In this document: positions 1-64,000 of the stretch, in pieces
How positions within the stretch are numbered: position 1 is the first letter of the stretch
How the letters are laid out: each line of letters begins with the position of its first letter
Source of the DNA: Symbiodinium sp. CCMP2592
Lineage: Eukaryota; Sar; Dinophyceae; Suessiales; Symbiodiniaceae
Assembly: GCA_905221615.1 (NCBI GenBank)
Contig: CAJNDT010002768.1
Coordinates: 654,094-718,093 of the forward strand
DNA: 64,000 nt
Reading direction: 5' to 3'
The notes under the pieces: generated by a model
What the model saw: only the letters and a program-made list of their open reading frames with translations
Database searches by the model: none
What the model was told of the DNA's origin: nothing
Program-made: the position numbers and the translations under genes

Positions 1-125
1 TAAACCCCGAACCCCTACACCCCTAAAGCCCTAAACCCTGAACCCCTAAACCGGATGTTCGGATCCCTGAAACCCCTCAACGCCTTTGAAGCTTGGACAC
101 TAAATCCTGCGGTGCAGGGTTCGTG

Positions 126-224
126 GGTTGATGATACAAATCTGCATTACCTTAAGGACCCTAAGTTATGGGGAATTATGGTAAATTCCTTTTTATGGGT
201 AAAGCAGGATTTATATCATCAACC
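126..224. repeat. MITE-like inverted repeat, family A
   Basis: Ends are inverted copies of GGTTGATGATATAAATCC followed by TGCATTACC, here with a few changes. The unit is about 99 bp and can fold into one long hairpin. Other copies lie at 4222-4318, 12940-13041, 27272-27474 (with a nested insert) and 28053-28140 (interrupted by a transposon). It has no coding capacity, so it would be non-autonomous. Confidence 0.75.
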
Positions 225-490
225 GTTGGGTTTAGAGTGTAGGAACATCCGCTGAGACGATTATTTCTTGACGAATGAGCTATGCTTGGGGTTAGTAGTT
301 TGTTCCGGATTCCCTAGGTTTAGGGTTTAGGGTTTAGGGTTCCGGATCACCCCTCAACCTTAAGCATAAAACTTTTTTGTTTCCCTAGTAGCTCTTAGGC
401 CCTCCACCCATAAACCCTAAACACTTAAGTTGGACAATGTTTAATTCATATAAACAGAAGCACCCCCCCCGCACAAGACACAACACACAG

Positions 491-512
491 ACACACACAC
501 ACACACACACAC
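491..512. repeat. (AC)n microsatellite
   Basis: A run of about eleven AC units, preceded by a C-rich stretch. Confidence 0.9.
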
Positions 513-743
513 TGCGCACCGGGATACCGCTGGGAGGTCAAAGGTTTCGGGTTCGTTGAGGTTTGGGGTTTAGGGCTTTGGGCTTAGGGCTTACCTTCAC
601 CCGGAATAACCTACCTTTTTCAAGGAAGAATATATACGGATACCATAATAAGAAGCCCCAGAAAGGTAGGTGGTTTACAAAGGCTTAAAGGCTTTCGGGG
701 TGACCTCGCTTGAGGGCACCTGCCGGCCTGAGGCAGGAATCAT

Positions 744-851
744 ATGGGAATTTCCGAACATGATGGTACCTTAGTTTTGAAGGGTCCTTATCATAAGGAT
801 CCTACTATTTAGGGTACTATATTAGCGTCCCCCATTTTTGGAAACTCCCAT
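744..851. repeat. MITE-like inverted repeat, family B
   Basis: Ends are inverted copies of TGGGAATTTCCGAA-type sequence. The centre carries the family core TCCTTAT..AAGGATCCTACTATT followed by TAGGGTACTATA. Further copies: 15661-15755, 17160-17262, 19651-19752, 23079-23178 and 24709-24811, plus their duplicates. Confidence 0.75.
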
Positions 852-853
852 AT

Positions 854-954
854 GGGTAGTTGTCAAAACTAGGGTCCCTTTCTGGGTACCCCAAATAGTA
901 GGCACCGTATCTTTTCAGGGACCCAGAACGGGACCATACTTTTGACAACCACCC
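854..954. repeat. MITE-like inverted repeat, family G
   Basis: Inverted ends GGGTAGTTGTCAAAAC / GTTTTGACAACCACCC-like, about 101 bp, abutting the family B unit. A half copy with the same GGTTGTCAAAATTATGGTCC end begins near 3062. Confidence 0.65.
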
Positions 955-1536
955 GTATACAGGCCTTCGCAAATCTAGGCCGGGCAAGATTATTCTTCAA
1001 TACCGGAATCGTATCTCCGTGAAGTCCGACTTTTCTTTAGGTACTGCGTTGAAGTATAAAGCCCACAGTATATTCGGGCTAGAAGAGGGCAATAATACAA
1101 CTTAGTTACTCAACCCGCCCCCCCATACACGCAGGATTTGGGCTTAGGATACACTGGGCACAGGGGGATCCAAACCCGATCAACCTGAAGCAATCGGAGG
1201 ATCATGGGGCTTACTACCTTGGCTACTGGTTGGGATTCGAAGCATTGTTTAAGTATAGGTATAGCTACCCTACCTCCCAAGCCTTGCTACTTACTAAGTG
1301 CCATGGTCATCCGGTCTGCAACTTTTTGCGGTCTGCTCAAAGCTTCACATCGCAGAGCACGGGGTGATTTAGTGACTTTGCCCCTCATCCAGACCGTGCT
1401 TCTCCCGATACCATTGGCGCTCCTGGTTCCTTGGAGGTTTAAGGTTTAGGGTTTAGGGTAGGGTCTATGGGGTGGGCCTGATGAAGTACGGCTCCGCTAC
1501 GTTTCTCGGGCTGGGGGACCGTCTTCTACCAACGCT

Positions 1537-1644
1537 AATGTAAGAACCTGATTTAGAAACCTTGGGCCTTTATTAGGTTCCTTATATGAATCCTACTATT
1601 TTTTGTGCAAAACGCCCAGGGTTTCTTAATCAGGCTCCTACATT
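1537..1644. repeat. MITE-like inverted repeat, family I
   Basis: Ends are AATGTAAGAACCTGATTTAG and the inverted CTTAATCAGGCTCCTACATT. A related copy is at 62946-63056. Unit is about 108 bp. Confidence 0.65.
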
Positions 1645-1866
1645 GTTCAAGCCCCTGTAGTTGGCTCTAGCTCTTTGGATTGGCGGCTTCGAAGGATCCC
1701 TCCCAACCCCAGCCCTAAACCCTAAACCCACGGGGTTCGTAGATTTGTCAAGCGTGCATAGGCTTTAAAAGGGCAGCTTCAGTTCGATCTAAGCGCCCTG
1801 AATACCTATCCTACACAAAAGTAACCCTGGAAACCTTAGATATTTGGTTTAAGTAGGTTATGGTAG

Positions 1867-1975
1867 TTAATGTAGGGGCCTTAATAATTAGACAGGGTTT
1901 GGGAGTATATTCTACTGTAACATGAAACCAGGACCCCCCAAAACCCCATTCTAACTATGAAGGCCCCCACATTAG
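1867..1975. repeat. MITE-like inverted repeat with TAATGTAGGGGCC ends
   Basis: The left end TTAATGTAGGGGCCTTAATA and the right end AGGCCCCCACATTA are inverted copies. The unit is about 109 bp and resembles the family H unit at 23788-23894. Confidence 0.6.
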
Positions 1976-2502
1976 GCTCTGCTCTGGGTTGTCCCTTTTT
2001 AAAGCCTCTGACAAAATATTCGTAAATAGGGTCCCATTAAGCCAAATAAGGGGAAATTTAAAATGTCTCAAAGGCCCACCTAGTGCTAGATTGGGGTCTG
2101 AAGGCCGTTATATAGTACTCGATGACCTCAACCCGAAGCTGATTCGGATGCTGGCTTTTCGGCTAACCTCGTGTTTCTCCACGGTTTAGGGTTTGGGGTT
2201 TAGGGCTGGAAGACACCGTGCCAGACCCCTGTTGAAGACAAGCTTATAGGATTGTGAGGCTTAAGGGCTTGGGGCTTAGGGTTTTGTGGTCAGAACTCAC
2301 AAGATTGAAACTGAACCTAAATCCTAGCCGAAAAAGCAGCAGAGACCAAGCCAAGGCACGCCTTCTGCTGCTGGCGCTTCGATGCTTCTGAACCGCGCGC
2401 CTGCTTACCCAAAGGCTCCATGTACCCTTAATAGGGTTCCCTTTAAGGGTTCCTTTAAGGGTTCTATAAAGGGTATCATAAGGGTTTAGGGTTTAGGGTT
2501 TT

Positions 2503-2602
2503 AGGCTCCATGTACCTTTATAGTAGATACTTAAGCCTTAAAGGGGTCCCTATATAGGTACTTTAAGGCCTGAGTATCTACTATATGGGTACATGGAGCC
2601 TT
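2503..2602. repeat. MITE-like inverted repeat, family E
   Basis: Ends AGGCTCCATGTACC / GGTACATGGAGCCT, with an inner inverted AGTAGATACTTAAG / CTGAGTATCTACTA arm. Related units at 16727-16825, 23310-23409 and 63796-63895. Confidence 0.7.
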
Positions 2603-3639
2603 AGGGTTACATGGGACTTGGAAGCTAGGGGCATTATTTAAGGTAACTATACTTCTACTTATAGTTACTTGAACCCCGGGCCCAGTTTGAGGCACCCTTA
2701 AACTTGTGTGCTAGGTCCCATGATTCTCCAAAATCCCTAGGCCTCCAACAACAAGGCAGGCACCTGAATTAGTTGTATAGTTAGGTAGTATGCTCTTGGA
2801 CAGTCTTAGAGTCTAGTGTTTAGAGATTGGAAACGTATCCTACAGAAGCCAACACGGCCATAGTAACAGTATAGCAAGCCGCTTGGATACGCAACCGAGC
2901 CCTGCACCTCTATCCAAACCTTCACGCCCTCAGAATTGCCCTAAACCCTGAACCCTCTGAATCGCCCTAAACCCTAAACCCGAGGCCCACACCCTTACCT
3001 CCGATCCGCACCTTGAGTCTCTCAGAGATGGATGCAAGTGACAAGGTCTCCTTCCATGTGGGCGGTTGTCAAAATTATGGTCCCTTTTCGAATTGGGGGT
3101 CCATTTAACCAAAATCTCACAGTTCTAGGTTCCATTAGTGACGTGTCGTTCTTTCTTCAAGCTCCTATGTCAGGTTTAGCGGGAACGGAAGCCGGAAGCC
3201 CTGCACACAAACCCGAAACCGTACTGTACTGCAGAAGAGCATCCCTAAACCGTAAAACCCTCCTGAACTAAAGCTCTGAACCTTCATCCTTCGAAAACTA
3301 AACTCACACTAAACTGTCCTACCATGACCAAGGAAAGCCCTAAACCCCAAAATATCCTAAATCAAAAAACCTTCCTATAAGGGCTCCGTTAAGGCTCCTT
3401 TCAGGGTTCCTTTAATCAAAGGGGAAAAGGAGGCATCGTTAATGGGACCCCTACCCTATAATGGGCTATATAATGGGTGTATAATGGCTATATTAAGGGT
3501 ATATACCTAGGGGTCTTTGTCAATTAAGGGTCCCTCCTTTTACCCTTGGATTTAAGGTTTACGGGGAACCATTGAGAGCTCTACTTTGGGATGTTTGTTG
3601 CGGAGGGTCGACTGACCAGGATCGACCAACCTGCGCGGG

Positions 3640-3750
3640 ATTAGGGCTTAGGGTCTTTAGGGTTTAGGATTTAAGGGTTTAGGGTTTAGAGTCTTTAGGG
3701 TTTAGGCGTTTAGGGCTTAGGGTCTTTAGGGTTTAGGGTTCAGGGTCTAT
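3640..3750 (+). repeat. interstitial telomere-like TTTAGGG cluster
   Basis: About 110 bp of closely spaced TTTAGGG words with spacer variants such as GGGTCTTTAGGG. The orientation is uniform within the cluster. Confidence 0.8.
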
Positions 3751-4168
3751 GTATCGGAGGCCTATCCTACGTCCGGTTTGTAAAGGGTTTTTAGGGTTTA
3801 GGGTATAGTTTAGGGTCTATGTCTCGGATAGGCCGTCTACCCTACTTCCGGGTATGTATGTCGGAGACCGTTCCTGCAATCCCGTATCGGCAAATCAGGA
3901 ATTCTAGGGGACCAAATGACCCAATAATTAGGTACGCAGATTTCGGATAGTAGTTATGTAGCTCACTATTTGGGAGAGAGTCTTTGATGATTTGGTACTT
4001 GGACCCTTATGGAAACCTTAAACCCTAAACAATGAATCCTAAACCCTAAGGGGGTTGCTCATGGGATTAGGACCCTTAGGGGCAAGGTGCTGATCGGCCC
4101 AGGGTCCTCGCTGTGGAGCTCCACATGTATGCCCAAGCTCTTCCTCAGATCATGCTCGACGAGCCCGT

Positions 4169-4374
4169 ACAGCAGAAGCCCAAAAGTTGGAAACCTCATA
4201 ACCTCAATCCTTAAGACTAGCGGTTGATGATATAAATCCTGCATTACCCATAACAGGAATATACCATAATTCCCGTAGTTTAGGGCCCTTGAGGTCATGC
4301 AGGATTTTTATCATCAACTGTATTTGGCCTTAATCCGGTTTCCAACTTTATAGGGTTTACTGTAAAGCCAAAAG
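4169..4374. repeat. MITE-like family F unit split by a nested family A unit
   Basis: The left half begins ACAGCAGAAGCCCAAAAGTT and the right half ends with an inverted counterpart (CCAACTTTATAGGGTTTACT). Between them, at 4222-4318, sits a complete family A unit. The outer arms pair only if the inner unit is removed, so family A inserted into family F here. The opposite nesting is seen at 27272-27474. Confidence 0.65.
4222..4318. repeat. MITE-like inverted repeat, family A (nested)
   Basis: Complete unit with GGTTGATGATATAAATCC at the left and an inverted GGATTTTTATCATCAAC end at the right. Confidence 0.75.
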
Positions 4375-4434
4375 TCGGTTTAGGGTTGAAGGTTCCGGCT
4401 TCAGGGGATCATGCTTGACGAGCTCTACAACGAA

Positions 4435-4550
4435 AAGCTGGTTTAGGGTTTAAGTTAAGCTGGTTTGGGAGTTTAGGGTTTAAGTTAAGCTGGTTTAGGA
4501 GATTAGGGTTTAAGGCTTCGGGTTTAGGGCATAAGGTTTAGGGTTTAGGG
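4435..4550 (+). repeat. telomere-like cluster at the LINE 3' flank
   Basis: Three short repeats of GTTTAGGGTTTAAGTTAAGC-type sequence followed by degenerate TTTAGGG words, running directly into the T-run at 4551-4558. Confidence 0.75.
4508..4549. repeat. left copy of putative ~42-bp target-site duplication
   Basis: This 42-bp stretch aligns without gaps to 12821-12862 with six mismatches by my count (about 86% identity). Both contain the non-consensus tract GGCTTCGGGTTT. The two copies bracket the poly(A) end and the 5' end of the 8.27-kb insertion. Telomere-like words resemble each other by chance, so the shared non-consensus tract is the stronger evidence. Confidence 0.6.
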
Positions 4551-4726
4551 TTTTTTTTGAGCTCCTTTTTATGTCTGCCCAACTGGTTGAGCTAGCATAA
4601 GGCCATCGGCCAGGAGGTGGAGCGGCGAGCAACTTACGCGCTCGCCACTCAGAACATGCCACCCTCATTGCTCACCCGCATCGATCAGCATACAACCATC
4701 TGTGCTTGTGCTAGCCCTGTACCCTG

Positions 4727-7620
4727 TCAGTCACCATTATCTGAAGACGGCGCCGAGTGGGCACCCTCCTCCTCCGCATTGGTCCCGTGTAGCTGGTGGA
4801 ACACAGCTCCATCAAAGTACGCGAGACGTTGTACTTGAAGAGTGTGGAGGAATTCATGCCCATATTGTGCTGCCACCTCCTCAGAGCTAATCAGACCTTG
4901 CTCCCACCTGGTGTAGATCAAGTCCAGGGCAGCCAACGGAGGGTCCAATTGGCCCCCTCCACTGGCCAACACGGTGTGGGTGTCATCGAACTCCGTGGCA
5001 GCAACCTCTGACATGAGCGTGGGCTGTCCAGGCGGAACAGAAGGTTCACCCGGGACTCCTGCATCACCTGGGTCCACAGCCGATATCGTCGACAGGTCTG
5101 GCCCCGGTACGGGAAGTGTAGATGGTGTGGCCGGTGACTGTTCCACAAGTGCCAGGCTGAGCACCAGTGTCCCTGTCCCCGTCTCGTCCAGAGGCACATG
5201 TATGGAGCTCGAAGTTCCAGGCTCACCTTCGTTGCCCGTTTTGGTCACCACCTGCAGCACGCCTCGGGACCGTTTCGCTGGCCTCGAGAGTTCAGCAGCC
5301 ATGACCCATTCCTCCCACTCCCTGTAGGTGCTGGCCCTGTGCTCTTCGTAGATTCTTTCCATCTCCCGGTTAAACTCAGCCTCCCTTTGTTCGTGTGCGG
5401 CTTGTTCTCGTTCTCGTTGCAGGCGGTCCGCCTCAGCTTCGGCTGCCTCCGCAGCCTGGCCAAGTTCAGTATCCGCGGGGCTGTGGTCATGGCGAGGAGG
5501 GCCATTGACCGGCTCAGGCACCGGCGGGCCTCGGATAATCCCGTCATTGACCATGAGGGTCGGCCCTTCATCATCAGTGATGTCCTCAGGAATAGGTTTT
5601 GGGAACAGCATTGCGGCTGGGTCTTCATTCGGAACAGCTGCACCTGCCGCCAAGAGGGAGCCGCTGGAGATTGGCAGGTGCGGTTCCAGTTTTGCCCACC
5701 ATTGCAGGGCCACGTAGTGCAGCAGACCGCATCATCATCCTGTCCCTCAAATTCAGCCGTGTCGGCCATCGCTGCACTGAGCATCGCCACCAGTTCGCCA
5801 GCCCGACCAGTGGCATGCCCAAGCAAGTAACCCGCGGCGTGGTTGGTGCATCTGTGGTGCACACGCCGCTGCAGCCACCGTATGTTCGCCCGCAGGGCCC
5901 CTTTCGACATAGCACCAAAGGCTTGCCGGAGTTCGCGAAGAACTCCATACCACGATGATGACATGCCTGTTTGCATCATCCCCGCCTCATCATCCTCTTC
6001 CTCCGGTTCGACTTCCACTTCAATAGTTTCCGTCGCTCTGTTACGGCTTCTGGAGGCAAGGCGAATCGCGTCCTGAAGGATACTCCCAATGCTGGCCATG
6101 AGTTGTTGGATCATACTGGTCAGGGCTAATGCCGTAGTTAGCTGGTCACTCGGGGAGAGGTCCATGAAGTTGTCGAGGATGCGGTGCTCAATGTCCCGCG
6201 GCAGGAGCCTTGCCGGTGTTTCATCCAGGTCCATCACATTCAGCCAAATCAACCAGTTGGTCACGGCCTCTTGCATCGTCAAAGGCGCCGGCGGCGACGG
6301 TCCCGTGGCCTCAGCATGGTTGCTCGTTGGAGGTCTCCCGGAAGCAGAGGCGGTGGCAGTCGCACCAACCTCGGGGGAAGTCGGAGGCTGTCCAGGCCGC
6401 TTCTTTGGAGCGGGCCGACCAGAACCAGTTGCCCCAGTGGTGGGGCCACCTGTGCCTGTTGCGGTGGATCTCCTTCGTCGAGGTCCGGTCCAGGCCGAGA
6501 GGTTGCATGTCTCGGTCGTGACCCTGATCGAGCTTGGGGCTGACGGTCTCGGTCTTCTGCGACGGCTCGGGCTCTTTAGCCATCGTTTGTTAATCTTTCG
6601 GCTCACCAGGCTGACGACGTCCGAGCTGGAGGTCGCTGTGAGGTCCCTCATCCCGTCATCCATGTTGCCACTCTCGGTGTCATTGAGGTTGTGTGTGAGC
6701 TCGCCGGGTTGGAGGGGCCGGCTGAACAAGGCGAAGAGTTTTTCTTCAGCTGTGACTGCCCAAGCATCAAACCCTATCCCTGCGATCTCTTCGTTCATGG
6801 GTGAGTCGTGATCTTCTTGTCGTGGTAGTCCATCAACCAGGTGGAGAACCTCCGCAGTGGCCCCGATGTAGTCCAAGAAGCCCGTCGCTGGATCCGTGCC
6901 AGCAGATTCCTGACCAGCAAGGTCCCATCCGTCCTGCAGCCATTCCTCATAAAGTGGTCTCCACTGCTGCATACGGTCTTGAGAGGAAAGGCGGGTCCCA
7001 GCTGGCAGCATCCTTTGCAGACATGGTGTCCATTGACGAAGGTGGTGGAACCGAGGCAGATCCTCCCTGGCCATGTCAGGGTTGGGCTCCAGGTAATCCG
7101 GGAAGCTCCCCCCAGTCGAGAGGTGTACCCGGTGCTTTCCGGGAAGTGTGTCTCCATGAAGTCAACCAAGGCGGCCTCCTCCATGTAAACCACCCAGAGT
7201 TTCTCTGCCTCAGTAAATGGGCCAAGGTTGTCCGTGGAGCTGAGTGCGCCGACTTCGTAGGCCACTGGCAAAGGTCCCGTAGCCGGCATCCATCCTGGAT
7301 TGAGCGATTGTCCGGGCCGCTTGGATGAGGGCCGCGGCGTCAGAGCCATCATTCATAAGCTCTTGGAGTTTTTCAATGGCCCTTAACATCCAGCTCGGCC
7401 TCCAGTCGTCGAAGGCATCAAGTGGTTGTGCGAATGCGGGGAGGAGCACGAAGAACAAGAAGGGGAGATACGGCATCAGGAAAAGAAGAGGAGGTCGGCC
7501 AGCTCGGTGTCGTCGATTTCGGCATCCGGTCGGTTCACGAAGGAGGGCCGGAGCCGCCATGTTGGAGGTCATCACGAAAACTCCAACGAAAGACAATGTC
7601 CGAGGTGCGGTTCGGGCCAC
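4727..7620 (-). pseudogene. ORF region downstream of the LINE reverse transcriptase, several frames
   Basis: Coding potential runs through four overlapping minus-strand frames: 7620-7210, 7352-6795, 7074-5245 and 5713-4727, with frame changes near 7.3, 7.1 and 5.7 kb. The order of features is: a hydrophobic stretch near the start, an FDDWRPSW motif, an FPESTGYTSRLGG-like segment, a Pro/Thr/Arg-rich low-complexity middle, an acidic patch (EVEVEPEEEDDE), then a charged helix (EAEADRLQREREQAAHEQRE) leading into ERIYEEHRASTYREWEEWVM. From memory, this last signature recurs in dinoflagellate retrotransposon proteins. The function is unknown; no protease, RNase H or zinc knuckle could be identified. 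It may be a third ORF of this LINE or belong to an adjoining element. The shared poly(A) 3' of it favours the same element. Confidence 0.55.
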
Positions 7621-7679
7621 GAACTACGGACAGCGCTCGTCCATTTGCAATGTCATTCAGCGTGTCCCTTGCCCTGACC

Positions 7680-9532
7680 CTAACCCCAGGCAGTGTTAGC
7701 AGACGAGGTCAGCGCGAACCTTAACCCTCGACATCCAGAATGCTGAGCTGAAACCCTGAGCACCACGGTAATTAAGTCTTCCTGTCGGATCCAAGCTTTG
7801 CCGAGTTCCTTCCAACCCTTTCTGTCATGCGTGTGTTGTCTCCAGGGCCCCCCACACGCTTCGTCCATCCGCATCTCCAGCAGCGTGAGTCGGGGGTAGA
7901 ACTGGCCAGGGTGCCTCACACCACAAGGGTGGCTCTGTTGTTGTCTCCACCAGCTGAGGGTTCTGAAATCTTCGAAGAGGGAACTGATTGGTGGGTGTGC
8001 ATGCAATAGCCCTCTGACCCTGTGCCCTGCGTAGTTCCACCATTTCTCTAACCAGCTGGTGCTCCATCTTCGGACATTGGAGTTGTTAAGTGCCGCCCTA
8101 GAAGATCGAACAAGCCGTCTCCGAAATTCCAGCCAGCTTTCAGACTCCCTCTTCCCCAACTTCAGCAACCACCCCATAAGCATATTCTGGAAAGTGTTGA
8201 CCAACTTAAGGCTGTTGCATTCCGGGGGGAAGGCAGCAATGCACCACAATGCCGTGTTGGAGACAACCTTGTCCATCAACCTAGTTCGGGCAGCAACCGG
8301 TGCCTGGCAGCGAAGGAGGTGCTTGATGCTCCAGAATTTGGCTCTGGCCCTCGCAAGGAGGGGCTGTATCAGTTCAGCCGTTGAAGCCCCAAACCTGAAT
8401 TTGATCCCCATGACTTCCAAGTCGGGAAGCGGTTCGAGTCGGGCCCCGTCAAGTACCATAGCGGATTCTCCTGTTGCCCACGGTGAACAGCACAACCGAC
8501 ATTTACCCATGTTGAGCTCCAGTCCGTAGCCTCTAAGGGTCCTGGCAAACTCCTGTAGTCGACGACCAACTTCGGTGCAGCCCCAACCCCACAAGACCCC
8601 GTCGTCCATGAAAAGAAGTTCCTCGTGCAAGAGCTCAGGGAACAGTTTAACCCGCCGTTGCCAACCACAATCGCGAGCAGTATCAATCAACGCCACATCC
8701 ATCAGGAAACTGAAAAGGATGGGTGATTCGATTGCTCCCTGCTTAATGCCGGATTTCATCACGAATGAACTGGTGCCCCAGGCTGATTGTAAGGTGGCCT
8801 CGGTGTCAACGAGGAGTGCTCGGACTGCTCGGATGGCTCTGAATTCGATGGTGTCCCCTAGTCGCGAAACAAGCCTCGTGAGCAACTTCTCGCGGTTTAC
8901 TGTGTCAAAAGCTTTGCTGACATCTATCTTGACCGCGACCAGCCCCCTACGCCACTCCTGCTCCAAGTGGAACACGCGCCCCAAGGTGTACATGACATCG
9001 GATGGTTGGCGCTGCCTGCCGGCGCATTGAGCTGGGCTCCTGTGATCCAGCAACCCTATGACCCTGTTCGTAATCAGTCTGGCGAAAAGCTTGGAGGTGG
9101 AGCACCCCAACGCAATGGGACGAACTTCTTTTAGGGCCCCACCGGACACCCTACTTTGGGTAGAAGTATCAGCAAGGGCTGGTTCCAGGCTGGCGGCACC
9201 ACCTGGCGGACAAGGACCCCGTTGAGGAATTCAAGTAGATGTTGCTGCCCTCCATCGACCGTGACCAAGGCCCTCAGAAATTCCGTAGAAGTCAAGTCCT
9301 TCCCTACCGACTTCCCAGTCTTCAGTTGACCAAGTGCTATCGTAAGCTCCTCAGCAGTGAAGGCCCGGAAGGAACCTTGTAGAGGCTCGATGGGAGACAA
9401 CCCTGACCCTTCTCCCTGATAAATCGCCGAGAGGTGGTCGTGCATGACATCGTGTGGATCACGTGTTTGAGCTTCAGCGAAACCCAGCTCCCACCCTGTA
9501 TTGCATTGCCTGCTGCCCTGTAGGCCTGCCAA
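7680..9532 (-). pseudogene. LINE reverse transcriptase domain
   Basis: The frame at 9532-9131 has the N-terminal part (FTAEELTIALGQLKTGKS, then WNQPLLILLPKV). The frame at 9149-7680 has the rest: EVRPIALGCSTSKLFAR, the palm motif VAVKIDVSKAFDTV, SGIKQGAIESPILFSFLMD, and the catalytic FMDDGVLWG box (about 8586-8612), then LELNMGKCRL and a C-terminal Trp-rich segment. These are the standard LINE reverse transcriptase motifs, with both catalytic aspartates of the xxDD box present. The frame changes near 9.15 kb. It would copy LINE RNA at a nicked target. The class is clear; the clade is not assigned. Confidence 0.85.
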
Positions 9533-10697
9533 TCCCCTTCAAGCGCACGTTGAAGTCGCTGGGTTTCCCAATCCCGCCTGGCTCGCCGTCGCCCTGCAAG
9601 CGCTGCTTTCCAAGATTCCCTGGATTTGGTGAGCTTTGCCCTACGCAAGAGTTGCTTGACTTCCGGTGGGTCACGATAAGCACGGCTAGGGCGGGGCTGA
9701 GTGCAGGATCTGGCTAACTTCTCAAGCTCAGCCTGATCGAGATGTGTGACCCTTTCAATCCCTCCTTTCCACACTCTGGGGCCTGTTGCATGTCTCGTGA
9801 AACCCTTAGAAACCCTGATCTTGAACTTACCATGGAGGAGCTCATGGTCCGTGCCGGAGACGTAGCAGGAAACTGAAACCCTTTGTGTTGCGAACAAATC
9901 AATCTGGTGTCCCTGCCGATCAGCTTGCCTGGGCCGGCTCGTCGGTAGGTGCCGGTGTTGCGGAATCGGCTCCGCTGGGAGCAAGCCTCGTTCCTCGAGC
10001 GAACTGAGCAGGAGGGTCGACTTGCCACAGCGGCTGACAGCCGCGACTTGGTGCCCTTCACGCGTGTCCCAACAAAAGGCAGCGTTAGCATCCCCCTGAA
10101 CGACGACTGGTAGACTGTCACTCGGCTTTTTCTGGAGAAACCCTTCAAGTTCACTTGCATACTCCAACTGCGTAACCCCTGGAGTGAAATGGAAGCTCCC
10201 AACCCAAAGTTCCGACGAGCTTCGAAGGTGCTTGACTTTGAACCACACTCCTTTTCCCGCTGCTCGACGACTCGTGACCGTCCATGCCACGGGTCAAAGA
10301 CCAACCCATCCCCTCTCCACTGCTGCTTGCTGCGATGAGAGACTTCCTGCAACCGACCTTGTGGTGAAACCGACCATCCGAGCTTTCTGCGCGAGAGTTC
10401 TTGGATCAAAAAGAGGTCCTCAGTGTGGACCTTCCTGCCGGCGTGAGCAGAGAGTGCCTCCCCTAAACAATCAAGTGGTGCACCCTCAATGCTCCAGCCA
10501 AAAATGTTGAGTTCGAGAAAGCCCGACGGATCATCTTGATCCCGAGGGCCGCTGTCTCGAGGCAGACGATTTGTAGGTAGCGTGACTAAGTCAGGCTTGC
10601 CGAGTCGGAGTGGCGAAGGAGGCTGCACAAACCCTACCCCACCCCCATCATCTGAAGCATCGAATTCCCGAGCAAGCTTGGCGTGCTCGAATTCCAT
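9337..10697 (-). pseudogene. LINE AP-like endonuclease (EEP family) domain
   Basis: The frame at 10697-9714 carries the N-terminal part: LNIFGWSIEGAPLD and LFLIQELSRRK (metal-binding Glu) up to GDGLVFDPW. The frame at 10290-9337 continues from there with VGSFHFTPG, VVQGDANAAFCWD (about 10067-10107), a GHQIDLFAT segment and GTDHELLHG (SDH-type motif, about 9831-9857), then an Arg-rich linker to the reverse transcriptase. The frame switch is close to 10.29 kb and a second one lies near 9.5 kb. The motif order is that of apurinic-endonuclease-like domains in non-LTR retrotransposons, which nick the target DNA. It is non-functional as read because of the breaks. Confidence 0.8.
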
Positions 10698-10721
10698 TTC
10701 TCGGATTGCCTGCTTGAGGGG

Positions 10722-10907
10722 TCACCGCTTGGTGTCCTCCAAAGCCCTCTGCAAGTCGTCGACCGAGAGCTCCGTCTCCATCGCCAGCTTCTGCAGGTCA
10801 ACCCAGGCCCTGTTGTTGCCTTTCAAGTTCCAGACAATCTTGCGGTCTTCGGTGTCCGAGTCAACATCCCTGGTAGCACTTGCCACGAGACTGTTCCCCA
10901 ACCACAC
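10722..10907 (-). pseudogene. LINE pre-endonuclease segment, possible coiled coil
   Basis: A helical, charged reading frame (RAWVDLQKLAMETELSVDDL) ends at a TGA at 10722-10724. The same frame then continues into the endonuclease region at 10697, so a single stop codon separates them. I do not recognise a named domain. It probably represents the 5' coding part of the LINE retained after 5' truncation; the boundary with the viral segment lies upstream at about 10.91-10.94 kb. Confidence 0.45.
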
Positions 10908-10929
10908 AGAGCCCGTGGAGTATTCAACG

Positions 10930-12765
10930 TCCAGTTGTATGGAAGGATAGTCTCTGCAATGTCTCGCTCGGTCTTTGCAAAATAGGTCCTCAACATAGGA
11001 TGTTGAATCCCGAAGAGCCTTGCTTCGTGCTTGTATTCAAGCTCCTTCGCACGGAGAAGGATTGAATACCAATCGTCTGGCGCAAGACCTGTTGCGAAAA
11101 GAGTGCAGATGAACTCAGGATCCAGGTCCTCTTCTTTCAACAATTCAAGCACAAGGCGTCGGGTCGAGTCCACGTCGAAAGGTTCAAGTTTCTCTATCCA
11201 CGACTTGTACAATCCTGGAATCTGGCTTGCCGCAACACCTGCACCTTTGTCGTCTAGAAGGACCGACATATCGAACACCGGATCAACATCTATGGTCTTC
11301 CCAAATCTGATTTCAGAGAAAGAGATGTTAGGCAGGCTTCGGAGACTCTCGGGAAAGAACACCGCCTTTGATTCAACCGCTGTTCTGAGTGTAGGATGGA
11401 GGTTGGGGAGACATGCTTCATCGATAACTGGCCAGCATTTGTTTCTTTCGACATATGATTCTATGAATCTTCTGCAAAAACTCCGCAGGTTTTCTTTAGA
11501 GCTGTCTGATCCACAGATCTGCTGGAGTGTTGCTTTTTCAATGTCTTGGACATTGCATCAGACATTCGGATCTCCGCGTGCCTGAAGAGCTTCTCTACAC
11601 CATAGAGCTGCGAGTACTGTTCCACCCGCATGTTCATGGATCTGATCTCCTGGTAAAGAACAGAGAGACATCTCCTTCCTTTCAACTTCTCATCTTCAGC
11701 TGCAAGTATCGGTCCCAACCTCTGGTCCTCGGCATTGAGGACGTCAACAATATCTGCTGTCGCTGACTTGATGACATTCCCTAATTCCTTGATTGTCCTT
11801 GTTGAGTCTTCCGAGGTCAACTTAACAGTGGCCGCATCTCCGAAAGCGGTCACACGTTTGATATGCCGATAAGGAACCGAGTCGGGAAGATGCAACTCCC
11901 TAAACAAGAATTGGTGTAGGATGAATCTTGCCCGGTGTTTTGCAAACCCGTACTCATCCAAAAGTTCGTTGTAGGAAACCAAGTAGACATCGGAACTTTC
12001 ATCTCTCCCTCTGGAAATTTCTTCCGACAACTTTTCTGAGTCATACTCTGAAGCCCAAGACACATGCTCATCGAGCAACTGCATGTTGTCTTCTCTCGAT
12101 ACGTCGACACTCAACGGGCTGTTCTTCCCCAAAGGTCTCAAGAAGCCGTGTTCCCACCCCACGATCAGTTCAAAATCATTCTCTCGTCTCGCTATACGAA
12201 CGATCTTTCTGTCTCGAAGTGGTAGTTTCTTCAAGGACCTCATCTCTTCACAGGCTCGAAAGAAGAAAGCTCTCCAAGAGTCGAGTTTGCAGATGTCGCG
12301 CCATTCTTCTGAACACGCAATACTTGGGACAGCCCCAATCGATGATCTGGTGAGTTCTCTCCCTTGGTCTGACATTACTGAATCAAGGATACTATCGAAC
12401 ACTTTTTGAGAGATCGATTTCCCGTGCTCTTCATCTCTTTGAAAAGCACCTGTATCTGGAGAAGGAGCAAGTACAAAGGCGAGAGATCTCCACCTCAGGC
12501 TTGATGTGTGGAGTCTGACTCCATGACTTGTTTTTGAGACTTTTCCGATAGCTGTCTTCAGGCTTTTCGCCTCTATTTCAAGATGCTTTGGAAGCCTCCG
12601 TTCTTCAACCCCTGCGTCCCTATTCCTCTGGTTCAGGCCCGAAATTTCACCGACGAGAAGACCTTTCTGTTCTTGGTGCAAAGCTGTTTTTAGCTCTTTG
12701 TCCTCTTCGAAGAGATCACGACCTATGTGAACACCTTGACTTTCTTCCTCATCGTCCAAGCTCAT
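10930..12765 (-). pseudogene. endogenous mononegavirus-like L polymerase fragment (N-terminal ~600 residues)
   Basis: From an ATG at 12765 a 434-codon frame runs to 11461. A second frame, open from about 11540, continues to about 10930; the two switch near 11.53 kb at a short homopolymer (plus-strand T-run 11534-11538). The protein opens with an acidic MSLDDEEESQ stretch. Before the break is a FRHAEIR segment that may match the GHP region of L proteins. After it come LRSFCRRFIESYV...CWP, then DDWYSILLRAKELEYK, EARLFG and LRTYFAKTERDIAE. The last cluster matches the motif F region of negative-strand RNA virus L proteins (KERE...RLF...R.YF..TE). It falls roughly 580 codons from the start, where L proteins have it. 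Similarity ends just after this block, before the polymerase palm (motifs A-C), so the enzyme core is absent. The assignment rests on motif recall; a divergent unrelated protein is possible. Confidence 0.62.
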
Positions 12766-12820
12766 TCTCTCTATAGATTCTTCATCCCTCTTCCTTCGTA
12801 GGGGGATACTGATAGAAGAT
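12766..12820 (-). other. leader of the composite insertion
   Basis: About 55 nt lie between the inferred 5' insertion boundary and the ATG of the L-like frame. It is A/G-rich on the minus strand and could be the 5' untranslated part of the viral mRNA. No dinoflagellate spliced-leader remnant (GCTCAAG end) was seen. Confidence 0.35.
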
Positions 12821-12862
12821 GTTTAGGGCTTCGGGTTTCAGGTTTAAGGTTTAGGGCTTAGG
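12821..12862. repeat. right copy of putative ~42-bp target-site duplication
   Basis: Gapless partner of 4508-4549, starting GTTTAGGGCTTCGGGTTT. See that entry. Confidence 0.6.
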
Positions 12863-12939
12863 ACCAAGGCTTTGAACGCTGAACCCCCAACCACCCAGTC
12901 CCAGAAGGGACCTCTTCTGTAGTATAGTACCCTAAATAC

Positions 12940-13041
12940 GGTTGATGATAAAAACCCTGCATCACCCATAATAGGGAATATACCATAATTCCCATATTTA
13001 GTTTAGGGTCCTTAAGGTACTGCAGGATTTTTATCATCAAC
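12940..13041. repeat. MITE-like inverted repeat, family A
   Basis: Complete unit; left end GGTTGATGATAAAAACCC, right end inverted AGGATTTTTATCATCAAC. Confidence 0.75.
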
Positions 13042-14111
13042 AGTAGTAGGATCCGGATAGAGCCCTGGTATAGTAGTACCCTAACTAGTAGGATCCTAAC
13101 AAAGTACCCTAATATAGGATCCTAATATAGGACCTTAATGTGGTGCCCTCAGTAGAAGGATCCTACCGCCAGCCACTTGGAACTGTCTGGTGATTGGTAC
13201 GGGATCTGGGAATGGATCCCTATAGAATAATAGTGTCGTAATCCATGCCCCCATTCCCTACTAAGAACCAGACAGACTTGGAAACCAAATGTTCAAAATC
13301 CCAAATCTGACATGGACCAAATCGGACAAGGTTAGGGTTTAGGGGTTTAGGGGGTTTGGGGTTTAGTGGGTGCAAGTGAGCAGATAGTGGTCCGGAAGAT
13401 TCTAGTCTCAATGGTGTTTGGGACATGCACCTGAACTACGTACCTCGGAACTTAGACCTTCAGGGTCGAAAGCAGCACCTATATTGTCAGCCGTTTGGTG
13501 CCACACCTTCCAATCCCTGATATGGTTTAAGGCATATTCCTTGAAATACGGAATTTTGGAATGTCTGGGGTGCTCGGGCCAGAAAATCCTAAAGGATACA
13601 TTCGAAGAACCATTCCTGGCCCACCGCCCGAAAACCCTAAAGCACTCCGCTCTACATGCATTGGCATTAGTACTAGTATCAGTATTAGTCTTAGTATTAG
13701 AACTGACCTCCAAATGTAGAACTTGTCTTTGGATACCGACTCTACCCGTATGTGAGGATCCTAGGATCTACCCCCCTCCTTCCCCCACTAGGCCACTGAA
13801 ATACTCTAGAGAACCTAGGCCCTAAGCCGAACATCACAGAGTCGGCACAGCATGGGGATCTTCCATCTCCTGCCTGCCGTGCGGACGCATCGGGGCTTTG
13901 CAGTTCGGGGCGGATATAGGGTTGATGGTTCAGGATGCTGCAGTCTTGGGTTTCGGGTTAGGAGCTAAAGGCTAAAGTTAAACGAACTGTTGGTTTAGGG
14001 TTTCGAGTTGAGGGTTACTTTACACGACCATAAACTGCTTTTTGGTAGGTTCTTGTTATAAAACCTGCTATGAAATTTACAGGGGCCCTATCCAACAAGT
14101 AGGTCCTGGTA

Positions 14112-14244
14112 GGTTACTTGGAGGGTCATGGGACTTAGTAAGTAGGGTTATAAGTACCTTGAATGGGCTTATAAGTAATTATATAAGTATAGTTACCTTA
14201 TCTACGACCCCAGGTACTCAGTCCCATGATCCTCTAAGTAGACC
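14112..14244. repeat. MITE-like inverted repeat, family D
   Basis: Ends GGTTACTTGGAGGGTCATGG and inverted CCATGATCCTCTAAGTAGAC; inner arms are ACTTAGTAAGTAGGGTTATA-like. Related units at 21088-21186, 21387-21503 and 59044-59164, and a half copy near 2606-2712. Confidence 0.7.
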
Positions 14245-15477
14245 TTAAACCCTAAACGCCATAGACCCCTTTAAGGAACCCTATAGATCCCTTTAAAGAG
14301 CCCTTTAAGGACCCTTACTAAGTCCCATGATTCCTCAAGTATGGCAGGTTTAGAGTTGAGGTTCGGAATGAAAAGACCAGCTCTTGCCTCTCTGCGGTGT
14401 CGCAGATGGTGCCTCGAGCCACAACGGAAACACCTCCGGTGCCAGGCTCCTATACCCTAACCCCTAAACCCTAAAACAACCCTTAACCCTCGTGATCATG
14501 GTTTCTGGAGCATTCGTGAGCCTTCGACTTCGTCTTTTGAGATGAACTAGAGGTTCGTTTTGGGATTGCGTCGATGACAATTGTGGTCCGCTTCGTGGTC
14601 AGAGGGTGAAGGCTTTATTTAGGGTTTAGGGCACAGGGATTTGCGGATTTGGAGTATGGTTTTTTGTTGTGAAGGCCCATTTTCCCACCCTGCTACAGTC
14701 GGAATACCTAGGATTTAGAGTTTCGGTCTTAAGGTTCAGGGATTTAGAGGTTTAGGGGCCTAGGGTTTCTGTGGACTGAGGGTTTGTTAAGAAGGCATGT
14801 TGCCTGTGCTTCGGATGGATGTGTGTGAAGACCTTTACACACTTCGTTAGGGGGGGGTCGACAGATGTTTTAGGTGTGTGTCATGTATCATGGGTGACAT
14901 AGAGGTAGATGAGCACGTTTCGTTGCACTGGGGGTTTTCCTTTAGTAAGCTGCATGATCTGTACTGATGTAAACTCATATTCCACCTCAGCCAGCGAGTA
15001 CAGACCCCTCGTTTCCACAGGAAAATTTCAGTTTAGGGTTTTAGGGTTTAGGGTTTAGGGTTTTTGTGTCTGAAACGGCAGTCTGTGAGTGGTGCTATGC
15101 ATAATCTCTGAACGGGCCTCAGGATTTTTTAGGGCATCTAAGGTTTAGGGCTCCAAGGAATAACCACACACTGTTCCGGAGCATCCTCCTAACTGAATTG
15201 CCCGAATCAAAATTTCGAGCAAAGGAAAAGCCAAGATAGGGGACTCGCAACTAAACAACTAAACCCTAAATTCCTTCATCCTCTCTACAAGATCCCCTTG
15301 TTGCAGCCCATAGTCGCAGGGTTGCGATCATCTCCCGCGTCACCGTCCAGGGGGCATCGAGCAGCACATCGTCAACGTAGCGGCAGCCGAGAACCTTCAA
15401 CTTTCGTGGGTGTCTAGCTGAGTCTAGCACTTGTATGGGGGTGCTGGTACAGGTCCTAGCGTATGCGTTTCGGGGTT

Positions 15478-15589
15478 CTACCTATAGTCTCCACTGCAGT
15501 TCCTTTATGGGTTACGCTATAGCATCCTTATTCCTAATTATGTACTTGGTTAAACCAACAAAAGGAACTACAATGGACACTATAGGTAG
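15478..15589. repeat. MITE-like inverted repeat, family C
   Basis: Ends CTACCTATAGTCTCCACTGC and inverted CAATGGACACTATAGGTAG, about 112 bp. Better matched arms occur in the copy at 19421-19536. Duplicate at 42468-42579. Confidence 0.75.
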
Positions 15590-15660
15590 ATTAAGAACTC
15601 ATGGGGAGACGCTGAGGTGAGGGATTCATGACCTCATGTCTGAGCAACAAGAATTGATAT

Positions 15661-15755
15661 TTTCCGAACATTCGGGGTACCTTATTTGGGGGTCCTTATA
15701 ACAAGGATCCTGCTATTTAAGGTGCTATATCAGGGCCCCCTATTTTCGGAAGCCC
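15661..15755. repeat. MITE-like inverted repeat, family B
   Basis: TTTCCGAACATTCGGGGTAC at the left, CCCTATTTTCGGAAGCCCC at the right, with the family core AAGGATCCTGCTATTTAAGG. Duplicate at 42651-42745. Confidence 0.7.
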
Positions 15756-16002
15756 CCCACTGGCTTGAAAGCCAGTGCTTCTGAGCCTCCCGCGCTGAGC
15801 ACACGCTCTTGCATGTTCATGATGGGGTAGTTGGAACCACGATGTTGGTTCACTACCTTGGACTGGGATGGGATGCTGTTAGGCAGTTGAGTACTTACTC
15901 GTTCTTAGCCATCGATTCCCGTAGCAAGGAAAACGGGGCATTTGCAATCAGCAGGCATACACGTGTGTATATAAATGCAGTATATACATATACACATGTA
16001 GA

Positions 16003-16045
16003 TACATACATATGTATATATATATATATATACATATACATGAAC
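16003..16045. repeat. AT-rich (TA)n / (CATA)n low-complexity tract
   Basis: Runs of TATATA and ACATATA, part of a longer CATA-rich stretch from about 15960 to 16095. Duplicate at +26990. Confidence 0.8.
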
Positions 16046-16726
16046 ATGTATAAATGCATCTGTATGCATGTATACTGTATACATATACAGATATGCATCA
16101 CATGCTGCATCGGGTCTACCTAGACCCATGAATTGCCCGTTGTTCAGGACTTTGTGTAACTCAGGAAATCACAATCATCATTCCGGCAGAGAACGCAGAT
16201 GTGTTTTTCGAAAAGGCCTTCAGGTCACGAAGAGCCCATGAAACAGCTAACTGCATTCGTGCAGCAGTCAGCCAACCACGGCTTCGGCCGACATTTCCCA
16301 TCTCAATAGAAGCTTGGCACTTAATTATACAGTATTGGATTTCCTAGCCATGGCACTCAGTCAGGATGGCAGTTGCGGTCGTAGTAGCAACCCGAAGAAA
16401 AGCAGGATCGAACAAGCACCACAGGATTGATCCGGATGGCGAGACTAACGTCCGTCGTGACCCTGGCAAGCTGCTCTTTCGTGACATAACAGTAGCAACA
16501 GCCATGCTGATACAAGACGCAAGGCTAGGACTGGTACATTGGTACCCGAAGTATCAGCATGCAAGAAATGTGTATTGACACTGGGTTTCTGGGTGACCCC
16601 TGAATAATGACGGTAATTACCCAAAAAAGGCTACAATGGTACTACTGAGGAGCCTAAAACAACCGTACAGGAAGACAGACTACCTGCTGACAGCACGTCT
16701 ATGTTTCATAATCGTACATGCCCCTA

Positions 16727-16825
16727 AGGCTCCATGTGCCGATATAGTATATACCTAGGTCTTAAAGTACATATAAGGGGACCCCTTTAAGGCTTCAGCA
16801 TCTACTATAAAGGTACATCGAGCCT
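16727..16825. repeat. MITE-like inverted repeat, family E
   Basis: AGGCTCCATGTGCC at the left and an inverted GGTACATCGAGCCT at the right. Duplicate at 43717-43815. Confidence 0.65.
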
Positions 16826-17159
16826 CAAACCCTAAATCCTAAACCCTTATGATACCCTTTATAGAACCCGTAAAGGAACCCAAAACCCTAATATGGGTGC
16901 ATTGGGCCCAAAGTATATACTATTTGGATACATGGACCCTTAGGGTAATATAGGGGCCTTGATTAGAATAGGGTTTTGGGACCCTTTACACTATGATTAT
17001 AAATAAGGAACCCCAAACATAGTTTTACCTAATTATTAACTATTGATTGAAGATGTTGTACACTTGATCCTTTTCATATTGTATGTTCTACAGTCAGGTT
17101 CAACGTTCCTCAACAGCCGGTCGAGTGGGCCGAGCAGAAATAACTGGCCGCATCTACAC

Positions 17160-17262
17160 GGGAATTTCCGAAAATTAGGGGTGCTGTATTTGGGGTTCGA
17201 ATAATAAGGATCCTACCATTTAGGGCACTCTATTTTTGGGTCCCCTAATTTTCGGAAACCCC
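17160..17262. repeat. MITE-like inverted repeat, family B
   Basis: Well-matched arms: GGAATTTCCGAAAATTAGGG and inverted CCCTAATTTTCGGAAACCCC. Duplicate at 44150-44252. Confidence 0.8.
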
Positions 17263-17455
17263 TACACTGTATCGGGCAAGCCAAACAGTCGATACGGGAA
17301 GACCAAGACACCCTCATACGAAAATGGCTTCTTTATCTACGAGGCTTGTGAAAATTTGGTGAGACTACTCTATGGGTTGCATGCGCGACTGGAGAACTTT
17401 ACATCAGATTGATGGGCAGCCTTATCGCATAAACATGATGTTTCCTCGGATACCC

Positions 17456-17557
17456 AGTAACCTAAGAATAAAAAGGCCTCTCTTTTTGGTATTGGGTAAC
17501 TTTATAATTTATAAGGAACCTAGGACTACAAAAAGGGAATAAGGGTACTACTGGAGA
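17456..17557. repeat. interspersed ~100-bp repeat, family K
   Basis: Shares GTAACCTAAGAATAAAAAGG and AACCTAGGACTACAAAAAGG with 60674-60773, with a short internal length difference. The ends are weakly inverted (CCCAGTA / TACTACTGG), so this may be another MITE family. Duplicate at 44446-44547. Confidence 0.6.
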
Positions 17558-17861
17558 TCCTAGTTTCGCTATATCCAGTACGTCTTGAGATGGTGGCAAC
17601 AGGCAATAAAAGAGGCCAGCGTATGCCATGTGTGCTCAGGAAAGCTGGAAGGTACAGCTTCTAAAATACGCGTCGCGAGTGACGCATGGCTGGCGAACCT
17701 TTGGCAGCGGGCCTGAACTTCGCATAAAAGCTGGAAATGCTGAGTTTCCTGGTGCAAAAGAATTCTTAAGTACAGTGGGAGAAAAACCATAAGCCTATAC
17801 CCTAACAACAGATGCAAACCCGAAGCCCAAGTACTAAAGCTTGATCCACAAACGTGAAACG

Positions 17862-19060
<1,199 letters not shown>

Positions 19061-19420
19061 GAACACACGATGTGGATCTTCGTAAACACGTGGATTTCGT
19101 CATAGCACTTCAGCACAAAGCTCTCTGTGTGAATCCTGATTTGAGGGATAATCGAGTTGTTAAACCAGCTTTCCAGTCTCCCGGTACCTCAGCCCACCAC
19201 AGACTACGTCTGTTCGGGTCCTGATGCTAGTAAAGATGTCACAGGGGCCAAGAAGACTGGGCAGCTCAAGGTGGGGTTTACAGTCTTTTGAGGGCCCTCA
19301 ACGCTGCATCAGGTTCGCGATCTCGCTGCACGGGAACGGTGGGCCCTGAAGGCCTTGTTCTGACCACTCGTGGGCCCGTGGAAGACCGGGTCCCCCTGCA
19401 CTTAAAAGGGAAAAGGCTTC

Positions 19421-19536
19421 CTACCTATAGTCTCCATTGTAGTTCCTTTTTCTGGTTAACCAGTTTTATGGTTAGGATCCGATAATAGAGTTTTTGGTTA
19501 ACCAAAAAACGGAACTACAATGGAGACTATAGGTAG
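19421..19536. repeat. MITE-like inverted repeat, family C
   Basis: Near-perfect arms: CTACCTATAGTCTCCATTGT and inverted ACAATGGAGACTATAGGTAG, 116 bp, with an inner TTGGTTAACC inverted pair. Duplicate at 46411-46526. Confidence 0.85.
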
Positions 19537-19650
19537 AGCTCATCAACAAAATGCTGGGTTTAGCGGTTCATGGATTAACCGGGAAGTGGGCCCCACTCCC
19601 GAAGCAGCCACGAAGGCAAAGGCCCCTACTTACCTCTTGATGAGAAACGG

Positions 19651-19752
19651 TAGTTTCCGAAAATAGGGGTACCTTATTTTGGGGGTCCTTATATAATAAG
19701 GGTCCTACTATTTCGGATACTTTATTAGGGTCCCCTATTGTCGGAAAGTCCC
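19651..19752. repeat. MITE-like inverted repeat, family B
   Basis: TAGTTTCCGAAAATAGGGGT at the left, CCCCTATTGTCGGAAAGTCC at the right. Duplicate at 46641-46742. Confidence 0.8.
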
Positions 19753-21087
19753 AAATAGCAGTGCCCTTTAACGGCTACTTGGGGGGTCCTGGTGGGGGTT
19801 TAGGAGTGAGCATCGAAGTCCACAAGTTCAGGCGTTTAGGGTTGAGTTTTTTTCTGTAAGTGCAGGGTTGAGGGTTCAGGGTTTAAGGGTTCACGCGTTT
19901 AGGGGTTTGCTTTTTTGGGGGGTCTAGGGTTCGGGGATTTGACGGTTTAGGGTGCATCCGGAGTTCCTGGGTCAACTTGAGCAGGCCAATTTGTACAAGA
20001 AGGGCAAGGGCATCGGTCTGTCTCCCGGTGAGCCCAGTACTCCGTCGTAACGTAATTGAGGGTTTAGGGAGTAATATTCCTCAGATTCCTGCACAGGATC
20101 TCGTTCTGATATGAAGCACATTCCTCGGTTCAGGCGTGTTGAGCTCACCGGGTTGTCGATTGCGGCCCTCACGGTGCTTCTTGTCAGGTTCGTCGGGAAC
20201 AAGACCATTTGTGCTCATGGTGAGACAGCTTCTGCTTCAAAACAATCGAACTTTCTGCAGCTCCGGGCCCATGTGCCAGGGTTTGGGAGCCCTATATAGA
20301 TAAAAACGCTTGAACTCCTGAACCTCGACTTCTAATTTCAGGAACCGATCTTATGTATCTGAGCGCTACACCCCGAAGTCCGAGAGCCTACTTGTAGCAG
20401 TGAATGTTTGGTAAGGATATCGCTGACTGATTATTTCAATGAAAGAACGACCATCATCAACGTCAAACCACAACGCCCGAAACCACCTAAGGCCTAGACC
20501 TCGCCTACCCGATACTCTAAACCGCTAAACTCCCTCGCACAGCTGAGACGCTAGAGCCTGAACCCCCCAAAGCCGGAAGCTAGAAACCTCACTGTAAAAG
20601 AACCCTTCACAAGAACCCCTTGTAGGAACTCTAAATCCTAAATCCTAAACCACCTTTTAGAGGAATCCCTTGCAAGCACCTAATCCAGCTTACATAGTCG
20701 GCACCTTATACAAGAACCCCTTACAGCAAACCTTAAGCCCTACACCTCAAAAAGGGACCTTCTGGGAACAAAGGAACCCCACCGTTTAGGGTACCCTTGT
20801 ACTTGCAGTAACCTTGAGAAGTCCTCTAGGAGACTTAACCCGTAAACCCACAAAGGGATCCTTCACTGAAACCTTACAGGAATTTTTAGACATCCCAGAA
20901 CCCTGAATTGAGCAATATGCCGTTTCGGAGTCACAGGGCCGGGCCCTAGACCCTAACCTAAGCCCGAAACCCTAAATCCTAAACCCCTAAACCCCTAAAT
21001 CCCTGAACCCCTTCCTTTAAGGGTTCCTTTAAGGGCTCCTAGTGTTCCTAGGGCTCTAAACCCTAAGCCGCTCAGGACCCTTCTTAA

Positions 21088-21186
21088 AGGCTCATGGGAC
21101 TTAGTAAGTAAGGTTATAAGTAGGTTAAGCCCACTTAGGGGACTTATAACCCCAATTATAACCTACTTACTAAGTCCCATGATCCT
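21088..21186. repeat. MITE-like inverted repeat, family D
   Basis: GGCTCATGGGACTTAGTAAG and inverted CTTACTAAGTCCCATGATCC. Duplicate at 48078-48176. Confidence 0.8.
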
Positions 21187-21386
21187 CTAAGTTGCCTAAA
21201 CTACCCCTTATAGAACCCCTATATAGATCCCTTAAAGGAGCTCTTTTAAAGCAACCTACTTACTAAGTTCCATGATCCTTTAAGTAGACTCAGGGCTCCG
21301 AGCCAAGATCGGTAGTCGGAGCACGACAAGTCGGACACGAGCCAGCGCAGCCCGTCGGGGATACTAACCTGTGGCTTAGAATGCCT

Positions 21387-21503
21387 TACTTACAGGATCA
21401 TGGGGCTTAGTAAGTAGGTTATAATTGGGCTTATAAGTCCCCTAGGTGGGGTTTTTTCCTAATTATAACCTACTTATAACCTACTTACTAAGTCCCATGA
21501 GCC
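21387..21503. repeat. MITE-like inverted repeat, family D
   Basis: TTACTTACAGGATCATGGGG and inverted AGTCCCATGAGCCTGCAAGT. Duplicate at 48377-48493. Confidence 0.8.
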
Positions 21504-23078
21504 TGCAAGTAGGGGTTATGGTTTATGATTCAGGGTTTAGGATTTCGAGTTTAGGGTTTAGGGCTCGTGGGAGGGCATAGGGAGAAGAACCTGGGGCTTA
21601 GGAAAGCTCTTGGAATGGGCTTTGTAGGGGTTTGTCGGGTTTTCGTCAGGGCTTTCAGGGATGAGCACCCCAGACCCTAAACCCTAAACCGGGTTGCAGA
21701 GGGGTACCGGGGAGTTGACACAGGCTTTAATGAGGTCTTACAGCGTCCGGCGGTTCGCGCTGGAGGCCAAAGCTTAGTCTTTGAATACAAAGGCCTGGAA
21801 AATAAGAATGGGGTTTTCAGCATTTTACACTATAACCCTAAGGCTCATAATGGCCCAAAAGCCTTACATAATACGGTCTTTAGGCCCAAAAGCCTCAACA
21901 TATGAGTCCTTAGAGCCTTAGGGTAACTATAATAAGGAACCCTAGCAATAATATTGGTCATATTCTAGGCCCTGACAAGATGTCGGGGGCTTCGCGCTCG
22001 GGTTTCGGGCATCGTTTGGGGTTTGGTAAGGCGGGTAGACGGGTAAGGTTTAGAAATTTTTGGCTCAGGTTTCAGGGTATAGGGCCTACTTCACGGCATG
22101 GGGCTCAGAGTATTGTCAGGCGTGTGTGATTTAAGATGACTTCAACATAGGGCTCTACCCTTTCGGCTTGTAGAAAGAAATCCCACCACCCAAACCGTAG
22201 CCTAACCATCTAAACAAGAAACATGCCGAAAAAGAAAACCTGAGCACCAGGGAAAGCAACTGACTGAACCCGCTCCAAGATGCCCTTGTCCTTTTAGAAA
22301 TGATAGACAGAGCCCTATACCTATATCCCTTAGTAGGAATTATTTAAGAAGGTCTACTAGCCGGTCTGTTTATTCTTTTTGGAGAACCATGAAAAAGGAC
22401 AAGGCTGCTCCAAGAAGCCCTTGATGGGTTTGGGGTATGCCATAGAGCTCCTGATACTTTGGGACGCTCAAGACTTGGACATCTGAGGTCCCAGAGAGAC
22501 CCAGGTGCTTGTCTTCAGCAACGATAAAACCTGAACCCGAAACCCTAAACAAACCCTGAATCCCAAACCCTTACCCCCAAACCGTAAAGGTAGGTTTAGG
22601 AATTAAATCTCTGCCAGCAACCATCGGGCGATGCAGTCGTCGTGGAAGGCATGGCCACATGGCAGTACCTCTCTTTACAGCAGCTTGGTGGCGAAGGCGC
22701 GGGGTCAGGGGTCATCACAGGCTCGGAAGCCTAGAGGCCAAAGCAAAAAGCTTAGCGTTCTGCTATTGGGAAAGCAAGAACCTAAAGCATAAACCGTAAT
22801 TAAACCTTAAACCCTAAACCCTAGCCCCCAAACCCTAATCCCTGAACCCTATACTCTCATCCCTAAGCCCTAAACAGCAGCGAGGGACGCAGACTTGGGT
22901 GTCCGGCTGGAAGTCCTCCAAGCAACAGATGCACGTCTTCTGAGACGATGAACCGATAGAAGCTGCTCTCCAGGCTTCCTAGGCTTCCATAAGGCAGTAG
23001 CTTAAGGTGTGTAGGGTTTAAAGGTTTAGGGTTTGAGGGCTTTAGGATTTAGGGAGGTTTTTGATGGTTTTGATATGA

Positions 23079-23178
23079 GGAATTTCCGAAAGTTAGGGGT
23101 ACCTCAATATGGGGTCCTTGTAATCAGGATCCTACTATTTAGGGTACTATATTGGGGTCCAGTTTTTTTGGAAACACC
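23079..23178. repeat. MITE-like inverted repeat, family B
   Basis: GGAATTTCCGAAAGTTAGGG at the left; the right arm is degraded (TTTTTTTGGAAACACC). The core AGGATCCTACTATTTAGGGT is intact. Duplicate at 50069-50168. Confidence 0.7.
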
Positions 23179-23309
23179 CTCCTAGGCTTCCGTCAGGCAG
23201 TAGCTTAGGGTGTGCAGGGTTTAAGGGTTTAGGGTTGATAGTACGTTTTGGGTACTCCCCGTTAACTCTCCAACCCTCAAACCTCAGGGACTTAAACCGA
23301 AGCTCCTTA

Positions 23310-23409
23310 AGGCTCCATGTACCCATATAGTATATACTTAGGCCTTAAAGTACCTACATAGCTACCCCTTTCAGGCTTAAGTATCTACTATAAAGGTACA
23401 TGGAGCCTT
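23310..23409. repeat. MITE-like inverted repeat, family E
   Basis: AGGCTCCATGTACCCATATA at the left and inverted ATAAAGGTACATGGAGCCTT at the right. Duplicate at 50300-50399. Confidence 0.8.
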
Positions 23410-23787
23410 AAACCCTAAACCCTAAACCCTTATGATACCCTTTATAGAACCCTTAGAGGAACCCTAAACCCTAAACCCTTAAAGTACATGGAGCCTGTGG
23501 GGCTGTATGTATCGGAGGTGCTGGCTTTGCCGCAGCCCAGTCGATGGTCAGCTGGCCTTCTTCCAGGTGAACCCTGCGAAACTGAAGGCGAGCTGTGCCA
23601 AGCTTATCAAACCTCAGTCTCTCAGAGGGGCAGTATGGGTTTAGGGCTTAGGGAATAGGGTTTAGGGTATCAAACCACCCTAATTTTCGGAAAACTCCCA
23701 CATTGCTCTTGGGAGTTTCGGGAGCCTGATTCGGCTTAGGCTTTCGGGCTGAAAGCTCAGTCCTTCTCTTGTAGGGACCTACAATCC

Positions 23788-23894
23788 ATAGGGGCCTAAA
23801 TAATTACTTATGCTATTATTTTGGGGGTATCCTTATCATAATTTAAAGTCTAAGATCCCCCAAAAACTTATGCTAATCATTCAGGCCCCTATAG
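23788..23894. repeat. MITE-like inverted repeat, family H
   Basis: Ends ATAGGGGCCTAAATAATTAC and inverted TAATCATTCAGGCCCCTATA. Duplicate at 50778-50884. Confidence 0.75.
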
Positions 23895-24708
23895 TAATCA
23901 GAATTGGGTTCCTTGTAAAGGGATCTATAAGGGTTACTATAGGGGTTACTATAAGGGGTATCATGGGGATCTAATATAGCGGCCTAGATAGTTGCAATGG
24001 GGTCTGGGGGCCCATTACACTTTAATTTTTAATCAGGAACACCAGAAAAATAGCATTGGTACTTATTCAAGCCCCTATGATGACCTCTATGTTGGATACC
24101 TGGCTCAGGGTTTAAGGCTTCGGGACTTGGGATTTGGGGTGTAACGTCGTGAACAGCGCTCAACCCGGGTACTAAAGCTGACAGGATTTGCTTCTGATCT
24201 TATGCCAAGAACAGCAGATGAAACGACACATCCGAAACAAAGCGAGCCTTTGCCGAGGTCCTCATAGTGATGACCCTACTGAATGCGGACTGTTCTTTGA
24301 GCATCCCAGTTCAAGGCGGCGGTCTTTCTTCACTCACGGAACGTGGAAACCCTATCTCTCCGATAGCCACAGCCATCCACTGCTGACAGGTGCTTCTATG
24401 TTTGTCAGCATACTTGCAATGCAACAAAACAGTGCGAACTTCTCAGTATGCCCCCGTCCCCAAGCCCTAAACTCTACACCTTGAAGGGCCTGAACCCGGG
24501 ACCCGACTTTTAGCACAGCGACCGGGTTTGGGCCAGCAAGCAACTGCGGTATCTTTCTGACGATTCTTCCTTAGCTGAAAACAAGGCCCGAAAACGAGAG
24601 TCGGTCGTGAGGCTTTCCTAAAGGCTCCACTTTCTGGGCACATGGAGCCTTAGGGATTGAGGGTTTAACGAGTCTCGGCTATGGCGATTGGTGAAAATCC
24701 TCACATGG

Positions 24709-24811
24709 TAGTTTCCGAAAATAGGGGACTCTAACATATAGTATCCGAAATAGTTGGATCCTTATTATCAGGACCCCAAAATAAGGTATCCCCTGATTTT
24801 CCGAAACTCCC
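24709..24811. repeat. MITE-like inverted repeat, family B, reverse orientation
   Basis: TAGTTTCCGAAAATAGGGGA and inverted CCCCTGATTTTCCGAAACTC. The core reads as the reverse complement of the other copies. Duplicate at 51699-51801. Confidence 0.75.
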
Positions 24812-24895
24812 ATATCCAAACTGGCATAGAGCAGGGGGATGCTGGGGATACAGGCAGACTCAAAAGTAGCGAATCAAAGTCTTGCTGTACCCTGG

Positions 24896-24973
24896 GGCTC
24901 CATAGTAGTTCCTTTTGGAGGCTTCATATTTAAATCCTATAGAGTGATCCCAAAAAGGAACTACTACGGAGCC
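24896..24973. repeat. short inverted repeat related to family C
   Basis: GGCTCCATAGTAGTTCCTTT and inverted AAAGGAACTACTACGGAGCC. Duplicate at 51886-51963. Confidence 0.75.
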
Positions 24974-25421
24974 TATGTGTAAGCTGTAAACGCTCAGCGT
25001 CCTTCCTTGCGCCTCTCCTTTCGCAGGTCTTTTGGATCCAAAGCATGCCTTTGTTGTCCCGGGGCTTACGGCTTATGGTTTGAATGAACCAACAGAGGCT
25101 TAACCTGTTATTGTCGTTGGTCTATATACGTAAGTTAAGTCTAAGAAGATTACCGGTCAACTACCAAAGATGCACTTCAACTCGGTGATCAGCATCCCGG
25201 TGAGCAAGCCGGAGATCAGAAAATGCACCCAGCCTCGGCAGTGACTCTGGTCATGCGCCATACGCTTGACACCCTCTTTATTGAATTTGTCGAGGCATTT
25301 TGTACTGCTCTCCCCTCATGGTCTCGTTCTTGGGTTGCTGTTGCCGTGGGGGGTTGCCGGCTTGCCTGGGCTGGTGCGGAAGGACACAGCAACAGCAACA
25401 TAAAACTTATGCGGTACTTAC

Positions 25422-25450
25422 ATGAGTGAGTGAGTGAGTGAGTGAGCGAG
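25422..25450. repeat. (GTGA)n microsatellite
   Basis: About six GTGA units passing into GCGA variants. Duplicate at 52412-52440. Confidence 0.9.
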
Positions 25451-26513
25451 CGACTAGCTGCACGAGGTGGTGCGCGCAGCAGCCATGCCTAAGGCGCCGT
25501 TCCCTCCCGGCTTCTCAGGGGGCTCCGCAAGCGTCATTGCCCCCTCCACTTGGAGTTCCCGCTGGCGAACGCCCCAACCCCAGAAACAACGTTATGAGGT
25601 CAGCAAAGACGGCCCAGTTTGGCAAGAGGGCATGCCAACAGTACTTACATGCATGCGTGCTTACATAAATACAAACATACACATCCACGCCTGCCCGTGT
25701 TCGCACATGCTGGGGCATACAGACATACCGACTGAACGAGGAATCGAGAGTTCGAAAGCCTGAACTCTATTATAAGTGGCTAAGGCGAAACGTGGACAGT
25801 ATCAAGGGCTGAACAGCCTGAAAGGAGCTGGGAATGGCAGACCGCAAAACTCGACAGCAGTCGAACATCTGCGACCCTAAAACAACATCGAACATCAGAT
25901 CCTAGACTACAAGCAAGCATAGTATAGTTACTTTAACAGTAACCCGTGTTACTAAGTCCCATGATCCTCCGTGTAGGGAGGCAGTGGGGTGTAGGAACTT
26001 CTAAACCCACGGGTCGTAAAAGTCCAGGAGCCAGCTCGAAAGCAGGACTTCCTCAATCGGAGTCCCACGCCCACAAAACTCCAAGGAAGGGGATTGGGGT
26101 TTAGGGGGTTTAGGATTTAGGGTTTGGGATTTAGGGTTTAGGGGGTTTGGGGTTAGGGTTTAGGGTTGCGGGTGCAAAACTCCAAACTCCCAACCCCAGG
26201 CTGTGCAATGAAGATCCCTCTGGTGTTCGAAGCCCTAAAGCCCTGATACACTCTAGGGCTTATAAACTCCAACCATCAAGCCTCAAGCCCTAAACCCCCA
26301 ACTGAGCCTTACACCCCAAAGCCCTAAGCCCCTCAACCTCGAATCCCGAAGCCCTGAACCCCCAAACACCAAACCCCGAAAGCCAAAAGCCTGGCAGCGG
26401 TTTGGGTCTCCGTCGTCAGCCTCTAAGCCAATCCTGGTGTTGATCACCAGCGCGCTGAAGGTGCCAATTACACCGACACCGATGAGGTATCCGATCATGG
26501 CTTCCGATGGTTT

Positions 26514-26631
26514 ACAGTAGAAGCTCGAAAGTTGGAAACCGGATTAAGGCCCAACAGTGCTGGGATTCGCTATGCATTTACTCTTAAATGATCGAGGCTA
26601 TTGGGTGTCCAACTTTTGGGCTTCTACTGTA
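26514..26631. repeat. MITE-like inverted repeat, family F
   Basis: ACAGTAGAAGCTCGAAAGTT and inverted AACTTTTGGGCTTCTACTGT, 118 bp. Duplicate at 53504-53621. Confidence 0.8.
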
Positions 26632-27045
26632 GGGTTTCAGGGTTTTGGGGCTTAGGAACCCTGAACACTGATTTTGGGGCTGCGGGTTTAGGGGTTTATT
26701 TAGGGTTTGGGGGTTTAGGGATTCACCCTGGAAATGTGCAGGCTTTCAAGCCCTCTTTGGGGTAAGAGGCTTAGGATGGTTTAGGTGTTAGGGTGCGCAA
26801 GACATGATACCTTGTGCTATCCCAGTGGCCGCAACATGAAAGCCTGAACAATTACCAATCATCTTCCTTAGGGTTCTTCCATACGGCCTGCCCAGCTGCC
26901 TCTGCACTTCCCCATGGAACCGGAACGCTGCGGAACGATCGGTAATCTTGAGCTCTAAGTCGTGCAAGAAGGGACACATGCGAGATTTTGATACTAGGGA
27001 TCCTATCTCTGAAACTCCCAACTTTCTGGCTTCTCCAGTAGCACC

Positions 27046-27222
27046 TTCTAACCCTAAATCCTAAACCCTAATTCCTAAACCCTAAACCCTAAATCCTAAA
27101 TCCTAAACCCTGAATCCTAAACCCCTAAATCCCAAACCTCTAAATCCTTAACCCTAAATCCTAAACCCTCAATCCTAAGTCCTAAATCCTAAACCCTAAA
27201 TCCTAAACCCCGAACCCTTAAG
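27046..27222 (-). repeat. interstitial telomere-like array (AAACCCT / AAATCCT)
   Basis: About 177 bp of near-tandem CCTAAACCCTAAATCCTAAA-type heptamers, the densest telomere-like run in the segment. Roughly half the units carry the AAATCCT variant. Duplicate at 54036-54212. Confidence 0.9.
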
Positions 27223-27271
27223 CCGAATAGCCGGCTTATCGCCGATTCTGAGAAGTCTCGCTTGGGGATAC

Positions 27272-27474
27272 GGTTGTTGATATAAATCCTGCATTACCCA
27301 TAATAAGGAATATACCATAATTCCCATGGTTTATAGTAAAAGCTAGAAAGTTGGAATATGATTATCCTAAACCCTTTATGGTAAATTATAAGGTATCCTA
27401 CCCTGAAACCATATTCCAACTTTCTGGAGTTCCCTTTAGGGTCCTTGAGGTAATGCAGGATTTATATCATCAAC
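27272..27474. repeat. MITE-like family A unit with a nested family F unit
   Basis: Outer arms GGTTGTTGATATAAATCC and GGATTTATATCATCAAC are family A. Inside, at about 27327-27428, lie inverted AGAAAGTTGGAATATG / CATATTCCAACTTTCT arms of family F. The nesting is the reverse of that at 4169-4374. Duplicate at 54262-54464. Confidence 0.75.
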
Positions 27475-27730
27475 AGTATTGCAGGCGGCCAACTGCGGGT
27501 TCAGTCTTTAGAGCTTTAGGGTTCGGGCTTCCCGGCTTTAGGGTCTACATAGGGCGTTAGAGGTTTAGGGGTTTAGGGTTTACATATGAGGCCTTGGGGA
27601 TTTAGGGGTTTAGGGTTTTGGGTTTAGGGCAGGAATTAGGGGTTTCGGGTTTTTGGGGAGTCATTAGGGGTTTCGGGTTTGGGGAGTCAGGGTTTGACGT
27701 TTCAGGGTTCAGGCTTGCACGGGGTAGGTT

Positions 27731-27943
27731 TTGATGGTCAGTGCATTTGAGGCTGAGGGTCTGGTGAATTCAGGCCGTGTTCTCATCAACATGATTGCGG
27801 CTGTTCGAGAGATCAGTAACACCCACAGAGACATTTCCAAGAAAACATGTGCACTGATAAACTCACTGCCCCAAAACCCAAGGAATGTAAGAGTTGAAAC
27901 TTTCAGAATCGACTACCTTAGAAGATCCCCAAAACTTGAAAAG
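27731..27943 (+). CDS. possible exon of an unrecognised gene
   Basis: An open frame of about 70 codons reads like ordinary protein (LVNSGRVLINMIAAVREISN, later VRVETFRIDYLRR). It ends at a textbook donor: AAG followed by GTAAGT at 27944. The start is uncertain (TTG/ATG at 27731-27736). No upstream or downstream exon could be linked and no family is recognised. It may be a captured host exon in repeat DNA. An identical copy is at 54721-54933. Confidence 0.3.
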
Positions 27944-28052
27944 GTAAGTTTACAGCCAGTAAGTTACATGCCATCGGGAGTTATTCGGGCAAGCACACAC
28001 TGCAGATACCGAAGCCTTGAAGCACAAACCTACCCTAAACTCTAAGCCCTAC

Positions 28053-28140
28053 GGCTGATGATATAAATCCTGCATTACCCATAATAAGGAATATACCGTA
28101 ATTCCCATAGTTTGGGGTCCTTAAGGTAATGCAGGATTTA
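28053..28140. repeat. family A MITE interrupted by a TIR transposon (left part)
   Basis: Family A unit beginning GGCTGATGATATAAATCC, broken after CAGGATTTA at 28140, exactly where the transposon begins. Its missing right end (TATCATCAAC) is absent after copy 1 but present after copy 2 (58374-58391). Confidence 0.85.
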
Positions 28141-31100
28141 CAGAAAATAAGACATTACGGGCCCCATATTTACAGTTTTACTGTTTTTCATGTTTTTGGT
28201 TTGCTTCAGATTTGAAGCAACATCACTCGTGCACACGATATCGTTATCCTCATATGCATATTCTTAAATAGGATACTTGTACGTATACCCATACATGTGC
28301 TTGTTTCAACTGTCGACGTGACTATAGAGCAGGAGGTTTGACTCACTTCTTGGCTGGTTTAGGCCCGAAGGGCGAGAACACTGCTACTAAGGGGAAGGCG
28401 GGGGGGGAGGGGGGGGGAAAAAAAAAAAAAATCTGGAGGGGAGGGGGGGGGGGGCAGAGCCAAAAAAAATAAAAAAATCTAAAATCTATTTTTATTTTTT
28501 TGGCGCTGCCCCCCCCCCCCCCCCCAGCTTTTTTTTTTTTTTGGTTGGCCCCCCCCCCCCCCCCCCGCGCGGGGACAGCAAGGCAAGCGACAGCCAACGC
28601 CATGGTGCGCCATACTGCGGGAGCGGACACCAACCAAGAGCCACATGATTTAAACCTGGTGTCCTTAGCCCTTAGCCCATGCAAGCCTCACTGCAAGTGA
28701 GTAGATACTCTATGCCGAATATTAAGATCAATGAGATTACAAATTTACCAGATAAACATCTATAGAATCTATAAAAGACCTCAGAGACTTACTGCGTATA
28801 GAAAAGTCGATATCTGAGATTACAGCTCACAAAGATGATAAACTATTTATGACTGATGACATCATATGACGAGGAGACCTTACATTAACATACATTCGAT
28901 GGATGCGAACTCACGACACAACCACTGCCTGAGCAATGCCAGGTGGACAACCAGTTGAAGGGTCTGTCGTAGTCAAGCGATAACAACAATGCTTGATGTC
29001 GCATATGATGTGGTAGCATATGCGAGGACATACGGTCGGTATATATGCTGGATGTCAGATACATGTATGACCAGTCTCCTCGATAACATATACAACAAAC
29101 ACTGTCTTCGCCTTTCATTGACAGGTTGCGATGTAAGGAATCCGAATCCGACTATCTTTTAGGTGCATGAAAACGGGAGTTTGAATATTCCACTTGTGCG
29201 ATGTTCGAGCAACATGGTGGGCTCTGTCGGGGAGTTTACAACTGGAAATTATTATTGGTTTATGTTCCTGTGATCAGGATCGGCTACTCGCAGTAATCTG
29301 AATATCACTATACCAAAACTGGCTAGATATGGAAACAATATATCTCATGAGCACGTCATGGTGAAGTATCAATCTTCACGTGAACCATGCGCATCATAGC
29401 ATGATATGGCGTAACACACTCGTGCGCATGTAGCATGAGGTGCTAGGGAGATGCCATACGAGCTTGGCAAGCTCACGGGATGCACGAGGACATCTAAGTC
29501 AAATCTCATAGTGAAGATATGTGTCATGAGATGCTGCCTGCATCTTGCGACCTATTCATACTTAGCTGCGACTGTTGTAACTTCATGCGAGATTGGGTTT
29601 ATGTGTGAGAATAAGTCTCCGGGCTTTTAGAAAGGTCTACCGAGGGGTTTAACCAATATGTGGTGCAATCCCGCTTGCCCGCGCGGCCGGAAGGCGTAAA
29701 GGGGGAAGCCCGAACGATGCGGGCATCTTATAAGGACACATACTGCGATGATCTATACGGATGGCTCAATATCATAATGATATGTTGAAGAAATTTCCTG
29801 GTGCTCTATGTTGATATGGCCATATTCAACACATAACATGCATTTTACATCGAAGGAATGTGGCGAATATCCTGTTCAGCTGCCGGTTGGGTGCCTCAAT
29901 ATGACGGCTCCATTACTCTTGCCAAAACTGGCATGCAGCTGCCAATGTAATCTGCCATGTTTACTTCCACCACAAGAGATTCTTGACTTCTTGATGATGT
30001 CACATATTAAAAAGTTGGTTTTAGGCATAGTATAGTTCTTATACGTTTTCTTGGGTAACAGGATTTAGTTTACGGAGATATCCACAAGACACACGATGAA
30101 GTGCGTCATGGGCTTTAACAAGACCATATTAGAATGGTTGCGGCATACAGGTGCATTGCCTGCAGCATAGATATAACAAGCGGTATCGTTTACAGCTGAT
30201 GACAATCGTATGTGCGTGTCGGTGTATGTTTGTGTGTGCATGTGCAAATAATGTGTTTTCACGGCAGTCAACTTATGACTAGATGGTATGAGCAACAAGA
30301 CAGCGAAAATGATTAATATTGCAGGTGGATCTCCATATGTCTGCATATACAATAATGATAGCAAAGCACCATCTCCTTGAAAAGTATATTAACTCAATTA
30401 TATCCTTATCCTTTGGGGGCTTGTGGGCTTCAGCCGCAATGATCACTAATCTGAATAAGCCAGCATTGTAGCTGTCAGGATGTATACAGCAACATCCATG
30501 CGATGATTGTCTTCGAAGGTCGTAGGTTTTCAGTTTTCTGGGTTGGCTTCTGTGAGAAGCTATTGCAATTGAAATACACAATTCCGCACACACAGCTCCA
30601 AATACTGGACAAATTATTGGACTGGGAGCTCCGAAACAAGGACAACCAATGCAATAATAATCGCAAACAATAAATACGCTTTTGAAGGAGGTTGCACTAA
30701 ACAAGCTAGCATTCATACGAAAAAACGGTATCGAAACTGAATGTAGCAAAGACATCTATGCACATATATGTATATATGTACATATGCAAATGGATCCGGT
30801 AACACGATCCAGTTGATCGCCTGCATGTATACGGCTTGAGACGGTGGGAACTGTTTGAGCAACCTGCCTGTATGATGCCAAACTCAACTTGTCATGCTAC
30901 AGTATATGTTGGACGTCTATATCCAAAATCATATGTTACCATGCACATGATGGGGCCTGCAAAAACCGGTAGGATATGTAAGCGATTCTTTACGTTGATA
31001 TACAAAAGTCATATAGTTTGACCGGTCTTGTACATCATTCAAGGGTGGAGAAATGCACGGTTTCGCAGACGCATTGTATCTCATTTATCTGCAAGATTAT

Positions 31101-31370
31101 ACTATGAGACACAAAGAACAACCACAAGATTGAAGTGGCATTGATTTATCGGATAGTCTTCATGAGACTCCACAATGAAAGGTCGTCACACGTGCATCCC
31201 ATGTTGATTGGAAAAGTATTTCCCATATCAGGCATCAAGAGCAACAGGGTTAAGTAAGCTTGAAAACCACTAGTATGCAAATTATGACGATTGTAAGTTT
31301 TTGTAATGAAAACTCTTAGAAAACAGCATTTTGACTGGAAAATATGGGGCCCGTAATGTCTTACACTCTC
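28141..31370. mobile_element. 3.2-kb TIR transposon, copy 1 (right flank lacks the target duplication)
   Basis: The ends are inverted repeats. A 23-bp perfect block (28148-28170 and 31341-31363, starting TAAGACATTACGGGCCCC) sits 7 bp inside each end and extends imperfectly to about 60 bp. The left flank is AGGATTTA (28133-28140), but the right flank is TAAACAAA, so no duplication is seen here. The interior looks AT-richer than the flanks, and no transposase or long ORF could be recognised, so it is probably non-autonomous or badly decayed. TIRs with an 8-bp duplication fit hAT-like elements best, though the terminal bases are not canonical. Confidence 0.85.
28391..28574. repeat. homopolymer hairpin inside the transposon, copy 1
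   Basis: Long G and A runs (28399-28430, 28436-28480) are followed by T and C runs (28490-28566) in mirror-complementary order, so the strand can fold poly-G/poly-A onto poly-C/poly-T. Run lengths differ from copy 2. The first base differences between the two 17-kb copies occur here. Confidence 0.85.
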
Positions 31371-31523
31371 TAAACAAAATGGGATTCCTCCGAACATGAG
31401 GAGGCCTGCAAACTTTTTGGCAATCTTGGGCCCAAGCCAAACCCTGCAGGCATGTCAGTCTGGCCTCAGCTGCTCGGCGTGTTAATGTCTCCGCAAAAAC
31501 ATCCCCACACATCTAAATCTGAT

Positions 31524-31633
31524 AAAACCAACCAAGCTGCCACAGCTGCAACGCCAGACATCGCAACTGCCGCCGCGATGTAGAGACCTTTGGGAGGGGG
31601 TAACATCTTGCTGCATAATTGCAGGCGCAAGAC
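31524..31633 (-). CDS. possible exon with a hydrophobic segment, unrecognised gene
   Basis: One minus-strand frame reads SKMLPPPKGLYIAAAVAM and then SGVAAVAAWLVLSDLDVWG, which looks like a membrane-spanning or signal-like segment. Start, end and splice sites are not determined. It is on the same strand as the starch synthase, as expected for unidirectional dinoflagellate gene clusters. Confidence 0.25.
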
Positions 31634-32305
31634 AAAACACTAGTGTCCGTGGGAGGCTCACTCAGGACTCCAGGGAAATCTCCCTTCCGCAGAGCATCAC
31701 CGACCTGTCGTGAACAAAGCGACTACACAAGTTTCGGCCACAGTCGCCATCAAACGATGCCTGCAGCGCGAAACTAACTACAGGATGCTGCTGGTGGTCT
31801 CGGATCTTTGAGAAGAAGCTCTGCAGTTCCTGGCCAGTTCAGATTTTCTCGCGATGCCTGGATGTAGATGAGTTCTCAGAATGCTACACTGCAATCTCGC
31901 CAGCAACTCTGCGGGCAGAAAGGATGAATCTGACAGGCCAAGATGACTCCCTGATGCCTGATAACAGCGGCAGAGTGCACGAGAGCCTGTGTGAAGCGGG
32001 CTCGCACGGCGAAGAGTGATGTGCCTGGTTCAGGGCTTCTGGCCAATTCGCACCTTCACCTTTGTAAGGTTCTCGAAGGCATCTGCACCACACGATACCA
32101 AATCATCGCTGGCGACCTCGGCGGCCACACCGCCCTCCGCGCCAAACGGCTACGTGTCACAACTAAGGCCAAGTCGGCCGTGGGAAAAGGCCTCGCTGGC
32201 CTTGCCTGAAGCCAAGTCGCTACAGACCTCAAGAGTTCGATGAAGGGAAGCACACCACAAGCAGAGGATGTGCGATTAGCACGCACCCATCTCCTTGCAA
32301 AGCAC

Positions 32306-32392
32306 CTGCCAGGGAAACTTCTCGGGCACAAAGTGCTGCGCGTTGGCGTCAGCCTGGGTCGGGCTGGGATTGTTGAGCACGTAAGATCTCGA
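32306..32392 (-). CDS. possible 29-codon exon, unrecognised gene
   Basis: The minus-strand frame SYVLNNPSPTQADANAQHF followed by VPEKFPWQ is preceded by an AG acceptor (32393-32394) and followed by a GT donor after CAG. Composition and borders look like a real exon. Neighbouring exons were not found and the family is not recognised. Confidence 0.35.
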
Positions 32393-33528
32393 CTGGCAAC
32401 ACAAATGGCAACGTGCAATTTTCCCTGCAACCCGCTTCCCGAGAGAAGCACTTCCTCGCAAAGCAGCGGGGTCTCTATACTCTATGCTAGAGCCCGCGGC
32501 TTCCGGCAAGGCCGGACGGCCACACACATTTGCGAATCTGCGCTGCCTCTCTGATTCGAATCGACATCGGCATCTCTATGCACAGAGAAATCCTCGCACG
32601 GCTGAGCACCTTCACGCCCTTTTGGAGCCTTCACTCTCTGAAGCGAAAAGTGAAATGCGCAGCGGCGGCGCTTGCAGGTCTGGCTTGGACCGTCCACTTC
32701 GGGGGCCCTAGGCCTAGCGAGGGAAACGAGGCAGCGGCTTTCTTCCGAATCGAGAAAGGCGCACGCCAGTTGCTGTGATGTGTATCTGTATCTGTGTATC
32801 CGTGTATTCTGCCTTGTCCTGCATGGCTGCACATCAGATTCAGAACACTGCCTGCAAAGCTTAAAAGAAAATATGTGATTTCGATCAGTGACTTTGTCGA
32901 AGCTGTTTCTGACTCCATGCCCTTGCCGTGCCAGTGTGGCCTGCAAGGCAGCGAGGAGCTTCCTGATGTGATGAGAGCAACTCACACATCTCACAATCAA
33001 AGAGAAGAGTAGAAGAGTTGCGATACTTCGACCTCAACGGTCAGAAGTACGAATTTGAAACTGGAAAAATGAAACGTCCCAGGGCTTGGAGCATTCACTT
33101 TGGAGAGCTGCGCTGGGCTGTTTTAAGCTGTATGCGGACAGGAAAGCCTAGGCCTAGGCCTAGGCTATACAACGGCTACAGTCACGAGTGACTCTGGCTT
33201 TGTGGTTTCCAGCTTTGCAGCTTACGATGCTCGCCCAGCGGCGCGGCTGTGCGGTTGTGCCTTTGGTGCCCACGGGCAGAAGACAGCAGCGGCCTTGCGC
33301 TGACTCCCTGATGCGTCGACCTCTGACGCCAGGGCAAAAGGGCGCCTACTACAGGGCCCCTCCTAAAGACTGAAGGGGCCGCTCTTCGGGGCCGCCCTTC
33401 GGGGCAACTTCTCGCTGGTAAAATGGAAAAGACACCGGAAGATCTAGGCCCATGCGGCCCATGCCCTAACGGCCGCCCTAAGGTGAGCGAATCGAAAGGC
33501 ATCGGAAGAAACTCCGAAGGTCACACTT

Positions 33529-36500
33529 TCATCCGAAGGCCAGCGGCCCCTCCAGTGTCCAGTCCAGGTGCCGCTCATACTCGTCGATGGCCTTCGGATG
33601 CGGAAGAGCTCTCCTCTCTCCTCTTTGGCCCTTTGCGGGGTTGGCACCTGCGGCCAGTAGTAGTTCTTCTGCAGGCCTGCAAGATGCGGCGGGAACGCCA
33701 TACGCCATGCAATGCCAGTATGTCAATGTGAAAGGATGCAGCAAGCCCCCCAAGCTCCCCCCCCCCGACGGAGTCTTGGTAAAATGTCACAGAGGAGACG
33801 AAAGAGAGAGCCCTCCGTGAAGCGCCTCTTGGCAAAGAGAAAGAGGCTCCTTCTCTGGGGCTCTGGCCGTTCTGCTGGATCTGCCTGAACAGGTCCTGCT
33901 TCTTGTGATACACCTCCAGCGCCTCCCGCCGTGGAGCCACGAGCCGCGAGCCGACAGAAGACACAGAGAGAACAGAGTTTAAACGACCCAAGCAGAGATG
34001 ACGAACAGCAGCGGCGCAGCGGTTCCGCTCTGCCGCGGGGGCTCGGGGCCTGGTAGAGTTTCTCCTTGAAGTTGTTCTCCTCGAAGCCCGAGAAGAGGAA
34101 CCTCAGCGGAGCGCAGAGCGGAGCGCGGCGCGATCCGCAGCGGAGCGGTGCAGTGCTGGCTCGCGCTTCTCTTATAACGTTTGCCACCAAGGAGCCCTGT
34201 GGCGGTGCTCCTATCCCTCTCCTCGTCCCAGAGGCCCAGCACCGAATCCTTCAAGCCTTCCGACAGACAACAAAGCGCATGCGCTGCTGCACTGGGCGCG
34301 CTCAGCTGCTCTAGAAGCGTCCCTTGGAGAGAGGGCACCACCAAATTGGCGGAAAGCAGCAGGGGTCACAGCGAACACTCTTGGAGCCTCTTTGGAGCCT
34401 CTTCTGTCGCTTTGTTGGGCATTCGGGTTCGCCGTTTGCCAAAGCTCAAAGCTCTCTCCTTCTCCCAGTCTGGGGCCGAGTCTCTTAAGCTCATGCTGCT
34501 CTCATTGACTCTTACTGACTCATACTCTGACTCACTCTCACAGCGCGATGCGCGCTGCTTCGAGGCACAACTGGAGGACAAAGCAGTTAGCCAAAGTGGA
34601 CTGAAGCTGTTCATCCGTTGCCTCCGTCTCTCTCCTTACTTCAAAAACCGTGCGGTGCAGGCCGCCCAGGCCCACAGGCCGCCAGGCCTCCTGTCTCGTG
34701 GACCACAGGCACGGTGCCGTAGGCCTGTGCATACCTCAGGTTGCGCAGCGACCCTTTGCCCGGATGCCTCGTGCAAGCGCTTTTGCTGCATCCTGGTGAC
34801 ATCTGTGGAAGGCCACAGGGCTCGTACTGGCTTGGCATCAGCAGGAAGTCGCAGCCCGCCATCATGCGATGCTCCACTTTGGGGTCGAAGCCCACGTAGC
34901 CGCAGACGCGGCCTCGGTTGGTGTTCTCGGCGTTGGAGAGCTGCGAGGCGTAGAGGTCGTCGCCCTTGCCCATCAAGATCACCTACTGCTAGCACCGGGA
35001 GAGAGCAAGAGCAAAGAGCAAAGAGCAGAGAGAGAGGAAGAAAACATGTACCTTCGGCTGCCGGCCTGGACCCGGCCCAGGACGCCAGAGTTCTCGTAGG
35101 TGAGGAGCCAAGGGATCACTTGCGTGATCAGGTGCACGCCCTTCTGAAAGCACAAACGACCACAGAAGCCCAGCAAAGCAGCTCCGGGGTCTTCGTGGAG
35201 ACCCAAGGAACGCTGCAAATCGCTCTTGCAATGTGCCTTGCCTTCCAAGAAGTCCGACAAGCCATAGTTTCTGGGAATATGTGGGTCCGTCCTGGGATCC
35301 CACTCGTCTGCGATGCCGTTCAAAATCCCGGCCATGCGGAGCTGCCGTCCCTTCTCCGTGAGAATCTCGTGCAAGCCCTGGCCGCCCTCCGGGCTCTGGA
35401 CTTCGACGGCGTAGTTCGGACTCACCGTCAGCACTCGGTCGGATGCCAAGATGGCGGCTGACATAAGGTTCATGCAGTCCACACCCAAATTCAGATCCTG
35501 CCGCATCTCAGGCCGCTACAACCCCTCCCCTCAACCTAACCCGCTCTTCCCCTCCCTCTCCTCGCCCTGCAACAGGTCGATGGCCTCCGGTGGAAGCCCC
35601 AAATAGCTGTCGAGGGGGAATTTGCTGAGCCGGTACTTGCCCTCAGCAAATGACAAAAGAAATTGCAATGGACTTAGGAAGTGACTGAAGGCAAAAGAAG
35701 AAGTCCTCTTACGAGCATCCGTACAACCAGAGCTCAGTTTCAAGAACGGAGTTTAGAAAGGCGCAGAGGCGTGCCTGGTAGCCGATGTTGTGAATGACGA
35801 AGACGCAGCGGGAGTTGAGATAGGTGCGGTTTCGGCGATACTTGTAGAGGTGGTAGACGGGCAGCAGTCCCGTCTGCCAGTCGTTCGCAATGAAAAGCAC
35901 ATCCTGACCATAGGTTGAGCCCCTGAGATTGAGCACTAAGGGTGCTTCCATGGCAGCGACGGTGAGTAAGGCATAGCGGAACAAGTTGTCCACGTACTCC
36001 TTCCCGTCCCGGTCGCAGTAGAGACCACCTCGATGGTAGCTCTCGTGCTCCACGAAGATGTAGTCCGTCCCTTTTCCCTCTCCCAGGTCCTGGTAGAGAT
36101 GGAAGTACCGGACCTGCTGTGAGACCGCTTGGGCGAGAGGGCGAGAGAGAGAGAGGATGAGAGAGGGGAGGAGTTACCGGGTCCGGCCGCGGGTTCTCGG
36201 CTCTCGGCTCTGGAGCGCCAGAAGCAGTAACGCAATGCCCGCCTCGTGCTCGCGGCCGTCGAGCCAGATCTTAGCGTAGCCGACGTAGACGGCGTCCTTG
36301 TAGTCGCCGTAGCGGGGCGAGACGACCATGGTCCGATGGCCCCGCATGGCAAACTCGTAGCCGTAACTGCCCGCCACCATGGCCAAGCCCCCGGTCTTGG
36401 ACCAGGGGTTCACTTCCGAACTCACGACCACCACGGGCGTGTCCAAGTGCTGCGACGTGTACTTGGGCCGCTTGTCCAGCTGCTCCGACTGTAAATGCGA

Positions 36501-36741
36501 GCGCAAGTCCGCCTTCTCCAGAGGGTCCTCCCATGCACTGCGACTGCGTGCTCAAACGACCAGAAACAGAAGGAGAGAGCGAGGGCGCCTGCAGCAGGGC
36601 GTCCAGGGCGCTCAAGGAGAAGACCCGCTCCATCTGCTCGGAGCCACCGCCGCTCTCGGAGGAGCTCTCCGAAACAGCCTCAGGGACGCCGCCAAAGAGG
36701 GAAGGCAGGAAGGGCACAAGACGCGGCACTCGCCACACACT
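33529..36741 (-). CDS. starch synthase (glycosyltransferase family 5), multi-exon
   Basis: Makes alpha-1,4-glucan storage polysaccharide from a nucleotide sugar. Eleven introns link twelve exons: ~36741-36587, 36537-36243, 36113-35775, 35641-~35564, 35497-35066, 34982-34801, 34734-34688, 34256-34196, 34101-34050, 33922-33868, 33676-33648 and 33591-33529 (TGA). Joined in phase they give the GT5 motif order: [12 protein letters not shown] (substrate-binding KTGGL, usually KTGGLGDV), [72 protein letters not shown], then [30 protein letters not shown] and [11 protein letters not shown], ending near DEYERHLDW. Eight introns start with GC, two with GT and one donor (near 35564) is unresolved; all end in AG. 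Small motif differences do not remove known catalytic residues. The 5' end is not resolved: an N-terminal extension or transit peptide would lie upstream of 36741. Dinoflagellate enzymes of this type are thought to use UDP-glucose; the sequence does not settle that. Confidence 0.9.
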
Positions 36742-38554
36742 TTCGGCGCACCTTGGTCTTTGGAGTCTGCGTGCCGGAGCTTTCGTAGCCCTCCGTATGA
36801 GGAGACGGAGGGCACGGACCGCAGGGCCCGAGCGAGAGCGCCTCCTTCTTCACGTCCTCACAGCACCAGAGCATGCGAGCGGAAGTGCGGTGTTGGGTTG
36901 AGGAAAGAGAATCTTCCCTTGACCCCTGAGTCCCCCTTCCCGCTCCTGGCTGATGGCCTCAGCGCAAGAAAAGCCAAGAGCCCCAGGGTGAACGGCCAGC
37001 GGTGCAAACGGAACGGTCTAAGGAGCACACGAAAGTGTGGACGGGCAGTGGCTCCTCATGGCCATGCACATGCAATCAGTGCAATCACACGCAAACAGTG
37101 CTCTCCGCCAGGACTGTCCTCCGTAAAGAGCGCTCGGCGCTCCTCCGCCACGTTGGACAGCTCCTGAATCTGCAGCTGTCAGCTGCTGTCCAGCGTGGCT
37201 TTGCCGGGTGTGGGCTGGCTGCGAAGTGAAACCGGATGGGATCGCGCTCGTCGGCGCGAAAAGAAGCGCGGCTGCGCGGCTCGAGCACTGCAACATATTG
37301 GAGAAAAATGTTTAATGGCGTCGTACACATTTGACTACTACATCGTGTGGTGACAGATCTTCTGCGTGCGTAGTTGTATTCACGTTGAATTTCAGTCTAG
37401 CTTTAGCGCATGCCAGGATCACAAACATCTTGAATCGCCTGGCATGCAGCATGTTTTTTTGGGGTGACAGTGTACACATGTTTCCTCTCGAATCCAAACT
37501 TATTTCGACTGAGGTTCGCGCATTCGTTTAAGTGATGTTGTGTGGTGCTCCCCAGGACGGGAAGGTTGGTGGGAGTGAGGGAAAACTAATTTTCTCCCAA
37601 AATGGGGCAGTATCTTCCCAGACTGCAGTCAAGAGTCAATCTTCGGCGCGAGCGGCGCCGATCTCTCCTCCGGCCAAGGCAAAAAGCCAAAAGCAAAAGC
37701 CCTCGCCGCCCTCTCCCGTCTGCTCGGTGCTGTGCAGATCTGCGCGGCGCCGAGCACACGAGAACCCCGGCAGAAAGAGCCGACGAGACTCCACGACGAG
37801 AGACGACACGAGAGACGAGAGACGAGAGTGGCAGAGAGGCAGAGAGGCTGGAGGCTTTCCCGCCGCCCGTCGGCGGGCCCGAGCTCCTCTTCCTTCCCGC
37901 TCTCCTCACAGCAGAGCGGCAGAGCAAAGCAGAGCAAAGCAGAGCAGAGAGCAGAGCAGCTGTTGTCAGCCTCGCCTCGGCGGGCGCCAGCAGCGACTGG
38001 GAGCCCTGCACAAGCGCCACGGCGGTTTCGGTTTTCGCCGCTCCGCCCCACTCGCGCGCGCGCGCGCCTTCTTCAAGAGCAGGGGCCCGCGGCCCTGACA
38101 TGCGCGCTCAAGTCACGATCCGTCTCGATCCGATCCGATCTTTGCAGAGTTCTGCAGCCGGCTGCACGCCTGCAGAATCTCCCTCTCCCGCTTGGGGCTT
38201 TCCTTTTCCTCAAAAGGCTGTTCAGCCGCTCAGAACAAGGCGCTTGCAGCCCACTCTGTCAACCTGTCAGCTCCTGAGAGCCTGGCGACGACCTGCGCCG
38301 GCAAGGAGGGTCTAGGGGATCCCTGCAAAAAAGGCTGCAAAGGCGCGCTGCGAGAGCTGCAAGAACTGGAACTGCGCTTGCTGCAGCCTTTCTCCCATCC
38401 GCTGCGGCCGTAGCCGTCGTGGCCGTCGTGGCCGTGGCTTCCTGGCGTGGGCTCTTTCCAGGAAAAGCCCTCCCTCCCTCCTTGTCTCCCTCCTTCTCTC
38501 TCTCCTCACCTTCCCTTTCCCGAGCTGCCATCTTCTCATACTTCCTCCTCTTCC

Positions 38555-38637
38555 CTGTTCCCTTTCTTGTTAGGCTGTGCCTTCTTGTCCTCGCGGGCCA
38601 ACTTCGCATGCTTGGCCTGAAACTTCGACACCAGAAC
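38555..38637 (-). CDS. possible Lys-rich exon upstream of starch synthase
   Basis: Minus-strand frame VLVSKFQAKHAKLARED then KKAQPNKKG, preceded by an AG acceptor at 38638-38639. It could belong to the N-terminal part of the starch synthase or to another gene. The downstream border is not defined. Confidence 0.28.
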
Positions 38638-38936
38638 CTCGGGCACGTCGGGCACAGTGGCCGTTAAACAGCTCCCTCCGATCTCTCGGACGGCATTGCG
38701 GGGAATTTAAGAGACGTGGACCCGGGAACCCCGACTCGCCGCCTCTGCTGAGCTCTGCTGAGCTGCAAGTCACTGCAAGTCTGCAGTTCTCTCTTCCGTC
38801 GGCTCTGCATAGCATCTCAGAGCCTCGTCTCGAAGTCCGGCGCCATGGCCCGTAAGAGTCTGGCAGCCCTCTGCTTGCCGCAGAGCGGAGCTTGAGCTTT
38901 GAGCTCCCCCAACCCCCCCCCAACCCCCCCCTCCCG

Positions 38937-38998
38937 CAACTCTCTCCTCTCCTCTCCTCTCCTCTCCTCTCTTCTTTCTCTCTCCTTTTCGCTCCCCT
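38937..38998. repeat. polypyrimidine (CTCTC)n tract
   Basis: Repeated CTCCT pentamers followed by TCTTTC variants; preceded by C-runs at 38906-38934. Confidence 0.85.
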
Positions 38999-39314
38999 CC
39001 GGGCGGCCGCCCCGCGCCGCCCCCCCGAACCGCCGCGGGCCGGGCCGCTGGGCCCCGGGCCGTCCTAGCTTTCGGCTTCGGCGCCGCCGAACCCGCACCC
39101 GCCGCCGCACCCGCCACACCCACCTGACAGCAGTTGCAGCACAGATTCTCTCAAAGTTGATGCGCCATATCCCAACCGGGCCTCCGTCCGCAATGCTGAC
39201 GCCTCCCTGACCTCCTGCAATTGAGCAGCTCAAGTTGGAACCATCTCTGCAACCACTCTGAATCCCTTGACTCCGTGTCGTCTCTCTGGCGTGTAGAGGT
39301 TTGGGACAGAGAGT

Positions 39315-39690
39315 GGCCAGACCCCGGCACATGCACCAAGTCCTTGCAGGCTGGTGGCTTGCCCCGGCCAACCTCCGAGAAGACAAATGAGTTCAGACGT
39401 GTAGGCGCGATTTAGCACCCCAGCCAAGCAAGACTGACCCGGATGTGATTAACCCGCCGAACCTCCATAGAAACGGACGCCACTGAGGCCTGCAAGAGCG
39501 AAAGATGCTGGGCGCTGCACAAGTGCGTCTCACAAGCCTCACGTGAAGGCTCCTCAACCTGGCATGCCGACGCTTGCTTGCCCGGCTTGGCAGGAGGAAG
39601 CGACCAGTGCGTGAGCCTCTGTCCGCGTGTCTGAGGCCATCGACACTGCCGATGCCTCTGTGGGCAGTGCCTTGGATTCCTGCATTGCTG
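39315..39690 (+). repeat. ~0.4-kb direct repeat with Cys-rich candidate exon, copy 1
   Basis: Repeated at 39987-40380 (offset 672, a multiple of 3). From an AG at 39468-39469 a plus frame reads ATEACKSERCWALHKCV, then a stretch ending DQCVSLC, a closely spaced cysteine pattern. The neighbouring frame reads SEAIDTADASVGSALDSC. Between the copies that second frame shows an 18-nt in-frame insertion and third-base changes that are mostly silent, which suggests it has been coding. The two frames are offset, so the exon structure is unresolved. The family is not recognised. Confidence 0.5.
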
Positions 39691-39986
39691 CTCAAGTCGT
39701 TGGGAAGTCCGTTTCGTCTCCAAGTGAGGTCACCATGTGAGTAGCTCGACTTTGCGTATGGACAGTCGGAGATTTGGGGTAGCGGGGTTGCAGGTCGAGT
39801 AGCTGGATGACAGCACGGCAAAAGCGAAAACGTTTGGTACTCACCTTTGGGGGTTCGGGTCTCGGGTTGGTGCAGCACTCGTACGGGCGACACGATCTGA
39901 CGCCCCTTGACTCTGGAGTGTACAAGTTCGGGTTTATGATTTACGCAGGATTAATGCTCTCGGTTTGGGGTGTAGGGATGGAGAAT

Positions 39987-40380
39987 GGCCAGACCCCGGC
40001 ACATGCACCAAGTCCTTGCAGGCTGGTGGCTTGCCCCGGCCAACCTCCGAGAAGACAAATGAGTTCAGACGTGTAGGCGCGATTTAGCACCCCAGCCAAG
40101 CAAGACTGACCCGGATGTGATTAACCCGCCGAACCTCCATAGAAACGGACGCCACTGAGGCCTGCAAGAGCGAAAGATGCTGGGCGCTGCACAAGTGCGT
40201 CTCACAAGCCTCACGTGAAGGCTCCTCAACCTGGCATGCCGACGCTTGCTTGCCCTGCTTGGCAGGAGGAAGCGACCAGTGCGTGAGCCTCTGTCCGCGT
40301 GTCTGAGGCCATCGACATTGCCGATGCTGCCGAGACTGCCGATGCCTCCCTGGGGAGTGCATTGGATTCCTGCATTGCTG
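39987..40380 (+). repeat. ~0.4-kb direct repeat with Cys-rich candidate exon, copy 2
   Basis: Near-identical to copy 1 until the SEAID segment, where six codons are inserted (reading AETADA-like). The similarity stops just after ALDSCIA. See copy 1. Confidence 0.5.
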
Positions 40381-40639
40381 GAAACCGAGCGATAAGTAGG
40401 CGTGGGGGGGTTGTTGTTGTTGAGGGGGGGGTTGAAACACTGAATGTTACACATCCAGGTGCCTGTCTGGTTCACGTATCACTTGCATGTATCCATGCCT
40501 GTTGCTCAAGGTTCTAGTGCAGCAGAGATCTACAGATGTGCGCCTGTGGTAAAAAGAGACTCCTGAGTGCTTGTGTTCCTGTACGCATAGCGAAAGGATG
40601 CACGCCCACGTTACATTTCAACGTGGTAGCGGAGCTCCT

Positions 40640-40800
40640 GGGGAAACGGGAAGCTTCACACCGGTGGAGGTACCCGTTGGTACGCTCCATACACGTGGAG
40701 GCAACCGGAATACCCGGTGTGCTTCACACGGGTGAAGGTGACCGGAGTCTTTCCGGCACACGACACACAGGTGAAGACATCCGGAAGAGTAGTTTCCCGG
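40640..40800. repeat. degenerate ~38-40-bp tandem repeat, about four units
   Basis: Units begin CTTCACACCGGTGGAGGTAC, CTCCATACACGTGGAGGCAA, CTTCACACGGGTGAAGGTGA and CGACACACAGGTGAAGACAT. Each holds a (C/G)ACAC-(C/G)GTG(A/G)AGG core. Confidence 0.6.
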
Positions 40801-40917
40801 GGCTCGATCCGAGGACAGCTCAATGGCTAGCCACTCTGCGACTATCTTTGAGCATGGCGAAGGAGATGAAGATTATTTCTTTCATGGAAGTAAATCTTAT
40901 GCGACGAATCATCGTCA

Positions 40918-41248
40918 TTGACCACAAAAGTACCGCCATCATATGATGGACGAAGCAATTGGTTCGCCTATGAAGATGCGATCGATGACTGGTGTGATAT
41001 CACTGAGCTTGATGCTGACAAGCGTGGACCAGCTTTGAGAAATCGGCTAGAAGGTGAAGCAGCAATCCACAAAAGGCTTCTCGACAGGGGCCGCCTGAAG
41101 GATGCAGCCAACGGAGTGAAATACTTCACGAGCTTCCTGCGGCCGCTCTTCGTGAAGGGAGCAGCCAACGTTTTTCTCGACCGCTTCCAGCAGTTCATGA
41201 ACTTGCACCGTGGGAATGGAGATATGCTTCGTTGGATTACCAGGTTTC
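40918..41248 (+). pseudogene. Copia-type gag, cut by the assembly gap
   Basis: The frame reads KVPPSYDGRSNWFAYEDAI, DDWCDITELD, then RGPALRNRLEGEAAIHKRLL and FLDRFQQFMNLHRGN before entering the N run. This opening is one I recall from dinoflagellate Ty1/Copia gag proteins. The usual ATG is not present: the matching position is TTG at 40918. Only about 110 codons remain. Zinc knuckle, protease, integrase and reverse transcriptase would lie inside or beyond the gap and are not in this window. Because Copia copies are numerous, an assembly break here is unsurprising. Confidence 0.75.
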
Positions 41249-41348
41249 NNNNNNNNNNNNNNNNNNNNNNNNNNNNNNNNNNNNNNNNNNNNNNNNNNNN
41301 NNNNNNNNNNNNNNNNNNNNNNNNNNNNNNNNNNNNNNNNNNNNNNNN
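41249..41348. other. assembly gap of exactly 100 N
   Basis: A round-number N run, the usual placeholder for unknown length. The second 17-kb copy starts at the first base after it. Confidence 0.98.
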
Positions 41349-44300
41349 AGGTTCGGAATGAAAAGACCAGCTCTTGCCTCTCTGCGGTGTCGCAGATGGT
41401 GCCTCGAGCCACAACGGAAACACCTCCGGTGCCAGGCTCCTATACCCTAACCCCTAAACCCTAAAACAACCCTTAACCCTCGTGATCATGGTTTCTGGAG
41501 CATTCGTGAGCCTTCGACTTCGTCTTTTGAGATGAACTAGAGGTTCGTTTTGGGATTGCGTCGATGACAATTGTGGTCCGCTTCGTGGTCAGAGGGTGAA
41601 GGCTTTATTTAGGGTTTAGGGCACAGGGATTTGCGGATTTGGAGTATGGTTTTTTGTTGTGAAGGCCCATTTTCCCACCCTGCTACAGTCGGAATACCTA
41701 GGATTTAGAGTTTCGGTCTTAAGGTTCAGGGATTTAGAGGTTTAGGGGCCTAGGGTTTCTGTGGACTGAGGGTTTGTTAAGAAGGCATGTTGCCTGTGCT
41801 TCGGATGGATGTGTGTGAAGACCTTTACACACTTCGTTAGGGGGGGGTCGACAGATGTTTTAGGTGTGTGTCATGTATCATGGGTGACATAGAGGTAGAT
41901 GAGCACGTTTCGTTGCACTGGGGGTTTTCCTTTAGTAAGCTGCATGATCTGTACTGATGTAAACTCATATTCCACCTCAGCCAGCGAGTACAGACCCCTC
42001 GTTTCCACAGGAAAATTTCAGTTTAGGGTTTTAGGGTTTAGGGTTTAGGGTTTTTGTGTCTGAAACGGCAGTCTGTGAGTGGTGCTATGCATAATCTCTG
42101 AACGGGCCTCAGGATTTTTTAGGGCATCTAAGGTTTAGGGCTCCAAGGAATAACCACACACTGTTCCGGAGCATCCTCCTAACTGAATTGCCCGAATCAA
42201 AATTTCGAGCAAAGGAAAAGCCAAGATAGGGGACTCGCAACTAAACAACTAAACCCTAAATTCCTTCATCCTCTCTACAAGATCCCCTTGTTGCAGCCCA
42301 TAGTCGCAGGGTTGCGATCATCTCCCGCGTCACCGTCCAGGGGGCATCGAGCAGCACATCGTCAACGTAGCGGCAGCCGAGAACCTTCAACTTTCGTGGG
42401 TGTCTAGCTGAGTCTAGCACTTGTATGGGGGTGCTGGTACAGGTCCTAGCGTATGCGTTTCGGGGTTCTACCTATAGTCTCCACTGCAGTTCCTTTATGG
42501 GTTACGCTATAGCATCCTTATTCCTAATTATGTACTTGGTTAAACCAACAAAAGGAACTACAATGGACACTATAGGTAGATTAAGAACTCATGGGGAGAC
42601 GCTGAGGTGAGGGATTCATGACCTCATGTCTGAGCAACAAGAATTGATATTTTCCGAACATTCGGGGTACCTTATTTGGGGGTCCTTATAACAAGGATCC
42701 TGCTATTTAAGGTGCTATATCAGGGCCCCCTATTTTCGGAAGCCCCCCACTGGCTTGAAAGCCAGTGCTTCTGAGCCTCCCGCGCTGAGCACACGCTCTT
42801 GCATGTTCATGATGGGGTAGTTGGAACCACGATGTTGGTTCACTACCTTGGACTGGGATGGGATGCTGTTAGGCAGTTGAGTACTTACTCGTTCTTAGCC
42901 ATCGATTCCCGTAGCAAGGAAAACGGGGCATTTGCAATCAGCAGGCATACACGTGTGTATATAAATGCAGTATATACATATACACATGTAGATACATACA
43001 TATGTATATATATATATATATACATATACATGAACATGTATAAATGCATCTGTATGCATGTATACTGTATACATATACAGATATGCATCACATGCTGCAT
43101 CGGGTCTACCTAGACCCATGAATTGCCCGTTGTTCAGGACTTTGTGTAACTCAGGAAATCACAATCATCATTCCGGCAGAGAACGCAGATGTGTTTTTCG
43201 AAAAGGCCTTCAGGTCACGAAGAGCCCATGAAACAGCTAACTGCATTCGTGCAGCAGTCAGCCAACCACGGCTTCGGCCGACATTTCCCATCTCAATAGA
43301 AGCTTGGCACTTAATTATACAGTATTGGATTTCCTAGCCATGGCACTCAGTCAGGATGGCAGTTGCGGTCGTAGTAGCAACCCGAAGAAAAGCAGGATCG
43401 AACAAGCACCACAGGATTGATCCGGATGGCGAGACTAACGTCCGTCGTGACCCTGGCAAGCTGCTCTTTCGTGACATAACAGTAGCAACAGCCATGCTGA
43501 TACAAGACGCAAGGCTAGGACTGGTACATTGGTACCCGAAGTATCAGCATGCAAGAAATGTGTATTGACACTGGGTTTCTGGGTGACCCCTGAATAATGA
43601 CGGTAATTACCCAAAAAAGGCTACAATGGTACTACTGAGGAGCCTAAAACAACCGTACAGGAAGACAGACTACCTGCTGACAGCACGTCTATGTTTCATA
43701 ATCGTACATGCCCCTAAGGCTCCATGTGCCGATATAGTATATACCTAGGTCTTAAAGTACATATAAGGGGACCCCTTTAAGGCTTCAGCATCTACTATAA
43801 AGGTACATCGAGCCTCAAACCCTAAATCCTAAACCCTTATGATACCCTTTATAGAACCCGTAAAGGAACCCAAAACCCTAATATGGGTGCATTGGGCCCA
43901 AAGTATATACTATTTGGATACATGGACCCTTAGGGTAATATAGGGGCCTTGATTAGAATAGGGTTTTGGGACCCTTTACACTATGATTATAAATAAGGAA
44001 CCCCAAACATAGTTTTACCTAATTATTAACTATTGATTGAAGATGTTGTACACTTGATCCTTTTCATATTGTATGTTCTACAGTCAGGTTCAACGTTCCT
44101 CAACAGCCGGTCGAGTGGGCCGAGCAGAAATAACTGGCCGCATCTACACGGGAATTTCCGAAAATTAGGGGTGCTGTATTTGGGGTTCGAATAATAAGGA
44201 TCCTACCATTTAGGGCACTCTATTTTTGGGTCCCCTAATTTTCGGAAACCCCTACACTGTATCGGGCAAGCCAAACAGTCGATACGGGAAGACCAAGACA

Positions 44301-44851
44301 CCCTCATACGAAAATGGCTTCTTTATCTACGAGGCTTGTGAAAATTTGGTGAGACTACTCTATGGGTTGCATGCGCGACTGGAGAACTTTACATCAGATT
44401 GATGGGCAGCCTTATCGCATAAACATGATGTTTCCTCGGATACCCAGTAACCTAAGAATAAAAAGGCCTCTCTTTTTGGTATTGGGTAACTTTATAATTT
44501 ATAAGGAACCTAGGACTACAAAAAGGGAATAAGGGTACTACTGGAGATCCTAGTTTCGCTATATCCAGTACGTCTTGAGATGGTGGCAACAGGCAATAAA
44601 AGAGGCCAGCGTATGCCATGTGTGCTCAGGAAAGCTGGAAGGTACAGCTTCTAAAATACGCGTCGCGAGTGACGCATGGCTGGCGAACCTTTGGCAGCGG
44701 GCCTGAACTTCGCATAAAAGCTGGAAATGCTGAGTTTCCTGGTGCAAAAGAATTCTTAAGTACAGTGGGAGAAAAACCATAAGCCTATACCCTAACAACA
44801 GATGCAAACCCGAAGCCCAAGTACTAAAGCTTGATCCACAAACGTGAAACG

Positions 44852-46050
<1,199 letters not shown>

Positions 46051-49000
46051 GAACACACGATGTGGATCTTCGTAAACACGTGGATTTCGTCATAGCACTT
46101 CAGCACAAAGCTCTCTGTGTGAATCCTGATTTGAGGGATAATCGAGTTGTTAAACCAGCTTTCCAGTCTCCCGGTACCTCAGCCCACCACAGACTACGTC
46201 TGTTCGGGTCCTGATGCTAGTAAAGATGTCACAGGGGCCAAGAAGACTGGGCAGCTCAAGGTGGGGTTTACAGTCTTTTGAGGGCCCTCAACGCTGCATC
46301 AGGTTCGCGATCTCGCTGCACGGGAACGGTGGGCCCTGAAGGCCTTGTTCTGACCACTCGTGGGCCCGTGGAAGACCGGGTCCCCCTGCACTTAAAAGGG
46401 AAAAGGCTTCCTACCTATAGTCTCCATTGTAGTTCCTTTTTCTGGTTAACCAGTTTTATGGTTAGGATCCGATAATAGAGTTTTTGGTTAACCAAAAAAC
46501 GGAACTACAATGGAGACTATAGGTAGAGCTCATCAACAAAATGCTGGGTTTAGCGGTTCATGGATTAACCGGGAAGTGGGCCCCACTCCCGAAGCAGCCA
46601 CGAAGGCAAAGGCCCCTACTTACCTCTTGATGAGAAACGGTAGTTTCCGAAAATAGGGGTACCTTATTTTGGGGGTCCTTATATAATAAGGGTCCTACTA
46701 TTTCGGATACTTTATTAGGGTCCCCTATTGTCGGAAAGTCCCAAATAGCAGTGCCCTTTAACGGCTACTTGGGGGGTCCTGGTGGGGGTTTAGGAGTGAG
46801 CATCGAAGTCCACAAGTTCAGGCGTTTAGGGTTGAGTTTTTTTCTGTAAGTGCAGGGTTGAGGGTTCAGGGTTTAAGGGTTCACGCGTTTAGGGGTTTGC
46901 TTTTTTGGGGGGTCTAGGGTTCGGGGATTTGACGGTTTAGGGTGCATCCGGAGTTCCTGGGTCAACTTGAGCAGGCCAATTTGTACAAGAAGGGCAAGGG
47001 CATCGGTCTGTCTCCCGGTGAGCCCAGTACTCCGTCGTAACGTAATTGAGGGTTTAGGGAGTAATATTCCTCAGATTCCTGCACAGGATCTCGTTCTGAT
47101 ATGAAGCACATTCCTCGGTTCAGGCGTGTTGAGCTCACCGGGTTGTCGATTGCGGCCCTCACGGTGCTTCTTGTCAGGTTCGTCGGGAACAAGACCATTT
47201 GTGCTCATGGTGAGACAGCTTCTGCTTCAAAACAATCGAACTTTCTGCAGCTCCGGGCCCATGTGCCAGGGTTTGGGAGCCCTATATAGATAAAAACGCT
47301 TGAACTCCTGAACCTCGACTTCTAATTTCAGGAACCGATCTTATGTATCTGAGCGCTACACCCCGAAGTCCGAGAGCCTACTTGTAGCAGTGAATGTTTG
47401 GTAAGGATATCGCTGACTGATTATTTCAATGAAAGAACGACCATCATCAACGTCAAACCACAACGCCCGAAACCACCTAAGGCCTAGACCTCGCCTACCC
47501 GATACTCTAAACCGCTAAACTCCCTCGCACAGCTGAGACGCTAGAGCCTGAACCCCCCAAAGCCGGAAGCTAGAAACCTCACTGTAAAAGAACCCTTCAC
47601 AAGAACCCCTTGTAGGAACTCTAAATCCTAAATCCTAAACCACCTTTTAGAGGAATCCCTTGCAAGCACCTAATCCAGCTTACATAGTCGGCACCTTATA
47701 CAAGAACCCCTTACAGCAAACCTTAAGCCCTACACCTCAAAAAGGGACCTTCTGGGAACAAAGGAACCCCACCGTTTAGGGTACCCTTGTACTTGCAGTA
47801 ACCTTGAGAAGTCCTCTAGGAGACTTAACCCGTAAACCCACAAAGGGATCCTTCACTGAAACCTTACAGGAATTTTTAGACATCCCAGAACCCTGAATTG
47901 AGCAATATGCCGTTTCGGAGTCACAGGGCCGGGCCCTAGACCCTAACCTAAGCCCGAAACCCTAAATCCTAAACCCCTAAACCCCTAAATCCCTGAACCC
48001 CTTCCTTTAAGGGTTCCTTTAAGGGCTCCTAGTGTTCCTAGGGCTCTAAACCCTAAGCCGCTCAGGACCCTTCTTAAAGGCTCATGGGACTTAGTAAGTA
48101 AGGTTATAAGTAGGTTAAGCCCACTTAGGGGACTTATAACCCCAATTATAACCTACTTACTAAGTCCCATGATCCTCTAAGTTGCCTAAACTACCCCTTA
48201 TAGAACCCCTATATAGATCCCTTAAAGGAGCTCTTTTAAAGCAACCTACTTACTAAGTTCCATGATCCTTTAAGTAGACTCAGGGCTCCGAGCCAAGATC
48301 GGTAGTCGGAGCACGACAAGTCGGACACGAGCCAGCGCAGCCCGTCGGGGATACTAACCTGTGGCTTAGAATGCCTTACTTACAGGATCATGGGGCTTAG
48401 TAAGTAGGTTATAATTGGGCTTATAAGTCCCCTAGGTGGGGTTTTTTCCTAATTATAACCTACTTATAACCTACTTACTAAGTCCCATGAGCCTGCAAGT
48501 AGGGGTTATGGTTTATGATTCAGGGTTTAGGATTTCGAGTTTAGGGTTTAGGGCTCGTGGGAGGGCATAGGGAGAAGAACCTGGGGCTTAGGAAAGCTCT
48601 TGGAATGGGCTTTGTAGGGGTTTGTCGGGTTTTCGTCAGGGCTTTCAGGGATGAGCACCCCAGACCCTAAACCCTAAACCGGGTTGCAGAGGGGTACCGG
48701 GGAGTTGACACAGGCTTTAATGAGGTCTTACAGCGTCCGGCGGTTCGCGCTGGAGGCCAAAGCTTAGTCTTTGAATACAAAGGCCTGGAAAATAAGAATG
48801 GGGTTTTCAGCATTTTACACTATAACCCTAAGGCTCATAATGGCCCAAAAGCCTTACATAATACGGTCTTTAGGCCCAAAAGCCTCAACATATGAGTCCT
48901 TAGAGCCTTAGGGTAACTATAATAAGGAACCCTAGCAATAATATTGGTCATATTCTAGGCCCTGACAAGATGTCGGGGGCTTCGCGCTCGGGTTTCGGGC

Positions 49001-52000
49001 ATCGTTTGGGGTTTGGTAAGGCGGGTAGACGGGTAAGGTTTAGAAATTTTTGGCTCAGGTTTCAGGGTATAGGGCCTACTTCACGGCATGGGGCTCAGAG
49101 TATTGTCAGGCGTGTGTGATTTAAGATGACTTCAACATAGGGCTCTACCCTTTCGGCTTGTAGAAAGAAATCCCACCACCCAAACCGTAGCCTAACCATC
49201 TAAACAAGAAACATGCCGAAAAAGAAAACCTGAGCACCAGGGAAAGCAACTGACTGAACCCGCTCCAAGATGCCCTTGTCCTTTTAGAAATGATAGACAG
49301 AGCCCTATACCTATATCCCTTAGTAGGAATTATTTAAGAAGGTCTACTAGCCGGTCTGTTTATTCTTTTTGGAGAACCATGAAAAAGGACAAGGCTGCTC
49401 CAAGAAGCCCTTGATGGGTTTGGGGTATGCCATAGAGCTCCTGATACTTTGGGACGCTCAAGACTTGGACATCTGAGGTCCCAGAGAGACCCAGGTGCTT
49501 GTCTTCAGCAACGATAAAACCTGAACCCGAAACCCTAAACAAACCCTGAATCCCAAACCCTTACCCCCAAACCGTAAAGGTAGGTTTAGGAATTAAATCT
49601 CTGCCAGCAACCATCGGGCGATGCAGTCGTCGTGGAAGGCATGGCCACATGGCAGTACCTCTCTTTACAGCAGCTTGGTGGCGAAGGCGCGGGGTCAGGG
49701 GTCATCACAGGCTCGGAAGCCTAGAGGCCAAAGCAAAAAGCTTAGCGTTCTGCTATTGGGAAAGCAAGAACCTAAAGCATAAACCGTAATTAAACCTTAA
49801 ACCCTAAACCCTAGCCCCCAAACCCTAATCCCTGAACCCTATACTCTCATCCCTAAGCCCTAAACAGCAGCGAGGGACGCAGACTTGGGTGTCCGGCTGG
49901 AAGTCCTCCAAGCAACAGATGCACGTCTTCTGAGACGATGAACCGATAGAAGCTGCTCTCCAGGCTTCCTAGGCTTCCATAAGGCAGTAGCTTAAGGTGT
50001 GTAGGGTTTAAAGGTTTAGGGTTTGAGGGCTTTAGGATTTAGGGAGGTTTTTGATGGTTTTGATATGAGGAATTTCCGAAAGTTAGGGGTACCTCAATAT
50101 GGGGTCCTTGTAATCAGGATCCTACTATTTAGGGTACTATATTGGGGTCCAGTTTTTTTGGAAACACCCTCCTAGGCTTCCGTCAGGCAGTAGCTTAGGG
50201 TGTGCAGGGTTTAAGGGTTTAGGGTTGATAGTACGTTTTGGGTACTCCCCGTTAACTCTCCAACCCTCAAACCTCAGGGACTTAAACCGAAGCTCCTTAA
50301 GGCTCCATGTACCCATATAGTATATACTTAGGCCTTAAAGTACCTACATAGCTACCCCTTTCAGGCTTAAGTATCTACTATAAAGGTACATGGAGCCTTA
50401 AACCCTAAACCCTAAACCCTTATGATACCCTTTATAGAACCCTTAGAGGAACCCTAAACCCTAAACCCTTAAAGTACATGGAGCCTGTGGGGCTGTATGT
50501 ATCGGAGGTGCTGGCTTTGCCGCAGCCCAGTCGATGGTCAGCTGGCCTTCTTCCAGGTGAACCCTGCGAAACTGAAGGCGAGCTGTGCCAAGCTTATCAA
50601 ACCTCAGTCTCTCAGAGGGGCAGTATGGGTTTAGGGCTTAGGGAATAGGGTTTAGGGTATCAAACCACCCTAATTTTCGGAAAACTCCCACATTGCTCTT
50701 GGGAGTTTCGGGAGCCTGATTCGGCTTAGGCTTTCGGGCTGAAAGCTCAGTCCTTCTCTTGTAGGGACCTACAATCCATAGGGGCCTAAATAATTACTTA
50801 TGCTATTATTTTGGGGGTATCCTTATCATAATTTAAAGTCTAAGATCCCCCAAAAACTTATGCTAATCATTCAGGCCCCTATAGTAATCAGAATTGGGTT
50901 CCTTGTAAAGGGATCTATAAGGGTTACTATAGGGGTTACTATAAGGGGTATCATGGGGATCTAATATAGCGGCCTAGATAGTTGCAATGGGGTCTGGGGG
51001 CCCATTACACTTTAATTTTTAATCAGGAACACCAGAAAAATAGCATTGGTACTTATTCAAGCCCCTATGATGACCTCTATGTTGGATACCTGGCTCAGGG
51101 TTTAAGGCTTCGGGACTTGGGATTTGGGGTGTAACGTCGTGAACAGCGCTCAACCCGGGTACTAAAGCTGACAGGATTTGCTTCTGATCTTATGCCAAGA
51201 ACAGCAGATGAAACGACACATCCGAAACAAAGCGAGCCTTTGCCGAGGTCCTCATAGTGATGACCCTACTGAATGCGGACTGTTCTTTGAGCATCCCAGT
51301 TCAAGGCGGCGGTCTTTCTTCACTCACGGAACGTGGAAACCCTATCTCTCCGATAGCCACAGCCATCCACTGCTGACAGGTGCTTCTATGTTTGTCAGCA
51401 TACTTGCAATGCAACAAAACAGTGCGAACTTCTCAGTATGCCCCCGTCCCCAAGCCCTAAACTCTACACCTTGAAGGGCCTGAACCCGGGACCCGACTTT
51501 TAGCACAGCGACCGGGTTTGGGCCAGCAAGCAACTGCGGTATCTTTCTGACGATTCTTCCTTAGCTGAAAACAAGGCCCGAAAACGAGAGTCGGTCGTGA
51601 GGCTTTCCTAAAGGCTCCACTTTCTGGGCACATGGAGCCTTAGGGATTGAGGGTTTAACGAGTCTCGGCTATGGCGATTGGTGAAAATCCTCACATGGTA
51701 GTTTCCGAAAATAGGGGACTCTAACATATAGTATCCGAAATAGTTGGATCCTTATTATCAGGACCCCAAAATAAGGTATCCCCTGATTTTCCGAAACTCC
51801 CATATCCAAACTGGCATAGAGCAGGGGGATGCTGGGGATACAGGCAGACTCAAAAGTAGCGAATCAAAGTCTTGCTGTACCCTGGGGCTCCATAGTAGTT
51901 CCTTTTGGAGGCTTCATATTTAAATCCTATAGAGTGATCCCAAAAAGGAACTACTACGGAGCCTATGTGTAAGCTGTAAACGCTCAGCGTCCTTCCTTGC

Positions 52001-54035
52001 GCCTCTCCTTTCGCAGGTCTTTTGGATCCAAAGCATGCCTTTGTTGTCCCGGGGCTTACGGCTTATGGTTTGAATGAACCAACAGAGGCTTAACCTGTTA
52101 TTGTCGTTGGTCTATATACGTAAGTTAAGTCTAAGAAGATTACCGGTCAACTACCAAAGATGCACTTCAACTCGGTGATCAGCATCCCGGTGAGCAAGCC
52201 GGAGATCAGAAAATGCACCCAGCCTCGGCAGTGACTCTGGTCATGCGCCATACGCTTGACACCCTCTTTATTGAATTTGTCGAGGCATTTTGTACTGCTC
52301 TCCCCTCATGGTCTCGTTCTTGGGTTGCTGTTGCCGTGGGGGGTTGCCGGCTTGCCTGGGCTGGTGCGGAAGGACACAGCAACAGCAACATAAAACTTAT
52401 GCGGTACTTACATGAGTGAGTGAGTGAGTGAGTGAGCGAGCGACTAGCTGCACGAGGTGGTGCGCGCAGCAGCCATGCCTAAGGCGCCGTTCCCTCCCGG
52501 CTTCTCAGGGGGCTCCGCAAGCGTCATTGCCCCCTCCACTTGGAGTTCCCGCTGGCGAACGCCCCAACCCCAGAAACAACGTTATGAGGTCAGCAAAGAC
52601 GGCCCAGTTTGGCAAGAGGGCATGCCAACAGTACTTACATGCATGCGTGCTTACATAAATACAAACATACACATCCACGCCTGCCCGTGTTCGCACATGC
52701 TGGGGCATACAGACATACCGACTGAACGAGGAATCGAGAGTTCGAAAGCCTGAACTCTATTATAAGTGGCTAAGGCGAAACGTGGACAGTATCAAGGGCT
52801 GAACAGCCTGAAAGGAGCTGGGAATGGCAGACCGCAAAACTCGACAGCAGTCGAACATCTGCGACCCTAAAACAACATCGAACATCAGATCCTAGACTAC
52901 AAGCAAGCATAGTATAGTTACTTTAACAGTAACCCGTGTTACTAAGTCCCATGATCCTCCGTGTAGGGAGGCAGTGGGGTGTAGGAACTTCTAAACCCAC
53001 GGGTCGTAAAAGTCCAGGAGCCAGCTCGAAAGCAGGACTTCCTCAATCGGAGTCCCACGCCCACAAAACTCCAAGGAAGGGGATTGGGGTTTAGGGGGTT
53101 TAGGATTTAGGGTTTGGGATTTAGGGTTTAGGGGGTTTGGGGTTAGGGTTTAGGGTTGCGGGTGCAAAACTCCAAACTCCCAACCCCAGGCTGTGCAATG
53201 AAGATCCCTCTGGTGTTCGAAGCCCTAAAGCCCTGATACACTCTAGGGCTTATAAACTCCAACCATCAAGCCTCAAGCCCTAAACCCCCAACTGAGCCTT
53301 ACACCCCAAAGCCCTAAGCCCCTCAACCTCGAATCCCGAAGCCCTGAACCCCCAAACACCAAACCCCGAAAGCCAAAAGCCTGGCAGCGGTTTGGGTCTC
53401 CGTCGTCAGCCTCTAAGCCAATCCTGGTGTTGATCACCAGCGCGCTGAAGGTGCCAATTACACCGACACCGATGAGGTATCCGATCATGGCTTCCGATGG
53501 TTTACAGTAGAAGCTCGAAAGTTGGAAACCGGATTAAGGCCCAACAGTGCTGGGATTCGCTATGCATTTACTCTTAAATGATCGAGGCTATTGGGTGTCC
53601 AACTTTTGGGCTTCTACTGTAGGGTTTCAGGGTTTTGGGGCTTAGGAACCCTGAACACTGATTTTGGGGCTGCGGGTTTAGGGGTTTATTTAGGGTTTGG
53701 GGGTTTAGGGATTCACCCTGGAAATGTGCAGGCTTTCAAGCCCTCTTTGGGGTAAGAGGCTTAGGATGGTTTAGGTGTTAGGGTGCGCAAGACATGATAC
53801 CTTGTGCTATCCCAGTGGCCGCAACATGAAAGCCTGAACAATTACCAATCATCTTCCTTAGGGTTCTTCCATACGGCCTGCCCAGCTGCCTCTGCACTTC
53901 CCCATGGAACCGGAACGCTGCGGAACGATCGGTAATCTTGAGCTCTAAGTCGTGCAAGAAGGGACACATGCGAGATTTTGATACTAGGGATCCTATCTCT
54001 GAAACTCCCAACTTTCTGGCTTCTCCAGTAGCACC

Positions 54036-54212
54036 TTCTAACCCTAAATCCTAAACCCTAATTCCTAAACCCTAAACCCTAAATCCTAAATCCTAAACCC
54101 TGAATCCTAAACCCCTAAATCCCAAACCTCTAAATCCTTAACCCTAAATCCTAAACCCTCAATCCTAAGTCCTAAATCCTAAACCCTAAATCCTAAACCC
54201 CGAACCCTTAAG
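54036..54212 (-). repeat. interstitial telomere-like array, copy 2
   Basis: As at 27046-27222. Confidence 0.9.
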
Positions 54213-54261
54213 CCGAATAGCCGGCTTATCGCCGATTCTGAGAAGTCTCGCTTGGGGATAC

Positions 54262-54464
54262 GGTTGTTGATATAAATCCTGCATTACCCATAATAAGGAA
54301 TATACCATAATTCCCATGGTTTATAGTAAAAGCTAGAAAGTTGGAATATGATTATCCTAAACCCTTTATGGTAAATTATAAGGTATCCTACCCTGAAACC
54401 ATATTCCAACTTTCTGGAGTTCCCTTTAGGGTCCTTGAGGTAATGCAGGATTTATATCATCAAC
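54262..54464. repeat. family A MITE with nested family F, copy 2
   Basis: As at 27272-27474. Confidence 0.75.
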
Positions 54465-54720
54465 AGTATTGCAGGCGGCCAACTGCGGGTTCAGTCTTTA
54501 GAGCTTTAGGGTTCGGGCTTCCCGGCTTTAGGGTCTACATAGGGCGTTAGAGGTTTAGGGGTTTAGGGTTTACATATGAGGCCTTGGGGATTTAGGGGTT
54601 TAGGGTTTTGGGTTTAGGGCAGGAATTAGGGGTTTCGGGTTTTTGGGGAGTCATTAGGGGTTTCGGGTTTGGGGAGTCAGGGTTTGACGTTTCAGGGTTC
54701 AGGCTTGCACGGGGTAGGTT

Positions 54721-54933
54721 TTGATGGTCAGTGCATTTGAGGCTGAGGGTCTGGTGAATTCAGGCCGTGTTCTCATCAACATGATTGCGGCTGTTCGAGA
54801 GATCAGTAACACCCACAGAGACATTTCCAAGAAAACATGTGCACTGATAAACTCACTGCCCCAAAACCCAAGGAATGTAAGAGTTGAAACTTTCAGAATC
54901 GACTACCTTAGAAGATCCCCAAAACTTGAAAAG
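54721..54933 (+). CDS. possible exon of an unrecognised gene, copy 2
   Basis: Identical reading frame and GTAAGT donor as at 27731-27943. Confidence 0.3.
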
Positions 54934-55042
54934 GTAAGTTTACAGCCAGTAAGTTACATGCCATCGGGAGTTATTCGGGCAAGCACACACTGCAGATACC
55001 GAAGCCTTGAAGCACAAACCTACCCTAAACTCTAAGCCCTAC

Positions 55043-55130
55043 GGCTGATGATATAAATCCTGCATTACCCATAATAAGGAATATACCGTAATTCCCATAG
55101 TTTGGGGTCCTTAAGGTAATGCAGGATTTA
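55043..55130. repeat. family A MITE interrupted by TIR transposon, left part (copy 2)
   Basis: Ends in CAGGATTTA at 55130. The right part resumes at 58374, with AGGATTTA duplicated. Confidence 0.9.
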
Positions 55131-58100
55131 CAGAAAATAAGACATTACGGGCCCCATATTTACAGTTTTACTGTTTTTCATGTTTTTGGTTTGCTTCAGA
55201 TTTGAAGCAACATCACTCGTGCACACGATATCGTTATCCTCATATGCATATTCTTAAATAGGATACTTGTACGTATACCCATACATGTGCTTGTTTCAAC
55301 TGTCGACGTGACTATAGAGCAGGAGGTTTGACTCACTTCTTGGCTGGTTTAGGCCCGAAGGGCGAGAACACTGCTACTAAGGGGAAGGCGGGGGGGGAGG
55401 GGGGGGGCGGCCGAAAAAAAAAAAAAAAAAAAATCTGGAGGGGAGGGGGGGGGGGGCAGAGCCAAAAAATAAAAAAATCTAAAATCTAAAATCTATTTTT
55501 TTTTTTTTGCGCTGCCCCCCCCCCCCCCCGCCAGATTTTTTTTTTTTTTTTGGTGGCTGCCCCCCCCCCCCGCGCGGGGACAGCAAGGCAAGCGACAGCC
55601 AACGCCATGGTGCGCCATACTGCGGGAGCGGACACCAACCAAGAGCCACATGATTTAAACCTGGTGTCCTTAGCCCTTAGCCCATGCAAGCCTCACTGCA
55701 AGTGAGTAGATACTCTATGCCGAATATTAAGATCAATGAGATTACAAATTTACCAGATAAACATCTATAGAATCTATAAAAGACCTCAGAGACTTACTGC
55801 GTATAGAAAAGTCGATATCTGAGATTACAGCTCACAAAGATGATAAACTATTTATGACTGATGACATCATATGACGAGGAGACCTTACATTAACATACAT
55901 TCGATGGATGCGAACTCACGACACAACCACTGCCTGAGCAATGGCAGGTGGACAACCAGTTGAAGGGTCTGTCGTAGTCAAACGATAACAACAATGCTTG
56001 ATGTCGCATATGATGTGGTAGCATATGCGAGGACATACGGTCGGTATATATGCTGGATGTCAGATACATGCATGACCAGTCTCCTCGATAACATATACAA
56101 CAAACACTGTCTTCGCCTTTCATTGACAGGTTGCGATGTAAGGAATCCGAATCCGACTATTTTATAGGTGCATGAAAACGGGAGTTTGAATATTCCACTT
56201 GTGCGATGTTCGAGCAACATGGTGGGCTCTGTCGGGGAGTTTACAACTGGAAATCATTATTGGTTTATGTTCCTGTGATCAGGATCGGCTACTCGCAGTA
56301 ATCTGAATATCACTATACCAAAACTGGCTAGATATGGAAACAATATATCTCATGAGCACGTCATGGTGAAGTATCAATCTTCCCGTGAACCATGCGCATC
56401 ATAGTATGATATGGCGTAACACACTCGTGCGCATGTAGCATGAGGTGCTAGGGAGATGCCATACGAGCTTGGCAAGCTCACGGGATGCACGAGGACATCT
56501 AAGTCAAATCTCATAGTGAAGATATGTGTCATGAGATGCTGCCTGCATCTTGCGACCTATTCATACTTAGCTGCGACTGTTGTAACTTCATGCGAGATTG
56601 GGTTTATGTGTGAGAATAAGTCTCCGGGCTTTTAGAAAGGTCTACCGAGGGGTTTAACCAATATGTGGTGCAATCCCGCTTGCCCGCGCGGCCGGAAGGC
56701 GTAAAGGGGGAAGCCCGAACGATGCGGGCATCTTATAAGGACACATACTGCGATGATCTATACGGATGGCTCAATATCATAATGATATGTTGAAGAAATT
56801 TCCTGGTGCTCTATGTTGATATGGCCATATTCAACACATAACATGCCTTTTACATCGAAGGAATGTGGCGAATATCCTGTTCAACTGCCGGTTGGGTGCC
56901 TCATTATGACGGCTCCATTACTCTTGCCAAAACTGGCATGCAGCTGCCAATGTAATCTGCCATGTTTACTTCCACCACAAGAGATACTTGACTTCTTGAT
57001 GATGTCACATATTAAAAAGTTGGTTTTAGGCATAGTATAGTTCTTATACGTTTTCTTGGGTAACAGGATTTAGTTTACGGAGATATCCACAAGACACACG
57101 ATGAAGTGCGTCATGGGCTTTAACAAGACCATATCAGAATGGTTGCGGCATACAGGTGCATTGCCTGCAGCATAGATATAACAAGCGGTATCGTTTACAG
57201 CTGATGACAATCGTATGTGCGTGTCGGTGTATGTTTGTGTGTGCATGTGCAAATAATGTGTTTTCACGGCAGTCAACTTATGACTAGATGGTATGAGCAA
57301 CAAGACAGCGAAAATGATTAATATTGCAGGTGGATCTCCATATGTCTGCATATACAATAATGATAGCAAAGCACCATCTCCTTGAAAAGTATATTAACTC
57401 AATTATATCCTTATCCTTTGGGGGCTTGTGGGCTTCAGCCGCAATGATCACTAATCTGAATAAGCCAGCATTGTAGCTGTCAGGATGTATACAGCAACAT
57501 CCATGCGATGATTGTCTTCGAAGGTCGTAGGTTTTCAGTTTTCTGGGTTGGCTTCTGTGAGAAGCTATTGCAATTGAAATACACAATTCCGCACACACAG
57601 CTCCAAATACTAGACAAATTATTGGACTGGGAGCTCCGAAACAAGGACAACCAATGCAATAATAATCGCAAACAATAATTCGCTTTTGAAGGAGGTTGCA
57701 CTAAACAAGCTAGCATTCATACGAAAAGCGGTATCGAAACTGAATGTAGCAAAGACATCTATGCACATATATGTATATATGTACATATGCAAATGGATCC
57801 GGTAACACTATCCAGTTGATCGCCTGCATGTACACAGCTTGAGACGGTGGGAACCGTTTGAGCAACCTGCCTGTATGATGCCAAACTCAACTTGTCCTGC
57901 TACAGTATATGCTGGACGTCTATAACCAAAATCATATGTTACCATGCACATGATGGGGCCTGCAAAAACCGGTAGGATATGTAAGCGATTCTTTACGTTG
58001 ATATACAAAAGTTATATAGATTGACCGGTCTTGTACATCACTCAAGGGTGGAGAAATGCACGGTTTCGCAGACGCATTGTATCTCATTTATCTGCAAGAT

Positions 58101-58373
58101 TATACTATGAGACACAAAGAACAACCACAAGATTGAAGTGGCATTGATTTATCGGATAGTCTTCATGAGACTCCACAATGAAAGGTAGTCACACGTGCAT
58201 CCCATGTTGATTGGAAAAGTATTTCCCATATCAGGCATCAAGAGCAACAGGGTTAAGTAAGCTTGAAAACCACTAGTATGCAAATTATGACGATTGTAAG
58301 TTTTTGTGCTGAAAACTCTTAGAAAACAGCATTTTGACTGGAAAATATGGGGCCCGTAATGTCTTACACTCTC
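55131..58373. mobile_element. 3.2-kb TIR transposon, copy 2, with intact 8-bp target duplication
   Basis: Same TIRs as copy 1. It is flanked by AGGATTTA on both sides (55123-55130 and 58374-58381), inside a family A MITE whose right end follows (58374-58391). Removing the element and one duplication restores a normal family A unit. Relative to copy 1 there are scattered substitutions (for example in 55940-56000 and 56150-56165) and different homopolymer lengths. No transposase recognised. Confidence 0.9.
55381..55580. repeat. homopolymer hairpin inside the transposon, copy 2
   Basis: Same G/A then T/C run order as copy 1, with different run lengths and a CGGCCG interruption after the first G-run that copy 1 lacks. 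Confidence 0.85.
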
Positions 58374-58391
58374 AGGATTTATATCATCAAC
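58374..58391. repeat. right end of the interrupted family A MITE
   Basis: AGGATTTATATCATCAAC, the expected right terminus. It contains the second copy of the 8-bp target duplication. Confidence 0.9.
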
Positions 58392-59043
58392 AGCAAGAGC
58401 CAGAAGCCATCAGCAAGCAGCGAACCGGGACAGCCCAGGAGGCCCAAAACTCCGAAACCCTACGACCCAAAACCGGACCCTTAAAGGAGCCCTACTGAAA
58501 GGATCACGGGACTTAGTAACTATGGGGTTCTTTAAAGGAGTCCTTAAAAGGGATCTACAAGGGTTCTATAAGAGGGGTCTTAGGGTTACTTAAAGGATCA
58601 TAGGACTTAGTAGCTGGGGTTATAAGCAATGTAACTCTAGTTATCATTACTTATAACCCCGATAAAGGTACATACAATCTCCTGGCTTGCTCACATCCCA
58701 CATCCAACAATGCCTAAGACCTGCACATAAGCACCGGTGTAGGCTATCCGAAGCCCTAAAACCTAACCTTAAAACCCTAAACCCCTCGACCCTAAGCGCA
58801 ACCAGAGCTGCAGCATCCGAGTGGACGCCAACGATGAGCAGATCACCCAATGCCTGGGTTCTTGCTAAGGGCTTTAACCTAAGTTACCAAATATAATTGA
58901 ACAGGAAACCATGTTATTTACTATAGATCACCATTTTGGTAACTTAAGCCTTCAACCCTAAACCCTTACTATAGATCCCTTCAAGGAAAGACTAGAGATC
59001 CCTTTAAAGGAAAAACGAGAGATCCCCATTTCGGTATCTTAAG

Positions 59044-59164
59044 CTACTTGGAAGGGCAGGGGGCTTAGTAAGTCGTTTATAAGTTATAACTGGGGTAACT
59101 CCATTTAACGTACTTATAACTCTACTTATAACCTACTGACTAAGTCCCCTGCCCGCCCAGGTAA
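59044..59164. repeat. MITE-like inverted repeat, family D variant
   Basis: CTACTTGGAAGGGCAGGGGG and inverted CCCCTGCCCGCCCAGGTAAG, with inner TTAGTAAGTCGTTTATAAG / CTTATAACCTACTGACTAA arms. Confidence 0.75.
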
Positions 59165-60172
59165 GTTCCTTAAGAAGAACCCAGATGCGCGAGCCCGGCA
59201 TAAGAGGGAAACGTGGCCGGCATGGAACCTGAGGCTTTCGGCGTTGTTTATTCTCTTTAACTATACTGAACTTAGAACCCTAGCACAAATTAAATTTCTA
59301 GCTGTTTCTTAGGGATTCTAATGCCCCAAAATTAAAAAATATTTCTAAGTACCCCTAAGTAGGAGTTTGGGGTGCTTGCTGTTTTGGGGTTTGGGGTTTA
59401 GGGCTTAGCTGGGCTTTGGGGTTTGGGCTTCAGGGCTCGGGGTTTTGGGTGTGTTTTGGATTGCAGGGTTAGGGCTTCGAAAGGTTTCGGCAATGTCGTT
59501 GGGGCATATAGAGTTTAGGATTTGGGGTATACGGGGTGAGCCTTCGATAATGCACAATGGAAACCGAGATGCCTAAACATCTGGTACTGCCCCCCCCCGC
59601 CCGGCAACAGTTCAGGACTTTGTATATACACCTACTTTACACATATTATCTAACTGTGGCAGAATTGGCGCAGTGCCCAACCTAAACCCCAACCCAAACC
59701 CAGAAACCCTAAACTTTAAACTCCGAAACCCTAAACCCCAGCCCAAAATTTCAATCCCTCAAGCCTTCACTTCGGAACCTCCGATCCGCATGCCTGCAAG
59801 GCTATGCAAAAATGAGGGTCCGCGACCCTGATGTTTGGAACTGCTTGGTTTCTGCGAGGGGGGATATGTTATACCATAACCTTAATTTAAACAACTCCAA
59901 AATAGTCTTGGTAATGAGGCCCCTAAATTAGAATTACATGCTAAGCCATGGAACCTAGTCTTTTGCAGCACACAAGTCCCGAACAGCAAATATAGCTTTG
60001 GCCGTGAATCCCCGCTATACCACTCAGCAACGCAACGAACACTGAAGCCGAAGGAAACCCTAAATCCCTAAACCCTTAAATCCCTAAAGCAAGAACATTC
60101 TTCATGTCATTGCAGGCAGGAAGCATGTCCCACGCTCCATCCACGTATACCACCTGGTCAGTCCCAAAACTG

Positions 60173-60288
60173 TCTCGTTCTTAGTAGGGAGTGGGAGCAT
60201 GAACTATGGAGACCACTATTGGGGATTATATGGGGACTACCATGGGGATCCATTCCCCCATTCCCTACTTAAGCACCAGGGCGTTCAA
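60173..60288. repeat. MITE-like inverted repeat, family J
   Basis: CTCGTTCTTAGTAGGGAGTG and inverted CATTCCCTACTTAAGCACCA. A partial relative lies at 13203-13270. Confidence 0.65.
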
Positions 60289-60661
60289 AGGGGTCTGTAA
60301 AGGCCACTATAAGGGCGTTTATAAGGATTAAGTATAGGGGCCTTAATAAGGATGGAGTTAAGATGTTTGAAGAGTTTCTTGGGATTTTGCAGGTGATCCC
60401 CAAACACCAAGCCCATGGGCCTTGGTCCCCGAGGGGCCACAGCCACACCGATGACCCCCGTAACCGGACAGAGGACCTTGCTGTGCTTCTTGGGCTGGGG
60501 CCAGGCTGAACCTTCCTCCTTTGTGTTTTTTGGATTTCCTTAAACCCTAAACCCTTCAGGGCTTAGGGTTTAGGCACCGTGGACTCCTCCTCGGATTCCT
60601 CCTCCCGAGAAGGCTGCCAACTGGGCTCTGAAAGACGCTTCATCTTTGCCAAGCCCTTGGG

Positions 60662-60776
60662 CAATGTACCTAGGATACCCAGTAACCTAAGAATAAAAAG
60701 GCCTCTCTTTTTGGTATTGGCTAACTTTAGAAGGAACCTAGGACTACAAAAAGGGAATAAGGGTACTACTGGGCAT
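60662..60776. repeat. interspersed ~100-bp repeat, family K
   Basis: Matches 17456-17557 (GTAACCTAAGAATAAAAAGG ... AACCTAGGACTACAAAAAGG) with a short internal deletion. Confidence 0.7.
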
Positions 60777-61146
60777 CGTAGGTACTTTCGCGTTCTGTGG
60801 TAGACACCCAATGTGTTCTGCATCCTCGACGCTTTATAGGGAATCCCAGCACTACTTGTCCTTAATCCTGTTTCCACTTTTTTGTGGTTTACCAAAGTAT
60901 AGATAGTATAGGGCTGGGGAAATAAATATTCAACTACAAGTTTAGTAAGGAATAGTATTGGTGATTATTTCGGCCCCTATATTCCAACTTTATACAGCTA
61001 GAGGGCTGAGAGGTGCAGGCTCTTAGGAGTGATTTAGGGCTTAGTCCCACTTTGGGCGTTGAGATAGGTGGTGCTATGAGACTCCACACGGCAAGATGTA
61101 ACCACGATACAAACAGAGTAGTACTGAGTAGTACCTTGAGCTCCTC

Positions 61147-61220
61147 TTGCTACTGCTACTGCTACTGCTACTGCTACTGCTACTGCTACTGCTACTGCTA
61201 CTGCTGCTGCTGCTGCGCTG

Positions 61221-61258
<38 letters not shown>

Positions 61259-61289
61259 ACTGCTACTGCTACTGCTACTACTGCTACTG

Positions 61290-61350
<61 letters not shown>

Positions 61351-61538
61351 TGCTACTGCTACTGCTACTGCTACTGCTACTGCTACTACTACTACTACTC
61401 CTCCTCCTCCTCCTGCTGCTGCTGCTGCTGCTGCTGCGACTGCGACTGCGACTGCGACTGCGACTGCGACTGCTACTGCTACTGCTACTGCTACTGCTAC
61501 TGCTACTGCTACTGCTACTACTAATACTACTACTACTA

Positions 61539-61619
<81 letters not shown>

Positions 61620-61689
61620 TACTACTACAACAACAACAACAACAACTACTACTACTACTACTACTGCTGCTACTGCTGCTACTACCACT

Positions 61690-61720
<31 letters not shown>

Positions 61721-61744
61721 CTACTGCTACTGCTACTGCTACTG

Positions 61745-61817
<73 letters not shown>
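61147..61817. repeat. 0.67-kb trinucleotide array of (NCT)n type
   Basis: CT recurs every third base; the third base varies in blocks: GCT/ACT alternating (61147-61210), (GCT)n, mixed GCT/ACT, CCT and GCG variants, then (ACT)n with a short CAA block (61627-61650). Open frames across it are by-products of the period. Confidence 0.95.
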
Positions 61818-62491
61818 CTAAACTTACTACTCAGACGACGACCACAACTAATGCTGCTACAAATGCAGGAAGGATTCAGGAAGGATATCTCCAAGAACAG
61901 CCAGAACAACTTCCATTCCCAAACCCAAAACCCCAGACTCGATAACCCTAAACCCTACACCTGAACCCTATAAACCCTAGACGCATTAACCCTAAACCCT
62001 AGACACATTGACCCTGAACTCCTAAACCGAAGCGAGTCGCCTTGCCAGGCTTGAAATGGCCCGGCAAAGCACCAGAAAATGCGCGAAGCAGCTGCGATGT
62101 CACCAGGAAGTTAGATTGCTGCGACCTTATGTAGGCTTGTTTCAAAGACTCCGAATACAGGGGCGATAATAATTCGGCTATGCAGGCAAGGGGATAACAT
62201 TACTAAGTAGTCCGAGTCATAGGAAATATTGTAACATGATAACATGAAGAAGCCAAGGTAACAAGGTATAATGAGAGCGAACTATTCAGACTATCCAGAC
62301 CTACATTACTATATATTCAGACCTACATATCATACTAGATGTCGGGGCTGGCCCCAATGGATGCAGAGACTAGAGCGTGGGGCTGGCACATGGGACAACG
62401 CTACTAGCCTTCTCAAGCCCGAAAGCCAAACTTCCTGGCCTAATTAACGTGGTTCACACAGTGAAGTATACTAGGGAAACCCAAGAACCGA

Positions 62492-62563
62492 CTTATGCAA
62501 ACCACCCTACACTCCTACACCGCTCTGCTCTGCGAGCACATTGAACTTGAAGGGCGGGCAGTA
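62492..62563 (+). repeat. dispersed ~70-bp direct repeat, copy 1
   Basis: Contains CTCTGCTCTGCGAGCACATT and GAACTTGAAGGGCGGGCAGT. Repeated at 63901-63969 with one 3-nt length difference and one substitution. Confidence 0.85.
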
Positions 62564-62945
62564 CAGGTTCAGGTCATTGGTGTCGGCTTAGGGTTTAGGG
62601 TTTGGGGTCGGATTTAAGTTCGGAGAGTGTTCTCCGGCTTGGTCAGGAGGAACCCGAGAACCCTTTATACTATAACCATAATATGGACCCCCGTCCCCCA
62701 AAAAAAAGTATAGGTATTCTTTAAGGCCCCTATGGTACGACTAGAACTGCAACCCTTGAGCCCTCAGCAATATCGGAACACACCAAGCCCCGAACACAGG
62801 AGCTCAAGATGGAGGCCTTCATCATTTAAATAGGGCTTGGGGATTAGTCGTTCGAGATTTAGGGCTTTAAAGGGTTCTATAATACTATAAGGGTTCTTTT
62901 AAAGGGTACCATAAGGCTATCATAAGCGTTTAGGGGGGGGTTAGT

Positions 62946-63056
62946 GTAGCAGCCTGATTACGAAAGCTTGGGCCTTCATTAAGGAATTAGGGTTCCTTAC
63001 ATGAGTCTTACTATTTTGGGGTCATAGGTGCAGGGTTTCTGAATCAGGTTCCTACA
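62946..63056. repeat. MITE-like inverted repeat, family I
   Basis: TGTAGCAGCCTGATTACGAA and inverted TTTCTGAATCAGGTTCCTAC; related to 1537-1644. Confidence 0.65.
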
Positions 63057-63795
63057 TGACATCATGTAAATAGGGCTTAGGGGGGTATATGATGCCATTT
63101 CTCTTTTTTAAAGCCCTCGGGAATAATTCCGACAATTTCAGTCGCGATGCGCGAAGACCGCAGAAGGTCGCGCTCCCGAGGAAGGGGCGGCGGTGACAAG
63201 CTCGGTGTGGTGGTCCTTTTTAGGGTAGGGTTTAGGGTTTAGGGTTATACCAGGACCCTATGACATCTACCCGTTCTAGAGCTCCTTTTGGCGATGTCCT
63301 TAAACGAACACTCAAAAAAAGTTAAATTCTTTAGAGTCTAGGCGGGGTTTACAGACAGATGTTGCTGTAGTTGTCTTTCGTGGTTGAGCATCTTTCTTCG
63401 GGTTAGGGTGGTGTTAAGTTTTTGCTGTTTGAGCTGCGCCGTGCTGAAACGAGTTTCAGCTACGTAAGTATGCATGTGGTTACAAGGGGTATCATTTGCT
63501 AGGAAAATGCCCAGACCTCACTCAAATCTGTCCTCAAGCCCCAAAGCCCTAAACCTCAACCGCCTTTTTTTTCAGGTAAGCAGGTGATTACGAATTCTCC
63601 CCCTTGTTTACCTTCTTGAGAAGCCAAAAAGCTCCTAAACCCTAAAATATCAAAATCCTAAACTCTAAACACCCTAAGACGGTGAAACCCTAAACCCTAA
63701 ACCCCAAAGAGCCAAAACCTGAAACCCTGAATCCCTTCACCCGGCGAAAAACACTTAAACATAGGCTCTACCCTAAACCCGTAAACCCTAACCCT

Positions 63796-63895
63796 AAGGG
63801 TCCATGTACCTAAATAGTATATACATTGGCCTTAAAGTACTCCCTATATGGGTACATTGGGCCCAAAGTATATGCTATTTGGATACATGGACCCT
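63796..63895. repeat. MITE-like inverted repeat, family E variant
   Basis: AAGGGTCCATGTACCTAAAT and inverted TATTTGGATACATGGACCCT. Its right half also matches 16893-16935. Confidence 0.7.
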
Positions 63896-63900
63896 GAGGG

Positions 63901-63969
63901 TTATGCAAACCCTACACTCCTACACCGTTCTGCTCTGCGAGCACATTGAACTTGAAGGGCGGGCAGTAA
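63901..63969 (+). repeat. dispersed ~70-bp direct repeat, copy 2
   Basis: Partner of 62492-62563. Confidence 0.85.
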
Positions 63970-64000
63970 AACCCGTAAACCCTAAGATGGCAGCCTGCGT

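What the first reader, a model, noticed from the sequence alone, without database searches (positions are those of the whole stretch)
4508..12862. A viral L-polymerase fragment and a LINE inserted together as one chimeric retrocopy
Seen: an L-like frame, LINE endonuclease, reverse transcriptase and a further ORF region lie in one orientation. They end in A8 and are bracketed by an imperfect 42-bp direct repeat (six mismatches) at 4508-4549 and 12821-12862. The interior lacks the telomere-like words and MITEs that fill both flanks. Known: LINE reverse transcriptases can switch templates and make chimeric retrocopies with cellular or viral RNAs. Inferred: a viral L mRNA (leader, ATG, about 600 codons) was joined to the 5' end of a LINE cDNA during insertion. 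I do not know of a described case in dinoflagellates.
Basis: partly seen in the sequence, partly recalled or inferred. Interest (0 to 1): 0.92.

Follow-up and report, generated by a model that had tools for sequence, protein, structure and literature searches.

The report
Virus polymerase piece fused to retrotransposon
In what is most likely the DNA of a symbiotic alga of the genus Symbiodinium, the front part of a negative-strand RNA virus polymerase gene lies directly against a LINE-type jumping element in the same direction, as if both had been copied into the genome in one step; that would be an unusually direct trace of how RNA viruses become genome fossils, but the single step is not proven.

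Summary
The observed parts are real. On the minus strand, 12765-10937 encodes about 580 codons resembling the front part of a Mononegavirales L polymerase (PF00946, E 6e-14 for the second of two pieces; the first piece matches only weakly). At about 10919-10937 it meets a LINE-type element (ORF2 with reverse transcriptase, then ORF3) that ends in A8 at 4558-4551. The end of L homology, a GC change-point and a change of codon phase agree on one abrupt join. The 42-bp direct repeat exists but is weak proof of a target-site duplication: each copy is 6 mismatches from perfect (TTTAGGG)6, and neutral decay to 6/42 would put about 19 stops into 2392 codons where none are seen. One interrupted in-phase telomere-like tract with an exact 8-bp CCCTAAAC at both edges fits better. 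The simplest reading is one chimeric retrocopy made by template switching. A pre-joined transcript, two insertions, or an assembly or DNA-level join remain open, because the search of the host genome did not complete. Rhabdovirus-like fossils, and LINEs near RNA-virus fossils, are already in print for Symbiodiniaceae; my searches listed no direct L/LINE junction.

The parts
12821..12862 (-). 5' flank of the unit: degenerate telomere-like tract, one copy of the 42-bp repeat; ends in CCCTAAAC directly before the unit
12766..12820 (-). 55 bases before the L start codon, possibly viral leader
   Evidence: read; identity as leader is inferred, no relict spliced leader (best 7 mismatches of 21 anywhere in the window)
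11461..12765 (-). L-like piece 1, 434 codons from ATG; weak PF00946 match near its end (profile 314-382)
   Evidence: E 0.055 whole, 0.011 for the last 179 aa, below the curated cut-off
10937..11362 (-). L-like piece 2, PF00946 profile 427-558
   Evidence: E 6.3e-14, 51 bits, cut-off 27
10786..10996 (-). join of L to LINE; best GC change-point 10919, end of L homology 10937
   Evidence: span is the union of the four support intervals
10740..10919 (-). open frame of high GC3, probably the end of LINE ORF1 (5'-truncated)
   Evidence: homology test not significant
7718..10697 (-). LINE ORF2 (endonuclease-like region, reverse transcriptase), broken by four frame changes
4727..7563 (-). ORF3, family of P0033-P0037, function unknown
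   Evidence: membership of this LINE inferred from order, GC content and the A-run
4551..4558 (-). A8 at the 3' end of the unit
4508..4550 (-). 3' flank of the unit: degenerate telomere-like tract, other copy of the 42-bp repeat; begins CCCTAAAC directly after A8

Best explanation
A single chimeric retrocopy. A LINE reverse transcriptase primed at a nick in a degenerate telomere-like tract, copied its own RNA from the A-tail through ORF3, ORF2 and probably the end of ORF1, then switched template to an mRNA of a negative-strand RNA virus at about codon 600 of its L gene and copied that to near its 5' end. Shown here: the parts, their order and shared orientation, an abrupt join, an A-run at the LINE end and none at the join, and telomere-like tract of the same orientation and phase on both sides. 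Inferred: one event, the template switch, a viral mRNA as template, and a short (8-bp) target-site duplication.
For: PF00946 E 6.3e-14 and PDB L proteins for piece 2 (19 of 20 matches at E 10 or less are L constructs; best 8.1e-6). LINE ORF2 with 32 relatives. L homology ends at 10937, GC change-point 10919 in four of four stretches, codon-phase change in the same place. A8. Flanks in one phase, exact CCCTAAAC at both edges. No stop in 2392 codons cut into nine open segments, as for an insertion with few substitutions.
Against: No other copy or empty site seen. The 42-bp repeat and the 8-bp repeat are both easily given by a telomere-like tract. LINE homology at the join is not significant. At least six frameshifts raise doubts on sequence quality. 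Published work calls Symbiodinium LINEs old remnants (PMC8045281, passages; PMC10235124 section 9), which sits badly with a recent insertion. The ORF3 part is not shown to belong to this LINE.
Confidence: 0.5

Rival explanations
1. Pre-joined source: an older L fossil already lay against a truncated LINE elsewhere; the pair was transcribed as one RNA and retrocopied here (5' transduction).
For: Explains order, orientation, one A-run and the interrupted tract equally well.
Against: Needs an earlier joining event; no L-like relative among 5316 scored candidates of similar length, though unannotated DNA copies could not be searched.
Confidence: 0.15
2. Two insertions: an L fossil first, then a 5'-truncated LINE inserted against or into it, the rest of L being lost.
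For: Nothing excludes it; LINEs are abundant in Symbiodinium (PMC8045281, passages).
Against: Needs exact abutment; no L beyond the LINE in 10 of 11 minus-strand flank ORFs of 65 codons or more (plus strand not tested); telomere-like tract in one phase on both outer sides.
Confidence: 0.15
3. Assembly error, or a DNA-level rearrangement that joined an L fossil to a LINE.
For: Frameshifts without stops and a 17-kb, 99.65% identical duplication elsewhere in the window call for caution.
Against: Both outer edges lie in telomere-like tract of one orientation and phase; by my estimate about 1 in 14 by chance.
Confidence: 0.15

Closest known systems
RNA-virus EVEs in Symbiodiniaceae with LINEs nearby (Veglia et al. 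2023, PMC10235124; sections 9 and 10 read)
   Same: Non-retroviral RNA-virus gene fragments in Symbiodinium; LINE-mediated retroposition proposed; Rhabdoviridae-like EVEs named in one sentence
   Different: Their study virus is +ssRNA (dinoRNAV); LINEs lie near (95 bp, <300 bp, 17 kb), no direct virus/LINE junction is described in those sections
LINE-1 chimeric retrocopies (e.g. L1 joined to U6 snRNA) (recalled; PMC4476161 seen in a listing only)
   Same: A LINE cDNA whose 5' part comes from another RNA after template switching
   Different: Cellular RNA partner and mammalian L1; here a viral mRNA-like partner and a dinoflagellate LINE
LCMV joined to an IAP retroelement in mouse cells (recalled; not read)
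   Same: A retroelement reverse transcriptase joins a negative-strand RNA virus sequence to its own cDNA
   Different: LTR element and infection of mice or cells there; LINE and a genomic locus here

Membership tests
Endogenous Mononegavirales L fragment | Significant match to L polymerase | tested here: met
   Piece 2: PF00946 E 6.3e-14, PDB L E 8.1e-6. Piece 1 only weak, with a TPR_NAA35 match as good (E 0.010 against 0.011)
Endogenous Mononegavirales L fragment | Lies in host DNA | tested here: inconclusive
   Joined to a LINE and telomere-like flanks; read support not available
LINE (non-LTR retrotransposon) | Reverse transcriptase of LINE type | tested here: met
   RVT_1 E 8.2e-17; 32 relatives
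LINE (non-LTR retrotransposon) | Apurinic-type endonuclease upstream of RT | tested here: inconclusive
   Window frames have no Pfam endonuclease match; relatives P0027 and P0001 match PF14529 below cut-off (E 0.0042 and 0.048)
LINE (non-LTR retrotransposon) | 3' A-tail and target-site duplication | tested here: inconclusive
   A8 present; 8-bp and 42-bp repeats are not diagnostic in this tract
Chimeric LINE retrocopy (template switch) | Both parts in one orientation with an abrupt join at the 5' end of the LINE part | tested here: met
Chimeric LINE retrocopy (template switch) | One target-site duplication around the whole unit and none at the join | tested here: inconclusive
Chimeric LINE retrocopy (template switch) | Added part absent from other copies of the LINE | tested here: inconclusive
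   No L relative among scored proteins; DNA copies could not be searched (genome search did not complete)

The most novel reading that the evidence does not exclude
A one-step chimeric retrocopy in which a dinoflagellate LINE switched from its own RNA to the L mRNA of a mononegavirus, leaving a recent genomic record that negative-strand RNA viruses infect Symbiodinium and that its LINEs endogenise them.
Probability: 0.45. Interest if true: 0.75.

Novelty: new variant of a known kind. Interest (0 to 1): 0.55.

Why it matters
How non-retroviral RNA viruses enter genomes is mostly argued from retroelements that lie nearby. A direct virus/LINE junction would name the agent, in coral symbionts whose negative-strand viruses are barely known, and it gives a bait with which to look for a living relative.

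Tried and rejected
The 42-bp repeat as a neutrally decayed target-site duplication: not the best reading. Simulated substitution at 7.1% per site gives a mean of 18.9 stops and 0 of 100 runs with none in 2392 codons; at 1%, 5 of 100 runs with none; at 0.5%, 29 of 100; none are seen. Caveats: the nine segments are open frames cut at frame changes, which favours a count of zero; about 33 codons between the L pieces and the first part of ORF3 (7563-7075) were left out and may hold stops; the tract itself may mutate faster.

No relict spliced leader before L: best 7 mismatches of 21 anywhere in the window. No second copy of the unit in the window by blastn. No relatives of the L pieces, RT or ORF3 in IMG/VR, nor of the RT in GTDB contigs, at tool sensitivity. 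AlphaFold models of the two L pieces without alignment had mean pLDDT 34.6 and 33.7 and were discarded; no fold search was made. Probable ORF1 tail against 37 proteins: best P0031, equalled by 6 of 300 shuffles, not significant over 37. Piece 1 has no PDB match at E 10. NCBIfam gave nothing for the L pieces. Rfam gave nothing in the window.

Full report
Source. ORF3 of the window is 100% identical over residues 1-471 to P0033, named 'Symbiodinium sp. CCMP2592' by its source. PMC8045281 (passages seen) lists CCMP2592 as S. tridacnidorum and speaks of hybrid assemblies from short and long reads. The host is thus inferred.

The L part. On the minus strand an ATG at 12765 opens 434 codons; a second frame, 11362-10937, continues. 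PF00946 (Mononegavirales polymerase) matches profile positions 314-382 at the end of piece 1 (E 0.055 for the whole piece, 0.011 for its last 179 residues, both under the curated cut-off and no better than an unrelated TPR_NAA35 match at 0.010) and 427-558 in piece 2 (51 bits, E 6.3e-14). The two matches lie 44 profile positions and about 140 bases apart, as expected of one gene broken by one frameshift. In the PDB, 19 of 20 matches of piece 2 at E 10 or less are L constructs, the best 6ueb_A at 8.1e-6 and 7yot_A at 1.7e-4. The first ~360 codons match nothing above a cut-off, so their assignment to L rests on position and an open frame. The rest of L was not found in the flanks, but only 10 of 11 minus-strand ORFs of 65 codons or more were tested.

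The LINE part. Thirty-two proteins match the RT frame; the best, P0001, is 79% identical over 76% of it. Mapped back, the set tiles 10679-7718 in changing frames. Three are named as Symbiodinium (P0019, P0021, P0031). ORF3 has five relatives, one of them P0033, probably this locus itself; they tile 7563-4730. Its function is unknown (DUF6822 matches lie below cut-off). No protein seen joins RT and ORF3, so that ORF3 belongs to this LINE is inferred from order, GC content and the A8 that follows.

The join. L homology ends at 10937. A two-segment fit of GC content puts the break at 10919 in each of four stretches tried (support intervals within 10786-10996), and the GC pattern by codon position changes phase in the same place. 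From there an open frame of high GC3 (0.79) ends just before the ORF2 start at 10697; it is probably the end of ORF1, but comparison with 37 proteins gave nothing significant. No A8 run or telomere word lies at the join.

The edges. The 42-bp repeat is as stated: 6 mismatches, each copy the other's best match in 64 kb. Other left/right flank pairs are as close or closer (4 mismatches for 4276/12999, 6 for 781/15689), as expected of shared MITE-like repeats. Each copy is itself 6 mismatches from a perfect (TTTAGGG)6; among telomere-like 42-mers of the window (at most 15 mismatches to the perfect tract, 41000-54750 left out as duplicate) 37 of 449,778 position pairs reach 6 or fewer, so the pair is unusual but not unique. 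A duplication decayed neutrally to this level predicts about 19 stops in the unit; none are seen (caveats under Tried and rejected). I therefore read the flanks as two parts of one older degenerate tract: they share orientation and phase, and an exact CCCTAAAC stands directly before the unit and directly after the A8. That is what an insertion with an 8-bp duplication would leave, though in such a tract it proves little. Lack of telomere words inside the unit agrees, but 34000-41000 lacks them too.

Mechanism. One retrocopy with a template switch explains order, orientation, a single A-run, the abrupt join and the interrupted tract in one event. A pre-joined transcript explains them too but needs an earlier event. 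Two insertions need exact abutment and loss of the rest of L. Mis-assembly is possible, given at least six frameshifts without stops and a 17-kb near-identical duplication. The genome search that could decide did not complete.

Literature. Veglia et al. 2023 (PMC10235124; sections 9 and 10 read; passages) report +ssRNA EVEs in Symbiodiniaceae, LINEs close by, LINE-mediated retroposition as mechanism, and in one sentence Rhabdoviridae-like EVEs; they also describe Symbiodinium LINEs as old, inactive remnants. PMC9927876 (passages) found one negative-sense virus in microalgal transcriptomes, in a diatom culture. Searches for dinoflagellate with Mononegavirales, with negative-strand RNA virus, Symbiodinium with rhabdovirus and EVE, and template switching with retroelements and RNA viruses listed no title or abstract start on a viral-L/LINE junction in a dinoflagellate. 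Most of those papers were seen as listings only, and only open-licence papers are held.

Noticed in passing
14359-31370 and 41349-58373: Direct duplication of about 17 kb at 99.65% identity (37 mismatches, 9 gaps in 17030 bases): a recent segmental duplication or an assembly duplicate.
   Followed up: partly
4727-7563, minus strand: ORF3 family of up to 866 residues (P0033-P0037) without known function, lying after a LINE reverse transcriptase; it may be a third ORF of these LINEs.
   Followed up: partly
about 10291, 9490-9530, 9132, 7778, 5708, and between 11362 and 11461: At least six frame changes in the unit with no stop in the open segments: recent indels or assembly indels.
   Followed up: partly
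17841-19103 and 44831-46093: Long trinucleotide-type simple repeat array with long mechanical ORFs on both strands, in both copies of the duplication.
   Followed up: no
4276-4327 and 12934-13050: MITE-like inverted repeats close outside both edges of the unit.
   Followed up: no
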